Shown here: positions 1 through 59,595 of the stretch, piece by piece | Layout of the letters: each line of letters starts with the position of its first letter | Position numbering within the stretch: the stretch's first letter is position 1 | Source: Candidatus Saccharimonadota bacterium | GTDB lineage: Bacteria > Patescibacteriota > Saccharimonadia > Saccharimonadales > Saccharimonadaceae | Length of the DNA stretch: 59,595 nt | Assembly: GCA_017512045.1 (NCBI GenBank) | Contig: JAFWHE010000023.1 | Location: 1 to 59,595, forward strand | Reading direction: 5' to 3' | Notes under the pieces: generated by a model | What the model was told of the DNA's origin: nothing | The model's database searches: none | The model's input: only the letters and a program-made list of their open reading frames with translations | Position numbers and translations under genes: made by a program

Positions 1-32
1 CATCCTGAGCCAGGATCAAACTCTCCATTAAA
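1..32 (-). rRNA. 16S rRNA gene, 5' end only
   Basis: The reverse complement contains AGAGTTTGATCCTGGCTCAG, the universal 16S 5' sequence (27F site). The gene runs left out of the window, so only about 30 nt of the 5' end are present. The mature 5' boundary near 32 is estimated by analogy with E. coli. About 200 nt of leader separate it from the promoter at 231-259. Confidence 0.93.
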
Positions 33-230
33 GATCCTTGAAGTGGATTCCTGTCACACTTCCCTCTCTTGAGGGATTGCCGGCATCCCAGATCATATAA
101 AAAGTTTAAAAACTCATAAAATAAACTGACGATGATTATTGTATAACAATAAATTGCACAACTGAATTGTTAAACTCCGCTAACCAACATTAACAATAAT
201 AAGTGTCTCGCAGTTGTTAGACTAATTCCC

Positions 231-259
231 ATCTTACATCAATAAGATAGTAAAGTCAA
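231..259 (-). promoter_or_regulatory. rRNA operon promoter with A-tract upstream region
   Basis: On the minus strand a TTGACT -35 (254-259) and a TAAGAT -10 (231-236) are separated by 17 bp and point at the 16S gene. Immediately upstream (260-300) lie phased A- and T-tracts, and AAGATTTTT (271-279) is inverted at 291-299. The tracts resemble an rRNA UP element. The inverted repeat could instead serve as a weak terminator for the gene ending at 298. Confidence 0.75.
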
Positions 260-297
260 GACTTTTTTCGAAGATTTTTTAGATTTTTTGAAAAATC

Positions 298-774
298 TTA
301 GCCAAAATGCCCTCCTGCCAGCAAAAATACACAAAATCCCACTATTATACCTATGAAAGCACCAACTATTACCTGTGGTACAGTGTGCCCTTCTACGATT
401 TTCTGTGGCTTTGTCAACGGATTTCCATCACTCTCTGCTATCTCATTCAGTAATTTGCCATGCTCACCAACCGCATAGCGCACATTAGTCGCATCATAAA
501 TGAAGATTATCGTTGTGCAAGCGGACAACGCAAATACTGGCTGATCAAAACCATACAATAATCCAATCGCCGTAGTCAGAGAGACAAAGCTCGCCGTGTG
601 ACCAGATGGCATACCACCAGATTTTCCAAGAAAATAAACCACCTCTGAAAAAGTTAATAATTTTCCCTTTTGGACTATACCGGTAATTAACTTTGCAAAT
701 TGAGCAATAAACCAGCCGATCAAAAAGGCTAGAAAGAGAAACCAAACTGATCTATTTTCTACCATCCCAATCAT
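298..774 (-). CDS. Divergent PAP2 family (DUF212/YuiD-like) integral membrane protein
   Basis: The protein is about 158 residues when started at the ATG at 774. It contains GGMPSGHTAS and a later GHT-P pair, matching the PSGH and histidine motifs of acid-phosphatase/PAP2-type proteins, with several hydrophobic segments between them. The family is assumed to be a membrane lipid or isoprenoid phosphatase-like protein, but its substrate is not established. An open frame extends to a TTG at 837. The internal ATG is preferred because TGGTATAAT ends exactly 6 nt upstream of it and because the shorter length fits the family. It lies between the 16S promoter and a surface-protein gene and has its own promoter. 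Confidence 0.8.
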   Translation of the reverse strand: MIGMVENRSVWFLFLAFLIGWFIAQFAKLITGIVQKGKLLTFSEVVYFLGKSGGMPSGHTASFVSLTTAIGLLYGFDQPVFALSACTTIIFIYDATNVRYAVGEHGKLLNEIAESDGNPLTKPQKIVEGHTVPQVIVGAFIGIIVGFCVFLLAGGHFG

Positions 775-780
775 AGTCTC

Positions 781-789
781 ATTATACCA
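781..789 (-). promoter_or_regulatory. Extended -10 promoter, leaderless, for the PAP2-like gene
   Basis: The minus strand reads TGG TATAAT, then AGACTC-complement GAGACT (6 nt), then ATG at 774. With a normal 6-7 nt gap from the -10 to the start of transcription, the transcript would begin at or next to the start codon. No good -35 was seen. Confidence 0.65.
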
Positions 790-844
790 TATTCTTTTTA
801 GGAAAGTATAAGGAATCCAGTCATCATATTTTGCCAAGTAGCAC

Positions 845-866
845 AGCGAGGTGAAATAACCTCGCT
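845..866 (-). other. Perfect 8-bp hairpin between two minus-strand genes
   Basis: AGCGAGGT (845-852) and ACCTCGCT (859-866) form a perfect stem around a 6-nt loop. It lies downstream of the surface-protein stop at 925 and upstream of the next promoter at 781-789, where a terminator would be expected. It has no T-tract in either direction, so intrinsic termination is unproven. mRNA 3' stabilisation is an alternative. Confidence 0.45.
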
Positions 867-924
867 ACGCCAACAACTTTATGATTTATTTAAGTGTATT
901 TGAAAAAATAATTATCTTTACTTT

Positions 925-2145
925 TTATCTCCTTTCTTCATCGTCTGTTAATTTTCTTTTACCAAAGAACAAAAGCCACCACCCAGCCGCCGCTATTAAT
1001 AGCCCTGTTATAATCAGCACCGGTGCGAGCCAATCATGCGACTGCTCTGGTTCTTTGCCCAAATCTGGTATTTCCACCTCATCATTAGCGGTATTACCTG
1101 CTTTCCAGCTACTATTTCTGCCATCATCCTCTGCGGCGTCTTCACCGATTGTATCCCCATGCATATTTTCATCATTACCACCATACCAAACCACAAAGTC
1201 ATCTGTACTAGTACTGTTTGCGTAAACGGCATCAACAGTCCCATTATTAGATGTGGCATCCGTTCCAGTCGCTACGATAGTAACATAGTTAGCCAACGTT
1301 ACAGGTGTGGTCTGTATCGGGGAGGATTCTGAGTCAGTCACCGGTGTACTATCAGTGGTATCATCAATAGTATTATTCCACTTATCGGCATTGATATCGC
1401 CACCGCCCGTATCATCCCCACCAGTGGTATCATCTCCGCTAGTATTCTCATCTTCGTTCTCACTATCATCACTGGTGATGTACCACTCTGACCCCCATTC
1501 TCCTGGTTCGGCACGCCAATTTTTCGTCTCTGCCGTCAGCAATTCATCTTCCTCTGGTGACAATTCTAATCTGTTGCCACTGGCATCATAAGGCTGATAC
1601 TGGAGTGTGCCATTACTGAGTTTCTCTGCACGACAGATAGTAGCCGCGCCACTCTTAAATACCTCTGATTTTATACATCTATTATAATCCGCTCGCCCAA
1701 TCACAGCATTGTTCTTAGTGTCGAGAAAAATATACTCTATCCGCCCATAGCCATTATTCAGCAGATCTGCTGCCGCTCTCAACCAGGGACGTCTTAGAGT
1801 AGTAGTCTTCCCTTTATCAAAATGTGAGCCAAAGTTCGTTGGCGTACCAGCATAGATTACTACATTATCATCACCGATTTTATCAGAGCTCCAGTGATGT
1901 AACTGATAATCTGTCATCGGACCATATTGTAGAGAAATCTGCTGAATGCGCAGAGCTAGATTCTCCGCATCCGCATCATAAGTCATATCTATCGTGTCAT
2001 TGGCAAAATCAATTGCCGAGATATAAACTTCGCTTGTGGTATTGCTCATATATACCGGTGGCTCTGCATATACTGTGACCGACGGCAACATAGCCATAGT
2101 TATAGTTGATATTGTAGCTATCTTTAGCTTAGTTTGCTTTCGCAT
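925..2145 (-). CDS. Secreted surface protein with C-terminal membrane anchor, function unknown
   Basis: The protein has 406 residues and begins with a signal peptide (basic MRKQTKLK, a hydrophobic stretch, and a probable cleavage near VYA-EPP). An apparently globular domain follows (about 25-215). Then comes a long, low-complexity linker rich in Asp, Thr, Gly and Ser (about 220-370), and a C-terminal transmembrane helix (LAPVLIITGLLIAAAGWWLL) followed by a basic cytoplasmic tail. This layout fits a monotopic cell-surface protein displayed on a stalk. No LPXTG motif is present, and I do not recognise the N-terminal domain. An AGGAG Shine-Dalgarno 5 nt upstream supports the start. The gene is monocistronic between gyrA and the PAP2-like gene. 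The acidic repeats suggest fast evolution, for example in host contact; that is inference. Confidence 0.75.
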   Translation of the reverse strand: MRKQTKLKIATISTITMAMLPSVTVYAEPPVYMSNTTSEVYISAIDFANDTIDMTYDADAENLALRIQQISLQYGPMTDYQLHHWSSDKIGDDNVVIYAGTPTNFGSHFDKGKTTTLRRPWLRAAADLLNNGYGRIEYIFLDTKNNAVIGRADYNRCIKSEVFKSGAATICRAEKLSNGTLQYQPYDASGNRLELSPEEDELLTAETKNWRAEPGEWGSEWYITSDDSENEDENTSGDDTTGGDDTGGGDINADKWNNTIDDTTDSTPVTDSESSPIQTTPVTLANYVTIVATGTDATSNNGTVDAVYANSTSTDDFVVWYGGNDENMHGDTIGEDAAEDDGRNSSWKAGNTANDEVEIPDLGKEPEQSHDWLAPVLIITGLLIAAAGWWLLFFGKRKLTDDEERR

Positions 2146-2232
2146 AAAAACTCCTAATTAACAATTTTGCAAAAAGCATAACATTAAACACCTCTTAAAC
2201 AAAAGCATAAGCCTTATCTTATTTTTCTTTCT

Positions 2233-2370
2233 TGCTTATGCTTGTATTAAAGAATTTTCTGTGCTGATGAGTAATATTTTAACTACTCACCCACTTAAAA
2301 AATTTAACCAAAAGACAGTCATCCCTGTAAGTAACACCAAAAAATGCAAAATGTCATGCTTATGCTTGTA
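2233..2370. repeat. 14-bp direct repeat TGCTTATGCTTGTA in the upstream region of the surface protein
   Basis: TGCTTATGCTTGTA occurs at 2233-2246 and again at 2357-2370. A related inverted half, GCATAAGC, lies near 2206. The 2146-2464 stretch contains no gene that I can support. Otherwise it holds only the palindrome at 2407-2418 and AT-rich sequence. Confidence 0.6.
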
Positions 2371-2406
2371 AACAAGGCTATTTAGTGCTACATTCTCTAT
2401 TTTTTC

Positions 2407-2418
2407 GGACAAATGTCC
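2407..2418. promoter_or_regulatory. Palindrome GGACAAATGTCC, candidate regulator site
   Basis: This is a dyad of 12 bp with 5-bp arms (GGACA/TGTCC). It sits within TTTTTCGGACAAATGTCC, and nearly the same sequence recurs at 56496-56507, also in a gene-free interval. Function is unknown; operator or structured-RNA roles are possible. Confidence 0.4.
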
Positions 2419-2464
2419 AAAAAATTATTTTTAGCAAAATTTGACATGAGCGATTTATCTCGCA

Positions 2465-2503
2465 CAAAAAATCCGGCGATGTAGACATGTCGCCGGATTT
2501 TTC
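2465..2503 (-). terminator. Rho-independent terminator after gyrA
   Basis: ATCCGGCGA (2471-2479) pairs with TCGCCGGAT (2490-2498). A-runs at 2466-2470 become a U-tract on the minus strand, and T-residues follow on the plus strand. It lies about 10 nt past the gyrA stop. Confidence 0.85.
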
Positions 2504-2512
2504 ATTTTAGAC

Positions 2513-4999
2513 TTAGCTCTGTTGCTCTCCATCCTCCTCTGGCAACACAATACCGATGCTTGCCACAGTATCTCCCTCGCCCATCTTCATAATGCGTACA
2601 CCCTGAGTCGCACGACCAAGAGTCGGAATTTCTTTCATCGCCACTCTGATAGCCTGCCCCTTAGTGGACATCATAATGACTTCTTTCGCAGCTGGGTCTA
2701 AAGTGTGAACTGCCACAATCGGACCAGTCTTCTGAGTGACAGATGCTACTTTAATACCAACGCCACCACGTTTATGTACTGGGAAGTTCTGTACTAAGGT
2801 GGCCTTACCGTAGCCATTTGCAGAGATAGCAAGCAGCTTCTGGGCTGGGTCGGTTACGATATCCATACCAACAATCTCATCTTTTGGACGAAGGCGCATA
2901 CCTCTAACACCTCTAGCTGCACGACCCATCGCACGCACCTGGCTTTCATTAAATCTCACTGCTTGACCAGCAGAGGTAGAAATAATCACATCATTCTTCC
3001 CTGTGGTCCCCTTGACCCACTTCAGCTCATCACCGTCATCCAGCTTAATAGTAATCAGACCATTAGTGCGGATATTCTCGTAATCTTTAATAGATGTCTT
3101 TTTAATCGTACCTTTCTTGGTCGCCATAAATAGATATCCGTCTTTACCTAATTCATTACCCTGTTTGATAATAGCGGTAACCTTCTCCTCTGGATGAAGA
3201 TTGAGCATATTCACTGCAGCCGTGCCTTTCGCAGCTAATGTTGCTTGTGGCACTTCATAAGCCTTCAGGCGGAAAATCCTACCCTGAGAGGTAAAGAATA
3301 GTAGATTATCATGTGAACTGGCAGTAATAATCTGATCTATCACATCTTCTTCTTTCGTGGTCATACCGCGTTTACCCTTACCACCCCTGTTCTGCTTACG
3401 GAAATCATTCTGAGATACACGCTTCATGTAATTCTCTGCTGTCAGTAAAATCACACTCTCTTCCTCTGGAATCAACTCTTCTTCAGAGAATTTACCAACC
3501 TCATGATTAATCATCTTGGAACGACGTTCATCACTATATTTTTCTTTCATCGCCAATAATTCTTCCTTGATGACACGAAGAATTTCTTTCTCGTCTGCCA
3601 GGATAGCTTCTAACTTCTTAATCAACTCTTGTAATTCCTTCAGCTCAGCCTCAATTTTATCACGTTCTAGACCTTGCAGACGGCGCAGCTGCATTGCTAG
3701 AATAGCTGCTGCCTGTATCTCTGAAAGACCGAATTTTTTCATGAGTTGCTGGTCTGCATCATCATAAGAAGCGCGAATAGTCGCAATTACCTCATCGATA
3801 TTATCAAGCGCAATTTTCAATCCCTCTAAGATATGGGCGCGCTCTTTTGCTTTCTTTAACTCGTACTCCGTCCGACGGCGCACTACTGACTGACGATGTT
3901 TGATAAATTCGCCTAGAATCTCTTTTAATCCCAAAATACGTGGCTGGATACCGTCCACTAAGGCCAACATATTGTAGTGGAATGATGTCTGTAAATTCGT
4001 CAATTTGAACAATTGGTTCAGAATCTTCTTCGGGAAAGCATCTTTCTTTAGCTCAATTACTAATCTCGTTATTCCACGCGCCGATTCATTCCTAACATCT
4101 GCAATATGGCTCAATTTTTTCTCACTAGCTAGCTCCACAATCCGTTTCTTCAAATCTTCTTTCGAAACTCCATATGGCATCTCTGTTACTACGATGTTAT
4201 AACGTCCATTTTTACGTTCCTCAATATTCGTAACAGCTCTAATCGTAACAGACCCTTTACCGGTGGCATAAGCTTGCTTCATAGGTGCACCACCATATAC
4301 TTCGCCACCAGTTGGAAAATCTGGGCCTTTGACATGTTTCATTAGTTCTTCAAGAGTAATATCTGGATTATCGATCTGGGCCACGGCTGCATCAACTAGC
4401 TCTCCGAGATTATGTGGCGGAATATTAGTCGCCATACCAACTGCAATACCCATCTGACCATTCAAGAGAATATTAGGTAGTGCTGCCGGTAGAACCACTG
4501 GTTCCTTCTCTGTCCCATCAAAGTTATCACGGAAGTCAACTGTTTCTTTTTCAATATCAGAGAGAAGTTCCGCGCCAACCTTGTCCATTCTAGCTTCTGT
4601 ATAACGGGAAGCAGCTGGCTCATCACCATCGGCGGAGCCAAAGTTACCTTGCCCCTCTACCAGAGTGTAACGCATTTTCCATGGCTGAGCTAGGTTCACC
4701 ATCGCATCATAAATAGATGAGTCGCCGTGAGGGTGATATTTACCCATAACCTCACCAACGATGCGGGCAGACTTAACGGTGGCATGTGGTGCTTTCCAGC
4801 CATTCTTATTCATTGCATAAAGAATACGGCGGTTTACTGGCTTTAGACCATCACGCACATCTGGCAGTGCACGGTCAATAATCACGGACATAGAATACTT
4901 AAGGAAGTATTCTTCCATTGTATGCTCTACCTGGCGCTTCTCAATACCGTCAATTACTTCGCCTTCTACAATTTTATTATCTCTGTTGTCTTCTTCCAT
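2513..4999 (-). CDS. gyrA: DNA gyrase subunit A
   Basis: The 828-residue protein is close to the usual GyrA length. The N-terminal breakage-reunion domain carries the catalytic tyrosine in [10 protein letters not shown], and the quinolone region is [12 protein letters not shown], with serine and aspartate at the usual resistance positions. A coiled-coil region and a C-terminal beta-pinwheel follow. QNRGGKG matches the GyrA box (QRRGGKG consensus) apart from one substitution, which supports gyrase rather than topoisomerase IV. With GyrB it forms the A2B2 enzyme that introduces negative supercoils using ATP. It lies 18 nt downstream of gyrB and is probably cotranscribed with it. An AAAGGA Shine-Dalgarno supports the start. 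Confidence 0.97.
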
Positions 5000-5017
5000 A
5001 TCTTATCCTTTCCCCTG

Positions 5018-7000
5018 TTAGAAGTCCAAATCATCCAGATTAACACTTGCCGCGCCAGCCTGAATAAAGTTTTTACGGAGGTCGACCTGGTCTCCCATTA
5101 GCTTCGTAAATACCGCATCTGCTTTTTCTGCATCATCAATATGCACCTGAATCAAGATACGATTTTCTGGATCCATTGTAGTTTCCCAGAGCTGTTTGGC
5201 ATCCATCTCGCCCAAACCCTTAAACCTCTGCTGCGCAGTGTAGCCAGCTTGCTTGAAACGCTCTTGATGTTCGTCTACCTTAGTACCATTTTTCTTCTTT
5301 TCTTCTATCGCCTCAGTTAGCTTTTTCTCTAGGGCCACCTCATCATATAGATAATCAATCTTTCTAGTATTGCCAGTACCCTTAATCAAACCAAACAGAG
5401 GTGGCTTTGCTAGATAAACATGCCCCTCTTCTATTACCTGTGGCATATAGCGGAAGAAGAATGTCATCAGAAGTGTCGCAATATGAAGACCATCCACATC
5501 TGCATCTGTCATAAAGATAATCTTGTCATATCTGAGACCATTGATATCAAACTGTTCTCCGATGCCTACACCAAGACCTTTTATCAGGGATACGAGCTCT
5601 TGGTTAGCTAACATCTTATCCAATCTGGCACGCTCAGTGTTGAGTACCTTACCTCTGAGCGGTAGAATCGCTTGAATTTGTGGGTTACGTCCTTCTTTGG
5701 CAGAACCAGCCGCCGAATTACCCTCTACGATAAAGAGTTCACATTCATTCCTATCTCTGGAAGAACAATCGGCCAACTTAGACGGAAGATTCATTCCCTC
5801 AAATGCGCCTTTGCGGATAACATTATCGCGTGCCGCACGAGCAGCTTTCCTCGCCCTAGCAGCCAGAGTAGCCTTACTAATAATCTTCTTTGCCACCTGC
5901 GGATTCTCATCTAGGTAATAACCAAAATATTCACTCATTACCTTATCTACATAACCACGTGCCTCTGGATTACCGAGTTTATTCTTAGTCTGCCCTTCAA
6001 ACTCCGGATTTGGCAACTTTACAGATACAACTGCGGTCAGACCTTCCTTAATATCATCGCCAGTTAGATTCTCTTCTTTTTCTTTTAGTAAGCCGTTCTT
6101 GCGAGCATAATCATTAATTACTCTGTTCAGCGCTGTACGAAAACCCACTACATGCGTACCACCATCAGGGGTGAGAACGTTATTAGCAAAAGGCTTCATC
6201 GTCTCTGCGAAGCTGTCATTATATTGAAGCGCAATTTCCACTCCCGCATCTTCTATCTTCTTATCAACGTAAAAAATCTCATCAGAGAGGACTTCCTTAC
6301 CATTATTCAGCCTCTTAACATAAGAAGTGATTCCACCCTCAAAATAGAATGATTCCTCTGCCCCAGTCCTTTCATCTTTGGCGGAGATAAGAATACCTTT
6401 TGTCAGATAAGCCTGGTGGCGAGCATAGCGCAATACCCAATCAAAGTCTATATCCACGCCATTCTTAAAGATAGTAATATCTGGGTAAAATGTAATACTG
6501 GTTCCTCGTTTGTCGGTATTCCCTGTAATTTGTAAATCAGAGGTCGGCTTACCAGTATCAAACTCTATGTGGTGTATCTTACCATCTCTGTAGACTTCTG
6601 CTATCATCTTCGTAGAAAGAGCATTCACTACAGACGAACCGACACCATGCAAACCAGAGGATACCTTATATCCACCGCCACCAAACTTACCACCGGCGTG
6701 CAGGACTGTTAGAACAGTTTCTAGAGTAGATTTCTTCGTCTTTGGATGAATATCAACAGGGATACCACGCCCATTATCCTCTATCCTCACTCCACCGTCT
6801 GCCAATACTGTAATATTAATTTTTGTACAATATCCAGCTATCGCCTCATCAATAGAGTTGTCAGCGATTTCCTTGACTAGATGGTGCAAACCGTCATATC
6901 CAGTAGAACCGATATACATACCAGGACGGACGCGAACCGCTTCCAAGCCCTCAAGCACCCGAATTTCAGAGCTATCATAATTCTCAGCTTTATCAGCCAT
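5018..7000 (-). CDS. gyrB: DNA gyrase subunit B
   Basis: The 660-residue protein is the short Gram-positive type, without the proteobacterial insert. The N-terminal GHKL ATPase shows DNSIDEA and GRGIPVDIHP, plus the GLHGVGSSVVNAL ATP-lid region. The TOPRIM domain has EGNSAAGSAKEGR and MTDADVDG, which bind the catalytic magnesium. The C-terminus has the GyrA-contacting KGLGEM region. It is the first gene of a gyrB-gyrA operon with its own promoter at 7033-7061. The leader carries GAGGT about 7 nt before the ATG. Confidence 0.97.
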   Translation of the reverse strand: MADKAENYDSSEIRVLEGLEAVRVRPGMYIGSTGYDGLHHLVKEIADNSIDEAIAGYCTKINITVLADGGVRIEDNGRGIPVDIHPKTKKSTLETVLTVLHAGGKFGGGGYKVSSGLHGVGSSVVNALSTKMIAEVYRDGKIHHIEFDTGKPTSDLQITGNTDKRGTSITFYPDITIFKNGVDIDFDWVLRYARHQAYLTKGILISAKDERTGAEESFYFEGGITSYVKRLNNGKEVLSDEIFYVDKKIEDAGVEIALQYNDSFAETMKPFANNVLTPDGGTHVVGFRTALNRVINDYARKNGLLKEKEENLTGDDIKEGLTAVVSVKLPNPEFEGQTKNKLGNPEARGYVDKVMSEYFGYYLDENPQVAKKIISKATLAARARKAARAARDNVIRKGAFEGMNLPSKLADCSSRDRNECELFIVEGNSAAGSAKEGRNPQIQAILPLRGKVLNTERARLDKMLANQELVSLIKGLGVGIGEQFDINGLRYDKIIFMTDADVDGLHIATLLMTFFFRYMPQVIEEGHVYLAKPPLFGLIKGTGNTRKIDYLYDEVALEKKLTEAIEEKKKNGTKVDEHQERFKQAGYTAQQRFKGLGEMDAKQLWETTMDPENRILIQVHIDDAEKADAVFTKLMGDQVDLRKNFIQAGAASVNLDDLDF

Positions 7001-7032
7001 CAGATTACCTCATCTTTAATGTTATCTACTCT

Positions 7033-7061
7033 ATTCTATACCTTATGGCTTATTTTTTCAA
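7033..7061 (-). promoter_or_regulatory. gyrBA promoter
   Basis: On the minus strand, TTGAAA (7056-7061) and TAGAAT (7033-7038) are 17 bp apart and lie about 30 nt upstream of the gyrB ATG. The upstream gene ends at 7065, so its last codons abut the -35. No separate terminator is visible. Confidence 0.7.
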
Positions 7062-7064
7062 GCG

Positions 7065-9902
7065 TTAACGCAACTTTATTACTTGATCGTCCTCTAAGTT
7101 GGTATTTTGAGCTGCAAAATGGCTAATAACTGAAGCTTTCTGGTCTGGAAGACTCATCTGCTCCGCACTTTCGCCACCTTTTTGTTCCACCTCTTCATCT
7201 GGCACTACATTATCAAACACTGGCCCATCCTTTACAATAGCCGTATCTACCCCTGATACACCCTGCATCTGTGCCAAGGTTTGCTCTGGAGTCAGAGTAC
7301 TAGCGGGGGCAGGGTTGGAAGTAACGGTAGATTGTTCCGATGTTTCTTTTCTCTTTTCTAGCCATGCCTCTATGAATGATTTCCCGCCGTCACTACTACC
7401 TTTGCTATCTTCTACTGCTTCTTGCATCTTCTCGCCCAATCGTTCATTTATTTCTGTATCCACCTCTGCACGCGTCCTTCCATATTTCATTGCGGTATAT
7501 GATTTCATAGACTCTAACACCTCTGGATTGCCGTTGGATAGTGGTGGCAAGAGCGACATTGTAAATGGCTTGGATGGCATGTCAAACATCATCACAGTAG
7601 AAATTGCATGGAAGTTAGGCTGATTATGCAAATCCTCTGCATTGAAGGTTGGCGTGAATACCTTTTCCATGATTTCCGCATCTGTTACACCAATGCGGCC
7701 ACAGATAACTGTACCTACATTGCCCAATAACCCCTCTCTGATTTTATCTGTCAGCTGCGTCATAAACTGATTTGCTACAATTAAATTCAAGCGGAACTTC
7801 CTAGCCTCAGATAGAATACTCTCAAAACTCTCTGTAGCAAAGTTCTGAAACTCATCCACGAAGAGACAAAAATCATTACGCTCATCCTCTGGTGTATCCA
7901 CTCTGGACATTGCCGCTGTCTGGAATTTCATCACAAAAATCATACCCAGAAGCTTACTATTAATCTCACCCATTTTACCCTTAGAGAGGTTGACTAAGAG
8001 AATTTTTTTATTGTCCATAATATCTCTAATGTTGAAACCAGAGTGTACCTGACCAAGGATGTTTTTCATCATGGTATTAGAGAGGAACGGACCCCATTTG
8101 GAAGCGAACCACGTAATCACTTCACCAGCATCATTGCTCTTTTGGCTAGCCGGAAACTCCTTCGTCCAATAGTCATAGACACTCTTATCAGTTACGTATT
8201 GTAATTTACTCTTGACGAACTCTGGATCAATGAAGCACCTCGGTATATCGATAAAGGTTGCCCCATTCGGATCGCTCATCAGCAGTAAAGCAGCATTACG
8301 GAACATATGTTGTCCCCTTGGCCCAAAGAACCCCTGATTGTTCGGGTCATACAGGCTCTGGAGCATATTAATTCCCTCTTGGACAATGAAATCTTTCTGA
8401 TCTTCCGTTTCCCACTCGAACATATTCATTCCAATCGGATGTTCTATATCACCTGGATCGAAATAGATTACGTCATCTATCCTGTCTTCTGGCACCATAG
8501 AAAGAAGCTCCTCTGTCACATCTCCGTGCGGATCTATGAAAGCAAATCCCCTTCCTGCTATCATGTCTTGGTAAGCGATATTCTTCAGTAACACAGATTT
8601 GCCCATGCCGGTGGCACCAATGATGTAAGTGTGACGCCTGCGGTCTTTCTCTGAGAGGCGAATTTCTTTCCTCTGTCCACGGAACTCATTTACGCCAAGT
8701 AATATGCCTTCTGTCACCAATTTCGCCGGTCCGTCCACCTGTTTGGTCGCCTGTCTCTCCACCTGGCTATTAGGGATAGAACTCTGGCTTGGTAGATGAA
8801 AGATAGAAGCCAATTCCACCGCATTTAGAATCATATTCTTTCTATTTTGTGGGAAAATTCGGAAGATAAAATCTTTAGCTATTTTTTCTTGGCTCTTCAG
8901 ACTATCATATTTAAACCCGTTAAGTGATGGGGAGTTGAACTGCGAAAAAGCACTCACCAGGCCGCCTAGGAGCGCTTCTGAGCGCGGTTGGGAGGCGGAG
9001 CTGGCTACGAACCTAATTAACGTCTCATAACCCGGAAAACGCGTTTTAGCCTCAATTGCGGAGATTTCTTCCTGGACCACATTGTTTAATTGGCTTTCTT
9101 CCTTAGAGTGATCATGTGCTTCTGGTGGTTCAAATGGTGCCCGAATCACATCACGTGCCCAATCCACCACCCAAATGCCAGTACCACTTTTTTTACCATT
9201 CCTTAAATTTTGTGTTCGCTCAAATGATTTTTTTGTCCAATGCTTCTGATCGGTCGGTCTAAACAATAATTGTAGAGCCATCCCCTCACCCTCTTTAGCC
9301 GCAGAGAAAGCATTTAACAACGCACTAGAGGCATCCCACTTCGTCTCCTCATAGGTAGCAATCGGATAAATAAACTCTTTCTGGAGTGTCAATTCCCCAC
9401 CTGCTACACCTGCTATTCCTACCTCCTTAGAGAAAATATTATCTTCAAAGACTTCTTCCAGACGAGCTGTCGGATAGGCAGATACTATCGCCTGTTTCAC
9501 CGTCTCTGTAATCACCGCCGGCACCACAGCATAATACTTTACTGTACCATTAGTTGCAATAATCTCAAAAGAGATATGCCTCTGGCCATATAGCTTGGAT
9601 TTAATGCCTTTTTTCAGAGTGGAAGAGATGATAGAATACATCACCTGCGCCTGAGAGAGGGCCTCATTGGTTACATCTCTTTCATCCCTTCCCCCACCCT
9701 GAATATCATCTGTCTGTGGTGGCAAGTGGATAAGCATTGGCACCATCTTGATGCCACGCTCTAAGTTCTTCGTCTCTCTCTTACTCCTGATTTTCATCAT
9801 CATGAAGAAAGTTAGTACTCCTAGAGCTAATAATACTATCAGTATAATGATTATCGTAGGCAATACCTCTGTACCAGCGTCCTTAACCGTCTCATCTATC
9901 AT
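7065..9902 (-). CDS. VirD4/TraG-like membrane-anchored ATPase (type IV secretion coupling protein family)
   Basis: The protein has 945 residues. One N-terminal transmembrane segment (about 15-38) is followed by a long extra domain (about 50-400) and then a RecA-fold motor. The Walker A motif is IGATGMGKSVLL and the Walker B motif is FCLFVDEFQNF, followed by a Gln-containing VANQFMTQL sensor region as in TraD/TraG and DUF87-type proteins. The C-terminal 130 residues are Ser-, Glu- and Gln-rich and probably disordered. Such ATPases pump DNA or protein substrates into type IV secretion channels. No relaxase or VirB genes lie nearby, so conjugation is not shown and protein export or DNA uptake is equally open. 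It overlaps the upstream 196-aa gene by 4 nt (ATGA), which indicates translational coupling. Confidence 0.8.
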   Translation of the reverse strand: MIDETVKDAGTEVLPTIIIILIVLLALGVLTFFMMMKIRSKRETKNLERGIKMVPMLIHLPPQTDDIQGGGRDERDVTNEALSQAQVMYSIISSTLKKGIKSKLYGQRHISFEIIATNGTVKYYAVVPAVITETVKQAIVSAYPTARLEEVFEDNIFSKEVGIAGVAGGELTLQKEFIYPIATYEETKWDASSALLNAFSAAKEGEGMALQLLFRPTDQKHWTKKSFERTQNLRNGKKSGTGIWVVDWARDVIRAPFEPPEAHDHSKEESQLNNVVQEEISAIEAKTRFPGYETLIRFVASSASQPRSEALLGGLVSAFSQFNSPSLNGFKYDSLKSQEKIAKDFIFRIFPQNRKNMILNAVELASIFHLPSQSSIPNSQVERQATKQVDGPAKLVTEGILLGVNEFRGQRKEIRLSEKDRRRHTYIIGATGMGKSVLLKNIAYQDMIAGRGFAFIDPHGDVTEELLSMVPEDRIDDVIYFDPGDIEHPIGMNMFEWETEDQKDFIVQEGINMLQSLYDPNNQGFFGPRGQHMFRNAALLLMSDPNGATFIDIPRCFIDPEFVKSKLQYVTDKSVYDYWTKEFPASQKSNDAGEVITWFASKWGPFLSNTMMKNILGQVHSGFNIRDIMDNKKILLVNLSKGKMGEINSKLLGMIFVMKFQTAAMSRVDTPEDERNDFCLFVDEFQNFATESFESILSEARKFRLNLIVANQFMTQLTDKIREGLLGNVGTVICGRIGVTDAEIMEKVFTPTFNAEDLHNQPNFHAISTVMMFDMPSKPFTMSLLPPLSNGNPEVLESMKSYTAMKYGRTRAEVDTEINERLGEKMQEAVEDSKGSSDGGKSFIEAWLEKRKETSEQSTVTSNPAPASTLTPEQTLAQMQGVSGVDTAIVKDGPVFDNVVPDEEVEQKGGESAEQMSLPDQKASVISHFAAQNTNLEDDQVIKLR

Positions 9903-10489
9903 GCCGCTTTTCTCCCACCCTGGTTGGTACTAAACTGAATAACATTAGCGCTATTATCGCCTTGGCTCTTGCCATAAATCCTGCCGAAGCTAGATTTGAG
10001 TGATTTTGCCATCGCTTCATCTCTGTAATTTTCTAGTTCATATGGGGATTTCTTATACTCATCTATTTTCTTCTTGAGCTCTTTTTCTGTTTCCTTGTCT
10101 ATCATCTCCCCGGTCAAAGATAATGCCTTTATCTGTTCATCTTTTTTGTCGATATTATTCTTTACTATTGGTTGCACCTCTACTGTATCCGTATTCCCAG
10201 TTTTCTCTATCTGTTCCGCTGAAAAATCACCATCTTCACCTGCCTGTTCACCAGAGATATTACCCTGATTTTCTGGATTATTAGCTACTTCCGGCATTGG
10301 GAGTATATCTCCCATACCAACTGCTGTCTCACCGATATTACGGAAATTATCATCATTCGCTTCTCCCCATAACATATCTTCCGGCATACTAGTCGGCACC
10401 TCTGGTGCGTCGCTCTGAACATTGCCTGAAGTATCAAAAACACCCGCATTAAAATCCACTCTTTCACCTCCGGGTCGTGATTGATCCAT
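9899..10489 (-). CDS. Hydrophilic acidic protein coupled to the VirD4-like ATPase, unknown function
   Basis: The 196-residue protein is rich in Glu, Asp, Asn and Gln. It has no signal peptide or membrane segment, and residues 1-115 are probably disordered. A Lys/Glu-rich, likely helical segment occupies about 115-175, and the tail is QGGRKAA. I do not recognise a family. Its stop overlaps the start of the VirD4-like gene, so a substrate adaptor or partner role is plausible but is inference from position only. TGCTAAAAT ends exactly 6 nt before the ATG, so the transcript is probably leaderless. Confidence 0.6.
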   Translation of the reverse strand: MDQSRPGGERVDFNAGVFDTSGNVQSDAPEVPTSMPEDMLWGEANDDNFRNIGETAVGMGDILPMPEVANNPENQGNISGEQAGEDGDFSAEQIEKTGNTDTVEVQPIVKNNIDKKDEQIKALSLTGEMIDKETEKELKKKIDEYKKSPYELENYRDEAMAKSLKSSFGRIYGKSQGDNSANVIQFSTNQGGRKAA

Positions 10490-10541
10490 AAGCTTATTTT
10501 AGCACACTTTTTGCTTTTTATGCTAAAAACTTATGCTTAAA

Positions 10542-10889
10542 TTAAAATCTTTTTCCAATGATAAAGCACCCCAAGAAGACAAAAGCAATCACCATAGCAA
10601 CAGTAACTATACTCAAACTGCCAAAAGACTGAACTAAGAGTAGCATAATCGGACCGAAGGCTATCGTCGCGGCGTAGTAATGCCCTTTACTAACACCCTG
10701 TTTCTTCTCTGCGGCCTTCATAAAAGCTGACACTATCAGATTAACCACGCCAAACACCACCACATAAACCATCACAAAAAATACTAAAACTCCTAGCGGA
10801 CCAACACCGGTAGGAGTAGTAAGATTTATCATCGCGAGAATAACAATCATGGCGATCAAGCTAAAGAGTATTGACAGACGGTTAAACAT
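10542..10889 (-). CDS. Small multi-pass membrane protein, unknown
   Basis: The 115-residue protein has about four hydrophobic segments (roughly 5-25, 32-58, 72-90 and 93-112) and a short basic cytoplasmic loop (KAAEKKQGVSKGH). It has no recognisable family motif. It is the first gene before the VirD4-like pair and has its own TGGTACAAT-N6-ATG promoter. A separate promoter follows for the 196-aa gene, so the three genes need not form one transcript. It could be a channel partner of the ATPase; this is weak inference. Confidence 0.55.
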   Translation of the reverse strand: MFNRLSILFSLIAMIVILAMINLTTPTGVGPLGVLVFFVMVYVVVFGVVNLIVSAFMKAAEKKQGVSKGHYYAATIAFGPIMLLLVQSFGSLSIVTVAMVIAFVFLGCFIIGKRF

Positions 10890-11198
10890 AAGAATATTGT
10901 ACCATGTTTTCTGTTTACTGGGAATACTTATCTATCACAGATTATATCTGGCAACCAACTGCGAAAAACCGCCAGATTATTCCCTTTTACTATTTGTTAT
11001 TCTCCCAAAGACAAGATTTTCATAGACTAAAGAGTGGAAGTCATCCGGCATCCAATAAACTACTTATGGCCGCGACTTTTAACCCACTCTCTAGCTTTTT
11101 GACCGCCTCGTCTTACGAGGCATAGTCCTTACTGTCTCTCTGATTATTCTATTAATGATAAGGTACTAATAATCACAAGATTCAGCGCGCTCTACGCT

Positions 11199-11265
11199 TT
11201 TGGCGGAGCTATAGGTAATTCCTATTTGTAATTCATGGCTAGAAATTACCTATTCGCCCGCCAAA
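11199..11265. repeat. Long inverted repeat / candidate structured RNA hairpin
   Basis: TTTGGCGG (199-206 of the 11 kb block, i.e. 11199-11206) pairs with CCGCCAAA (11258-11265). After a 4/4 internal loop, ATAGGTAATT (11211-11220) pairs with AATTACCTAT (11244-11253). The terminal loop is 23 nt. No T-tract follows on either strand, so this is not an ordinary terminator. Confidence 0.6.
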
Positions 11266-11407
11266 CAGGCTTATTTATACTTCATATCTTCCCTTTTTTA
11301 ATTTGCTATTTTTGTTTTGTCTTTTTGATGTTTTTGTTCATCATTTGGACTACTTTCAGCATAGCACATATGCTTATTTTTTTCAATGGTTTTGGCCGGG
11401 TTTTTCT

Positions 11408-11494
11408 GTTGTATTTTTTACAACGACACACTTTTTTGTTCAATTTCGTATCTGTTTTTATGACTTTATACTTGTGTTGTGTTTTTTACAACGA
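11408..11494. repeat. Two copies of GTTGT(A/G)TTTTTTACAACGA
   Basis: The 19-bp copies at 11408-11426 and 11476-11494 differ at one base. Each is itself a dyad (GTTGTR / YACAAC around a T-run). The minus-strand core GTTGTAAAAAATA recurs over the tmRNA -35 box near 12344-12356. Confidence 0.65.
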
Positions 11495-11766
11495 TATGCT
11501 AATTATTTCTTGTTTTAGCTGAACAAATCTTTTGATTTCCTACCATCCTCAACACAGCCATGCAATTGACTCGACCATGCGTGCTGGCTGGATCATGTTG
11601 TTTATTTGCTGCTTATTCAAATTATTTTAAGCCAGAAAAAACCCGCTTATAAAAACAAGCTTTTAATGTATATTTAAAAAAACCATGTGCGATTTTGCTA
11701 TGCTAGGCGCTCATTCTGCTTGTGGAAAACTTTCAAAAATTGTTAAAAAATTTATGCAAAAAGTCC

Positions 11767-11795
11767 TTGACATAAGCATTTTCCTGCGATATTAT
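11767..11795 (+). promoter_or_regulatory. Near-consensus promoter of the small RNA
   Basis: TTGACA (11767-11772), a 17-bp spacer and TATTAT (11790-11795) are followed by predicted transcription start near 11802. No coding frame follows before the terminator at 11875-11907. Confidence 0.75.
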
Positions 11796-11801
11796 AGAGG
11801 T

Positions 11802-11907
11802 AGCTTTTGAATAAAAAAATTATTCACAAAGCCAAAAACAAAAATCTAGCCAAAAAAACTCCACACTCTACAAAAACCCAGCTTCCTCGCAGTACGCTGG
11901 GTTTTTT
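11802..11907 (+). ncRNA. Candidate small RNA of about 105 nt with its own promoter and terminator
   Basis: A strong promoter (11767-11795) and an intrinsic terminator (AACCCAGC 11875-11882, GCTGGGTT 11896-11903, then a T-run to 11907) bracket about 105 nt with no sensible reading frame. The 5' part folds as GCTTTTGAATAA pairing with TTATTCACAAAGC (about 11803-11832). The middle is A-rich and single-stranded, with CTCC and CACTC patches complementary to GGAG-type ribosome binding sites. It resembles a trans-acting regulatory RNA but matches no family I know. The terminator is preceded by an A-run, so it may also work from the other strand. Confidence 0.6.
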
Positions 11908-11934
11908 CTTTGTTTAGCTAGTCAAAATAACCAC

Positions 11935-11958
11935 AAAAAAGGCCCTCTCGTGGGCTTA
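11935..11958 (-). terminator. tmRNA terminator
   Basis: On the minus strand GCCC-ACGAGA-GGGC is followed by C and six T residues, just past the CCA end of tmRNA. Confidence 0.75.
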
Positions 11959-11961
11959 TTT

Positions 11962-12315
11962 TGGTGGAGCTGCCGGATACTGCCTCCGGGTCCGAACTAT
12001 CTCTGGATACCATTCTACATGCATAGTCTATCTGTTCATCTCAGCTTTTCCCAGTAGAACAGAGAAACAGAAACTACTGAGCGCCATGACTAGATCTCGG
12101 ACAGAGGTACGTCACACAACTATCCTATCCTCATGAATCTGATAACTCTACCTGTTATGAGAACTCGCAGTAGAGTCAGCCTATCTTAAACTAGGCAAAA
12201 GCAGGCATGTATGCAACATGCTTGCTGGAAGAAGTATCTTCACTTATTCTGTACTTACGGTACAAATCGTCATGCTTGGTATCTGTTAATAATCCGTCTA
12301 AGCTTTGTCAGCCCC
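11962..12315 (-). ncRNA. ssrA: Transfer-messenger RNA (tmRNA)
   Basis: The 354-nt RNA begins GGGGCTGACAAAGC and ends CAGCTCCACCA with an encoded CCA. GGGGCTG pairs with CAGCTCC as in other tmRNAs. CATGTAGAATGG and the following TTCGGAC match the conserved 3' domain. A tag frame ends in AYMPAFA followed by TAG (stop at 12191-12193). The exact resume codon is uncertain; GCA at 12212-12214 is one option. The RNA rescues stalled ribosomes by adding a degradation tag. Its T-arm is odd: the stem CCGGA/TCCGG encloses GGCAGTA instead of a TTCRANY loop. Confidence 0.93.
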
Positions 12316-12325
12316 AACTACCCCT

Positions 12326-12354
12326 ATTATACTACTGTTTATTATTTTTTACAA
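12326..12354 (-). promoter_or_regulatory. tmRNA promoter
   Basis: On the minus strand, TTGTAA (12349-12354) and TATAAT (12326-12331) have a 17-bp spacer, and the mature 5' G lies 11 nt further on. The -35 is embedded in the GTTGTAAAAAATA motif shared with 11408-11494. Confidence 0.8.
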
Positions 12355-12497
12355 CAATTTTATCACCTCCTTCTCATTTTTTATATTTTCTACCTCTTAT
12401 TTTTTACCCATTTGTCCGATTTTTTATTCCGCTTCCCCTTATCCCCTTATAGCGCTCGTGCTTTACATCTGATACGTCATAGTGTTACGGTGGTGGT

Positions 12498-14048
12498 ATG
12501 ATTGCAAAAACTTTTTCCATAATTCCCTTTGGCTACTCTGGTATAGTCATAGAAATCGAAGGCATAAAATCGCAAGGACTACCCGTGTTTAATATCGTCG
12601 GAATGGCCTCTAAAACGGTCTCTGAGGCCCGTGAGAGAGTGAAGTCGGCAATTAGGTCGTCTGGGTTCATTTTCCCCGACCAGAAGCTTACTGTGAACCT
12701 TGCCCCGGCCGATCTAGAGAAGAGTGGTACCCAGTTAGACTTACCTATAGCTATCAATACCCTCATTATATCCCAGCAACTACTACAACAAGATATAGAG
12801 AATACCGTCTTCATCGGTGAACTTTCCTTGGACGGCAGCTTACGCCCAGTCCCTGGCATTATCAACGTTGTAGAGAAGGCGAGAGAAGCAGGATTCCAGA
12901 GGATATTTCTCCCGTCTAAAAATTTTACTCAGGCTAGTCTTATCTCTGGGATAGAGATTATCCCTGCCAAAACTCTGTTAGAAATCTACCTTCATCTGAA
13001 ACATCAGCAACTTATACCTATTCCAAAGGCTGTTGTAAAAAATACTGGAACAGATTCAGAAAAGTCCGATTTCTCCACTATTTGTGGTCAAGAATTAGCT
13101 AAACGTGCACTCACTATCGCAGTTGCTGGACGACACAATATTATCCTTTCTGGCCCACCCGGTACTGGCAAAACCGCTCTCGCAAAGAGTGCTCTTTCTC
13201 TATTACCGCCACTATCTATCGCCGAACAAATTTCTATCACAAAGATTCACTCCCTTTCTCATGATACAACGGAGATTATCGCCGAACGGCCTTTCCGTAG
13301 CCCACACCACTCTTGCAGTATGGCGTCGCTGATTGGTGGCGGAGCAAAAGCGAAACCCGGAGAAATATCCTTGGCTCATCTGGGCGTACTATTCCTAGAC
13401 GAACTCCTAGAATACCCTCGCGCCAGCTTAGAAGCACTCAGGCAACCACTAGAAGACCATCAGATTAGTATTTCTAGGGCTGATCGGAAAATTACCTATC
13501 CAGCCAATTTCATGTTAATAGCTACCATGAACCCCTGTCCTTGTGGTTATCTAGGCGATCCAGTACATCCCTGCACCTGTACAGAAACTCAAATCCGCAA
13601 CTATCAAAAAAAGTTATCCGGTCCTCTGCTTGATAGAATTGATCTCTTCGTAGATGTGAGTCGCATTGATCCTTCGTGTATCATTGATTTATCATGGACA
13701 CACAATCAAGTCAGCGAGAAAGTTGAGCAACCAAACAACCACATATCAGATGTTGTAAAAAATACTGTAACAGAGACATTGGAGCTACAAAAGCATCGTT
13801 ACGGGGATAGTAACGTTACTAACGCTTCCCTCTCAGCAACCCAAATCAATACGTTTGCAAACCTCAGCATCAGTGCGAAGAAATTCCTAGACAAAACTGC
13901 TAATTCCCTCAATCTATCAGCCAGAAGCTACTTAAAAGTCATTCGCGTAGCAAGGACTGTTGCAGACTTGGAGCAATCGTTAGAAATAAAACCAGGACAT
14001 CTGGCAGAAGCCCTTACATTCAGAAAGAAAACCCCTAAAACCCCTTGA
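12498..14048 (+). CDS. comM: ComM/YifB-family Mg-chelatase-like AAA+ ATPase
   Basis: The 516-residue protein is about the length of E. coli YifB/ComM. It has the N-terminal Lon-protease-S5-like domain (GLPVFNIVGM and LPIAINTL), then an AAA+ core with Walker A SGPPGTGKTALAK and Walker B LFLDEL. A conserved NPCPCGYLGDP segment and a C-terminal Mg-chelatase lid (LSARSYLKVIRVARTVADL) follow. ComM homologs are hexameric helicases that promote branch migration during natural transformation, which fits a pilus-bearing organism that may take up DNA. A GGTGG precedes the ATG. The infC promoter overlaps its last codons. Confidence 0.92.
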   Translation: MIAKTFSIIPFGYSGIVIEIEGIKSQGLPVFNIVGMASKTVSEARERVKSAIRSSGFIFPDQKLTVNLAPADLEKSGTQLDLPIAINTLIISQQLLQQDIENTVFIGELSLDGSLRPVPGIINVVEKAREAGFQRIFLPSKNFTQASLISGIEIIPAKTLLEIYLHLKHQQLIPIPKAVVKNTGTDSEKSDFSTICGQELAKRALTIAVAGRHNIILSGPPGTGKTALAKSALSLLPPLSIAEQISITKIHSLSHDTTEIIAERPFRSPHHSCSMASLIGGGAKAKPGEISLAHLGVLFLDELLEYPRASLEALRQPLEDHQISISRADRKITYPANFMLIATMNPCPCGYLGDPVHPCTCTETQIRNYQKKLSGPLLDRIDLFVDVSRIDPSCIIDLSWTHNQVSEKVEQPNNHISDVVKNTVTETLELQKHRYGDSNVTNASLSATQINTFANLSISAKKFLDKTANSLNLSARSYLKVIRVARTVADLEQSLEIKPGHLAEALTFRKKTPKTP

Positions 14049-14073
14049 AATATCTGGTGTAGTTTGATATAAT
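14045..14073 (+). promoter_or_regulatory. infC operon promoter
   Basis: TTGAAA (14045-14050) and TATAAT (14068-14073) have a 17-bp spacer, and TGA directly before the -10 makes it an extended -10. The -35 overlaps the comM stop codon. Confidence 0.8.
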
Positions 14074-14105
14074 TAGAAAGATTAAGGTTAAGAGAAAGGA
14101 TTCCC

Positions 14106-14627
14106 ATAGTCAACAATAATTCGCATACTCGTATTAACGGAGAAATTCGCTATGAGAAAGTGCGTGTAATTGGATCAAATGGGGAGCAGCTCGGCATCAT
14201 GAGTAGCCGAGATGCACAGCTTCTCGCCAGAGACCAAGGCGTAGACCTTGTGGAGATTGCAGCAAATGCTAATCCGCCTGTAGTGAAAGTCATTGACTGG
14301 GGTAAATACCAGTATCAAAAAATGAAAGAGCAGGCGAAGAATCGCAAGAAAGCCCGCGAAAAGCAATCTGAACTAAAACAGATGAAGATTGGTCTCAAGA
14401 TTAGCGATAATGACCTTAACATTAAAATCCGTAAGATTCGTGGCTTCCTAGAAGATGGCGACCACGTAAAGATAATGATTGTCTTTCGTGGACGCGAGAT
14501 GGCACATAAGGAACTCGGTCAAGAATTACTTGATAGAGTACTTGGAGAGATTTCTGATGTTGCTATCGCTGATGGAAAAGCGAATTTTGCTGGACGTAAT
14601 TTATCCATCGGAGTTCGGAAGAAGTAA
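14106..14627 (+). CDS. infC: Translation initiation factor IF-3, probable ATA start
   Basis: A GTG at 14160 would remove the conserved N-terminus. Reading upstream in frame gives VNNNSHTRINGEIRYEK and then VRVIGSNGEQLG, which matches the normal IF-3 start. No ATG, GTG or TTG is available there, so the start is most likely ATA at 14106, 5 nt after AAGGA. ATT at 14100 is an alternative. This gives about 173 residues. IF-3 uses a rare start codon in other bacteria too, which lets it repress its own translation. IF-3 binds the 30S subunit and checks start-codon pairing. It is the first gene of infC-rpmI-rplT-rpmB. Confidence 0.9.
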   Translation: MVNNNSHTRINGEIRYEKVRVIGSNGEQLGIMSSRDAQLLARDQGVDLVEIAANANPPVVKVIDWGKYQYQKMKEQAKNRKKAREKQSELKQMKIGLKISDNDLNIKIRKIRGFLEDGDHVKIMIVFRGREMAHKELGQELLDRVLGEISDVAIADGKANFAGRNLSIGVRKK

Positions 14628-14710
14628 CTTTAGACTTCCACGGCTCAGGATATGTTCTTTCCCTGTTCACATCTGTGAATACACTTATTAACTAAACTAA
14701 AGGAGTAATT

Positions 14711-14905
14711 ATGCCGAAACTAAAAACGCATAAAGGTACCGCCAAGCGTATCAAAATTACCGGTTCTGGCAAACTCGTAAGAGAGCGCGCTTATAAGAAC
14801 CACATCTTAGCCAAAAAGTCGAAAGCTAGGAAACGCAATATGAAGACCGCTGCTACAATCAACGGTAAGATTGCAAAAAACATTAAGACTGCATTAGGAG
14901 CTTAA
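14711..14905 (+). CDS. rpmI: 50S ribosomal protein bL35
   Basis: The 64-residue basic protein starts [20 protein letters not shown], the typical L35 N-terminus, followed by the RNMKTAATI region. AAAGGAG lies at ideal distance before the ATG. The 83-nt gap after infC contains the small dyad TTCACA-TC-TGTGAA near 14660. In E. coli and B. subtilis L20 represses this operon through a leader structure. Whether this gap does that here is unknown. Confidence 0.95.
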
Positions 14906-14907
14906 AG

Positions 14908-15255
14908 ATGAGAGTAAAAAGAGGCGTACCTGCACACGCAAAACATAAGAAGATTTTAACCGCAGCTAAGGGCATGCAACACTACCGCACCCGTAGCTAT
15001 CGTTTAGCAAAGCAAGGTGTTATCAAGTCCCTACGTTATGCATATCGTGATCGTCGTAACAAGAAACGCGACCTCCGTGCTCTCTGGATTACCCGTATCA
15101 ACAATGCATCTCGCGAGCTTGATCTTTCCTACTCCCAGCTAATTGCTGGCATGAAGGCAAAGAATATCACCATCGATCGCAAGATTCTTGCTGACCTCGC
15201 AGTTAATCAACCAGAGGCTTTCAAAGCCATTGTTAACACAGTAAAGGAGAAATAA
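14908..15255 (+). CDS. rplT: 50S ribosomal protein bL20
   Basis: The 115-residue protein has the classic [15 protein letters not shown] start, the [17 protein letters not shown] region and the [18 protein letters not shown] motif. It binds 23S rRNA early in 50S assembly and in other bacteria is the autogenous repressor of the operon. It starts 2 nt after the rpmI stop. Confidence 0.96.
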
Positions 15256-15256
15256 G

Positions 15257-15448
15257 ATGGCAGTTTGTGAAATTTCCGGCAAAGGCAAAATGTACGGCCA
15301 CAACGTATCTTTCTCCCAGAGAAAGACTCGCAAGGTCTTCAAGCCAAACATTCAGAAACGCACCCTGACCGTCAACGGCCAGAAGGTTCGTGTAAACGTT
15401 GCAACTAGCACCCTTCGCACTCTGAAGAAAAAAGGCTTGCTGAAATAA
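15257..15448 (+). CDS. rpmB: 50S ribosomal protein bL28
   Basis: The 63-residue protein has ISGKGKMYGHNVSFSQRKT, the L28 signature, and ends TLKKKGLLK. It lacks any CXXC zinc pair. rpmB usually lies elsewhere, next to rpmG, so its place as the fourth gene behind rplT is a local arrangement. It is separated from rplT by a single base, with GGAG inside the end of rplT acting as ribosome binding site. Confidence 0.93.
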   Translation: MAVCEISGKGKMYGHNVSFSQRKTRKVFKPNIQKRTLTVNGQKVRVNVATSTLRTLKKKGLLK

Positions 15449-15449
15449 C

Positions 15450-15476
15450 AAAAGACCGCCGAAAGGCGGTTTTTTG
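15450..15476. terminator. Bidirectional terminator shared by rpmB and rnpB
   Basis: ACCGCC (15455-15460), a GAAA loop and GGCGGT (15465-15470) are followed by five T residues on the plus strand and by TCTTTTG on the minus strand. Both convergent transcripts end here. Confidence 0.85.
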
Positions 15477-15804
15477 ATGCTCTCAATAAGCCGGGTTCTG
15501 TATCTCTGTAAAACAGAGATGGTAATCATCTATCTAGACACTAGATTGCTCCAGTGTTCGAGCGGTGAACGTGCATCCTCGGGTAGAGGTGAATAGCACT
15601 CCTTGCAGCCAGTAGGGTTTGCCTCCGATGCGCATCGCTACACACCGCTGTGGGCTCTTACCCCACTCTTTTCACCCTTGCTATAAAAGCGGTTTTGTTT
15701 CTGTGGTACTTTCCCTATCCTTGCGGACGGTCGCCGTTAGCGACTACCGTACCCTGTGCTGCCCGGACTTTCCTCTGTAAAAATACAGCGATTACCTTTT
15801 GAGC
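15477..15804 (-). ncRNA. rnpB: RNase P RNA
   Basis: On the minus strand GAGGAAAGTCCGGGC near the 5' end and ACAGAACCCGGCTTATTGA at the 3' end are the conserved P4-flanking signatures of bacterial RNase P RNA. Internal GGGTGAAAAG and GGTAAGAGCCCA segments also match. The length of about 328 nt is slightly short but normal. It is the catalytic RNA for tRNA 5' maturation. The 5' end near 15804 is inferred from the TGCTATAAT box at 15812-15820. Confidence 0.95.
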
Positions 15805-15811
15805 TTTTTAT

Positions 15812-15820
15812 ATTATAGCA
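15812..15820 (-). promoter_or_regulatory. rnpB extended -10 promoter
   Basis: The minus strand reads TGC TATAAT (15812-15820) with no clear -35, about 8 nt before the likely RNA start. Confidence 0.6.
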
Positions 15821-15837
15821 TATCCAGTGTAAATATA

Positions 15838-16767
15838 CTAAAATTCCTTTTTCTTGCGCTTGAAATGCCCTTCTAAGGCTTTGTTTGCCTCCATATCCGC
15901 TTCGATGTTTTGTGCTCTCTTTACATGGACGAATACCACAGAGTCAAAGCTACTGAGTAACTTTTTTATATCATTATAAATTGGTATCAGATCCTGGTTC
16001 TTGACCTGATAAATTCCTCTCAATTGATTAATCATCATCAAGTTATCACCTACGAAGCGTACTCTCCTTAGACCTAATTCTCTCGCCTGTAACATTCCCT
16101 CCTTCATAGCATAATATTCCGCCACTCTGGAGGTAGCAAAGCCGATAAACTCCCCACCTCTTTTTATCTCCTTGCCATCCTCGCTCACGATATAATACCC
16201 AATCGCAGATGGCCCTGGATTGCCTTTACTACCGCCGTCCACATAAACTGTAGCACCATTTAATGCATTCCTATTCTGTGCGGCACGAATGCTACTCTCC
16301 AAATCATTAGATGGAGGATACAACTCCTTTAGGTATTGTGACGTCGGAGCAAGAGTATACCTAGTCTTACCTTCTAATATTTCTATTACAGAAATCGTTG
16401 CATCGTCTAGTCTCAGGGAAGGCATTTCCTCTGTTTTTAGATATTTAAATGCCGTGTAGCGATCCATCGGAGCAATCTTTGCCTCTGGTAGTGCCACTTC
16501 ATAAACAATATACAGATTGGCGAGTTGAGAGCTACCAGCAATATTAACAAAAGTAATCACATCCTTTAGAGTTACCTTCGCTACCTCTATACCAAGATAT
16601 TCATAGAATGATCGTGCTAAAGCTTCCTCTGGCTGCTCACCAAAGCGAATTTTCCCAGTCGGCAATTCCCAGGTCGGAAGATCCTCTGAACGGCCAATTG
16701 TTCTCTTGAGTAACAAAATTTTCTCCCCCGACCTCACAATTCCGATTACTCTAATTCTTTGTTTCAT
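15838..16767 (-). CDS. Fusion of a degenerate Nudix domain and an RNase HI-like domain
   Basis: The protein has 309 residues. Residues 1-135 form a Nudix fold, and the Nudix box begins correctly (G38, E44, R52). The glutamates expected at 53 and 57 are Ser and Tyr, leaving only E56, so metal binding and hydrolysis may be lost. Residues 170-300 are an RNase HI-like domain with the full acidic set D177 (VDGGSKGNPG), E217 (VAEYYA), D241 (VGDN) and D291 (EADMEAN). The second half should therefore cleave RNA in RNA-DNA hybrids, with the first half perhaps a nucleotide or RNA-end sensor. AGGGTGG precedes the ATG. Each domain is clear; the combined role is inference. Confidence 0.85.
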   Translation of the reverse strand: MKQRIRVIGIVRSGEKILLLKRTIGRSEDLPTWELPTGKIRFGEQPEEALARSFYEYLGIEVAKVTLKDVITFVNIAGSSQLANLYIVYEVALPEAKIAPMDRYTAFKYLKTEEMPSLRLDDATISVIEILEGKTRYTLAPTSQYLKELYPPSNDLESSIRAAQNRNALNGATVYVDGGSKGNPGPSAIGYYIVSEDGKEIKRGGEFIGFATSRVAEYYAMKEGMLQARELGLRRVRFVGDNLMMINQLRGIYQVKNQDLIPIYNDIKKLLSSFDSVVFVHVKRAQNIEADMEANKALEGHFKRKKKEF

Positions 16768-16796
16768 GCCACCCTTATAAATAACTACTTCAGGAT

Positions 16797-16925
16797 AGCC
16801 CTAGGATTTTTGTTTTCCCTGTGATATAGACAAGGTGGGTAAAATCTTATGCACATTTCCACGGAAATGGTGCCGCGAAATCCCTAAAACATGATTATTC
16901 AGGAAAATCATGCTATCGCTAGGGC
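16797..16925. other. Candidate structured RNA element between two minus-strand genes
   Basis: AGCCCTAG (16797-16804) is complementary to CTAGGGCT (16918-16925). Inside this outer pair lie GCACATTTCC / GGAAAT-G-GTGC (about 16852-16874) and CATGATT / AATCATG (about 16890-16914). The whole could fold as a three-helix junction upstream of the Nudix-RNase H gene. The CATGATT hairpin followed by TTTT may alternatively terminate transcripts from the M50 gene. It matches no riboswitch class that I recognise. Confidence 0.45.
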
Positions 16926-16933
16926 TGATTCTA

Positions 16934-17572
16934 TTATACCACGATAGAGACGAAGAACTTGTAAATCTCGTTAATAGCGCCTGTCATAAAGCTAGATAAC
17001 GTAGAACCAAATATAAATATCAGAATAAAGATTAGCCAGATACCTAACGTTCCTTCAAGTTTTTCCATTACTTCCCTGGCACCATCTGGAGCAATTGCAT
17101 AAAGTATCCTAGACCCATCCAGAGGTGGTATAGGGATAATATTAAAGACGAAAAATCCCAAATTCGCCACTACAAATTGCCTAAAAATCAGCCCTAGCAT
17201 GCCAGTGTCATACCAGCCACCACTAATATGACCAATGAAAAACGCCAAAAATGCTAGGATAAAATTAGTCAGAGGTCCAGCAATAGCCACTAATGCCATA
17301 CCCCAAGCCCCACCTTTTAATCTGCGAGAATCCACTGGGACAGGCTTCGCCCCGCCAAAGATAGGCCCACCCGTCATATACATAAAAAGTGGCACCAAGA
17401 TGGAGATGATCGGATCCAGATGTTTAAATGGATTTAGCGTCAATCTACCCTCATCTTTAGCCGTAGTGTCACCTAGCAAATATGCTACCACGCCGTGTGC
17501 TAACTCATGCAAAACCATGGAAATCAGAATAATCACTAGCATTATTAGTAATACTCTGAAATCGATATTCAT
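16934..17572 (-). CDS. Site-2-protease-like membrane metallopeptidase (M50 family)
   Basis: The 212-residue protein has hydrophobic helices throughout. HELAH at residues 22-26 is the zinc-binding HExxH, and NIIPIPPLDGSRI supplies the distal zinc ligand in the conserved NxxPxPxLDG motif. It lacks a PDZ domain and is near the minimal size of the family. Related enzymes cut transmembrane segments, often of anti-sigma factors or signal peptide remnants; the target here is unknown. AGGA lies just before the ATG, and the gene follows the MBL-like gene by 9 nt, suggesting an operon. Confidence 0.88.
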   Translation of the reverse strand: MNIDFRVLLIMLVIILISMVLHELAHGVVAYLLGDTTAKDEGRLTLNPFKHLDPIISILVPLFMYMTGGPIFGGAKPVPVDSRRLKGGAWGMALVAIAGPLTNFILAFLAFFIGHISGGWYDTGMLGLIFRQFVVANLGFFVFNIIPIPPLDGSRILYAIAPDGAREVMEKLEGTLGIWLIFILIFIFGSTLSSFMTGAINEIYKFFVSIVV

Positions 17573-17581
17573 TTCCTATTC

Positions 17582-18094
17582 CTAATTAAGCGCTACAACC
17601 TCTAATGAAACAGGCAAAGCATCAGCATTCTTGATCTTTAACTTCTTTTCCGTGCGAGCAGAAAGTTTTAGTTCTGTGACCATACCGTCAATATTACCCA
17701 TAGCAATCACCATCTTTGGCTCTATTTCCCTGATAGCGCGTACAGAAGAAGTACAAAGTATATCAGCAACGCCCAAATCATCTAATCCCTGTTCTATATC
17801 ACCAATAATTCCAATATGGACACCGCCAACCTCTACATCATAAATAGTTTTACCAGACAGCGCTGGACCCTTGCCATCTGCTTCGCCATCGGCAATATCG
17901 TCCGCAGAAGATCCACTGACAGGCGTAGCAATACCACGGATAGCGATATCACCGATTTCATATTCGCCTGGGCCGTGAATAGGGCCAATTTCCAATCCAG
18001 CATCAACAGTAAATTGTGCGACATTGATAGTAACGGTTCTTTTCTTAGTAATTATCGTGATTTCTTCTGGTTTTTTGCTCTCTATTTCAAACAT
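17582..18094 (-). CDS. Reduced metallo-beta-lactamase-fold protein (UlaG-like), ligands missing
   Basis: The 170-residue protein is read from the ATG at 18094. An upstream TTG would place the AGGAGG ribosome binding site inside the gene, so the longer form is rejected. GPGEYEIGDIAIRGI, TIYDVEVGGVHIGIIGDI and LGVADILC align by eye with the core strands of UlaG-type MBL proteins. The HxHxDH zinc motif at the usual N-terminal position is absent. This suggests a non-catalytic or binding relative rather than a hydrolase. It lies in a compact minus-strand run with the M50 gene downstream and the winged-helix gene 24 nt upstream. Confidence 0.65.
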   Translation of the reverse strand: MFEIESKKPEEITIITKKRTVTINVAQFTVDAGLEIGPIHGPGEYEIGDIAIRGIATPVSGSSADDIADGEADGKGPALSGKTIYDVEVGGVHIGIIGDIEQGLDDLGVADILCTSSVRAIREIEPKMVIAMGNIDGMVTELKLSARTEKKLKIKNADALPVSLEVVALN

Positions 18095-18118
18095 TTGCCT
18101 CCTTTTTTTCAATATCTG

Positions 18119-18724
18119 TTATGGTTTGATGATTTTCTCTGGATCGTAGATTTCACTAATATTCATTTCCATCAGCTCCACGAGGAAACGATCTCTCACA
18201 CTCTTACGATAGGTATAATCATCTTCACTCATGATGACATAGTTTAGTGGCTTCCCCTTCTTCTTCTCTACCACTTCTGCCCAGTGGGTAAGCTTTTTTG
18301 TCTTATCATCACCAATAATTAGCATATCTATGCCCTCTTCGCCAGGAACACGGTTAGTCACAATAAGACCGACTAAGTAGTTCTTCACTGGCTTGATATA
18401 ATCTGCCCAAGTACTTTTTCCCACTTCTACTTTTATTGACTCTGGAGTCTTCGCAGAAAACATTTCCGAAAGTGCATGGCTGAATGGATGTTTTAAGTTA
18501 GCTGAATAATAAATTTTATTGTCAAAAGTCTCATTTTTAACAATACCTATACCCTCGAGGTTAATTAATTCCCTCCTGACGGAGTTAATCTGCTCCTCAA
18601 TCACCCTGGTAATCTCTCTAACGTAAAAAGATTTGTCCGTATTTTCAAAAAATAGTGCAAGCAACTTCGTCCGAGTCTTTGAGCCGAACAATTTTTCTAG
18701 TGGAGTTGCGTTTTCTTTAACCAT
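18119..18724 (-). CDS. Winged-helix DNA-binding protein with nucleotidyltransferase-like C-terminus
   Basis: In this 201-residue protein, residues 10-85 look like a winged helix (GSKTRTKLLALFFEN, a YVREITRVI recognition-helix region, and a wing ending NKIYYSANLKHP). Residues 105-195 contain GLIVTNRVPGEEGIDMLIIG, resembling a minimal nucleotidyltransferase core, but with one aspartate and no GS motif, so catalysis is doubtful. Such fusions are common as small regulators in Patescibacteria. The gene overlaps the end of miaA by 8 nt, so the two are coupled. The regulated genes are unknown. Confidence 0.6.
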   Translation of the reverse strand: MVKENATPLEKLFGSKTRTKLLALFFENTDKSFYVREITRVIEEQINSVRRELINLEGIGIVKNETFDNKIYYSANLKHPFSHALSEMFSAKTPESIKVEVGKSTWADYIKPVKNYLVGLIVTNRVPGEEGIDMLIIGDDKTKKLTHWAEVVEKKKGKPLNYVIMSEDDYTYRKSVRDRFLVELMEMNISEIYDPEKIIKP

Positions 18725-19550
18725 CTTGTATACATTTTAGCACGTTTTCAGGAATTTTATCAAGTGGAAGCCAGACAATTTTATCATTTCTTTTGAACCA
18801 AGTGATTTGGCGTTTAGCTAGATGCCAATCATCATAGATAAACCGCTTTTTTGCCTCTTCTAGAGAGATTTTTCCTTGCATATATTCCCAGGCGAACTGG
18901 TAGATATTGCTTTTCATGGCTTGGCTACCCCAACCATATTTTTTTACTAGAAAATCAGTTTCATCATACAAACTTTGAACAAATAATTTGTTCGCTCTTT
19001 CCGTAAGCCTCGTTCTCAGCTCATCCGGCTTCCAAAGAATACCAAAAATTTTGTATTCGGACAACATTTTCTCGCGGTCTGAACACTTTTTTTGTTCAGG
19101 TAGTGCACTTGGGTCATCATTTACTTTCTCTCCAGTCTTACCTATGAAATTATACCCATATACTAGTGCATCTATGTATAACCCCGTACCGCCTACCACC
19201 ATAGGCACACGCCCCTTTTCCCTAATTGAACTAATTTCTTGTTCAGTATAGTATTTCCAATCGGCTACAGTGAATCTTTCTCCTGGTTCTACTAAGTCTA
19301 TCCCGTGATGAGGGATGCCATTTTGCTCTTCTGGTAATGGCTTGGCAGTACCAATATCCATATATTTATAAATTGCACGCGAATCTGCTGAAATAATTTC
19401 CGCAGCAGGACCATCTTGATTGCAAAAAGGTGAAAAATCCTTTAGTTTCTTAGCAATCTCAATAGAAACTCCTGTCTTCCCTGACCCCGTAGGCCCAACA
19501 ATCACTACCACTGGGCCATCGTAGTGATTGCTATGTTGTTTTTCTGCCAT
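18717..19550 (-). CDS. miaA: tRNA dimethylallyltransferase
   Basis: The 277-residue protein is somewhat shorter than the usual 300 or more. The P-loop GPTGSGKT lies near residues 14-21. DSRAIYKYMDIGTAKP, GIPHHGIDLV and GGTGLYIDAL are MiaA signatures, and a C-terminal KRQITWFKRND motif contacts tRNA. It adds dimethylallyl to A37 of tRNAs reading U-starting codons, using DMAPP. The shortening removes part of the insert domain that grips the anticodon arm. It sits 3 nt downstream of thrS and is probably cotranscribed with it. Confidence 0.93.
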   Translation of the reverse strand: MAEKQHSNHYDGPVVVIVGPTGSGKTGVSIEIAKKLKDFSPFCNQDGPAAEIISADSRAIYKYMDIGTAKPLPEEQNGIPHHGIDLVEPGERFTVADWKYYTEQEISSIREKGRVPMVVGGTGLYIDALVYGYNFIGKTGEKVNDDPSALPEQKKCSDREKMLSEYKIFGILWKPDELRTRLTERANKLFVQSLYDETDFLVKKYGWGSQAMKSNIYQFAWEYMQGKISLEEAKKRFIYDDWHLAKRQITWFKRNDKIVWLPLDKIPENVLKCIQDG

Positions 19551-19553
19551 GGA

Positions 19554-21341
19554 TTATAACTTCTTTAGATATTTTGCGAGTGTAGAAAGCTTTACCTTCT
19601 CTTCCGCAACGCCATTATCAGATTTTTCATCATGGATACGCACACTCACTTCTTTAGATTCTGCGTCTTTTGGTCCAACAATCATGATACAAGGGATTTT
19701 CATAGCCGTTGCACGCTTAATTTTCTTACCCAATGACTCACTAGAATCATCCACGCTATAACGGAGCGGGTTATTATCAATCGGCTCGTCTAGGATGACT
19801 TTGTCTAACTGCATGCGGATGTCTGTAACATAATCTGCCACCTGGTCATTAACAGTCAAGATTCTGATTTGTTCTGGTGCACACCAGAATGGGAACCAGC
19901 CAGCCGTATGCTCAATAAATACACTCATAAAGCGTTCAATGGACCCAATCAAGGCGCAGTGCACCATAGCTGGGCGCTTTTTGCTACCATCTTCGGCGAT
20001 ATATTCTAGGCCAAATCTCTCTGGCTGTGCATAATCCAGCTGTACAGTAGCAAGCTGCCATTCACGATCTAGCGCATCTACCGCCATGAAGTCCATCTTT
20101 GGACCATACATTGCCGCCTCACCAATACCAATAAAATAATCCATCTCGTATTTATCGGCCATTTTCTTGATAGAATCCTCTGCTTTCTTCCACATCTCCT
20201 GTGTGCCAATATAGCCATCACCATCATCGCGGAAAGATAGACGCAAACGTAATTTCATGCCAACCTTCGCATATAAATCCTTGGCACTTTCAATTAGCTC
20301 GCCAAAGATGTCACCAATCTGGTCTTCTGTACAGAACACGTGACTATCATCCTGAGTAATCGCGCGCACACGAGAAAGTCCACCTAACTCACCCTTGCGT
20401 TCATCGCGATAAACCATGGTAGTCTCCAAATATTTGACTGGCAATTCTTTATAAGAACGTGGCTGTGAAGCAAAAATCTGTGCATGGTGTGGGCAGTTGA
20501 CTGGCTTTAGAGCTAGCTCATCACCAGATTCAGAGCTGGTAAACTTCAGAAGTTCTGGGAATTTAGCATAATGACCAGAAGTTTTATAGAGATCTACTAA
20601 TGCAATATGTGGAATACAAACTTTTTGATATCCCCTATCCTCACGATAGCTCTGAGCAAAACGATTCAAAAGATCGCGCAAAACTGTGCCACGCGGAGTA
20701 AATAATGGCAGGCCAGACCCAACTAATGGCGAATTACAGAACAAATCTAGCTCCTTACCCAATTTACGGTGGTCGCGTGACTTCGCTTCTTCCTGACGTT
20801 TGAGATAAGCCTCCAACTCCGCCTCCGTCTCAAATGCTACACCATAAATACGAGTGAGCATTTCACGCTTTTCATCGCCCTTCCAATAAGCACCTGCGAC
20901 ACGAGTTAGCTTGAATGGACCGCATTCGCTAGTGTTATTGACGTGTGGACCTTTGCAAAGATCGGAAAATAGATCGCCAAGGTCATAAAAAGTGATTTTT
21001 TCGTCTTCTGGAAGTTCTTCAATTAGTTCTTTTTTGAAATCTTGACCTTCTTCAATCGCCCAATTTAATGCTTCTTCACGAGAAACTTCGCGTTTTGCCA
21101 TCTCCAATTTACACTGAATAATACCACGCATTTTTTTCTCAATACGATTTAAATCTGCCTCAGAAATTTTGGTCTTGCCAAAGTCAATATCGTAATAAAA
21201 CCCATTTTCTATTGCTGGGCCAATACCAAATTTAGCATCCGGATATAGGTTTTTTACTGCTGCCGCCATTACGTGCGACAGAGTATGTCTCATTTTTTCA
21301 ACAAAATCTGCCTTATCAGCATTTTCCTCTTTCTTGCTCAT
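19554..21341 (-). CDS. thrS: Threonine--tRNA ligase lacking the TGS domain
   Basis: The 595-residue protein begins almost directly with the N2 editing domain (MRHTLSHVMAAAVKNLYP) and so lacks the ~60-residue N-terminal TGS domain of typical ThrRS. The editing domain keeps the HTLSH zinc/His pattern. The class II catalytic core has NCPHHAQIF, a motif 2 arginine region (YRDERKGELGG) and LIGSIERF (motif 3). The C-terminal anticodon-binding domain is complete. AAGGAAG precedes the ATG, and a TGATAAAAT box lies about 20 nt further upstream. ThrRS is also a classical Ap4A producer, which matters for the neighbouring fusion gene. Confidence 0.95.
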   Translation of the reverse strand: MSKKEENADKADFVEKMRHTLSHVMAAAVKNLYPDAKFGIGPAIENGFYYDIDFGKTKISEADLNRIEKKMRGIIQCKLEMAKREVSREEALNWAIEEGQDFKKELIEELPEDEKITFYDLGDLFSDLCKGPHVNNTSECGPFKLTRVAGAYWKGDEKREMLTRIYGVAFETEAELEAYLKRQEEAKSRDHRKLGKELDLFCNSPLVGSGLPLFTPRGTVLRDLLNRFAQSYREDRGYQKVCIPHIALVDLYKTSGHYAKFPELLKFTSSESGDELALKPVNCPHHAQIFASQPRSYKELPVKYLETTMVYRDERKGELGGLSRVRAITQDDSHVFCTEDQIGDIFGELIESAKDLYAKVGMKLRLRLSFRDDGDGYIGTQEMWKKAEDSIKKMADKYEMDYFIGIGEAAMYGPKMDFMAVDALDREWQLATVQLDYAQPERFGLEYIAEDGSKKRPAMVHCALIGSIERFMSVFIEHTAGWFPFWCAPEQIRILTVNDQVADYVTDIRMQLDKVILDEPIDNNPLRYSVDDSSESLGKKIKRATAMKIPCIMIVGPKDAESKEVSVRIHDEKSDNGVAEEKVKLSTLAKYLKKL

Positions 21342-21420
21342 TAAAAAACTTCCTTTCTTTTCTATATTTTATCACAAAATCCGCACAAAACTTGGTTTTA
21401 CCCTGAAAAAATAACGGTTT

Positions 21421-23055
21421 TTATGAGATAGAATTTAAAAACTCGCGCGAACCTGGATGTGGAGTAATTCCACGTTTCTTCAGATCTTTTTCTTGTTCCG
21501 TCAAGAAATATTTCATTGCCTGGTTCAGATTCTGATATGCTAATTCCTTTAGTGGTATCCACTCATCTGGTAAATCGTTCCGCCCGAGTTTATCCGATAA
21601 GAAGATAATCTTGTCAAAATCCGTCATCTCTTTCCTCGGGATGGTATGATAAGCAATAGCCTGGCAAATTTCATCATCTAAATCAAACCATTCTTTAGCT
21701 ACTGCACCACCGATTTCAGAATGACGGTAGTTCTTTGCATCATCATCCAGTAATTCTGATGGTAAATGATACTTTTCTACAAAATATTTCTCCTGCTCTG
21801 GAGATAATCTCTTTGCAATATCATGTGCAAGGCCTGCTGTATAGGCCTTTTCATAATCTAAACCATAGTTAACCGCCAGATCTTTAGCCTGATTTGCCAC
21901 AAGCAAACTATGAATATAGCGTTCTTCGTCCACTACCTCATGTAATTTTTCCCTAATCTTTTCATCCAAATCGCTTGCAAACATCGACTCTTTTAATGTT
22001 ATCTTTTTCTGTGCTACGTCCAGCTCTGCAACCTGCCCAATTGGCAAAATCATACGTGGAAGGCTATGTCCAAAGTTCAAATTAAATGCCACTGGCACTT
22101 GATATTGCTTCGCAACTTCCGTTACAATTTCTTTATACTCAGTATAGTATTTTTCATCCATTGGCTTACCAACTAATATACCGTTAATCTCGGAAAATAC
22201 GCCTTGTTTTTCTAAAATATCTATCATTTGGCGGTATTTCTCTGGGGATGGTTGCTCTTCACTAGTCTCAATGAATAATATTTTCCCTGCCCACTCATTT
22301 TTTGCTGGGAAAATCGGAAATTTCGCAAAAATTTCTCTCTGTTCTTCTGGAAAACGGCTACAAGCCACCGCTTCTGTAAGAATTTCGATACAACCACCTA
22401 GTAATTCTCCGGACACGACAGTTTTTCCCTGCTCTGGAACGAAAAATTCAATACCTTTTTCTTCTTGTACTTCCGTAGCTGGCACACCGACCTGCTCCGG
22501 ACCGAAATCCGAGCGAGATTTATACCAAATTGGGCTACTTTCTAACTCTATACCTCTGTTATTGCTGAACAAATTTTTTATACAATCTTTCGTATACGGT
22601 AACATTTCTGGACTAAACTCTGCTAGGTCTGTCAGTAACGCTGGGCCATAATAAGTATTCAACCCAAGTTTATACAGCATCAAATGGTGAGTTGTAGTGT
22701 CAGAAAAGCCCATAAAAATCTTTGGGTGAGACAAAATAAGTGCCTGAAAATCTTCATTCATTAGGTGTGATAGCGTACGAAAAGCATCTTCCCCGCCAAT
22801 TGCGCACCAAATCATACTAATACTATCGTCCTGGAAAGCTTTTTTCAAATCTTCTGCGCGCGCCTCAGGATGCTTTTCTAGATATTCCATACCTTTGAGA
22901 GAGTTTGGCATATATTCATACTCTAGACCTAGCTCTTTTAGTCTTTTTTCTAGCAATTCCACCTCGTGTTTGATGAAAGACTCGCCTAAAATCCCTCGCG
23001 ACAATGATACGATTGCGACTTTATCTCCTTTTTTCAGCATTTTTGGCTTTACCAT
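21421..23055 (-). CDS. Fusion of MccF-like S66 serine peptidase and YqeK-like HD phosphohydrolase
   Basis: The protein has 544 residues. Residues 1-345 are an S66 peptidase of the MccF type, with nucleophile S118 in MGFSDTTTHH, E224 in GGCIEIL and H330 in FGHSLP as the likely catalytic triad. Residues 375-530 match the YqeK HD family: IHSLLVANQA, GLAHDIAK (H411-D412), RHSEIGG, IAYHTIPR and FLSDKLG. MccF cuts acyl-adenylate-type amides such as processed microcin C. YqeK hydrolyses Ap4A to ADP. Both substrates are products of aminoacyl-tRNA synthetase chemistry, and thrS is the next gene. TGTTATAAT at 23083-23091 and AGGAGAG before the ATG drive it. Confidence 0.85.
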   Translation of the reverse strand: MVKPKMLKKGDKVAIVSLSRGILGESFIKHEVELLEKRLKELGLEYEYMPNSLKGMEYLEKHPEARAEDLKKAFQDDSISMIWCAIGGEDAFRTLSHLMNEDFQALILSHPKIFMGFSDTTTHHLMLYKLGLNTYYGPALLTDLAEFSPEMLPYTKDCIKNLFSNNRGIELESSPIWYKSRSDFGPEQVGVPATEVQEEKGIEFFVPEQGKTVVSGELLGGCIEILTEAVACSRFPEEQREIFAKFPIFPAKNEWAGKILFIETSEEQPSPEKYRQMIDILEKQGVFSEINGILVGKPMDEKYYTEYKEIVTEVAKQYQVPVAFNLNFGHSLPRMILPIGQVAELDVAQKKITLKESMFASDLDEKIREKLHEVVDEERYIHSLLVANQAKDLAVNYGLDYEKAYTAGLAHDIAKRLSPEQEKYFVEKYHLPSELLDDDAKNYRHSEIGGAVAKEWFDLDDEICQAIAYHTIPRKEMTDFDKIIFLSDKLGRNDLPDEWIPLKELAYQNLNQAMKYFLTEQEKDLKKRGITPHPGSREFLNSIS

Positions 23056-23082
23056 ATTGTTCCTCTCTCCTATGTTACCTCT

Positions 23083-23091
23083 ATTATAACA
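23083..23091 (-). promoter_or_regulatory. Extended -10 promoter of the MccF-HD fusion gene
   Basis: The minus strand reads TGT TATAAT, followed by about 27 nt carrying AGGAGAGAGGA before the ATG. This is a normal leadered transcript, in contrast to the leaderless genes elsewhere in the window. Confidence 0.6.
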
Positions 23092-23150
23092 TTTTTAATT
23101 TTCAAATTTCGAAGAAAATATGATATAATAAAGATATATTCATCGTATAT

Positions 23151-23227
23151 GGGTCGCTAGCTCAGTTGGCTAGAGCGTCTCGTTTACACCGAGAAGGTCG
23201 GGGGTTCGAGCCCCTCGCGACCCACCA
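23151..23227 (+). tRNA. tRNA-Val (TAC anticodon)
   Basis: The 77-nt gene has an encoded CCA. GGGTCGC pairs with GCGACCC, the D-arm is CTCAGTTGGC-TAGAG, the anticodon loop TTTACAC gives TAC, and the T-arm is GGGGGTTCGAGCCCC. TGATATAAT at 23121-23129 is its promoter, with a weak TTCAAA 17 bp upstream of the -10. Confidence 0.97.
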
Positions 23228-23328
23228 GCAATAGAAAATATGCCCAAAGGGCTTATTTTTTTACTCTTGATTTGGACTACAAAGGTAGGTATACAACCAA
23301 AAAACCTAATTTGTATTATAATAAGCTT

Positions 23329-24006
23329 ATGACGAAGGGCAATTCTACCAAGAAATCAGAGGCTGAGAGAATTCCTTTTAAGAAGTTATTCTTTATCTTT
23401 ATTATTGGTAGCGTCTTTGGCTGTCTATATGAGACTATTCTGACCTTCTTTATGTATCTATTCCAGGATGGCTCTATCGTCCTAGTTAGCCGTAGTGGCC
23501 TGCTCTACGGGCCATTTAATCCAATCTACGGCGTAGGCGCGGCATTGATGATCTATTTCCTTGCTCGCAAAGATTATAAATGGTGGCAAATCATCATCTT
23601 TGGCGGACTAATTGGCGGCATTTTTGAGTGCCTGATGGGATTTGGTCAGGAATTTTTCACCGGCACTAGTTCGTGGGATTATAGTGGACATTTCCTCAAT
23701 ATCGGTGGTAAAACTTCACTTTATATTATGACTATCTGGGGACTAATTTGCTACGTCTTAGTCAAGCTAATTTATCCTTTGTTCAATAGAATATACAACA
23801 AAATACCAGCCCAGACTAGCGATATGCTATTCTGGATATTACTGGTATTTATGATCGTTAATTGCGTGCTCTCTTTCTCTGCAGTTGTGCGAATGAATTT
23901 ACGCCATCATAATGTGCCAACTTTTACCCCATACGGCACATTTCTAGACAGTACATATACTGATGAGCGCATACATCAGTCTTATACTAACATGACAGAA
24001 CTCTAG
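23329..24006 (+). CDS. CmpB-like putative ABC transporter permease (PF06541-type) membrane protein
   Basis: The protein has about 225 residues from the ATG at 23329 and six or so hydrophobic segments. FGCLYETILTFF, SRSGLLYGPFNPIYGVGA and GGIFECLMGFGQEFF are the hallmarks of the CmpB membrane family of Firmicutes, whose substrate is not established. The longer frame from 23272 is rejected because TATAAT at 23317-23322 lies exactly 6 nt before the chosen ATG. The gene converges on the choloylglycine-hydrolase gene, and the two stops overlap by 3 nt. Confidence 0.82.
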   Translation: MTKGNSTKKSEAERIPFKKLFFIFIIGSVFGCLYETILTFFMYLFQDGSIVLVSRSGLLYGPFNPIYGVGAALMIYFLARKDYKWWQIIIFGGLIGGIFECLMGFGQEFFTGTSSWDYSGHFLNIGGKTSLYIMTIWGLICYVLVKLIYPLFNRIYNKIPAQTSDMLFWILLVFMIVNCVLSFSAVVRMNLRHHNVPTFTPYGTFLDSTYTDERIHQSYTNMTEL

Positions 24007-24953
24007 CCTTTTACAACCAATTCACTACCATCAGGCTTGCAGTCATCCAAGGCAACCTTCTGAACGCCTGGATTTTCATAAGTGTTGTAGTAATAAGTCT
24101 TTGTAGCAGCAGAATAGCAACTAGTATAGACAGTCTTCTCAAACTTGCCATCAGCCATCGCCGCTGCGCCATCTATCATTGCTACACCAGTGAGAGTATG
24201 GAATAGCCTAGACACATTGTCATCCTCATTATCCTGAGTAGGATAATTAGCGTTGAGATATGACACCCTAACAAAACGAGATGGAGAATAATAATCACCA
24301 GGGAGACCACGCATGAAAGAGCCGGAACCAAAGGCTTTTAACTCTGCCTTATCCCACTTCACGCTAGTTGGCATGAGACTATTAAGATTCATATAATTGC
24401 GTAGATTCTCTTGATGCCAAGCATATCCAGGTTGGTTAGTTAATACATCTACATTATTCTGGAAAATTTCCATACCATTTGGGGTATATTCTACTACAAT
24501 ACTTTTCTTGCCATCGCCAATAATCCAGTGCAACATCGAGGATGGTGTATTCTCATTAAACGGCTTATCGACAATTGCGACATCTTTCAGTGCTTTTTCT
24601 GCCTCATCTACGCTGGAGAAATTCATTGCTACCCAGAATGGAAATTCATAAGCAGCGACATTAGTCTTGCCATCTACTGGAGCTTTCTCATATTGCGCAT
24701 AGCCTGGAAAATTCAATCCAGCAATAGCCAAGCCTGCCTCGTTACCACAGTCAAAATATAGAGGCACGTTATCTATCACAATAGCCATGCCAATCAGTGC
24801 GTATTTGACTGGCATTTCACCCAGAAAAGCCGCCGTATAATGATATTTGCGAGGAGTAGCTACTACTTTCTGGCCATACCCTTCTGACCAATCTAGATTA
24901 CGACCAAAATACATATTACCTTTGTTGTCACTAAAACGCACACCTGTGCACAT
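24003..24953 (-). CDS. Choloylglycine hydrolase / penicillin V acylase family (bile salt hydrolase-like)
   Basis: This 316-residue protein is an Ntn-hydrolase. After loss of Met1, Cys2 becomes the N-terminal nucleophile. R18 and D21 (YFGRNLDW), N81 (GLNFPGYA), N173 (LTNQPGY) and R226 (SPSRFVR) all fall within two positions of the catalytic residues of characterised bile salt hydrolases. GLPGDYYSPSRF also matches. It has no signal peptide, so it is cytoplasmic. Bile-salt deconjugation is the closest known activity; other linear amides such as acyl-homoserine lactones or N-acyl amino acids are possible. A GAGGA precedes the ATG, with TGGTAAAAT further upstream. Confidence 0.88.
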   Translation of the reverse strand: MCTGVRFSDNKGNMYFGRNLDWSEGYGQKVVATPRKYHYTAAFLGEMPVKYALIGMAIVIDNVPLYFDCGNEAGLAIAGLNFPGYAQYEKAPVDGKTNVAAYEFPFWVAMNFSSVDEAEKALKDVAIVDKPFNENTPSSMLHWIIGDGKKSIVVEYTPNGMEIFQNNVDVLTNQPGYAWHQENLRNYMNLNSLMPTSVKWDKAELKAFGSGSFMRGLPGDYYSPSRFVRVSYLNANYPTQDNEDDNVSRLFHTLTGVAMIDGAAAMADGKFEKTVYTSCYSAATKTYYYNTYENPGVQKVALDDCKPDGSELVVKG

Positions 24954-25014
24954 TTTTCTTTTCCTCGTTTAGTTCTAATAAGATTTTACCACAAGCGTGA
25001 TAAAAAATCAGTAG

Positions 25015-26073
25015 TTATTTCTTTTTTGATAGTTCCTTGCGCTTCAAATTCACCGCATTTACCATGACCACTATCATTGTAATGATTACGAATAGATAGA
25101 AATTAATTCCACGGTTAAGTAGCATTGCAGATGATACTAATCTCTCGCCAAAAGCTGCCCCATAAAGTGTCAAGAACACACTCTCGCTCGCGCCAATTGC
25201 ACCTGGTAAAGGTAGGCCAGAGGTGGCCAAGAATAGGACGGATTGAATATTGAAAATCTGGATTATAGTCATGTCATGCAAGCCAAATGCCTTATAGACA
25301 CAAAACGGAACTAGATAATACAGAGAAACTTGTATTAACGCCCTGCCAATAGATAACAAAAACTCTTTCCTATGAGTACGAATAAACTTCGCTCCCTCCT
25401 GATAGCTATCCAGAGATTTCTCGATAGAGGCGCGTTTCTCTTCTATATTCTTGATGCCAATTTTTTTCAGGAACTTCAATGCCCAGTTCACTATCATCTT
25501 TGTCATTCTGTTGGAAAAAATACAGAATGCCAGAATAATTAATGCCACACCATTTATAATCATACCCACTCTCAATAGCCAAGATACCGTGCCGGTGAGA
25601 AGGCTGGGGTCGGTAAACCACATTACCGCCTGAGAGATAATTCCTATCGCCATCACCGCGATTTGGAAATCCAAAATCTGCACTAATACCGCCAGTGTCG
25701 CCTTTGGAGTAGGGATACCATCTTTATTCATATAATATATTTCTACTGGCTGGCCACCACTAGCACCTGGTGTAAGCGCACAAAAGAAGAACTCTATCAT
25801 TGTATATTTCAGAGATTTCAGCAAAGAAATTTTTTCATTAAAACAGGCTAGAATTTTGCGCACGTTTTGCGCTTGAACTGTCAAATAGCCAAACATTATC
25901 GCAATACCCAGCAAAATATACCAGTAGTTTACGCCTTTTAGCGCATCAAAAACTCCATTGATATCCTGATCCTTAAATATCAGCCAAAAAGTCAAAACAA
26001 TCAGAGCGATAAAAACGATTACGTATCGCACCATACTCTTGAAAAGATTTTTTTCTGACTGCTTCTTTCCCAT
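25015..26073 (-). CDS. Lysylphosphatidylglycerol synthase TM-region (YbhN/UPF0104) membrane protein
   Basis: The 352-residue protein has about eight membrane helices and no soluble synthetase domain. FFFCALTPGASGGQPVEIYYM is the conserved signature of the MprF/AglD flippase-like family, and GLPLPGAIGASESVFL is the second half-motif. It probably moves or anchors a lipid or lipid-linked sugar across the membrane. Its ATG overlaps the stop of the upstream glycosyltransferase (TAATG), so the two are coupled and likely act on the same lipid-linked glycan. Confidence 0.85.
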   Translation of the reverse strand: MGKKQSEKNLFKSMVRYVIVFIALIVLTFWLIFKDQDINGVFDALKGVNYWYILLGIAIMFGYLTVQAQNVRKILACFNEKISLLKSLKYTMIEFFFCALTPGASGGQPVEIYYMNKDGIPTPKATLAVLVQILDFQIAVMAIGIISQAVMWFTDPSLLTGTVSWLLRVGMIINGVALIILAFCIFSNRMTKMIVNWALKFLKKIGIKNIEEKRASIEKSLDSYQEGAKFIRTHRKEFLLSIGRALIQVSLYYLVPFCVYKAFGLHDMTIIQIFNIQSVLFLATSGLPLPGAIGASESVFLTLYGAAFGERLVSSAMLLNRGINFYLFVIITMIVVMVNAVNLKRKELSKKK

Positions 26074-27701
26074 TACTTCTTCACCACTTTCCTTGTCACA
26101 TCGAAGTTCTCCATATAGTTCCCGAGGAGTAGTCTACCCTGCGCATAAAATGCTGCGGCACTCTGATACAAGATGGCTACTAGCGGACTCAAAACCCACT
26201 GTGCCACCATGCCGATAGACTTGATGCGGTTATATTTCTTTGGTCGCGGTGGCAACATCCTGAGCGACATAAAAATCGTAATCATCAAGCCGATTGTTGC
26301 AAATAGCTGAATCCAAGACACTGTAATTGGTAAGTTATGTGCTAATAATTCCCTGCTCTGAGAATTTACCAAAAGTGGCACCCAACCACCAAAGGCTACA
26401 ATCGGAGAAATTGCCGCCAATGTAACGTGCCCATCTAATAATCGCCAGAACTTCGGGAAGAGATACCAAAGTGGCATCCTGCGACGTTTCTTATCTAGCA
26501 TCCTCACTCCGACATAGGCCACATCACTTGCGCCATAATCCCAACGTCTCAATTGCACAAATTGCGCTTTTACCGTCTTCAGAAACGTTTCTTCTATCAC
26601 AGCATCCTGATAAATCGGCACTTTGACTGATAAGACCTCGTATTTCCCGCGAAAATGGAATAAACTGCGCCAATACTGGTGGCCATCTTCTACAATAGTG
26701 CGCTTACTCCAAAAATCCATTTCTTCTAGCGCATCTAGCGGCTGAGAATGAGAGGCAAAATTACGTAATAGATGCGGCCTCTTGACATTAATTACATTAA
26801 AGAATGAATTAGACACCGCTATCACACGCATTGGCGCACTAGCATCCCAAATATTATTAGTAAAGATAGAGACTGGCTGGAAAGACATCCGTTTACGGTC
26901 TTCATGTACGATGAACTCATAAGCCACATAGTCCAAATACCACTTGCTCATTCTATTATCAGAATCTAGCGAGGTAACCACGATATTTTCTTTCTTCAAA
27001 TGTTTCTTTTCTGCATATTGTGCCAGGTGCTCACCAGCATATGTTAAATTCGGGCCTTTGCCTTTAATCTCCTTCGGCAAATTAGCCGGGTGTTTGATTG
27101 GCACAAAATCATAAAACCTATCCTTATAACGACGCTTCAGTTCCTTGGCGCATTCCTCTATCTCTGGACCACCACGTTCCTCATACCCCATAAAGAAAAT
27201 AATCCTCTCATTTGGGAAAGAGGTATTAAGCACTGCTTCTACTGTCGGCACAAGGGTTTCCATTCCCTCATTATATGCCACCATAATCACTGCATGGTAA
27301 ATTTTGTCTGGGTGTGGGAAATCATCTGGAGCTACCGAGATCGCCCGCAAGTTCTCTACGTGTTCATCAAAGTTAAACTCCTCACTATCTCTTCCTCTTA
27401 GTTGCTCAAACTTATGATGTGGTTCCTTCAAATCTTCTACTCGCTGGTGCCAGTTCACCTTCATCGCTTTCTGGATTTCTTGATAACCCTGAATTGTCCT
27501 CACCGCCACGCCAATAGCTTTGACTAAGGTAATCGCAATCACTATCAAAAGATAAATCGCGCCCAATGTTGGTGAGATAATAGAAAAAATAAACAGTGCC
27601 GCAATCATAGAAAAAGACAGTGCACCAGGCAAAATCTCTAGAAACCTGTATAACTTCGTTCGTTTGCCAAGTGGTATTTCTAAATCATCATCACGATTCA
27701 T
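26073..27701 (-). CDS. Membrane-bound family 2 glycosyltransferase
   Basis: In this 542-residue protein two N-terminal membrane helices (about 25-70) precede a cytosolic GT-A domain: AVIMVAYNEG, the VTSLDSDNRMS metal-binding acidic motif, VEDGHQYWR (the ED acceptor base), and QLRRWDYG (QxxRW of processive and related GT2 enzymes). Three or four C-terminal helices follow. This is the architecture of enzymes that make and extrude polysaccharide or glycosylate a polyprenyl lipid. Donor and acceptor are unknown. It lies between a small membrane protein and the YbhN-like flippase in a three-gene operon. Confidence 0.88.
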   Translation of the reverse strand: MNRDDDLEIPLGKRTKLYRFLEILPGALSFSMIAALFIFSIISPTLGAIYLLIVIAITLVKAIGVAVRTIQGYQEIQKAMKVNWHQRVEDLKEPHHKFEQLRGRDSEEFNFDEHVENLRAISVAPDDFPHPDKIYHAVIMVAYNEGMETLVPTVEAVLNTSFPNERIIFFMGYEERGGPEIEECAKELKRRYKDRFYDFVPIKHPANLPKEIKGKGPNLTYAGEHLAQYAEKKHLKKENIVVTSLDSDNRMSKWYLDYVAYEFIVHEDRKRMSFQPVSIFTNNIWDASAPMRVIAVSNSFFNVINVKRPHLLRNFASHSQPLDALEEMDFWSKRTIVEDGHQYWRSLFHFRGKYEVLSVKVPIYQDAVIEETFLKTVKAQFVQLRRWDYGASDVAYVGVRMLDKKRRRMPLWYLFPKFWRLLDGHVTLAAISPIVAFGGWVPLLVNSQSRELLAHNLPITVSWIQLFATIGLMITIFMSLRMLPPRPKKYNRIKSIGMVAQWVLSPLVAILYQSAAAFYAQGRLLLGNYMENFDVTRKVVKK

Positions 27702-27707
27702 AGCTAC

Positions 27708-28112
27708 CTAGTTCTCCCCTAGCAGCCGTAATAGCACAATAAAGGCTCCCACCAGGATGACCATACTAAGTATAATAAAGGCCTTTGCCGTATTCGCGCC
27801 ACGCCTCTCGTATAGTCGCACTGCTATCAGATTATGCATCAAGCCAACAATCACTGCTAATATCGGGAAAGTCAGCATTGCACTCCAGCTACCATCGCGA
27901 TAGCCACCAGCAGTTCGCATTTCTGTCAATCCCTCTCCGGCAAAACTACCAATATCGCCATAGCCGACTTTGACTACGGCCGATGATGGAGACATAGTGA
28001 CCAAAGAAAATGTCAAAAAAATCAATGATAATATCGCTAGTAAAATCATTAACAAAAACAAACCTTTTTGCTCTGTGACGATTTTTTGCAAATCTTGCCT
28101 CAAATTCTTCAT
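27708..28112 (-). CDS. Small membrane protein of the GT2-flippase operon, unknown
   Basis: The 134-residue protein has three hydrophobic helices (about 17-40, 80-98 and 112-130) and an extracytoplasmic loop of about 38 residues (SSAVVKVGYGDIGSFAGEG). I recognise no family. It is the first gene of the operon, 6 nt before the glycosyltransferase gene. TGGTATAAT lies 14 nt upstream of its ATG, giving a very short leader, and a second TATAAT almost touches the ATG. It is divergent from the initiating sugar transferase gene, so the two promoters sit back to back in about 100 bp. Confidence 0.6.
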   Translation of the reverse strand: MKNLRQDLQKIVTEQKGLFLLMILLAILSLIFLTFSLVTMSPSSAVVKVGYGDIGSFAGEGLTEMRTAGGYRDGSWSAMLTFPILAVIVGLMHNLIAVRLYERRGANTAKAFIILSMVILVGAFIVLLRLLGEN

Positions 28113-28211
28113 AATTATACCTTGATATTATACCACGAACGAAATCGCCAGACAAGATTACAAGCACATAGGATACCTTGTATTTTTTAATAATTATGAT
28201 ATAATAGAGGT

Positions 28212-28823
28212 ATGTACCATTTGGTCAAACGTACTACAGACATAGCTTTCTCAACGGTAGGCTTAGTTTTTCTTGTTCCGACATATCTGGTGGTAAAAAT
28301 TGCCTATCTTTGCACTGGTGATTTCCATAAAGTGATTTATTCTCAGACTAGAATTGGTAAGAATGGTAAAAAATTCCAGATGTACAAGTTCCGTACTATG
28401 GTGCCAGATGCGAGCGAAAAATTAAAAGAAGTTCTGAAAGACCCAGAACGCAAAGACGAATGGGAAAAGTACCACAAAATAGACAAAGATCCTCGTATTA
28501 CAAAAGTTGGAAAATTTATTCGTCGTGGTTCCATAGATGAATTACCACAGATTATCAATGTGTTGGCCGGACATTTATCCATTATTGGCCCACGTCCACT
28601 CGTACCTGGCGAAATTGAAGAATATCACGGCGAGAAAGAAATCTATGAAAGCATCCGCCCAGGCATTACTGGGTGGTGGGCAGTGAATGGTCGTAGTGAT
28701 ATGGAATATGATGATAGATTGGCATTAGAATATTACTATATCAATAATTCTAGCGCCAAACTAGACACACAAATCTTCTTCAAAACCATCGGCGCAGTCT
28801 TTTCTCGCCGTGGCGCAAAATAA
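28212..28823 (+). CDS. Polyprenyl-phosphate sugar-1-phosphate transferase (initiating enzyme)
   Basis: The 203-residue protein is the minimal PglC/WcaJ-C type. The N-terminal reentrant helix (KRTTDIAFSTVGLVFLVP) is followed by YSQTRIGKNGKKFQMYKFRTM, a DPRITKVGKFIRRGSIDELPQ catalytic segment, and SIIGPRPLVPGE. It transfers a sugar phosphate from a UDP-sugar to undecaprenyl phosphate at the cytoplasmic face, starting the surface glycan. TGATATAAT ends 6 nt before the ATG, so the transcript is probably leaderless. It is convergent with the CpsB-like gene, the two stops being 6 nt apart. Confidence 0.93.
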   Translation: MYHLVKRTTDIAFSTVGLVFLVPTYLVVKIAYLCTGDFHKVIYSQTRIGKNGKKFQMYKFRTMVPDASEKLKEVLKDPERKDEWEKYHKIDKDPRITKVGKFIRRGSIDELPQIINVLAGHLSIIGPRPLVPGEIEEYHGEKEIYESIRPGITGWWAVNGRSDMEYDDRLALEYYYINNSSAKLDTQIFFKTIGAVFSRRGAK

Positions 28824-28828
28824 CACGT

Positions 28829-29617
28829 TTATTTCCCTAGCAAAATCTTCTTTGGATTTGCAACCAGTAGCTGGTTGATTTTTTTCTGATCTTTCTTTAG
28901 GATTTTTTGTAGCTTCTTTTCAGTTAATTCCAGATCGTAATCATCTCTCGCATGATGAATATCAGAAGCTAGACAAAATATCTTATCCATTTTTAGTAAT
29001 TTCTTTAAAGTCTTTTCTTCCTTTTTGCCATATTTTCCAGTTAGAGCTAAATAATCTCCTTGGAGTAGACAACCTATCCGCACTAATTCTTCTGCGTATT
29101 TCAGATTATTCTGAATGTAGACATAGCGCTCCGGATGAGCAATCATTGGCACATAGCCACGCGTAATTAACTCAAATAGCGTCTGTGGCGCGCTCAAATC
29201 TTCATATTGGACTGGTAGTTCTATCAAGATATATTTTTTACTATTAAGTGTAGATACCTCGTAGATATCCTTGGTTTTTCTCTTTGACTTAGCAGGATTT
29301 TTGGAACTACTTTTTGTGGTATTCTTCACATTATATCCGTCCAACATTTCTGGTAATTCTTGGTCGATATAGATCTCATTACCAAGAAAAATATTAATTT
29401 TGATATTGGATTTTTTCATCTCAGAGCTAAGAGCTTTGAACAGCTCCCATTTCTCAGTGTTATTAGCATCGTATTTAGTACCACGAATATAGTGTGGCGT
29501 CAAAATAATATCCGTGATTCCGGCTTTTTCAGCTTTTCTTAAGATGGTTAAGCTTTCTTTGAAATCTTTCGCACCATCATCAATACCAGGTAGAATATGG
29601 CAGTGAACATCTATCAT
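28829..29617 (-). CDS. CpsB/YwqE-type PHP-fold tyrosine phosphatase
   Basis: The 262-residue protein starts MIDVHCHILPGIDDGAKD, the metal-binding N-terminus of CpsB/CapC phosphatases. LTPHY, LGNEIYI, IAHPERY and CLASDIHHARDD supply further metal ligands. It should dephosphorylate the C-terminal tyrosines of the CpsD-type kinase encoded just upstream. A Lys/Ser-rich insert near residues 95-115 (KSSSKNPAKSKRKTKD) is unusual and probably a flexible loop. Its ATG directly follows the kinase gene, within a CpsC-CpsD-CpsB-type operon. Confidence 0.9.
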   Translation of the reverse strand: MIDVHCHILPGIDDGAKDFKESLTILRKAEKAGITDIILTPHYIRGTKYDANNTEKWELFKALSSEMKKSNIKINIFLGNEIYIDQELPEMLDGYNVKNTTKSSSKNPAKSKRKTKDIYEVSTLNSKKYILIELPVQYEDLSAPQTLFELITRGYVPMIAHPERYVYIQNNLKYAEELVRIGCLLQGDYLALTGKYGKKEEKTLKKLLKMDKIFCLASDIHHARDDYDLELTEKKLQKILKKDQKKINQLLVANPKKILLGK

Positions 29618-30360
29618 TATTTTTCTAGCCTAGAATAGTACTCTTTCGTGTAGTAGGAAGAATATGTACTATTCTTAGACTTTACCCTATTAATCACTAC
29701 GCCAGAAATCTTAGAATTGACTTTTTCGAAGTTTTTCTTCACGCTCTCTAACTGGTCAACCTTAGTCTTGTCACTAGAAATAGTGATAATATTCACATCA
29801 GAATATTGTGACATCACAAGTGCATCAGAAAGACCAAGTGCCGGAGGACAATCTATTAAAATAATGTCATAATCCTTACGCAAGTCGTCAATTAATTTAC
29901 GGTTATTCTCCGAAGAAACTAGCTCCAAAGGATTCGGTGGAGTAGGTCCAGTTGGCAGTAGGCTCACGCCAGAAATCTTTGTCCCACAAATAAATTCTTT
30001 CTTCTTTTTACTAGCCTCTTCGTAATTCAAAATGTAGTTAGAGTACCCCTGGCTAGCACGGTTTGGAATATGAAAAATCTCATGTTGGCGACCACGACGC
30101 ATATCGCCGTCAATAATAAGCACTTTTTTATCGTCTTGTGCAAAAGCCGTAGCTAGATTCGCAATTAAGAAACTTTTGCCATCACCAGGCTCCGGAGAAG
30201 TAACTAGAATTACTTTTAACTCTTTGCCGATAGAAGAAAACACTAGGTTAGTTTTAATAGACTTGACTGATTCTGCAAAAGATGACTTTGGATTAGTCGC
30301 AATAACCAAGTCATTATTTTCTGTCATCTTAGACTTCGCATTCTTCGTATCCTTACTCAT
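29617..30360 (-). CDS. CpsD-type bacterial tyrosine kinase
   Basis: The 247-residue protein has Walker A SPEPGDGKS, Walker A' LIIDGDMRRGRQHEIF and Walker B IILIDCPPALGLSDA, the BY-kinase set. The C-terminus carries a tyrosine cluster (YSSYYTKEYYSRLEK) for autophosphorylation. It lacks the fused membrane domain, so it must be activated by the separate CpsC-like protein upstream. Cycles of phosphorylation by this kinase and dephosphorylation by the CpsB-type enzyme control polymer length and export in Gram-positives. Confidence 0.92.
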   Translation of the reverse strand: MSKDTKNAKSKMTENNDLVIATNPKSSFAESVKSIKTNLVFSSIGKELKVILVTSPEPGDGKSFLIANLATAFAQDDKKVLIIDGDMRRGRQHEIFHIPNRASQGYSNYILNYEEASKKKKEFICGTKISGVSLLPTGPTPPNPLELVSSENNRKLIDDLRKDYDIILIDCPPALGLSDALVMSQYSDVNIITISSDKTKVDQLESVKKNFEKVNSKISGVVINRVKSKNSTYSSYYTKEYYSRLEK

Positions 30361-30371
30361 TAGCCCTCTCC

Positions 30372-31043
30372 TTATTTCTTCCCTACTGTCGGCACTACAC
30401 CTAGTACTACTAGGCCAACTCTGTCTTCCACAGTGGAAGCGTTTTTGATAGTGTTGTCCAGATAAAATTTAATCGCCACCGTTGCTAGACCAAAGGCTAG
30501 GCCAACGGCAAAGAATGTAAATATTTCTTTAATTTTATTGACGTTGTATGGTGCTGCCGCCAGTGAAGCCTGATCAACAATTTGAACGTTATCTATCTTG
30601 TATAGACGAATAATCTCATTCTTGAATACCAGGCTCAGCTCGTTTGCGATTTTCTGCGCCGTGAAATTATCTTTATCAGATACTGCTACGGTAATCAGCT
30701 GAGTGCTACTAGTAGAGCTAACAGAAATCTTCCCTGCTAGTTGATCAACAGACATATTAAGACCTAGATTTTCTATCACATGCTCAAGCACGTCATGACT
30801 TTTGATAATCTCCGAATAGGTCTTCACCAGATTATTAGAAAGTGTAACATCAGAAGTGGTAATCTTAGTAGTAGAAGTGGCCTCAGAAGTTAGAACCAGC
30901 TTCGTCGTGGAGCGATAGAGCGGTGTCTTAATGTAATTGGAATAAACAAAGCCACCAGCAACCACAGCAATAGTTATTGCTAGCACAATATATATCTTAG
31001 AAATAATGTATTGAAATAATTCTTTTAGATTAAAATCTTCCAT
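30372..31043 (-). CDS. CpsC/Wzz-type chain-length regulator and kinase activator
   Basis: The 223-residue protein has one N-terminal membrane helix (about 18-38), an extracytoplasmic region containing KTPLYRSTTKLVL, and a second helix near residues 185-205 preceded by the Pro-containing AAAPYNVNK segment typical of Wzz proteins. The short cytoplasmic tail would activate the kinase encoded 11 nt downstream. A near-consensus promoter (31103-31131) starts the operon, and the leader carries a TCCACC-AGA-GGTGGGA hairpin. Confidence 0.88.
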   Translation of the reverse strand: MEDFNLKELFQYIISKIYIVLAITIAVVAGGFVYSNYIKTPLYRSTTKLVLTSEATSTTKITTSDVTLSNNLVKTYSEIIKSHDVLEHVIENLGLNMSVDQLAGKISVSSTSSTQLITVAVSDKDNFTAQKIANELSLVFKNEIIRLYKIDNVQIVDQASLAAAPYNVNKIKEIFTFFAVGLAFGLATVAIKFYLDNTIKNASTVEDRVGLVVLGVVPTVGKK

Positions 31044-31102
31044 TTTTTACTCTATTTTTTTCCAAACTAACATATAATCCCACCTCTGGTGGATATACCT
31101 CC

Positions 31103-31131
31103 ATTTTATCACAAAATGCTCATAATGTCAA
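31103..31131 (-). promoter_or_regulatory. Promoter of the CpsCDB-type operon
   Basis: On the minus strand TTGACA (31126-31131) and TAAAAT (31103-31108) have a 17-bp spacer. The leader of about 55 nt contains a TCCACC / GGTGGGA hairpin. Confidence 0.8.
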
Positions 31132-31210
31132 TAGGGAGAATATATTTATAATCATATTAGGATGGATATTGTGGTATTGTATTTTTTTATTATAATGTTA
31201 TAATATTAAT

Positions 31211-32032
31211 ATGAAAACAAAACCTCGAGATGTAACAATCGTTGTGGCAGCCCATAAAGATTATCCGATGCCAAGCGATTCAATCTATTTGCCTTTGCAA
31301 GTCGGATCATACGACAAAGAAAAAATAGAAGCATTTGCCCAAGATTCATCTGGCGACAATATATCGCAAAAAAATAGCTACTACTGTGAACTTACAGGAT
31401 TGTATTGGGCATGGAAAAACTGCGATTCCAACTACATTGGTTTGGTGCATTATCGACGCCATTTTTCATCATCTACAAAGATAAAAAGTAATCACAATAG
31501 AGAGCAAAAACTAAAAAATGTAATTTCCGAAAAAGAAGTGCGGGATTGCTTGAAGAACACTGACATTATTTTACCAAAGAAAAGAAACTATTATATCGAA
31601 AATCTATACTCTCATTACAAAAATACCATGCATATCGAGCCACTTGATTTGACAAGGACAATAATTGCTGAAAAATACCCAGACTATCTCAAAGAATTTG
31701 ATAACTTGAAAAAGCGTTCATCAGCCCATATGTTCAATATGGTTATAATGAAAAAAGAAATACTCGACGAATATTGTGAGTGGCTTTTTGACATCTTATT
31801 CTCTCTTGAGGCAAAAATACCAGATTATATAGACGTCACCAAATATAGCGTTTTTCATAAACGTTTTTATGGTAGAATTTCCGAATTGTTACTAGACGTA
31901 TGGCTTAATACGAAAGGCTATAATTACCGCGAACTGCCAGTTATAAATATAGAAAATGTCAACTGGGTCAAAAAAGGATCGCGCTTTTTAGAAGCAAAAT
32001 TTTTAGGGAGAAAATATGATAAGTCCTTCTAG
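31211..32032 (+). CDS. DUF4422-family putative glycosyltransferase
   Basis: The 273-residue protein has VTIVVAAHKDYPMP at the N-terminus, then YYCELTGLYWAWKN and IGLVHYRRHFSS, the hallmarks of DUF4422 proteins found in capsule and LPS loci. These are predicted GT-A-like glycosyltransferases acting on lipid-linked glycans; donor and linkage are unknown. TGTTATAAT ends exactly 6 nt upstream of the ATG, with TTGTAT 16 bp further upstream, which implies a leaderless mRNA. It overlaps the following glycosyltransferase gene by 17 nt. Confidence 0.85.
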   Translation: MKTKPRDVTIVVAAHKDYPMPSDSIYLPLQVGSYDKEKIEAFAQDSSGDNISQKNSYYCELTGLYWAWKNCDSNYIGLVHYRRHFSSSTKIKSNHNREQKLKNVISEKEVRDCLKNTDIILPKKRNYYIENLYSHYKNTMHIEPLDLTRTIIAEKYPDYLKEFDNLKKRSSAHMFNMVIMKKEILDEYCEWLFDILFSLEAKIPDYIDVTKYSVFHKRFYGRISELLLDVWLNTKGYNYRELPVINIENVNWVKKGSRFLEAKFLGRKYDKSF

Positions 32033-34025
32033 CGAGCCACTTGTTACTGCAGTAGTTGTAACATATAATCGCAAAGAGCTCTTGGCAGAGGCAATACAGG
32101 CACTGCTAAGTCAAGATTATACTAATTGTAATATCCTAATAATTGACAACGCATCAACAGATGGCACAGACAGGCTAGTCAAAAAACAATTTGCACAAGA
32201 GCTAAAATCAAACAAGATAATATACTATAAATCTGAGAGAAACCTGGGTGGAGCTGGTGGATTTAACATTGGTCTAAAGAAAGCTGTCCAGCTAAAAACT
32301 GATTTTGTCTGGGTTATGGATGACGACTGTATCGTCCACAAAGATAGCCTTATAGAATTATTAAAGGCAGACAAAAAATTCCACGGAAACTATGGCTTTC
32401 TATCTAGTAAAGTTCTATGGAAGGATGGGACAGTATGTAAAATGAATATTCCGAAGAAAACGTTTGCTACTTGGCTAAAAGATTTCGATACAAACTACCA
32501 AAAAATTGCCATGGCATCTTTTGTTTCCCTTTTTATTCCATGTCAGAATATTAAGGAATATGGTCTTCCTATAGCAGATTTTTTCATCTGGACAGATGAC
32601 TGGGAGTATACCAGAAGGCTGTCTAGAGCAAAAAAGTGTTACTATGTTTCTTCAAGCGTAGTTACACATAAATCATCTTCTAATCTAGGGGCCAATATAG
32701 ATACTGCGGAAGACGACAGGATTGATAGATTCAAATATCTATACAGGAATGATGCAGTATTATACAGAAGAGAAGGAATTCGTGGCGCTATTTTGTCTAA
32801 ACTGCGCATTTTTATCCATAAACGTAGACTAAAGAAGTCAAACTTATCCAAAACCGAAAAGCAAAAGCGACTAACAATAATTAATGATGCAATTAAAACT
32901 GGGCGAAAATTTCGACCAAGCATAGAATATCCGCAGACTAATTTGCTTCTCGCACTCGGTGAAACATTCTATCGCGGCGGGCAAGAATCATTTCTACTTA
33001 ATGTCTACAATTATCTCGACCATGAAAAATATAATTGTGACTTTTTTACAGCCTTCAAGCTTGATAATGATGCAGCACAAGATTGTCTAAATGAAAACAA
33101 AAATGTAATTTATCACTACGATATGCCATTCAAAAGATTCACAAAAAATATTACTTTCTTAATAAAGTTTTCTAAACACCTTTCTAAGCATCATTATGAT
33201 ATTGTTCATATTAATTCTTGTAGTACTTTCTGTTTGGCCATGGGTGCAATATGTTGTAAAAAACATAAGGTAGAAAAGGTACTCGTTGAATCACATAGCT
33301 CTGGCCTACCATCCTTTAGGCATTCTGTAGTCATAAAACTATTTGGTCCTTTTTGGAAAAAAGCAGATTATGTTTTAGGTTGCTCTGATTCTGCAGCAAA
33401 ATACAGATATCCTACTGGGCAGAAATATGACATCATCAATAACGGTATACAAGTGCAAAAATATAGTTTTAACACGGCTACTAGAAAAAAATGTAGGAAG
33501 CAATTAGGCATAAAGCCAGATGAATATGTTATAGGGAATATTGGTAGATTTGAAACGCAAAAAAATCATGGTTTCATATTGGAAGTTTTCTCAGAAATCC
33601 TAAAGAATAATCCGAACTCAAAATTATTGCTAATAGGTGAGGGGAGTTTAAAGAACAATATCATAGAGAAAGCACAGCAGCTCAACATTTGGGATAAGGT
33701 AATTCTCTTAGAAAAACGTAACGACATCCCAGAGCTGTTACAAGCAATGGATGTATTCTTCTTCCCTTCTTTATATGAAGGATTCAGCATTGCCGCGATT
33801 GAAGCGCAAGCATCTGGACTACCTATAGTTTTCTCTAGCACACTTGGCAAAGAAGTCGGCATTATAAGCCAAAGTACCATGGTCAACCTAAAGGCAGATA
33901 AGAAAAAGTGGGCAAAAGAAGTAATGAAATACTACGGATGTAGTCGCTCCGATCAATCAGAAACAGTTGCAAAAGCAGGCTACGGACTAAACTTCGAAAA
34001 ATTAGTTACTCTTTACGAGAAATAA
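32016..34025 (+). CDS. Two-domain glycosyltransferase: GlfT-like GT2 fused to GT4
   Basis: The protein has 669 residues. Residues 1-265 are a GT2 domain of galactofuranosyltransferase type: TAVVVTYNRKELL, IDNASTDGT, NLGGAGGFNIGL, WVMDDDC, and FIWTDDWEYTRR as the catalytic region. Residues 305-669 are a GT-B GT4 domain with YRGGQESFL, IGNIGRFETQKNH, and EGFSIAAIEAQASGLP, the donor-binding E-x7-E motif. One polypeptide could thus add two successive sugars. UDP-galactopyranose mutase encoded at 39655 would supply UDP-Galf for the first half. It overlaps the DUF4422 gene and converges with the Wzx gene by 24 nt. Confidence 0.9.
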   Translation: MISPSSEPLVTAVVVTYNRKELLAEAIQALLSQDYTNCNILIIDNASTDGTDRLVKKQFAQELKSNKIIYYKSERNLGGAGGFNIGLKKAVQLKTDFVWVMDDDCIVHKDSLIELLKADKKFHGNYGFLSSKVLWKDGTVCKMNIPKKTFATWLKDFDTNYQKIAMASFVSLFIPCQNIKEYGLPIADFFIWTDDWEYTRRLSRAKKCYYVSSSVVTHKSSSNLGANIDTAEDDRIDRFKYLYRNDAVLYRREGIRGAILSKLRIFIHKRRLKKSNLSKTEKQKRLTIINDAIKTGRKFRPSIEYPQTNLLLALGETFYRGGQESFLLNVYNYLDHEKYNCDFFTAFKLDNDAAQDCLNENKNVIYHYDMPFKRFTKNITFLIKFSKHLSKHHYDIVHINSCSTFCLAMGAICCKKHKVEKVLVESHSSGLPSFRHSVVIKLFGPFWKKADYVLGCSDSAAKYRYPTGQKYDIINNGIQVQKYSFNTATRKKCRKQLGIKPDEYVIGNIGRFETQKNHGFILEVFSEILKNNPNSKLLLIGEGSLKNNIIEKAQQLNIWDKVILLEKRNDIPELLQAMDVFFFPSLYEGFSIAAIEAQASGLPIVFSSTLGKEVGIISQSTMVNLKADKKKWAKEVMKYYGCSRSDQSETVAKAGYGLNFEKLVTLYEK

Positions 34026-35534
34026 TTTCTTTAAATAATCCTTCAAATATTTACATTCTTTTCTATAAAAGATAGTACTGTCAATAATTATCAAAGTAGC
34101 AAGGATGACAAAGTACAATAGCCCAGTATAAATTAGCTCTCCTAGAGTGTGCCCACTGATGGGAAAACAGAAATGACAGATTGTAATTCCTAGCAGGCTT
34201 ACGAGAGAAAAATTAACTAGCTTTTTCATAAAAATTTTTATAGGTCTAAATAATATTTCTTTTCGTAAGAAAATTATATGGAATGCCGTTCTATATGTCA
34301 TAGCAGCCAAAGTGCCTAATGCAATTCCGATAAGTCCTAATCTCTGTACAAGCACAATAGACAAAACAATGTTAATAATTGCTTCAATATATGCATGGAC
34401 TTTTATCTTCTTAAATTCTCCTGACGCATAAGCTAGATTCACGAAAGGCTCTTTCAAACAAAATATTACTTCAGACATCAACAATATTATTCCAAAAATT
34501 GGCTCATTATAATTTGCATCTTGGACACCAGTAGTGTAATAAGCGACAAAAGGAACCAGCAATAATCCGCCAAGCGTAAACAGTAAAGTCGTCAGACAGA
34601 AAACAATATATTCATAGAGGGAGAATACTTTGTTCAGCTCCTCTCTATTTTCCTTAGCATGTAAATGTCCAATTGTGGGAATAATACCGGCAGAAACCGA
34701 TGTAATAATAGTCTTAATACCTTCGACTATCATCGCATAAACACTGTATATAGAGACATTAATTAATCCGGAAAAACATGTCAACACTACAATATCTGTA
34801 TTCTTATGTATGAATGTTGCAATGCTAATACCCAGACCATCCCATCGATTTTTAATTTTATAATTATCCCCTTTTTCTATTTCTACTAAACCAATATATT
34901 TCTTTACAGCCTTCTTATAAATAAATGGCTGGACAATAAAGACTACACCTGAAATAAATTTTAGAAGATGAATATCTGGAAATACTTTTGCACCGATGAA
35001 AAACAGAACGGTACTAACAATTAGCATCAATGACTGCGTGAATGCTACTACGTACACTTTTTTGTCTGCGTTTAGTAAAATCCTCCATGAAATCTTAAAA
35101 ATATTCTGCGCCAAAATATACAACGCGATAATTAGTGTCAGCGAGAAAATATATCCAAAAGAAAAAGGTGTATTAATTAATATTGGATAAATAACGCCTA
35201 GCGCAATCGCGTAAATAACAAATATTACAGATAAACGATCATAGAAGCGATTCGCAGCATGTAATATTTTGCTGACCTTTTTTGAATCATTCTTTGCCAA
35301 TGGAGCATATAAACTAGCTAGCAGTACCGGGACTAATCCGCCTTCAAAAAGTGTAATATAATTCAAAAATTGCGTTAGGGATGAAATCAATCCATTAACA
35401 TCAGAGCCGAAATAATCCAAGGTAATTTTCCGGATTACGAAATTACTAATAATCGTTATCGCCTGCAAAAACAAGCTAGCAAACATATTTAATAATGTTA
35501 CTGATTTGTTATCTTTATGCTTCATTATTGGCAC
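34002..35534 (-). CDS. Wzx-type polysaccharide flippase (MOP superfamily)
   Basis: The 510-residue protein has about 12-14 hydrophobic helices. The N-terminal NFVIRKITLDYFGSDVNGL segment and LTQFLNYITLFEGGL are typical of oligosaccharide flippases of Gram-positive capsule loci. It should flip undecaprenyl-linked repeat units to the outer face. It is the last gene of the minus-strand IspD-SDR-TagF-Wzy-Wzx run and overlaps the end of the Wzy gene by 20 nt. Confidence 0.9.
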   Translation of the reverse strand: MPIMKHKDNKSVTLLNMFASLFLQAITIISNFVIRKITLDYFGSDVNGLISSLTQFLNYITLFEGGLVPVLLASLYAPLAKNDSKKVSKILHAANRFYDRLSVIFVIYAIALGVIYPILINTPFSFGYIFSLTLIIALYILAQNIFKISWRILLNADKKVYVVAFTQSLMLIVSTVLFFIGAKVFPDIHLLKFISGVVFIVQPFIYKKAVKKYIGLVEIEKGDNYKIKNRWDGLGISIATFIHKNTDIVVLTCFSGLINVSIYSVYAMIVEGIKTIITSVSAGIIPTIGHLHAKENREELNKVFSLYEYIVFCLTTLLFTLGGLLLVPFVAYYTTGVQDANYNEPIFGIILLMSEVIFCLKEPFVNLAYASGEFKKIKVHAYIEAIINIVLSIVLVQRLGLIGIALGTLAAMTYRTAFHIIFLRKEILFRPIKIFMKKLVNFSLVSLLGITICHFCFPISGHTLGELIYTGLLYFVILATLIIIDSTIFYRKECKYLKDYLKKLFLVKSN

Positions 35535-36702
35535 CTCTCAGCACATTGCCATGATAGCCAGTCAAAATTATCACAAATAGAAATAGAATTAGGTTCTGAG
35601 TGACTAAAAATAGGTGCGGTTCGATAAAAGCATGAACATATCTCAAACATAGTAAGGCAAGTAAATAATAATCTTTTGACATAAATGCGTACTTGTTTAA
35701 TTTCATATATCCAACTAATATGATGGCACATGTTATAACACCGTATTTAATTGAAACTAGCAAATATGAATTGTCTATCGTATTAAAAGACTCATTATCG
35801 GCCGTGCCCTCATAAATATCAGCTTGGCCAACCCATTCAACACTCTGGCCAATCAGAGAAACTCCGTATTCGGTTATACCTTCGTGACTCAACTCTAATC
35901 TACCAGACGAATAATCATTAATCTGTTTTAGGACTGGAATTTCTGGGTTATAAGAATACGCAAAGAATACTGACCCAGCTAAAAGAATCGCAGGCAATCC
36001 ATAGGCAAAAATATTTAAGAGTTTTGAAATTTTTGCCAATAATCCATACTTATACATAATGGAAAAAATGATACAGATAATGGAGAAGATGAATTCCAAT
36101 CTAGTGTCAGTTGCTAGAAATATAATAATATTGACGGCGGCCAGTATTACCCATTCAAATAATTTAACATTTTTTTGCCTTAGGAATAAATACGTCCCGG
36201 TTAACGACCATCCGAATATCGCGGGAGCGGTGCACCACCTAAACCCAAGGCTGTGTCTTTCAATGCCATTCACCCTAACGAAAATCCTATCTGGAATTAC
36301 CCCCAAAAGCGACAAAGCTACAATTATTACGAAAACAGTAGCTATCGAGATAATAGACCATTTGAGTAACTTTTTGATATTTACTCTGTACATACTAAGT
36401 ATTAATATATACGACTGAAGAAGAAGTCTGTCGTCTGTGATGAAGGACGAAACTAATAGAAGTAAAAAAAATCCAGTGCATATCAGGAACGATTTTTTTG
36501 AATAATATTTCACATCAAATGCTATTATCTTAAATAACAAAAAACCAAGCAACGCATATCTCACTATGCTAAAAATAGTTTTGTCCATAGTGCCGGCATA
36601 GACAAAGTACATTGTCATTATATTAATGAGAAGGACTGATATTGCACAGAAAATACAAAATCCTTCAAACTTCTTAGATATTTTTTTCTCATTAGCTTTC
36701 AT
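35515..36702 (-). CDS. Wzy-like O-antigen/capsule polymerase
   Basis: The 395-residue integral membrane protein has roughly ten helices and one large extracytoplasmic loop (about residues 260-325, including YSSGRLELSHEGITEYG). The S-S-G-R-x-x-L/E motif in the loop is characteristic of Wzy-type polymerases, which are otherwise poorly conserved. It would polymerise flipped repeat units. It overlaps both neighbours (TagF-like and Wzx genes), which indicates tight coupling. Confidence 0.8.
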   Translation of the reverse strand: MKANEKKISKKFEGFCIFCAISVLLINIMTMYFVYAGTMDKTIFSIVRYALLGFLLFKIIAFDVKYYSKKSFLICTGFFLLLLVSSFITDDRLLLQSYILILSMYRVNIKKLLKWSIISIATVFVIIVALSLLGVIPDRIFVRVNGIERHSLGFRWCTAPAIFGWSLTGTYLFLRQKNVKLFEWVILAAVNIIIFLATDTRLEFIFSIICIIFSIMYKYGLLAKISKLLNIFAYGLPAILLAGSVFFAYSYNPEIPVLKQINDYSSGRLELSHEGITEYGVSLIGQSVEWVGQADIYEGTADNESFNTIDNSYLLVSIKYGVITCAIILVGYMKLNKYAFMSKDYYLLALLCLRYVHAFIEPHLFLVTQNLILFLFVIILTGYHGNVLRGANNEA

Positions 36703-37834
36703 TTCGTAACTTCCTGACTAGGATATTCACAATGTTGCTAGTCGCTTCTTTTGATTCATACAGTCCAACCATCTTATAATACTCGCTGAGCTTCTTGCGA
36801 TAACTATTGTCATCAAAATCAATAATCTCATTATATAAATCATGATTGGTATTTGCTACTGGAAAAGGCAAATCTCTAATACTAACATACAGGCCTCGTT
36901 CTTTTTCATAATCTTTTTCATCTGGAATATAGCAAATAATTCTCTTTCGCAATAACGCAGCATCGAAAATTGAACCAGAATAATCACTAATATAAAAATC
37001 TGCAGCGGAAATTAATTCTTGCATATCTGTATATTTTCTCCCATCCAGGACATCGTCATTCATATGTAATTTGTCCTGAAACTCTTCATTATATGGATGG
37101 AGTTTTACTATTATTTCCCATTCTTTTCCAAACTTTTTTGTTAGAGCCTTTTTTATTTCTTCAATATCCAAATTAAACTGCCCTTCCCTTGGGTTTTCCC
37201 TTAACGTTGGCGCATATAATGCAATTTGCGTGTTGTCTTTAATATGATAAAACGATCTGACCCTCTTCTTGGATATCGTTTGGTTCGAGAGCAATGCAGA
37301 ACTTTTTGGAAGCCCAGTTTTTAATACCTTCCCATCACACAAAAATGCACTACCAAATATTTTTGTTGTCCAATCACTATTTGATATAACCATATCAATC
37401 ATTTTAGAATTATGCTTTAAACGTCTAATTGATTCCTTTGGTAGCTTATCAGCCACATCCGCTTCAATTTTTTTAAATCCTAATCCGCCATGCCACGTCT
37501 GTAAATAAAATTGGCCTTTTCTTTTAAACACCCAGACCGGTTTCATAAAAGAGTCTACCCATATCTTCGATGTAGCCATTTCCTTTATCATATCCAATGT
37601 CCCCCATTTCACTTGCTGAACATAATTCGGAGCATTGGCAAAACGATTCTTTTTATAAAACCAAACTAATTTGATATCCGGATAAGCCTTATGAAATTCT
37701 TCCGAAATATACTTTGGGTTATCACTATATTTTTCCCCATTAAAGCTCGCAAAGGAAACTTTATCCTCTAATGGCCTAAGCCAGTACAAATGAAAGAAGA
37801 CCCATCCAAAAACAATTTTTAAAAAATCTTTCAT
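36692..37834 (-). CDS. TagF/TarL-like CDP-polyol phosphotransferase
   Basis: The protein has about 380 residues from the ATG at 37834, which follows the previous stop by 2 nt and GGAGAGG by 10 nt. The longer frame from 37885 would overlap the previous gene. It has LQTWHGG (catalytic His region), VISNSDWTT, KTGLPKS, IVKLHPYNEE and ISDYSGSIFDAALLRKRIICY, the CDP-glycerol glycerophosphotransferase set. Such enzymes transfer glycerol- or ribitol-phosphate onto lipid-linked glycans. The IspD/TarI-like gene two places upstream suggests that a CDP-polyol made in this operon is the donor. Confidence 0.9.
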   Translation of the reverse strand: MKDFLKIVFGWVFFHLYWLRPLEDKVSFASFNGEKYSDNPKYISEEFHKAYPDIKLVWFYKKNRFANAPNYVQQVKWGTLDMIKEMATSKIWVDSFMKPVWVFKRKGQFYLQTWHGGLGFKKIEADVADKLPKESIRRLKHNSKMIDMVISNSDWTTKIFGSAFLCDGKVLKTGLPKSSALLSNQTISKKRVRSFYHIKDNTQIALYAPTLRENPREGQFNLDIEEIKKALTKKFGKEWEIIVKLHPYNEEFQDKLHMNDDVLDGRKYTDMQELISAADFYISDYSGSIFDAALLRKRIICYIPDEKDYEKERGLYVSIRDLPFPVANTNHDLYNEIIDFDDNSYRKKLSEYYKMVGLYESKEATSNIVNILVRKLRNES

Positions 37835-37838
37835 TATC

Positions 37839-38870
37839 CTATTGCCTCTCCAATAATGATCTGTATAATCTATCAATAGCATCATTAAATTGGTATTTTG
37901 GTTTCCAGCCGATTTTTTTAATCTTTTTATTGTCCATTATCATACCGTTCACTGGGGCAAAACACGTGTCACCCACTGTATCAATTCTGACATTTACATC
38001 GCCAAGATTTGCAATATACTGTGCCATATCTTTTATGGTGCAGTTTGGATTATCCGCTGCAACATTATACATTTCGCCATCTTTGCCATCGCGTAAAATA
38101 GAGAAGATTGCACATATCGCATCAACTGAGTAAATGAAGTTGATTCTCGTCTCCCCGTTCGACCTAAGAACTATATCATTTCCAGCGATTGCAGACTCAC
38201 AAAATGATTTATGTGCCCTATTGTCGTCGCTCGGAAGTCCAGCACCAAAACACATAGCCAATCTTGCTATTGAAGTAGGCACACCATATTCTTTATAGTA
38301 TAAATATGAATACAATTCAGCAGCCCTTTTACCAAACGAGTATGAGCTTCTCGAGGACATTAGGTCAATATATCCTTGGTCGTTCTCATCAACGTCTGTT
38401 TTCATTAATGTTCCATATGCTTCCATAGAAGAAACTAGGAGAAATTTACGGATGTCTTTAGTTTTTGCAAATTCTAACATCGTCTTTGCGCCATTAGCAA
38501 TTATATCTAAGGTTTCAACTGGGTTAGAAACGAAAAATTCAGACCGCGTAGGAGAAGCTGCATGGATAATATAATCTATTTCATCGTCAATTACTAGCTG
38601 AGAGGACAAATCAGACTCAATCCACTTTACATTTTTAAGATTTTTTAAATCTTCTGGGATTTTTTTCCTTGTTCTGTATATCAATATCAACCTTGTATCG
38701 TAGTGATAATTATTATTAAGAAACACTATTGTTCTCGCAATAATTGAGCCAAGAAAACCAGTTGCACCAGATATTAAAACTGTTCTATTGCGAAGAAAAT
38801 CATAATTATCCCTGTTGGTAATTTCGACAATATCATCAGCTAGTGTCTTATTCATGTTGATATTCTCCAC
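37839..38870 (-). CDS. NAD-dependent epimerase/dehydratase (extended SDR)
   Basis: The 343-residue protein has GATGFLGSII as the NAD-binding glycine motif near residue 35, IHAASPTRSE, and the catalytic YSFGK (YxxxK). C-terminal substrate-domain motifs are SGETRINFIYSVD and YNVAADNPN. Neighbouring IspD/TarI-like and TagF-like genes suggest it modifies or makes the polyol or sugar that becomes CDP-activated. The reaction cannot be read from the sequence. Its start overlaps the end of the cytidylyltransferase gene by 23 nt. Confidence 0.85.
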   Translation of the reverse strand: MENINMNKTLADDIVEITNRDNYDFLRNRTVLISGATGFLGSIIARTIVFLNNNYHYDTRLILIYRTRKKIPEDLKNLKNVKWIESDLSSQLVIDDEIDYIIHAASPTRSEFFVSNPVETLDIIANGAKTMLEFAKTKDIRKFLLVSSMEAYGTLMKTDVDENDQGYIDLMSSRSSYSFGKRAAELYSYLYYKEYGVPTSIARLAMCFGAGLPSDDNRAHKSFCESAIAGNDIVLRSNGETRINFIYSVDAICAIFSILRDGKDGEMYNVAADNPNCTIKDMAQYIANLGDVNVRIDTVGDTCFAPVNGMIMDNKKIKKIGWKPKYQFNDAIDRLYRSLLERQ

Positions 38871-39576
38871 TATTTCCAGCTAAAAGCCCTTTTGCTACAT
38901 AGTAGTCCTCTGGGGTTGTGATTTTTAAATTTTGCGCAAAAGTCTCAACCACATGAAGCTGATAACCAGCTTTTTTCATCATTGTACAAGAATCTATCAT
39001 ATTTTTCTCCCCCATTTCAAAAAAACCCTCATGAGCTGTAAGGATATCTTTTAGGAAAAAGCTCTGTGGAGCTCTTGCTAGCCATACCTTTGATCTGTCA
39101 ACGACATTGCTTATCATACCGTCTTCTGTGATATTGACAATCGTCTCCTTACTAGGAGCGCAAGAAATAGCAGAACCATACTTTCGCACGGAAAGGACAT
39201 TTTTTTCTATCAAGTCATCATCAATAATAGGCCGTACGCCATCATGTATAAGAACGACCGTATCATCATCTGAATATTTTTTTGCTGCTTTCAAACCATG
39301 ATAAATTGATTCTTGCCCAGTTGTTCCTCCTTCCACGATTGCTAGCACTTTGTTGATACCACCCTTCGCACAAATATCTTGTGTTTTCTTAATATAATCC
39401 TTCAACATAACAACCACTATTCCATCAACATAATCACTATTCTGGAAATTCAGAAGAGTATGTTCAAGAATCGTCTTATTACCTATCATCAAAAATTGCT
39501 TCGGCGTGCCGTCAAATGTTTTCATTCTGCTCCCCACCCCACCAGCAAATATCACTGCTATATTTTTGCAACTCAT
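38848..39576 (-). CDS. IspD/TarI-family cytidylyltransferase
   Basis: The 242-residue protein has IFAGGVGSRMK with a downstream lysine in TPKQFLMIG (CTP-binding), IHDGVRPIID, APQSFFL and ITTPEDYYVAKGLL. All are shared by IspD (isoprenoid pathway) and TarI (CDP-ribitol synthesis). Its place before an SDR and a TagF-like gene favours a TarI-like role, making CDP-ribitol or a similar CDP-polyol. No mevalonate or MEP genes are visible in the window. TGGTATAAT ends 8 nt before the ATG, so the leader is at most a few nucleotides. Confidence 0.85.
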   Translation of the reverse strand: MSCKNIAVIFAGGVGSRMKTFDGTPKQFLMIGNKTILEHTLLNFQNSDYVDGIVVVMLKDYIKKTQDICAKGGINKVLAIVEGGTTGQESIYHGLKAAKKYSDDDTVVLIHDGVRPIIDDDLIEKNVLSVRKYGSAISCAPSKETIVNITEDGMISNVVDRSKVWLARAPQSFFLKDILTAHEGFFEMGEKNMIDSCTMMKKAGYQLHVVETFAQNLKITTPEDYYVAKGLLAGNSGEYQHE

Positions 39577-39654
39577 TAACTATAATTATACCACAATTAT
39601 GGAAATATTTAAACCATAATTTACATACAATAATATTTATGGTATAATATTAAT
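39577..39654. promoter_or_regulatory. Divergent near-leaderless promoters for the IspD-like operon and glf
   Basis: Minus strand: TGGTATAAT with N8 before the IspD-like ATG. Plus strand: TTTACA (39620-39625), a 17-bp spacer and TGGTATAAT (39640-39648) with N6 before the glf ATG. The two occupy the whole 78-bp gap, so a shared regulator could act on both. Confidence 0.75.
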
Positions 39655-40800
39655 ATGACAGCATTCAAGTACGATTTTATAGTAGTAGGCGCCGGAATAT
39701 TCGGTACTGTTGTTGCAGAACAATTAGCTAGAAACGGTAAAAAGATATTAGCACTGGAAAAAAGAAATCATATTGCAGGAAACATATACAGTTACACTGA
39801 TAAATCAACTGGAATTGAAATTCACAAATACGGTTCTCATATCTTCCATACAGAATCTGATGTAGTCTGGAATTATATCACAAATTTTGGCAAATTTAAC
39901 GACTATATTCACACAGTTGACACTCGCTACAATGGTAAGCTCTATCCAATGCCAATAAACGTAGACACCATCAATATGTTGTATGGAACAGATATGACGG
40001 GCGAGGAAGCGGAGAAATTTTTAAAATCCGAGGCGAAAAAGACTGGCATAACTGACCCTAAAAATTTCGAAGAAAAAGGCTTGTCATTAGTTGGAGAAAA
40101 ATTATACACTGCCTTTCTTAAGAATTATACAAAAAAGCAATGGGATACAAATCCAAAAAATCTTCCAGCAGACATCTTAAGCCGTATACCAGTAAGATTT
40201 TCTCACAATAACCGCTATTTCATCACAGCAAAACACCAGGGCATTCCAGAAAACGGATATACAAAACTTGTTGGGAATATGCTCTCTTCTGATTTAATAG
40301 ATATCAAATTAAACACTAATTTTTGCGATGTAGCACAGGAGATACCAAAAACAGCTACTATAATTTATTGTGGTCAGATAGATGAACTATTCGATTATAA
40401 ATTCGGGGTGCTACCGTATAGAAGCTTACGATTTGAGATGAAAAAAACTAATAACTCTCAAGGTCAAGCCGTAATTAATGAAGCTGATTACGACATAAAA
40501 TACACACGTACTCACGATTATAAATACTATCAAATTCACCAGCCGGATATAGTAAAACAACATGGTTCAATTCTCTGCCGCGAGTATCCGGCCACCTACG
40601 AGAAAGGCGGTGAAGCATATTATCCTATCAATACGCCAGAGTCGGAACAACTTTACCAAAAATATATAAAATTCGCTCAGAAAAATTATCCTAACATGAT
40701 TTTTGGTGGCAGGTTGGGTGCATATCGTTATTGGGATATGGACAAGGCAATCGAAGCCGCGCTAAAACTAAGTGGGCAATTACTGTCGCATGCCCATTGA
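39655..40800 (+). CDS. glf: UDP-galactopyranose mutase
   Basis: The 381-residue protein matches the family length. DFIVVGAGIFG is the FAD-binding motif, then KRNHIAGNIYSY, HKYGSHIFHT (the mobile-loop and flavin region), RYNGKLYPMPIN, and the C-terminal EYPA and GGRLGAYRYWDMDKAIEAAL. It interconverts UDP-Galp and UDP-Galf using reduced FAD. It feeds galactofuranosyltransferases, and the GT2 half of the gene at 32016 is a good candidate user. It lies divergent from the glycopolymer operon and has a leaderless promoter. Confidence 0.96.
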   Translation: MTAFKYDFIVVGAGIFGTVVAEQLARNGKKILALEKRNHIAGNIYSYTDKSTGIEIHKYGSHIFHTESDVVWNYITNFGKFNDYIHTVDTRYNGKLYPMPINVDTINMLYGTDMTGEEAEKFLKSEAKKTGITDPKNFEEKGLSLVGEKLYTAFLKNYTKKQWDTNPKNLPADILSRIPVRFSHNNRYFITAKHQGIPENGYTKLVGNMLSSDLIDIKLNTNFCDVAQEIPKTATIIYCGQIDELFDYKFGVLPYRSLRFEMKKTNNSQGQAVINEADYDIKYTRTHDYKYYQIHQPDIVKQHGSILCREYPATYEKGGEAYYPINTPESEQLYQKYIKFAQKNYPNMIFGGRLGAYRYWDMDKAIEAALKLSGQLLSHAH

Positions 40801-40896
40801 GGTATCTTTTACAAAAACGCTAGCAGTTTTATTTACTTAATCATTTTCATTCTCCACCGTTCTATGCTATAATAATTACATTAAATTGGAGAATTC

Positions 40897-43065
40897 ATGG
40901 CAGATCAGAAATCAGCCAACAAAAAAGATGATAATTTAGTGAACGAAGCTTTTATTGCTGATGAAAAGGAATCAGCCGATGAAAGCCAGCTTTCTATCGC
41001 TCCAAACAAAGGAAAATCTGCCAAAAAGAAAAAATCCAATACCAATAAGACATCAACAAAATCTAACAGAAAAAAATCGTCTACCAAAAAACCTGGCAAA
41101 AAAATTACTGTCAAGGATGCCTCTACTAATGATGAAAAACCAGTTGTCAGGCGCACTAAGAAGAAAACCACTAGCTCCAAGAAGGCAGCAGAGGAAAAGA
41201 TAAAAAAAGAAGCTAAATCTATAAAAATAGTCGAACCAGAGATTTCTGCGCATGACATTACTATTGCAGTTTCATCACCTGTTACCGAAAACTATTCTGC
41301 AGAAGTTGCAGATGAGGACATAGAAAAACTAGTTGCTGAAGCAGAAAAAGAAGTAAATGAAGAGAATATCAAAGCAGAGGCAAAAAAGTCAGAAAGCCAG
41401 ACTGCCAGAAAAGATAATGTGCAGACTCCAGCAGAAACCAAAGCAGAAACTAATTCCAAGTCTAGAAAATCCAGAAGTAGAGCTTTGCCATACAGAATCA
41501 TCAGCAGAATAATTGCCATTTCTACATTTGGCGCCATTGCGGCGCTACTAGTACGCGTTGCTATGACCAACATTCTTCCTGCCAAATTCTTTTGGCCAGC
41601 AGTAGGAGCAGCTTCACTCTTTAGTATTTTCTTCTTGTTCAAATCATTCCGCAGAAAGACCCACCTCTTAGTCCTTACATTACTTAACTTGGTTGGAATA
41701 GCTATTATTGTCGGTAGTATCTTTGGTTTCCTAAAAATCAACGAAACCATGTCATTCTTGGACGATAACCTCGGAGAAAAAACTGAATACACTATTTATA
41801 ATGTATTCGTCAAAAAAGATTCATCCTATAATTCCCTGTCAGATGTAAAAGGCAAAGTCTTCCATAGTGTTTCCGACTTCGTCGACACTAGTAAACTAGA
41901 AAAAGCTGTCAAGGAGCAAGCTGGCGGTACAGTAGAATACGCCGAAAATACCAGCACCATCATGAAATCCGTAATGGAAGATGATAGTTATATTGGGCTA
42001 CTCAATTCTGGCACTTATGAAATGGCGCTGGAATATTCTACTCAGACAGCAGGCGACCCAGAGTCTCATAATAAGAAGCAGGGAGACTCTTACGAAGGAA
42101 AGGTGAAAATTATCGGGGAGATAAAAGTCCCTGTAGAAAAAACTGACCTCACTAGTGATTCCGATATTACAAAAGAAAGTTTCATCGTGTATATATCTGG
42201 TATTGACACTCGCTCTGGGCAAATGGTTAGTACTAGTTTGAGTGACGTTAATATCGTTATGGTAGTGAATCCAATTACTCGTGATATCTTACTCGTAGCT
42301 ATTCCGCGTGATTACTACGTCCAACTTCATGGTACCGCCGACCTGCCAGACAAGCTTACTCACGCTGGCTCTCTTGGTGGTGTTGCGCTTTCTATGAGTA
42401 CCATAGAGGATTTGCTCGGATTCAAGTTTAATCACTATATACGTGTTAACTTTAATGCGGTAATCAATTTAGTCAATGCAATCGGTGGAATTACAGTCAA
42501 CTCCGATGTTAACTATGATATTACAGCTTGGACTAACAAGTCCTGTGTATTCCATCCTGGCGACAACCAAGTTAATGGCGATTGTGCCCTAGCATTTGCT
42601 CGCGAACGCTATGCTTATGAATCTGGCGATCGTCACCGTGGTGAAAATCAAGAACAAGTCATTCAGAAAATTTTCGATAAAGTTTCTAGTAGTAATACGC
42701 TCGTCTCAAAATATTCCGATATTCTCAATGCGCTCGCCGGTTCATTTGAAACTACCCTTACAACTAATGACATTACAAGCTTTGCTAATATGCAACTAGA
42801 TAATATGTCTCCATGGACTATCACGACCTATAATCTAGATGGCACTACTGGTAGTGCACTCACACATAGCTATCCTTATCAATATCTCTCTGTAATGTAT
42901 CCAGATTTAACCACTGTAGAGACCGCCAAAAATAAAATCCAAGAGATTCTATCTGGACAGAGATTAATCAACGGTGGTGGCTCCGCCAAATCTAGTACGA
43001 CATCCAACTCTACTGAAAATACTTCTACTACACCGAAGCCAACAAGGATTGACGGGTCTAATTAA
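40897..43065 (+). CDS. LytR-CpsA-Psr (LCP) glycopolymer transferase with long Lys-rich N-terminus
   Basis: The protein has 722 residues. Residues 1-190 are a highly charged Lys/Ser/Glu-rich, probably disordered cytoplasmic region (several KKK runs). Two or three membrane helices follow (about 205-285). The LCP domain lies at about 430-610, with IYISGIDTR-like start, VAIPRDYYV, DKLTHAGSLGG and FARERYAYESGDRHRGENQ, including the Arg residues that bind the polyprenyl pyrophosphate. LCP proteins attach teichoic acid or capsule to peptidoglycan, fitting the preceding locus. The tail is Ser/Thr-rich. TGCTATAAT at 40865-40873 and GGAG before the ATG give a leadered mRNA. Confidence 0.92.
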   Translation: MADQKSANKKDDNLVNEAFIADEKESADESQLSIAPNKGKSAKKKKSNTNKTSTKSNRKKSSTKKPGKKITVKDASTNDEKPVVRRTKKKTTSSKKAAEEKIKKEAKSIKIVEPEISAHDITIAVSSPVTENYSAEVADEDIEKLVAEAEKEVNEENIKAEAKKSESQTARKDNVQTPAETKAETNSKSRKSRSRALPYRIISRIIAISTFGAIAALLVRVAMTNILPAKFFWPAVGAASLFSIFFLFKSFRRKTHLLVLTLLNLVGIAIIVGSIFGFLKINETMSFLDDNLGEKTEYTIYNVFVKKDSSYNSLSDVKGKVFHSVSDFVDTSKLEKAVKEQAGGTVEYAENTSTIMKSVMEDDSYIGLLNSGTYEMALEYSTQTAGDPESHNKKQGDSYEGKVKIIGEIKVPVEKTDLTSDSDITKESFIVYISGIDTRSGQMVSTSLSDVNIVMVVNPITRDILLVAIPRDYYVQLHGTADLPDKLTHAGSLGGVALSMSTIEDLLGFKFNHYIRVNFNAVINLVNAIGGITVNSDVNYDITAWTNKSCVFHPGDNQVNGDCALAFARERYAYESGDRHRGENQEQVIQKIFDKVSSSNTLVSKYSDILNALAGSFETTLTTNDITSFANMQLDNMSPWTITTYNLDGTTGSALTHSYPYQYLSVMYPDLTTVETAKNKIQEILSGQRLINGGGSAKSSTTSNSTENTSTTPKPTRIDGSN

Positions 43066-43068
43066 CGT

Positions 43069-43575
43069 ATGAATATCTTACATCTTCTTATCGTATTTCT
43101 AGTCTCAATGGTACCACTAATTGAATTACGTGGTGCAGTTCCAATCGGTGTGGGACTTGGATTACCAGAATGGCTAACTTTGATTATTGCCGTATTGGGA
43201 AATATGCTTCCAGTACCATTTATTTACAAATTCTCTCGCAGATTTTTGGAATGGGGCGCACAGAAAAAATGGAAGCCACTCCGCCAATTTTGCAAATGGT
43301 GCCTAAAAAAAGGCGAAAAGGCTGGTCATAAACTACTAGATAAGAAAAACAAGCGCGACACAAAAAAAGAGACTCGCATTGGAATCTATGTAGCTCTTTT
43401 CCTATTCGTTGGTATTCCTTTACCCGGCACTGGCGCCTGGACTGGCACGCTTGCAGCATCATTCCTAAACCTAGATTTTAAGAAAACAGTCGCCGCTGTA
43501 ATGTGTGGAGTACTCCTGGCAGGTCTCATTATGCTAGCCATCTCTCTTGGCTTATTCAGTTTTATTTTCCACTAA
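43069..43575 (+). CDS. Small multidrug export-like (PF06695 type) membrane protein
   Basis: In this 168-residue protein, IELRGAVPIGVGLGLP at the N-terminus and FLFVGIPLPGTGAWTGTLAA at the C-terminus are the conserved paired motifs of the family once annotated as small multidrug export proteins. These form two half-repeats around membrane helices, similar to DedA-type proteins. A basic cytosolic linker (KKWKPLRQ to DKKNKRDTKKE) sits between. The transported substrate is unknown. It starts 3 nt after the LCP gene and is probably cotranscribed. Confidence 0.85.
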   Translation: MNILHLLIVFLVSMVPLIELRGAVPIGVGLGLPEWLTLIIAVLGNMLPVPFIYKFSRRFLEWGAQKKWKPLRQFCKWCLKKGEKAGHKLLDKKNKRDTKKETRIGIYVALFLFVGIPLPGTGAWTGTLAASFLNLDFKKTVAAVMCGVLLAGLIMLAISLGLFSFIFH

Positions 43576-43597
43576 TCTATGGTAGAATATTGTAAGT

Positions 43598-43673
43598 GCC
43601 GTTGTAGCTCAGTTGGTAGAGCAGCTCATTCGTAACGAGCAGGTCACAGGTTCGATCCCTGCCAACGGCTCCA
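43598..43673 (+). tRNA. tRNA-Thr (CGT anticodon)
   Basis: The 76-nt gene has an encoded CCA. GCCGTTG pairs with CAACGGC, the loop TTCGTAA gives the CGT anticodon, and the T-arm is ACAGGTTCGATCCCTGC. The last anticodon-stem pair is an A-C mismatch (GCTCA/CGAGC). TGGTAGAAT at 43580-43588 is the likely extended -10. Confidence 0.95.
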
Positions 43674-43677
43674 TTTT

Positions 43678-44045
43678 TTATATATTATTTACTTTTGCCT
43701 TATTTGCGGCTAAATCCGCCGCCTCTTTCAAATATCTTCCATAGTCCGGATCTTCAAAATAAATTTTCTTAGTTACATATCCACCTTTACCAAATTTTTC
43801 AGCTAAATGCTTTCAGATGATTCAATTGTCTTTTCCGATGAACACCCTGGATAGTGAGCTAGCCTGTAAGAATATTTAATATGTCGTCTGTCGATGTGTT
43901 CCTGTCTGCAAACGAAACAATCTTACCATAGACACTTCTCGGCTCACTTCCCTTGCTTGCTCTATGATCGCCAACCGCCTCGGCCATAGTTTTAATTTCT
44001 TCGTTCTTACGTACCAACCCCTTCATCACAAATACCAAGATTATG
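43678..44045 (-). pseudogene. Decayed HD-domain protein (frameshifts, 5' truncation)
   Basis: Three consecutive minus-strand frames give one recognisable protein tail. From 44026 the first reads MKGLVRKNEEIKT, MAEAVGDHRASKGSEPRS and VYGKIVSFADRNTS, ending at a TAG (43859-43861). It continues in another frame as AHYPGCSSEKTIESS, which ends at 43803-43805. The third frame reads AEKFGKGGYVTKKIYFEDPDYGRYLKEAA and stops at 43678. The EAVxDHRAS, EPRSxYGKIV-x-ADR and KIYFEDP motifs belong to a family of HD-domain phosphohydrolases. The upstream HD residues are missing. The gene is therefore both truncated and frameshifted. Confidence 0.75.
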
Positions 44046-44068
44046 ACTCGACAAATATGACCGACTCT

Positions 44069-44506
44069 TTATTTTCTATTTGTAGTTTTCTCTCTGTGAA
44101 AAGTTGCAACAAGAAGTGTGACTGCCGTAGTTAGACTTATTACTGGCGCAATGTAGAGTCCAACTAGTACAGGCATAAGGGTGCTAAACGACCCATTGAC
44201 GTCGATGACGCCAACGCTATAGAGGAAACATATTGCAAAAGGCAACATCGTCATCGTTAAACCGCAGAGTGAGATAATGGTGAAGAGATTTTTTTGCATC
44301 AATTTCTTATTACAGACCATCATCGCGATAGTCAGAACTATCGAAATTAGAGATAAAATAAAAATTATGATCATTTTTGTCTTAAAATCGTTCCCCGCTG
44401 GAAATATAGACCGCAAACAAAAAATACTCAAAACAAAGATAGCCATCACCAACAAAGTTGCAACTACCCCAAAGGCTATTTTTAACATTTTGTATTTTTT
44501 ATTCAT
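44069..44506 (-). CDS. Small four-helix membrane protein, unknown
   Basis: The 145-residue protein has four clear hydrophobic helices (about 10-32, 42-66, 74-98 and 108-134), short basic loops and a basic C-terminus (REKTTNRK). No family motif is recognised. ACTATAAT lies about 20 nt upstream of the ATG and GTGAGAT just before it. It sits in a patch with a pseudogene and tRNAs, which suggests an accessory, lineage-specific gene. Confidence 0.6.
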   Translation of the reverse strand: MNKKYKMLKIAFGVVATLLVMAIFVLSIFCLRSIFPAGNDFKTKMIIIFILSLISIVLTIAMMVCNKKLMQKNLFTIISLCGLTMTMLPFAICFLYSVGVIDVNGSFSTLMPVLVGLYIAPVISLTTAVTLLVATFHREKTTNRK

Positions 44507-44604
44507 TATATCTCACTTCGCTACTATTATAGTATAGAGTACCACTTCCATTTAGTCAAGCAGCATATACAACTAACTCGAAATCAGTAGGGCTTCGCAT
44601 TATA

Positions 44605-44626
44605 CAAAAAACAGTCCTCTCGGACT
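44605..44626. terminator. Terminator downstream of tRNA-Asp
   Basis: AGTCC (44613-44617), TCTC and GGACT (44622-44626) form a hairpin. On the minus strand it is followed by GTTTTTTG, and on the plus strand by TTATTTTTT, so it can act in both directions. Confidence 0.75.
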
Positions 44627-44640
44627 TATTTTTTATACAA

Positions 44641-44717
44641 TGGCGGATCCGACGAGACTCGAACTCGCGACCTCTGCCGTGACAGGGCAGCGCTCTAACC
44701 AACTGAGCTACGAATCC
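44641..44717 (-). tRNA. tRNA-Asp (GTC anticodon)
   Basis: The 77-nt gene has an encoded CCA. GGATTCG pairs with CGGATCC, the anticodon loop CTGTCAC gives GTC, and the T-arm is GCGAGTTCGAGTCTCGT. On the minus strand TTGCTA-17-TATAAT lies just upstream, near 44727-44755. Confidence 0.96.
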
Positions 44718-44763
44718 ATTTTTGTGTCTTTATTATACACTACCCTGAGACTTTTAGCAATAC

Positions 44764-45660
44764 CTAAGAATTGTCCATTTCCTGGACAGCCATAGTTGCC
44801 GCAATGGCACCATCACTAATTGCAGTAGTTAATTGTCTTAAATCTTTTGCCCTAGTATCACCAGCCACATAAACACCATTTATATTAGTATGGACACCAT
44901 CATTAGTTTTAATATAGCCTACATCGTCCAATTCTATCACATCCTGGAAAATTTGATTATGCGGCTGATTACCGACCGCCACAAACATCCCATCGAGTTT
45001 TATTTCCCTATCGCCAGAGATGCCAATGCTTTCTAGCTTATCTACTCCGTTCAATCCAGTCACGACAGTGTTCAATAAAATCTCTACGTTTTCCTTTCTC
45101 CTTGCCTCGTCCACATAAATTTTCTCTCCTCTAAATTCATCTCTACGGTGGATTAGATAGACTTTCTTTGCAATCCCAGATAAATATATAGCGTCCATCA
45201 GAGCAGTGTTGCCACCGCCAACAACTGCAACGTCTTTATCTTGGTAAAAATTACCGTCGCAAGTAGCACAATACGATATGCCCTTACCAACCAACTCATC
45301 TTCTTTTGGTAATCCTAATTTCCGGTACCTCGTGCCAGTGGAGATGACAACGGTTTTTGTTTGGTATTCCTCATCCATGTCAGTCATAATAATCTTTTCA
45401 CTACCATCGACCTTTAGAGAAACTACCTTTTCCAGCTTTGTTTCTCCACCAAAGTTTTTTACCTGTTGGAATAATGTCATCGCCCAATCCTTGCCAGAAA
45501 CCTCTATGATCCCTGGATAATTTTTTACCTTTTGGGCATTAATAATCTGTCCACCATAGGCTTTTTCTTCTAGTACTAGTACTTTCTTCCCGGCCCGCAG
45601 TGCATATAGTGCTGCGGTTAATCCAGCTGGTCCAGCACCAATAATAATCAAATCATACAT
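44764..45660 (-). CDS. trxB: Thioredoxin reductase (NADPH)
   Basis: In this 298-residue protein, IIGAGPAGLTAALYALRAG binds FAD, ISYCATCDG is the redox CxxC, VVGGGNTALMDAIYL binds NADPH, and VYVAGDTRAKDLRQLTTAISDGA is the C-terminal FAD signature. It passes electrons from NADPH to thioredoxin. It is the last gene of a minus-strand run starting with the pilus operon, separated from pilC by 18 nt. It could share that transcript and support disulfide chemistry for Cys-bearing pilus proteins; the latter is speculation. Confidence 0.95.
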   Translation of the reverse strand: MYDLIIIGAGPAGLTAALYALRAGKKVLVLEEKAYGGQIINAQKVKNYPGIIEVSGKDWAMTLFQQVKNFGGETKLEKVVSLKVDGSEKIIMTDMDEEYQTKTVVISTGTRYRKLGLPKEDELVGKGISYCATCDGNFYQDKDVAVVGGGNTALMDAIYLSGIAKKVYLIHRRDEFRGEKIYVDEARRKENVEILLNTVVTGLNGVDKLESIGISGDREIKLDGMFVAVGNQPHNQIFQDVIELDDVGYIKTNDGVHTNINGVYVAGDTRAKDLRQLTTAISDGAIAATMAVQEMDNS

Positions 45661-45678
45661 ATTTATATTCTATCATAA

Positions 45679-46884
45679 TTATCCAATGCTGCTGACAAGA
45701 GAGTAAATCGGCATCAAAACAGCGAGAACGATAAAACCAATCAAGAGTGCCATTATCACCATTAAAACTGGTTCAATCATTGTAGAGATAGCTGCAATCT
45801 GCTCATCCAGCTCATCCTCATAGACCTGCGCTGCTTTGCCTAGCATTTCATCAATCTTACCAGATTCTTCACCAATGGATGACATCTGTGGCACTAGTGG
45901 CATGATATATAGTTTATCCTTGAGTGAAGTTGAAAGTGGTTTACCGCCTTGGACCTTCTCTTCTGCCATCTTAATTTGCTCAAAGAATACCACATTGTTT
46001 GCAGCTTCACCTGCCATATCCATAGAATCAAGCAATGATACACCAGTAGAAAGCAGCATCTGCATTGTCCTAGCAAAACGTGCATTGTAAAGTCTGAGGA
46101 AGAGATTCTTAAAAATCGGCACATGCAGTTTAAATGACGCTATCCACCGGATACCAGTCTCCGTCTTTCTGAACTGTATAAAAATCCAGACGAAAACACC
46201 GAGAAATATCAAGATAATATACCATTGATTGACCACAAAATTAGATATCGCTACCAACACCTGCGTAGCAGTCGGTAATTCCTTGTCCATATCGGCATAC
46301 AAATTAGCAACCTGTGGCACTACCATCACCATCATGAATACTACTACCGCGATAATCACAAAGAGAATGATGCCTGGATACACCATAGCGCCACGAATTT
46401 TAGAGATCATACTCTCATCTTTTTCCTGCTGGTCAGCAAGACGTTTCAAGGCTAAGTCCAAAGTACCACTAGATTCACCTGCTTGAATTAAAGAGAGATA
46501 CACTTGGTTAAACACGTCTGGATGTTTAGAACAGGCCTCATGCAAAGATTTACCTGCTTCTACCTGAGATAAAACCTCATCTATCACCATCTTCATACCC
46601 TTGCTCTCTGTTTGTTCAGAAAGCGTCCTGAGAGCATTAGATAGTGGTAAACCCGCACCAATCAAAGTAGCAAATTGCCGAGTAAAGACAATTCTATCCT
46701 TAGCAGATATCCTAGTCTTGATCTTTCCTATCCATCCATTAGTATCCTCTTCTATAATGGAATCTGGGACATAACCTTGTTCCAACAAAAGCTTACCAGC
46801 TGACATCTCATTTTCAGCCTGAATAGCACCCTTAACAGCCTTGCCAGTCTTGCTATCCCTCGCTTTGTAGTTAAAACGGCGCAT
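45679..46884 (-). CDS. pilC: Type IV pilus inner-membrane platform protein
   Basis: The 401-residue protein has the PilC/GspF start (FNYKARDSKTGKAVKGAIQAENE), two tandem T2SSF domains (about 65-190 and 270-390) with FTRQFATLIGAGLPLSNAL and FARTMQMLLSTGVSLLDSM, and three membrane helices including the C-terminal one. It forms the platform turned by PilB and PilT during pilus extension and retraction. It starts 3 nt after the pilT stop, with AAAGG as ribosome binding site. Confidence 0.95.
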   Translation of the reverse strand: MRRFNYKARDSKTGKAVKGAIQAENEMSAGKLLLEQGYVPDSIIEEDTNGWIGKIKTRISAKDRIVFTRQFATLIGAGLPLSNALRTLSEQTESKGMKMVIDEVLSQVEAGKSLHEACSKHPDVFNQVYLSLIQAGESSGTLDLALKRLADQQEKDESMISKIRGAMVYPGIILFVIIAVVVFMMVMVVPQVANLYADMDKELPTATQVLVAISNFVVNQWYIILIFLGVFVWIFIQFRKTETGIRWIASFKLHVPIFKNLFLRLYNARFARTMQMLLSTGVSLLDSMDMAGEAANNVVFFEQIKMAEEKVQGGKPLSTSLKDKLYIMPLVPQMSSIGEESGKIDEMLGKAAQVYEDELDEQIAAISTMIEPVLMVIMALLIGFIVLAVLMPIYSLVSSIG

Positions 46885-46887
46885 TTA

Positions 46888-48174
46888 TTAGCCTTTCGCT
46901 AATCTCTTAAATTCATTCGGATCGACTGCATATTCCAGAGCATTATCATAAGTGATAGTTCCAGCATGTACAAGCTTCGCTAAAGTTCTATCCATAGTCT
47001 GCATACCCTCATTCACACCAGTCTGAATGGCAGTATCTAACTGATGTGTTTTTCCCTCGCGGATGATTGAGCGAACTGCAGTATTAGCCACTAAAATCTC
47101 ACAGGCCGCAATACGGCCACCACCAATAGCAGGAATCAAGCGTTGCGAACAAATTGCCATTAGAATAGCCGATAGCTGCGAACGGATTTGTGGCTGCTGT
47201 TCCGCTGGAAAAACGTCAATCATACGGTCAATACTCTGTGCAGCAGAGTTTGTGTGTAGTGTTGCGAATACTAAGTGGCCCGTTTCTGCGATAGTAATTG
47301 CACTTGCCATAGTCTCTAAATCACGCATCTCACCAAGGAGTACTACATCTGGGTCTTCACGCAAGATAGACTTGAGCGCCCTAGCAAATGAGAATGTATC
47401 ATAATGCACTTCACGCTGAACCACGACAGAACGCTTTGACTTGTGTGCAAACTCGATTGGGTCCTCAATCGTGATAATATGAACAGATTTTTCTTGGTTA
47501 ATTTTATCTATCAACGCAGCAAGCGTAGTAGACTTACCAGAGCCAGTAGGGCCAGTCACAAGAACTAAACCACGTGGAAAATCGGCAAACGTGGAAATAA
47601 CCTGCGGCAACCCTAAATCGCTTAGAGTTGGCATCTTGTTCGGAATTAAACGGAAGGCCGCAGCTAGGTTGCCTCTTTCTTGGAAGGCGTTAACGCGGAA
47701 ACGCGCTGCCGTACCAAAGGCAAACGAGTAGTCAAACTCCTTATCCTTAGCGAGAGTTTCACGTTGCTCAGAATCAAGCGTGGCAAACACCAACTTCTGC
47801 ACAGTATCTTCTTTTAGTACGGAAAGACCTGCAATCGGAATTAGAGCACCATCTACACGCAAAATTGGCGGCAAGCCAACCTGAATATGAAGGTCTGATG
47901 CATTTCTCTTTACACATTCTTCCAAGAGTGTCTCTATCCTCATCTCCTTATTAGGAGCTTCTGAGGCAGAGGCCAGCAGTGGGCTGGTAGAGTCGTCCTT
48001 TGCCTGAGCAGATGGTTGAGTTCCAGCTGTAGATATAGGTGTAGTGCTAGTCATAGCAGCCGACTGAATTGGGGCAGCAGCAGGAGCGGCCACAGGTGCA
48101 GCTTGAGCTGGAGGCGTCGTTGCGCCCATTTGTGTTGGTATATTTGTCTGATTATTTTGCCCACTATTATCCAT
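46888..48174 (-). CDS. pilT: Type IV pilus retraction ATPase
   Basis: The 428-residue protein has an N-terminal extension of about 85 residues rich in Ala, Pro, Gln and Thr, then the PilT core: ASDLHIQVG, Walker A TGPTGSGKSTT, the Asp box ITIEDPIEF, Walker B PDVVLLGEMRD, the His box GHLVFATLHT, and AVRSIIREGK as the retraction-type C-terminal motif. It powers pilus retraction for twitching or DNA uptake. It has its own promoter inside the operon: TTGAAA, an 18-bp spacer and TGATATAAT, then N6 and ATG. Retraction could therefore be expressed apart from the other genes. Confidence 0.95.
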   Translation of the reverse strand: MDNSGQNNQTNIPTQMGATTPPAQAAPVAAPAAAPIQSAAMTSTTPISTAGTQPSAQAKDDSTSPLLASASEAPNKEMRIETLLEECVKRNASDLHIQVGLPPILRVDGALIPIAGLSVLKEDTVQKLVFATLDSEQRETLAKDKEFDYSFAFGTAARFRVNAFQERGNLAAAFRLIPNKMPTLSDLGLPQVISTFADFPRGLVLVTGPTGSGKSTTLAALIDKINQEKSVHIITIEDPIEFAHKSKRSVVVQREVHYDTFSFARALKSILREDPDVVLLGEMRDLETMASAITIAETGHLVFATLHTNSAAQSIDRMIDVFPAEQQPQIRSQLSAILMAICSQRLIPAIGGGRIAACEILVANTAVRSIIREGKTHQLDTAIQTGVNEGMQTMDRTLAKLVHAGTITYDNALEYAVDPNEFKRLAKG

Positions 48175-48180
48175 GGTTAT

Positions 48181-48210
48181 ATTATATCACTTTCCTCTTA
48201 TGTTTTTCAA
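48181..48210 (-). promoter_or_regulatory. Internal leaderless promoter of pilT
   Basis: Minus strand: TTGAAA (48205-48210), an 18-bp spacer ending TGA, TATAAT (48181-48186), then six bases and the ATG at 48174. Confidence 0.7.
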
Positions 48211-48218
48211 TAGAAATA

Positions 48219-49985
48219 TTACGCAATATCCGATGCAACACGATTTACCTCATCTATAGTTGTTATGCCAGACAGAGCCTTTAGCATACCATCCTGGCGC
48301 ATTGTTACTGTTCCCTTAGCCTTTGCTACCTTCATAATATCATTCGCCGTTGCGTGCGCTACAATTAATTTCTGAATATCCTCATCAACCGTAATAGTCT
48401 CATATAAACCAGCACGCCCTTTGTAACCACCTGGCGTTTCTTTATCATCAAAACCTTTTACTAATGTATAGCCATTTCTATTAGCCACCGGTAGCCCAGG
48501 ATAACCTAAGCTCTCAGAAACCGCTGCTACTTGATCTTGGCTCCTCGGGAGTAACTCACCAATAATAGTATTAATTTCTTGTGTCTGAATCTCTGAGGAT
48601 GCGTATGTAGTTCTCTTCTGCGTAACACGACGCACCAAGCGCTGACCAATTACAGTATTCAGAGTAGATGCAATCAAGAATGGTTCAATTCCCATTTCTA
48701 TCAGACGCGGCAGAATACCAGCAGCAGAGTTTGTATGGAGTGTAGAGAACACCAAGTGTCCAGTAAGTGCCGCCTGTACCGCCAAATTTGCCGTTTCAGA
48801 GTCACGAATCTCACCCACCATTACTACATCCGGGTCCTGACGCAAGATAGAACGTAATCCAGAAGCGAATGTCAACCCAGTATCAACATTCACCTGTATC
48901 TGATTGACTCCGTCCATCTTATACTCTACTGGATCCTCTAGTGTTACGACGTTAATTTTTACATCTTTTATCCTTTTAATAAGAGCATATAAAGTAGTAG
49001 ACTTACCAGAACCAGTAGGGCCAGACGTCAAAATCATACCATTTGGCTTAGAAATACCATCCACTACCATTCTCAGTGCACGGCCTGTCATGCCCATATC
49101 CTCAATCTCTAGAGTGGTACCAGACTTATCCAAGAGACGGATTACTACTTGTTCTCCCCAAACCACTGGAGCAATCGCAATACGAAGATCTACCTCTTTA
49201 TCGGCAATCTTTACTGTGAACTGACCATCTTGCGGGATACGGTGTTCATCAATCTTTAAATCTGCCAAAATCTTAATACGGGAAACTAACGCCGGTTCAA
49301 TTGACTTTGGTAGTTCCATCACCTGGCGCAAAACACCATCAATCCTACACCTAATCACCAGAGATTCTTCTAATGGCTCTATATGAATATCAGAAGCTTT
49401 AGACTTTACTGCAAAGTCCAAGATAGCGGTGAGAGCTTTAGAAATTGGTGAATCCTGAGTGATAGTCTTTACGTCGGCTTGTTGCTGCTGTTGCATAATC
49501 TCAGCGTTAGTAGACTTAACCGCCTGCTTAACGCTAGAGAAATCGCCCACATACTGTGTTAGAACTTGCCTAATTCCCTCCTCACTACTCATTACTGCTT
49601 TAATCGGACGACCGGTCAAAGTAGCGAGATAATCTGTTGCCTGGACGTTTGTCACATCAATCATCGCAACAACGAGCTGATCCCCCATTTCGCCTACTGG
49701 AACCACCATACTTCTGTCTGCTACATCTTGTGGCAAATTAAGCAAAATCTCGCGATCCATTGTCACATTCTTTAAGTCAACATATTGGACACCAATCACA
49801 ACTGCAGTCGCATGGGCGACCATTTCGTTGTTAATAATTTTCTTTGAAGTTAGATATGCTATTAAGGGCTGTTTGTTCTTTTCTACTTCTACTGACGCAC
49901 TCTTAATAGCCTCAGCGTTAGCAAGGCCTTCATCTATCAGTAATTTGATAACTTTATCTTGTGTTTCTTTTGTAAGGAGCGCCAT
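48219..49985 (-). CDS. pilB: Type IV pilus extension ATPase
   Basis: In this 588-residue protein the N-terminal GSPII_E-N-type domains (1-150) are followed by the motor core: ASDIHIEPLEE, Walker A TSGPTGSGKSTTLYALI, the Asp box TLEDPVEY, Walker B PDVVMVGEIRD, and the His box GHLVFSTLHT. The tetracysteine zinc motif that normally follows GQRLVRRV is absent (TQKRTTYASSEI instead). A subgroup of PilB proteins also lacks it. It drives pilin polymerisation. It lies directly after the 107-aa EF-hand gene. Confidence 0.95.
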   Translation of the reverse strand: MALLTKETQDKVIKLLIDEGLANAEAIKSASVEVEKNKQPLIAYLTSKKIINNEMVAHATAVVIGVQYVDLKNVTMDREILLNLPQDVADRSMVVPVGEMGDQLVVAMIDVTNVQATDYLATLTGRPIKAVMSSEEGIRQVLTQYVGDFSSVKQAVKSTNAEIMQQQQQADVKTITQDSPISKALTAILDFAVKSKASDIHIEPLEESLVIRCRIDGVLRQVMELPKSIEPALVSRIKILADLKIDEHRIPQDGQFTVKIADKEVDLRIAIAPVVWGEQVVIRLLDKSGTTLEIEDMGMTGRALRMVVDGISKPNGMILTSGPTGSGKSTTLYALIKRIKDVKINVVTLEDPVEYKMDGVNQIQVNVDTGLTFASGLRSILRQDPDVVMVGEIRDSETANLAVQAALTGHLVFSTLHTNSAAGILPRLIEMGIEPFLIASTLNTVIGQRLVRRVTQKRTTYASSEIQTQEINTIIGELLPRSQDQVAAVSESLGYPGLPVANRNGYTLVKGFDDKETPGGYKGRAGLYETITVDEDIQKLIVAHATANDIMKVAKAKGTVTMRQDGMLKALSGITTIDEVNRVASDIA

Positions 49986-50309
49986 TTAATCTCCATCACT
50001 TGTATCTTTCGTTATGGAAGATTTATTACTGCGCCCACAAGAAGCTAATTCATCATCACTCAATTGCCCATCCTGGTCAGAATCAATACAGTCACCAACA
50101 TAGACTTCTACGGTCGGGTTGATTGCATCCGGATTAAATACCTCTGGATCTGGATCAGCTAAATCTGGTTTAACTACACTGACAACATTAAACGTAACAA
50201 CTTTGTCATTTGGATCACCTAGCAACATATTGCAAAGAATGGCAGCAGCAATTGTGCCAACTGTTGCTACTATAATTACGGTAAAAATGTCAGACTGTTT
50301 CATTTTCAT
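49986..50309 (-). CDS. Small membrane-anchored protein with one EF-hand loop, in the PilP position
   Basis: The 107-residue protein has one N-terminal membrane helix (about 8-30) and an extracytoplasmic region with CIDSDQDGQLSDDELASC (residues 74-91). The loop D76-x-D78-x-D80-G-x-x-x-x-x-E87 is a perfect 12-residue EF-hand calcium loop bracketed by two cysteines. It sits where pilP would be, after pilO, but shows no resemblance to PilP. Calcium-dependent alignment of the pilus machine is plausible. The neighbouring PilO-like protein carries the same cassette. Confidence 0.75.
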   Translation of the reverse strand: MKMKQSDIFTVIIVATVGTIAAAILCNMLLGDPNDKVVTFNVVSVVKPDLADPDPEVFNPDAINPTVEVYVGDCIDSDQDGQLSDDELASCGRSNKSSITKDTSDGD

Positions 50310-51196
50310 TACTCCTTTTTGGTGTTACTATTAGCCGTGACCGTTTTTCTCGTTTCTACTAAGTCTGTATTTTCCGTATAATATGCCACACCCTGCGATC
50401 TCAAAGTCAGGAAGTTCTGACTACTCCAAGAAATCACGGCGCTTCTGAGATCGAAGGTACGAATTGACTTTTCTATGTTATCTAAGACCTTCAAAGTAGT
50501 TTCCGCATCTGCCTCAACAGATAATGAAACTGGAATAGTAGAGATACCGGAGCTACCAGCAGAAGCATTACCAGACGGAGAGAGTGAAGATGGACTGTGA
50601 TTAGAAATATCAAAAATTTTGTTCAAGCTCGTCATCAAAGCAAGGTCGTTTTGCTGAGCTGGCAAAGCATCTGGAATTACCCTGAGCGATGAGCAAAGCT
50701 TTAACATACCGACCGCTCTATTCTTTTCCTTATCATCCTTGGCACTATCATATATCTTCTGCCAATTTATTTTCTGCTTGTTCTCATCATAACATCCAGA
50801 TTGGCCACTACTCAGCGCCACTGTCTCCAAATCGGTATTATTAGCCATTTCCACTAAGACATTATACCTTAGTGTTCCCTTCATAGTAGAGCTATTCAAA
50901 CTGTTAGGATCGCATTTATTCAGCTCTTCATCGGATATTTTCCCATCTCTGTCTTTATCACTACATACACCGATATTCTTAATTGTGGTCTCATAATCCA
51001 CAATAGCGGAGTCTTTCGCATCTATGACTTTATTATTGAAATTAATGTATTTCACGAAATATACGAAAAGTACACCGCAAATACCAAGGATAGCAGCAGA
51101 AACCAATGCTATCAAGAGCGTCTCTTGTTGTGTCTTGGAAATCTTTAGCCTTTTAGCCGATGCTGGGCCATTTGGACTGACTTCTTTATTTTCCAT
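50309..51196 (-). CDS. pilO: PilO-like pilus assembly protein with inserted EF-hand loop
   Basis: The 295-residue protein has a short cytoplasmic N-terminus, one membrane helix (about 26-50), and an extracytoplasmic region with a C-terminal ferredoxin-like part containing ISTIPVSLSVEADAETTLKVLDNIEKSIRTF, the PilO/PilN-type fold. Between helix and fold lies CSDKDRDGKISDEELNKC (78-95), a canonical EF-hand loop between two cysteines. The assignment as PilO rests on position between PilN and the small protein and on topology, so it is moderately sure. Start and stop overlap its neighbours by one nucleotide or so. Confidence 0.75.
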   Translation of the reverse strand: MENKEVSPNGPASAKRLKISKTQQETLLIALVSAAILGICGVLFVYFVKYINFNNKVIDAKDSAIVDYETTIKNIGVCSDKDRDGKISDEELNKCDPNSLNSSTMKGTLRYNVLVEMANNTDLETVALSSGQSGCYDENKQKINWQKIYDSAKDDKEKNRAVGMLKLCSSLRVIPDALPAQQNDLALMTSLNKIFDISNHSPSSLSPSGNASAGSSGISTIPVSLSVEADAETTLKVLDNIEKSIRTFDLRSAVISWSSQNFLTLRSQGVAYYTENTDLVETRKTVTANSNTKKE

Positions 51197-52698
51197 TATT
51201 CATCCTCCTCGTCTATATTACTACTACTGGAACTGCTACTGGATTTATTAGATGAGTTTGAAGAACTGGAGGAGCTGGATGAGCTAGAACTACTGGAATC
51301 GCTGGATCCATTAGAATTACCAGAGTTAGTGGCGGCAGAGGTACAAACCACATCTGTGTCAGCACAATCTGCAGCACGTTCTGCAAACATACCTTCAATC
51401 TGGAGATAAGAATCTGTCACGTTCTGAGTAGTTGGACTAATTGCCATCACGTGTTTGTTGACAAACTTGAACACTTCTTCATTAAAGGTAATAGTCGCAT
51501 TGAAGCGTAGCACTAATTCCCCTCTGGAGTCACGACCGTTAGAAGAATCGCGGATGATTACGTCGCCATTGGCTAGCATGCAATCGTTCGCAGAAGACCA
51601 GGTAATTCCATTGTTATCCTCTACACCACTATATTTAATACACTCACTCGCAAAATGTGCCACCCCACTAATCTCACCAGATTCATCCATATAACCTTCT
51701 TTATACCACTCGTCAAATCTAGGAGAACGGTAAATCTTAATCACATCAGCATAAGCCATTGCTTTAGAATTGCCACCAGTGACTTGAGATTCCATCAGAG
51801 ATTTCTCATAGTCATTCATAGCATCGTATTTTTCTAGAAACTCTTCTTGGATGCGCTCTGGATCCTCCAAATCTTCGATTTCATCTTCGTCTTCTTCAAT
51901 ATCCTCTTCTAGTTCATCCGTTGTATAATCGTCTCTGCTTGGATCACAACCTTTTTTACCCTTTAACCAATATGCATAAATATACTTGTCTATTTTTTTG
52001 TTATTACCCTCGTCTGGAACTTCTTCTATCAATAGATTACCCTCTGGGGTTGTTTCCACCATACAACGTGTTGGAATTTCTTGACCATCTTCAGTCACAT
52101 AACGCCCGTAGTCATACTTCATAAGAGCGATACCCTTCGTGAAAGATTCTAGTACACGATAATCATAGAACGGCGCCACCTTAGCATCCGCCTGCCCATC
52201 AAAGCGAAGAGAGCTAGTGGAGAGATCGACAGAGAGCTCAGAAAGTTGAATAGTATCTGGGCCGGATGGCAAAATTACACTCAAGATTGGGAACACACGA
52301 GACAGTACCTTCTTATCGCTATTAATCGTATTGAGATCATCTAGCTGGTTTTGGATAGTTAGAAACTCGGAGAGACTACTAAAGCTCTTAATCTTCTTAG
52401 ACATCGCAGACAATTTTGCATCCTGAGAACTCATAGCGATGTTCTGCCCTTCCCAGATTGTAGCTGAGACTATAACTGCCCCGCCAAATATGGACACAAG
52501 GATAATACAAACAAATAGCATGATATTACGAAAACGCATAGCTTTAATCATCTGGCGCTTGACCTCTGGAACCAAGTTAATCTCATATGTGGCACTTTGT
52601 TCCAGCATCATTGTTGGTTTTTCCTTTGGTTTGATGCCAAAATTCTTTAGTGTATTTTGCCACTCTTTCTTGAGCTTACCCAAAATCTTGTCTATCAT
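51196..52698 (-). CDS. pilN: Enlarged PilN-like pilus assembly protein
   Basis: The 500-residue protein is more than twice normal PilN length. YEINLVPEVKRQ near residue 33 is the conserved PilN INLLP-type motif that binds PilM, followed by a membrane helix (about 55-80) and a coiled coil. A ferredoxin-like segment is interrupted by a large insert (about 190-330) containing an acidic run (ELEEDIEEDEDEIEDLED) and several cysteines. The C-terminal 50 residues are nearly all Ser and Asn. The serine codons are mixed (TCC, AGT, AGC, TCT, TCA), so the tract is selected rather than produced by slippage. It overlaps pilM by 4 nt. Confidence 0.8.
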   Translation of the reverse strand: MIDKILGKLKKEWQNTLKNFGIKPKEKPTMMLEQSATYEINLVPEVKRQMIKAMRFRNIMLFVCIILVSIFGGAVIVSATIWEGQNIAMSSQDAKLSAMSKKIKSFSSLSEFLTIQNQLDDLNTINSDKKVLSRVFPILSVILPSGPDTIQLSELSVDLSTSSLRFDGQADAKVAPFYDYRVLESFTKGIALMKYDYGRYVTEDGQEIPTRCMVETTPEGNLLIEEVPDEGNNKKIDKYIYAYWLKGKKGCDPSRDDYTTDELEEDIEEDEDEIEDLEDPERIQEEFLEKYDAMNDYEKSLMESQVTGGNSKAMAYADVIKIYRSPRFDEWYKEGYMDESGEISGVAHFASECIKYSGVEDNNGITWSSANDCMLANGDVIIRDSSNGRDSRGELVLRFNATITFNEEVFKFVNKHVMAISPTTQNVTDSYLQIEGMFAERAADCADTDVVCTSAATNSGNSNGSSDSSSSSSSSSSSSSNSSNKSSSSSSSSNIDEEDE

Positions 52699-53741
52699 TG
52701 GTTACTCCTTTCAGCCAAGCCAATCGCCACCGCAAACTCGCTAGCTACACCCATCAAAGCCTGTTGTTGCTCTGGTGTAACCTGCACTAGCTGCCATGGA
52801 TTCCCCTGGACGGTCTGGATACTAGTTTTTACCTCTATGTATTCCGCAATGAATGGGATCACACCAGCGAAACCAGACAATACAATGCCAAGTACCGGTG
52901 CGCCGACATACTTATTCTGGAAGAAGCGTACAGATTTCATTAACTCCTGCGCAAAGCTATCCAAATTGCCATCTAAGGCTTTAAACACTTGGCCCTCTAG
53001 CTTATCTTGTGCCAAACCGAATTTTAGGATAAATCTCCTTGCCTGATCTTCCCTTACGTTGAGAGTGGTTGACACAGTTTTAACCAAAGCGGCCAAACCA
53101 CCAGGAATAGAACGCACCAGACGTGGAGCACCCCTATATACAACCACTAAATCCGTTGATGATTCACCCAAATCCACAATAATCCTAGCATCCTGAGAGC
53201 CAACTGGCGCCAAAGAGCGTGCCATAGCAATAGGTTCTGGCTCCTGTGCAACGACATTAAGCCCTGCTCTTTCAATCATCTCCATCCTACTCTCGGCATA
53301 ATCCATAGAAGTAGAAGATAATAACACCTCCGCCTTGGTATTGTCATTTGGGCTAGGGCCAAGGATAGAATAATCGACTTCCGCCTCGTCTATCGCCATA
53401 GGAATATACTGATCCAACTCATATTTGATAGTTTTTCTAAGTTCTTTCTCCGTCTGATTAGGAACCTCAATAATTGCAGTATATGTCTTCCCTGCTGGCA
53501 AGCCAATCGCTATATTTTTTGTCTTAATACCAGCTTGTTTCATCGCGCCAAGAATAATCTCCCCCATCCGTCTCTGACCATCTTCACTAGTATCTTGGGC
53601 AACTTTCGGATCTACCGGAACATAAGCATAACGAGACAACTGGAAACCATGCTGGGCATTGCCATCCAACTGTATCAAGCGCAGCGCACTCGTACCTATA
53701 TCTAACGCGAAGAATTCGCCCACTCCTTGCAACAAGTTCAT
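52695..53741 (-). CDS. pilM: Type IV pilus assembly ATPase-fold protein PilM
   Basis: In this 348-residue protein the actin/FtsA-like fold shows FFALDIGTSALRLIQL, the phosphate-1 motif, and RIIVDLGESSTDLVVV, the phosphate-2 motif. GLPAGKTYTAIIEVPNQTEKEL and VLSGFAGVIPFIAEYIE also match PilM. It docks on the cytoplasmic tail of PilN and links it to the ATPases. It is the first gene of the pilus operon and has a full-consensus leaderless promoter. Confidence 0.93.
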   Translation of the reverse strand: MNLLQGVGEFFALDIGTSALRLIQLDGNAQHGFQLSRYAYVPVDPKVAQDTSEDGQRRMGEIILGAMKQAGIKTKNIAIGLPAGKTYTAIIEVPNQTEKELRKTIKYELDQYIPMAIDEAEVDYSILGPSPNDNTKAEVLLSSTSMDYAESRMEMIERAGLNVVAQEPEPIAMARSLAPVGSQDARIIVDLGESSTDLVVVYRGAPRLVRSIPGGLAALVKTVSTTLNVREDQARRFILKFGLAQDKLEGQVFKALDGNLDSFAQELMKSVRFFQNKYVGAPVLGIVLSGFAGVIPFIAEYIEVKTSIQTVQGNPWQLVQVTPEQQQALMGVASEFAVAIGLAERSNQ

Positions 53742-53747
53742 ACTACT

Positions 53748-53776
53748 ATTATAGGCATAAGCACTTAGAGTGTCAA
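53748..53776 (-). promoter_or_regulatory. Consensus leaderless promoter of the pilus operon
   Basis: On the minus strand TTGACA (53771-53776), a 17-bp spacer and TATAAT (53748-53753) are both perfect. AGTAGT and then the pilM ATG follow. Transcription should begin at or within one base of the start codon, leaving no room for a Shine-Dalgarno. Confidence 0.88.
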
Positions 53777-53799
53777 GAAATAAAATTCAAAATTACCTT

Positions 53800-54405
53800 C
53801 TATTTGACACTGCTAGCTAGTCTCAACCAATAAAATCTCTCTTGGTTGCCATTTTTACCAAAAAAGTCATTATCTCTTTTATTAAAAATGAGAAAATTAT
53901 TATTCTTGAGCCAAGTCTCAAAATCATGAATAATTGCACGCCTAATTTTTTCGTTCTTTACTACACCTCTGTTAAGTTGGCTATCGTTTGCCTCAAATTG
54001 TGGCTTAAGCATCACTAAAAAATCTGTCTGCGAATTAGCGAAATGATTTTTTGCATGCCGAAGCACCTTTCTCAAGCTAACAAAAGAAACATCTGCCAGA
54101 ATGACATCTGGCGCTTGCACAATAACATCATGCGTTGTTATCTCGAAAATATCTGTCTTTTCATGCAATTCTATTCTCTTGTCCAGCCTGAGGGGGGACT
54201 TCATCTGATTAGTCCCTTTCTCAATAGCTATCACTTTTTTAGCACCACGAGAAAGCGCATATTCCGTAAATCCACCAGTGGATGAGCCAATATCTAATAC
54301 TACTTTGCCACGAAAATCAAACCCGAACGCTTCCGCAGCATCTTTTAGCTTGTTCTCTGCCCTACTGACAAAATTACTTGCCACCCTGTCGCTCACGATA
54401 AGCAC
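53800..54405 (-). CDS. tlyA: TlyA/FtsJ-like rRNA 2'-O-methyltransferase lacking the S4 domain
   Basis: In this 201-residue protein, FVSRAENKLKDAAEAF, VVLDIGSSTGGFTEYALSRGAKKVIAIEKGTNQM (motif I and surroundings), ADVSFVSLRKVL and MLKPQFE match the TlyA catalytic domain. The catalytic K-D-K-E-type set is largely present. The ~60-residue N-terminal S4 RNA-binding domain of typical TlyA is missing. TlyA methylates 16S and 23S rRNA. The annotated ATG lies inside the end of efp (32-nt overlap). A GTG a few codons later could be the true start. Confidence 0.82.
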   Translation of the reverse strand: MLIVSDRVASNFVSRAENKLKDAAEAFGFDFRGKVVLDIGSSTGGFTEYALSRGAKKVIAIEKGTNQMKSPLRLDKRIELHEKTDIFEITTHDVIVQAPDVILADVSFVSLRKVLRHAKNHFANSQTDFLVMLKPQFEANDSQLNRGVVKNEKIRRAIIHDFETWLKNNNFLIFNKRDNDFFGKNGNQERFYWLRLASSVK

Positions 54406-54940
54406 GCGTTTCTGTATCTACACTGACAACATCGCCTTCTTTAATAAAGGCTGGCACCTTTATTACCACCCCAGTTTCTAGGGTAGCATCCTTTGTTACG
54501 GATGTAGAAGTATCACCTTTAACAGCGTTCTCAGTATAAGTAACCTTCAACCAAAGATTCTTTGGCAAAACGAGATTAATCGGCGTACCATTATAGAACT
54601 GGATTTCCATTTCATCGCCATCCTTCATAAAGTCTGACATGTCACCTACCATATCATTATTCAGTTCATATTGTTCAAATGATTCCGGATCCATAAAATA
54701 GAACTTCTCATCATCTTTATAGAGATACTGAACTTTTTTAGTTGTAACCTCTGCTGGCTCTATTTTTTCTTGACCCTTAAAAGTCTTTGGCAAAAGCGCA
54801 CCGGTCATCAAGTTCTTGACTTTGACATTGACGATAGAGCCACCTCGGCCCATAACCTTCTGTGAGTATTCAACTACTTTATATGGCTGTCCATCCAAAG
54901 TAATCAACACATTTTTCTTTAAATCCGTTGGTCCGTACAT
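54374..54940 (-). CDS. efp: Elongation factor P
   Basis: The 188-residue protein has three beta-barrel domains in standard order. GRGGSIVNVKVKNL is the domain I loop. The tip residue is Arg32, not the lysine used for beta-lysylation in E. coli. Arg32 is the site rhamnosylated by EarP in Pseudomonas and Shewanella, but EarP is not in this window. EF-P relieves ribosome stalling at polyproline. AAAAGGAG precedes the ATG. It follows rpsR by 24 nt in the rpsF-ssb-rpsR run. Confidence 0.95.
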   Translation of the reverse strand: MYGPTDLKKNVLITLDGQPYKVVEYSQKVMGRGGSIVNVKVKNLMTGALLPKTFKGQEKIEPAEVTTKKVQYLYKDDEKFYFMDPESFEQYELNNDMVGDMSDFMKDGDEMEIQFYNGTPINLVLPKNLWLKVTYTENAVKGDTSTSVTKDATLETGVVIKVPAFIKEGDVVSVDTETRAYRERQGGK

Positions 54941-54964
54941 ATTGATCTCCTTTTATTATAGATA

Positions 54965-55156
54965 CTAGCCTACAAATGGCAACAAAGCCAAATGACGTGC
55001 ACGCTTGATAGCTGTCATCAGCTGTTTTTGCTGCTTCTGAGACAAACCAGTCTTAGCAATAGGCTCAATTCTGCCATAAGCATCAATGTATCTCTGTAAT
55101 GTCTTTACATCACGATAATCAAAGTATAGACCTGGGTCACTTTTAGTTTTATGCAT
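54965..55156 (-). CDS. rpsR: 30S ribosomal protein bS18
   Basis: The protein has about 63 residues from the ATG at 55156. A GTG five codons upstream is open but leaves less room for the GAGAG ribosome binding site. [35 protein letters not shown] and [12 protein letters not shown] are the S18 signature. The rpsF-ssb-rpsR order is the common bacterial arrangement. Confidence 0.95.
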
Positions 55157-55186
55157 ATTATTTTCTCTCACTTCTTTAAATTATTA

Positions 55187-55684
55187 TTAAAACGGAATCT
55201 CGTCTAGAGAAACTTCGCCTTCGTCATCGGCTGGAATATCATCTGGAATTACTTCCTCTGAAACACCAGCATCCTCGGATTTACTAGATTTAGCAGATGA
55301 CTTTGACTTCTTTGATGAACCACTATCATCGCCAGAGTAGGAATTATCTCCGCCACCAATGAAGTTAAAATCTTCAACTACAATTTCCACGGCTGAACGT
55401 TTCTGACCGGATGTCTTGTCATCCCAGCTTCTTTGATCTAGACGGCCAGAAAGTAAAATACCGTTCCCTTTCTTTGCATATTGGGCAATTGTTTCACCAA
55501 GTTTGCCCCAAGCAGAACAGTTGAAGAATGATACTGCTTCCTTTTGTGAGCCATTTGCGTCCTTATAAACGCGGTTAACTGCTACAGAGAAACTCGCCAC
55601 TTGCGCACCAGAAGGCGTCGCCCTCATTTCTGGATCTCTTGTTAAATTACCACAAATAACTACCTTAGAAAAACCTCTTGCCAT
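55187..55684 (-). CDS. ssb: Single-stranded DNA-binding protein
   Basis: In this 165-residue protein the OB-fold (residues 1-105) has KVVICGNLTRDPEMRATPSGAQVASFSVAVNR and FFNCSAWGKLGETIAQYAKKG. A Ser/Asp/Lys-rich linker leads to the acidic tip LDEIPF, the protein-interaction motif (canonical DDIPF). It binds single-stranded DNA during replication, repair and transformation. Confidence 0.96.
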   Translation of the reverse strand: MARGFSKVVICGNLTRDPEMRATPSGAQVASFSVAVNRVYKDANGSQKEAVSFFNCSAWGKLGETIAQYAKKGNGILLSGRLDQRSWDDKTSGQKRSAVEIVVEDFNFIGGGDNSYSGDDSGSSKKSKSSAKSSKSEDAGVSEEVIPDDIPADDEGEVSLDEIPF

Positions 55685-55687
55685 TCT

Positions 55688-56065
55688 TTACTTTTCCTCC
55701 TCTGCTTCGGAATCATCATCCTCAGCTTCATTATTTTCCTTTTGTGCTTTACGAGCTGCCTCTGCTTTGAGACGATTTTCGTCAACTACCGCAAGTAGAT
55801 GACGGATAACTTCATCCGTAATGTCGAGGCTATCGTTGATTTTTTTGGCGACTCCGCGCTCGTTTGGCAAATCTAACTCATAATAGTAGTAAACTGCAAA
55901 ATCTTGTTTGCAGACACGATAAGCTAAATGCCTTTTGCCTTCGTTAGTTTCTTTTGTAATTTTTCCACCGGCACTTTCTATGATTTTTGCAATCTTATCT
56001 AGCGCTGGCTGTAAATTCATCTCTAAATCAGGATGAATCAACACTGTCAGTTCATACTGGCGCAC
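55688..56065 (-). CDS. rpsF: 30S ribosomal protein bS6
   Basis: The 125-residue protein begins MRQYELTVLIHPDLE, with YYYYELDLPNERGVAKKINDSLDITDEVIRHLL typical of S6. The tail is acidic (NEAEDDDSEAEEEK), as in S6 proteins that are glutamylated in E. coli. The start codon is GTG, 9 nt after AAAGGAG. It heads the rpsF-ssb-rpsR operon. Confidence 0.95.
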   Translation of the reverse strand: MRQYELTVLIHPDLEMNLQPALDKIAKIIESAGGKITKETNEGKRHLAYRVCKQDFAVYYYYELDLPNERGVAKKINDSLDITDEVIRHLLAVVDENRLKAEAARKAQKENNEAEDDDSEAEEEK

Positions 56066-56138
56066 TTTATTATACTCCTTTGGTTAAAGCAAATGCGGCT
56101 CTAGACCCACTTGCTGAGCGTTTAATATTATCCCTATA

Positions 56139-56167
56139 ATTATACCTCAGTTTTGTGGATTTTGCAA
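56139..56167 (-). promoter_or_regulatory. rpsF-ssb-rpsR promoter
   Basis: On the minus strand TTGCAA (56162-56167), a 17-bp spacer and TATAAT (56139-56144). The leader of about 65 nt could hold the autoregulatory S6/S18 site known in other bacteria. I did not identify that element. Confidence 0.75.
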
Positions 56168-56169
56168 GC

Positions 56170-56531
56170 CTTTGCCTTGGTTAATATTACTTGGGCCAGG
56201 ATCCAACCAAAAGACGCCAAATCTTCATCCCGGCCCGCACTCTCAGTATTACTCAGAAATATTAAAAACAAAAGCATGAGCTATTTACATATTCTCTATC
56301 ATCCTAATGCTTGTGTTGTGGGGAGCTTTGTGCTTAATTGAATCATTTTTATGCTATGTAATATAAATTCCAATTATCATCAACAATACATCTACTTTCC
56401 GTTATGTACTCCCCCTATAAAATTACTATCTGAGATGTTAAATATGCTCGTGCTTGGAAAGATGTACTATGTGTGATAGTTTCTGCTAATTTTTCGGACA
56501 GATGTCCTAAATTGTAAAATATGAGCATCAT
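56170..56531. other. Intergenic region with a second copy of the GGACA-TGTCC palindrome
   Basis: I see no convincing gene here. GGACAGATGTCC at 56496-56507 sits inside TTTTTCGGACAGATGTCC, nearly identical to the site at 2401-2418. Variants of GCTTATGC/AATGCTTGTG also recur, as they do in the region around 2.2-2.4 kb. A 45-codon minus frame (56140-56277) is probably chance. Confidence 0.5.
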
Positions 56532-56825
56532 CTACATTGAGCTCATTACACAACGCAGAGTGAAACCGTCTCGTTTATTGTCGACAGTCGTACTTATTAA
56601 ACGAGTACCATGTACATGCAGACGATACATATTATTGTAAGAAGCTACGCTAGATGACCAATATAAACCAGCATCTGATTTAGCCTGAAAATAAAGTCTT
56701 CCATACCCCCAGCGATAAGTACCAGAATACATATAGCTAAGTGGATAACTCCTGGTGCTACGATTCCCACTCTCATTATCCCCATACCCATAGGTAGTGA
56801 ATAAGTAGGACCAGGATTTGAGGAT
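56532..56825 (-). pseudogene. FISUMP-like C-terminal module fragment (cassette A), no start codon
   Basis: Directly after the ftsK stop (TAA at 56826-56828) the same frame stays open for about 97 codons. It encodes YGYGDNESGNRSTRSYPLSY, WGYGRLYFQ, GLYWSSSVASYNNMYRLH and GFTLRCV, then stops. The SYPLSY, YWSSS, NKR and GF-LRCV pattern matches the FISUMP-type (Fibrobacter succinogenes major paralogous) module that ends many surface proteins. It has no promoter, ribosome binding site or proper start, and lacks the N-terminal parts of such proteins. It may be a relic, a silent donor cassette, or a readthrough extension of FtsK. Confidence 0.75.
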
Positions 56826-59078
56826 TTATGCTCCAGCCAACTGATCAAATTCTTCCATAGAAGAAATCAAGACATCACGTGGCTTATTACCATTCGGCTC
56901 GCCAATCACGCCGATTTGTTCTAACCAAATAGCAAGACCTGCCACGAAACCATGCCCCTTACCGAGATAAGCCTGTAAGCTAGCCGTGGAGAATTTACCC
57001 TTCTGAAGCGTAATTTCTACGGCTTTTCTTACTACTGGGTCATTAGGATCAAACTTCCTACCAAGATCACCAATTGCTCCACCATCTGACGGACCAAGAC
57101 CCTTTATCTGAACTGACTGGGAGATAACTTCATCATTATATTCTGGCGGACGCTGTTCACGCAAGAAATCTGTCAGATTATTAACATCATCATCGCTCGC
57201 CCAGGCACCCTGGATACGACGAGGCTTACCCATCATCTCTGTAGTGAGCATTAGCATATCACCCTTGCCAAGCAATTTTTCTGCACCACCCATATCTAAC
57301 ATAATACGTGAATCCATTTGGCTCCCTACCGCAAACGCAATACGACCAGGGATATTTGCTTTAATTAGACCAGTGATAACCTTCACTTCTGGCCTCTGAG
57401 TAGCGAGTACTAAATGGATACCAGCTGCACGACCTTTCTGAGCAATACGCACAATCAACATCTCTAAATCTTTTCCCGCCATCATCATGAGGTCAGCCAT
57501 CTCATCAATCACCACCACAATATATGGCATTTTGCCACCGTCATGCTTCTGTTCGTTGCCATCCTCATCTTTAACAACGGCAGTACCATCCTTTTTTGCC
57601 ATCTTCTTGTTGTAATCAACTATATTCTTTACTTTTTCTTCCGCCATTAGGGTGTAGCGTCTTTCCATTTCATTAACAGCCCACTTCATAGCAGAAAGTG
57701 CTTTGTCAACAGAAGTGATAATAGGTGTCAACAAATGCGGAATGTCATTGTATTGCACCATTTCCACCTGCTTTGGATCCACAATAATTAGTTTCATATC
57801 GGATGGTGCATTGCGATATAACAATGAAGAAATAAGAGTATTAGTCATGACAGACTTACCAGAACCAGTGGTACCAGCAATGAGAAGATGTGGCATCTTT
57901 GCCAAATTTGCCACTACACTTTTACCAGAAATATCCTTCCCTACCGCAAAAGTTAGTGGGTCTTCACTACTCTTCCATTCTTTACTCTCTAATACGCCAC
58001 GAAGACGCACATCGGCCGGTTTCACATTTGGGATTTCTACACCTACACTCCTAGTCCCTGGAATTGGAGCCTCAATACGTATTTTATCTACAGCGAGATT
58101 AAGCGCCAGCTCTTTATCGCGTGCCAAAATCTTAGACAAGTTCACGCCAGATGGTGGACGCATAGTATATTGAGTGACCCTAGGCCCAACATTCGCGCCT
58201 TCCATCTCTACATCTATGCCAAACTCTGACAGAGTAGACTTAATGATGAACGCATTCTGTTGGTGATTACCTGGATCAGCTGGGGATTGTTTATTCTCCA
58301 AAAGATCAATGCTTGGCATCTTCCAATCTGGATCGGAAACAGAAACTAATGCCCTCTCTACCACTGGTTCAGCCTTGGCAGGAGCAGGCTTTGCTGCATT
58401 AATCTTTAACTTTGGCGTATCTGCAACCGTTGCTACACCAGAGTTAATCTGAATATCCAAATCGCCTTCTTTCGTAGCTTTGTTAGCAGCTTTCATCAAC
58501 TTTTCATTGGCCTTATCTTCATCCTTCTTAGTAGAACGGAACATATTAATAATTCCCTTAAACACTGTAACTGGGGAAACTTGCAAAATAAATAACGTTG
58601 TAATGAAAATTAGGACAATATAAATAAACACCGCCACCCCAGGATCTAGAATCTGAGTAGCCATACTATTGAGGGCACCGCCAATTACGCCACCAGTAGG
58701 ATTTTCTTGACCGATGGTCGGAATACCCATCGCACCAGCCACCCAAGCAATCATCAAGAAAGATGCTAGCCACATCACAATTGGTAAACGATTCCCTGGC
58801 GTGCGAAAAATCTTTACTGCAAGATATACTAGTAATACAGGAACTAGAAACTTTGCATAACCAATCGCAAAGAACATTCCCTGGTCAACTTTATTCAGTA
58901 ATTTCCCGCCACTACCAAACCAAGTCATTACAAAAAACACTGCTAACGCCAGCATCAGGACAGCCATTACTTGCCGCCAAAAACCACCTGGCAACTCATG
59001 TTCCGGAGCTACTTCCCTAGTATTGCGGGCAGATTTACCACGCGCAGGGCTTTTTCTAGATGATTTTCTTTTTGCCAT
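56826..59078 (-). CDS. ftsK: DNA translocase FtsK
   Basis: The protein has about 750 residues from the ATG at 59078 (MAKRKSSRKS). A 24-codon upstream extension is rejected because TGCTATAAT lies within it. Four N-terminal membrane helices (about 40-185), a linker of roughly 130 residues and the RecA-like motor follow, with Walker A IAGTTGSGKSVMT, Walker B IVVVIDEMADLM and LATQRPEVKVITGLIKANIPGRIAF. The C-terminal winged-helix gamma domain (FSTASLQAYLGKG) recognises polar DNA repeats. It pumps the chromosome termini apart at division. Start-less FISUMP-like fragments abut both ends of the gene. Confidence 0.95.
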   Translation of the reverse strand: MAKRKSSRKSPARGKSARNTREVAPEHELPGGFWRQVMAVLMLALAVFFVMTWFGSGGKLLNKVDQGMFFAIGYAKFLVPVLLVYLAVKIFRTPGNRLPIVMWLASFLMIAWVAGAMGIPTIGQENPTGGVIGGALNSMATQILDPGVAVFIYIVLIFITTLFILQVSPVTVFKGIINMFRSTKKDEDKANEKLMKAANKATKEGDLDIQINSGVATVADTPKLKINAAKPAPAKAEPVVERALVSVSDPDWKMPSIDLLENKQSPADPGNHQQNAFIIKSTLSEFGIDVEMEGANVGPRVTQYTMRPPSGVNLSKILARDKELALNLAVDKIRIEAPIPGTRSVGVEIPNVKPADVRLRGVLESKEWKSSEDPLTFAVGKDISGKSVVANLAKMPHLLIAGTTGSGKSVMTNTLISSLLYRNAPSDMKLIIVDPKQVEMVQYNDIPHLLTPIITSVDKALSAMKWAVNEMERRYTLMAEEKVKNIVDYNKKMAKKDGTAVVKDEDGNEQKHDGGKMPYIVVVIDEMADLMMMAGKDLEMLIVRIAQKGRAAGIHLVLATQRPEVKVITGLIKANIPGRIAFAVGSQMDSRIMLDMGGAEKLLGKGDMLMLTTEMMGKPRRIQGAWASDDDVNNLTDFLREQRPPEYNDEVISQSVQIKGLGPSDGGAIGDLGRKFDPNDPVVRKAVEITLQKGKFSTASLQAYLGKGHGFVAGLAIWLEQIGVIGEPNGNKPRDVLISSMEEFDQLAGA

Positions 59079-59103
59079 ATACAGTATTACCTCTGATACA
59101 CCT

Positions 59104-59131
59104 ATTATAGCATATCCGACTAAAATCTTAA
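59104..59131 (-). promoter_or_regulatory. ftsK promoter
   Basis: On the minus strand TTAAGA (59126-59131), a 16-bp spacer ending TGC, and TATAAT (59104-59109). The short leader contains AGAGGT about 10 nt before the ATG at 59078. Confidence 0.65.
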
Positions 59132-59132
59132 G

Positions 59133-59385
59133 TAAATCTGCTGACTCCACTGGTAGCCTTGGTGCAGGATCTTATCCATTGTCGTATGTATATCCAGGCT
59201 ACTATTACTGGGGTACGGGTAGGCTTTACTACCAGACGGTGGGTGGCTACTACTGGTCATCTAGTATAGTTAGTAGCACCAATAGTTACCACCTGCATAT
59301 GTATAGTACACGCTTGATTAAGGTGGATAGCCATAATAAGCGCTACGGGTTCTCTCTGCGTTGCGTCGCCAGATTGATATGCTAA
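59133..59385 (+). pseudogene. FISUMP-like C-terminal module fragment (cassette B), no start of its own
   Basis: The plus strand encodes SADSTGSLGAGSYPLSYVYP, GYYYWGTGRLYYQ, GGYYWSSSIVSSTNSYHLH, STRLIKV and NKRYGFSLRCV, ending at TAA (59383-59385). It aligns with cassette A over about 75 residues but differs at most third codon positions, so the two are old relatives. The frame runs back into the ftsK promoter region without a plausible start, so the homologous part begins near 59133. Its stop overlaps that of the converging cassette C by 4 nt. Confidence 0.75.
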
Positions 59386-59595
59386 GTTTGATTGACACAG
59401 CGCACGGCACGACCATAACGTTTATTATAAGAAGCTTGTGGATAGTCATGGTCAGACATATCTAAACCTAGCGCATACGAATTAATAGTTTCATGGATAA
59501 TAGATGACCACCAAGCTCCACCTATGCCAACACCATTTAATGACCCATTGTCATAGCTCCCACTATACCCAAGCGATGCACCAGTCATTAAATTA
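59382..59595 (-). CDS. C-terminus of a FISUMP-like surface protein (gene continues beyond the window)
   Basis: This frame enters from the right edge. It encodes SLGYSGSYDNGSLNGVGIGG, AWWSSIIHETINSYALGLD and NKRYGRAVRCV, and stops at 59382. The WSS, NSY, NKRYG and VRCV positions match the other two fragments, but the N-terminal half is of another subtype. Because it continues off the window I cannot tell whether it is a complete expressed gene or a third fragment. An internal ATG at 59588 is unlikely to be the true start. Confidence 0.7.
   Translation of the reverse strand, partial: NLMTGASLGYSGSYDNGSLNGVGIGGAWWSSIIHETINSYALGLDMSDHDYPQASYNKRYGRAVRCVNQT

Follow-up and report, generated by a model that had tools for sequence, protein, structure and literature searches.

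A fusion of an MccF-clade S66 peptidase with a YqeK-type HD hydrolase in two Saccharibacteria

The window analyzed in this work, a stretch of 59,595 nucleotides from a Candidatus Saccharimonadota genome, carries at positions 21421–23055 of the minus strand a single uninterrupted open reading frame of 544 codons with an ATG start and an AGGAGAG ribosome-binding site; a plus-strand reading of the same segment was ruled out because of stops throughout. The encoded protein consists of two halves. Residues 1–360 (21976–23055, minus strand) form an S66 peptidase of the MccF clade and the Ba3275/4e94 type, with S118, E263, and H330 as the catalytic triad and an aromatic loop marked by W177 and F184, and residues 361–544 (21421–21975, minus strand) form a YqeK-type HD hydrolase. 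A promoter-like site, TCGAAA-18-TATAAT with TG before the second hexamer, precedes the gene at 23083–23112 on the minus strand as a consensus match only, and the second copy of the fusion, in the RGIG5655 genome described below, likewise has an extended -10 like sequence (TGCTATAAT) upstream. A divergent tRNA-Val(TAC) gene (23151–23227, plus strand) flanks what proved to be an insertion slot. On the other side, separated from the fusion gene by a 79-bp spacer (21342–21420, minus strand), lies thrS (19554–21341, minus strand), which encodes a threonine–tRNA ligase of 595 residues (TIGR00418, 614 bits) and is indeed the next gene downstream, as the first-pass annotation of this DNA had it. No terminator-like site was found in the spacer, and its thrS-proximal end (GATAAAATAnAGnAAAGAAAGGAAGTTTTTTA), which is kept in RGIG5655, looks like the start signals of thrS itself. 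ThrS has no TGS domain by Pfam, the first recognized domain being the SAD editing domain. The block of thrS, miaA, and a gene for a 201-aa protein (18119–18724, minus strand) is conserved in the genus; the last of these matches no Pfam or NCBIfam model and scores 76 bits with PDC-M05A, a candidate family of PADLOC, and because it lies beside miaA in all genus loci read, it is probably a housekeeping rather than a defence protein.

The two families that had been named for this single chain, MccF-like and YqeK-like, were confirmed by profile searches. Pfam places the N-terminal S66 domain at residues 13–137 (101 bits), the C-terminal S66 domain at 215–345 (84 bits), and the HD domain at 379–490, all above the gathering cut-offs, and NCBIfam assigns the HD half to the YqeK equivalog TIGR00488 at 108.6 bits (cut-off 70.15; the RGIG5655 copy scores 105 bits). 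PADLOC returned only a weak generic Cas3-HD match for the fusion protein. AlphaFold2, supplied with 24 window and locus sequences, gave a model of the whole fusion with a mean pLDDT of 91.9 and a pTM of 0.90; the likeness of such a fold to known enzymes does not by itself show function.

A full-length relative was retrieved from Candidatus Saccharibacteria RGIG5655, a sheep duodenum genome (L031/L069), by a scan of GTDB r220 contigs with short peptide patterns as query and one genome per species. This copy is 541 aa long without an internal stop; downstream come thrS, miaA, and the other neighbours known from the window, and a tRNA-Val again lies on its far side. The two proteins are 75% identical overall (S66 half, 72%; HD half, the better conserved of the two, 82%), and the FASDL motif at the junction is kept along with both domains. 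That the frame might be an assembly join of two genes had been raised earlier as a possible refutation, and nothing speaks in favour of it beyond the rarity of the fusion. Because a second MAG, assembled independently, has the same full-length gene (75% identity) in the same place, with the same junction and neighbours, we regard an assembly artefact as refuted, with a residual probability close to nil. The fusion of an MccF-clade S66 peptidase with a complete YqeK-type HD hydrolase is real. Between the two copies, pN/pS is 0.25 in the S66 half and 0.15 in the HD half with pS of 0.71–0.75, and therefore purifying selection acts on both halves. With pS at 0.73, synonymous sites are close to saturation, indicating that the fusion has long been maintained.

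In the S66 half, S118, E263, and H330 are invariant in 11 aligned proteins, which include E. coli MccF from plasmid MccC7-H22 and AgnC5 of agrocin 84. The MccF residues in the triad columns are S118, E243, and H311, and the triad of Ba3275 (S116, E243, and H313) corresponds to S118, E263, and H330 of the fusion protein. The structure 5jyb, a Ba3275 triple mutant titled S116A, E243A, H313A, has alanine at the Glu of FETSE and at the His of NFGH. The alignment with MccF E243 and the E243A mutation of 5jyb thus identify E263 as the triad acid. The triad had first been given as S118, E224, and H330; its serine and histidine hold at these positions, but E224, which aligns with MccF N220, was ruled out as the triad glutamate by the same two lines of evidence. 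A phmmer search gave 4e94 with E=5e-97, and in the AlphaFold model the S66 half superimposes on 4e94 with Z 49.3 and an rmsd of 1.5 Å over 338 residues and on Ba3275 with AMP bound with Z 48.2, compared to about Z 31 for LD-carboxypeptidases (LdcA).

The closest known systems for this half are 4E94, an MccF-like protein of S. pneumoniae, and Ba3275 of B. anthracis (5F1Y and, with AMP, 5F5X), which are 40–45% identical to it, share the fold over the whole half (Z 48–49) and the triad, and have Glu at the MccF N220 position in common with it, but end at the S66 domain without an HD domain. MccF and AgnC5 have the same fold and triad, with an aromatic residue in the W186 loop (F184 in the fusion protein), but they are only 26–27% identical, differ at N220, and have no HD domain. 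N220 and K247 of MccF contact the aspartyl moiety of its substrate. The title of structure 3TLY lists N220 of E. coli MccF as mutated together with S118 and K247; the N220 position is Glu (E224) in the fusion protein, and that of K247 falls in a gapped stretch of the alignment. Because of the Glu at N220, a microcin C-type specificity of the S66 half is doubtful and the aminoacyl group of its substrate is not predicted. The Ba3275-type subfamily may accept an aminoacyl group different from that of MccF, and microcin C itself may not be a substrate of the fusion protein. No McC-type biosynthesis gene and no mcc or agrocin cluster was seen in the neighbourhood, which holds thrS, miaA, tRNA-Val, and a CmpB-like protein. 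MccF cleaves the amide between the acyl and nucleotide parts and so detoxifies intact and processed microcin C (PMC9239234, PMC3817062), its targets being chiefly aspartyl and glutamyl nucleotides (adenylates) (PMC3817062). For the Ba3275 subfamily, whose complex in the PDB is one with AMP (5F5X), aminoacyl-nucleotides are putative substrates.

The HD motif of the second half was found at residues 411–412, where it had been annotated. The ligands H29, H58, D59, H91, H117, and D135 and the catalytic K62 of S. pyogenes YqeK (PMC11857287) align with H382, H411, D412, H445, H470, D488, and K415, respectively, and all six dimetal ligands and the lysine are present in both fusion copies. Two additional histidines are the mark of the two-metal YqeK type (PMC8177086), and both are present in the fusion protein. 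An ungapped extension of the alignment places the adenine-pocket residues L172, F180, and T183 of S. pyogenes YqeK at L525 (kept), H533 (changed), and S536 (conservative). With the catalytic residues kept, both active sites of the fusion protein look intact. In the AlphaFold model, the HD half matches YqeK SP1746 and a YqeK-ADP complex with Z about 21, and its closest relatives seen are 35–37% identical. The symmetrical Ap4A hydrolases of S. pneumoniae (SP1746, 8JJA), S. pyogenes (8WMY), and S. agalactiae (2OGI) have the six ligands and the lysine in common with it at similar Z, whereas identity is about 26–37% and the adenine-side residues are partly changed in the fusion protein. These YqeK proteins are encoded in a nadD-yqeK-rsfS operon, whereas this one stands behind an S66 domain. 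YqeK splits Ap4A to ADP (PMC11857287), and the YqeK of JCVI-Syn3A, a mycoplasma NadD fusion, cleaves NaAD analogues and 8-oxo-GTP and partly complemented mutT (PMC9426524). The starting premise that the MccF and YqeK families cleave aminoacyl/peptidyl-nucleotides and Ap4A, respectively, is thus in agreement with published enzymes (PMC9239234, PMC3817062, PMC11857287, PMC9426524). In the mycoplasma NadD-YqeK (JCVISYN3A_0380), YqeK is likewise C-terminal and the partner handles adenylylated compounds, but that partner is an adenylyltransferase rather than a peptidase. Another Patescibacterium (G263) encodes a 468-aa protein with YqeK in front of RmlD (dTDP-4-dehydrorhamnose reductase), both above the NCBIfam cut-offs (L080, 1791–3197, minus strand).

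The thrS neighbourhood had been put forward as a functional argument, and it fails as such. A comparison of 24 thrS loci of the genus shows no conservation of the adjacency beyond the two fusion carriers, the slot being empty or occupied by other genes. In fusion-less genomes, tRNA-Val often adjoins thrS immediately upstream, without an intervening gene (for example in L082, L085, L086, L093, and L098), and a short-chain dehydrogenase, a permease, or an aminotransferase-like gene, judged by eye, fills the gap in other relatives. The stand-alone S66 genes of the genus lie elsewhere; judged by eye, their neighbours are CTP synthase, acetyltransferases, or primase and sigma-factor genes, and thrS adjoins none of them at the loci read. 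Genes come and go in the gap next to tRNA-Val. Because this gap is variable, the position of the fusion gene gives no support to a link with threonyl-tRNA synthetase and looks like chance; an operon link with thrS was ruled out by the empty-slot comparison.

The fusion is present in 2 of 174 genus genomes, and S66 genes of the same type stand alone in 7 of the 174 at 48–57% identity. Two of the 394 family genomes sampled carry the fusion, and among 380 genomes drawn across the phylum none was found besides the window's own. YqeK passing TIGR00488 occurs in only one of 101 family genomes, again the window's own, and was therefore probably acquired; stand-alone YqeK-like genes were seen in two genomes of another genus (G114 and G723). 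NadD, the usual partner of YqeK, was found neither in the window genome nor in five relatives with a model that was positive in 11 of 14 control genomes, and a NadD partnership of the YqeK half was ruled out on this ground. In a tree of S66 sequences, those of gut Bacillota and Saccharibacteria are intermingled and a donor is not separable, a pattern compatible with repeated horizontal transfer. A viral origin was rejected, as the pattern scan gave no full-protein relative in viral contigs and phage records gave single-domain matches only; no copy was found on plasmids. Among the papers searched, none names both MccF and YqeK. As far as the searches reach, which covered genomes of the genus, the family, and the phylum and Bacillota by short-peptide patterns only, the combination is new.

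HIT-family hydrolases, among which are phosphoramidases and MccH, an enzyme of microcin C resistance (PMC7157772), occur in 151 of 170 genomes of the genus and were not found in the window genome (G000), the RGIG5655 genome (G633), or G647. Both fusion carriers are therefore without HIT, compared to 17 of 168 others (Fisher 0.012), although the two carriers are relatives of each other and one genome has a completeness of only 65%; for all nine S66 carriers the excess (3/9 vs 16/161, p 0.06) is not significant. For these reasons, HIT loss as an explanation of the fusion is reduced to a hint, and a weak one, beyond the fusion itself, for a joint clean-up role.

Our preferred reading, to which we assign a probability of about 0.5, is that two known enzyme types make up a rare, bifunctional hydrolase that acts on nucleotide adducts in the cytoplasm. 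Two genes, each known alone, were fused, and the fused gene lies between tRNA-Val and thrS in two Saccharibacteria of the gut. By analogy with MccF, Ser118-His330-Glu263 would most likely cut the amide between an adenylate-like nucleotide and its aminoacyl or peptidyl group, and the two-metal center with K415 would, as in YqeK, most likely cut the pyrophosphate bridge of Ap4A, a similar dinucleoside, or damaged nucleotides to give ADP-type products. Both activities would have a single purpose, to clear adenylylated compounds that are toxic or stray, and such a combined role is plausible because the two domains share one chain. Against it, Ap4A and acyl-nucleotides call for different chemistries for which a common enzyme is not needed, the reactions need not be coupled, and the carriers are only two, in one genus. 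A more specific version is tentative and in our view rather unlikely: a Trojan-horse or stray acyl-nucleotide would lose its aminoacyl or peptidyl moiety at the S66 site, and the HD site would complete the breakdown of the remaining nucleotide or scavenge it, together with Ap4A, in place of the apparently missing HIT hydrolase.

It is possible, at odds well short of even, that the fusion is fortuitous, with the S66 half acting on imported acyl-nucleotides, YqeK serving as a general house-cleaner for Ap4A and other nucleotides, and no meaning beyond co-expression. The small number of carriers in the genus fits this explanation, and the unrelated partners of YqeK elsewhere, NadD in mycoplasmas (PMC9426524) and RmlD in the Patescibacterium mentioned above, suggest a promiscuous add-on domain; however, the junction and both domains were kept over a divergence near saturation at synonymous sites, and both families handle nucleotide compounds. 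The activities of JCVI-Syn3A YqeK toward NaAD analogues and 8-oxo-GTP, with the partial mutT complementation (PMC9426524), would also suit a role in nucleotide sanitation instead of antibiotic clean-up, where the YqeK half is a proofreading diphosphatase as in the mycoplasma NadD-YqeK and the S66 half deacylates damaged cofactors, but NAD proofreading would have no obvious partner given that NadD was not found in the window genome or its five relatives, and we consider this improbable. Still less probable, and by a wide measure, is cell-wall recycling with the S66 half as an LdcA-type LD-carboxypeptidase on muropeptides. LdcA does belong to S66, and the Pfam name of the family is LD-carboxypeptidase, but the LdcA model NF008424 gives 48.5 bits against a cut-off of 378, the aromatic residue at the MccF W186 loop position is kept, and this half is nearer to MccF-clade structures than to LdcA in both sequence and fold. 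On the poor model score and the weaker fold match, an LdcA function was rejected.

If the bifunctional hydrolase reading is true, this would be the first enzyme known to us in which a single chain combines the cleavage of acyl-nucleotides with that of Ap4A-type compounds, and its host belongs to an ultra-small epibiont lineage that keeps few genes. For Ba3275-type S66 proteins, structures exist, including one with AMP, and no natural substrate is reported as far as we found; a fusion partner that acts on adenine nucleotides would be a clue to the role of this subfamily.

Several other genes of the window are worth recording. A choloylglycine (bile salt) hydrolase with Cys2 present is encoded at 24003–24953 on the minus strand (NF038245, 419 bits vs a cut-off of 350), and close relatives of it (75–77% identity) lie near thrS in two other genus genomes (L090 and L098). 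The gene at 15838–16767 on the minus strand encodes a second two-domain protein, in which a NUDIX domain (PF00293) stands before an RNase H-like domain (PF13456), and is 78% conserved in the RGIG5655 locus L069 (2193–3179). A surface polysaccharide region at 28829–40800 encodes CpsB/CapC, Wzz, a ParA-like ATPase, DUF4422, UDP-galactopyranose mutase, and an IspD-like cytidylyltransferase with an epimerase.
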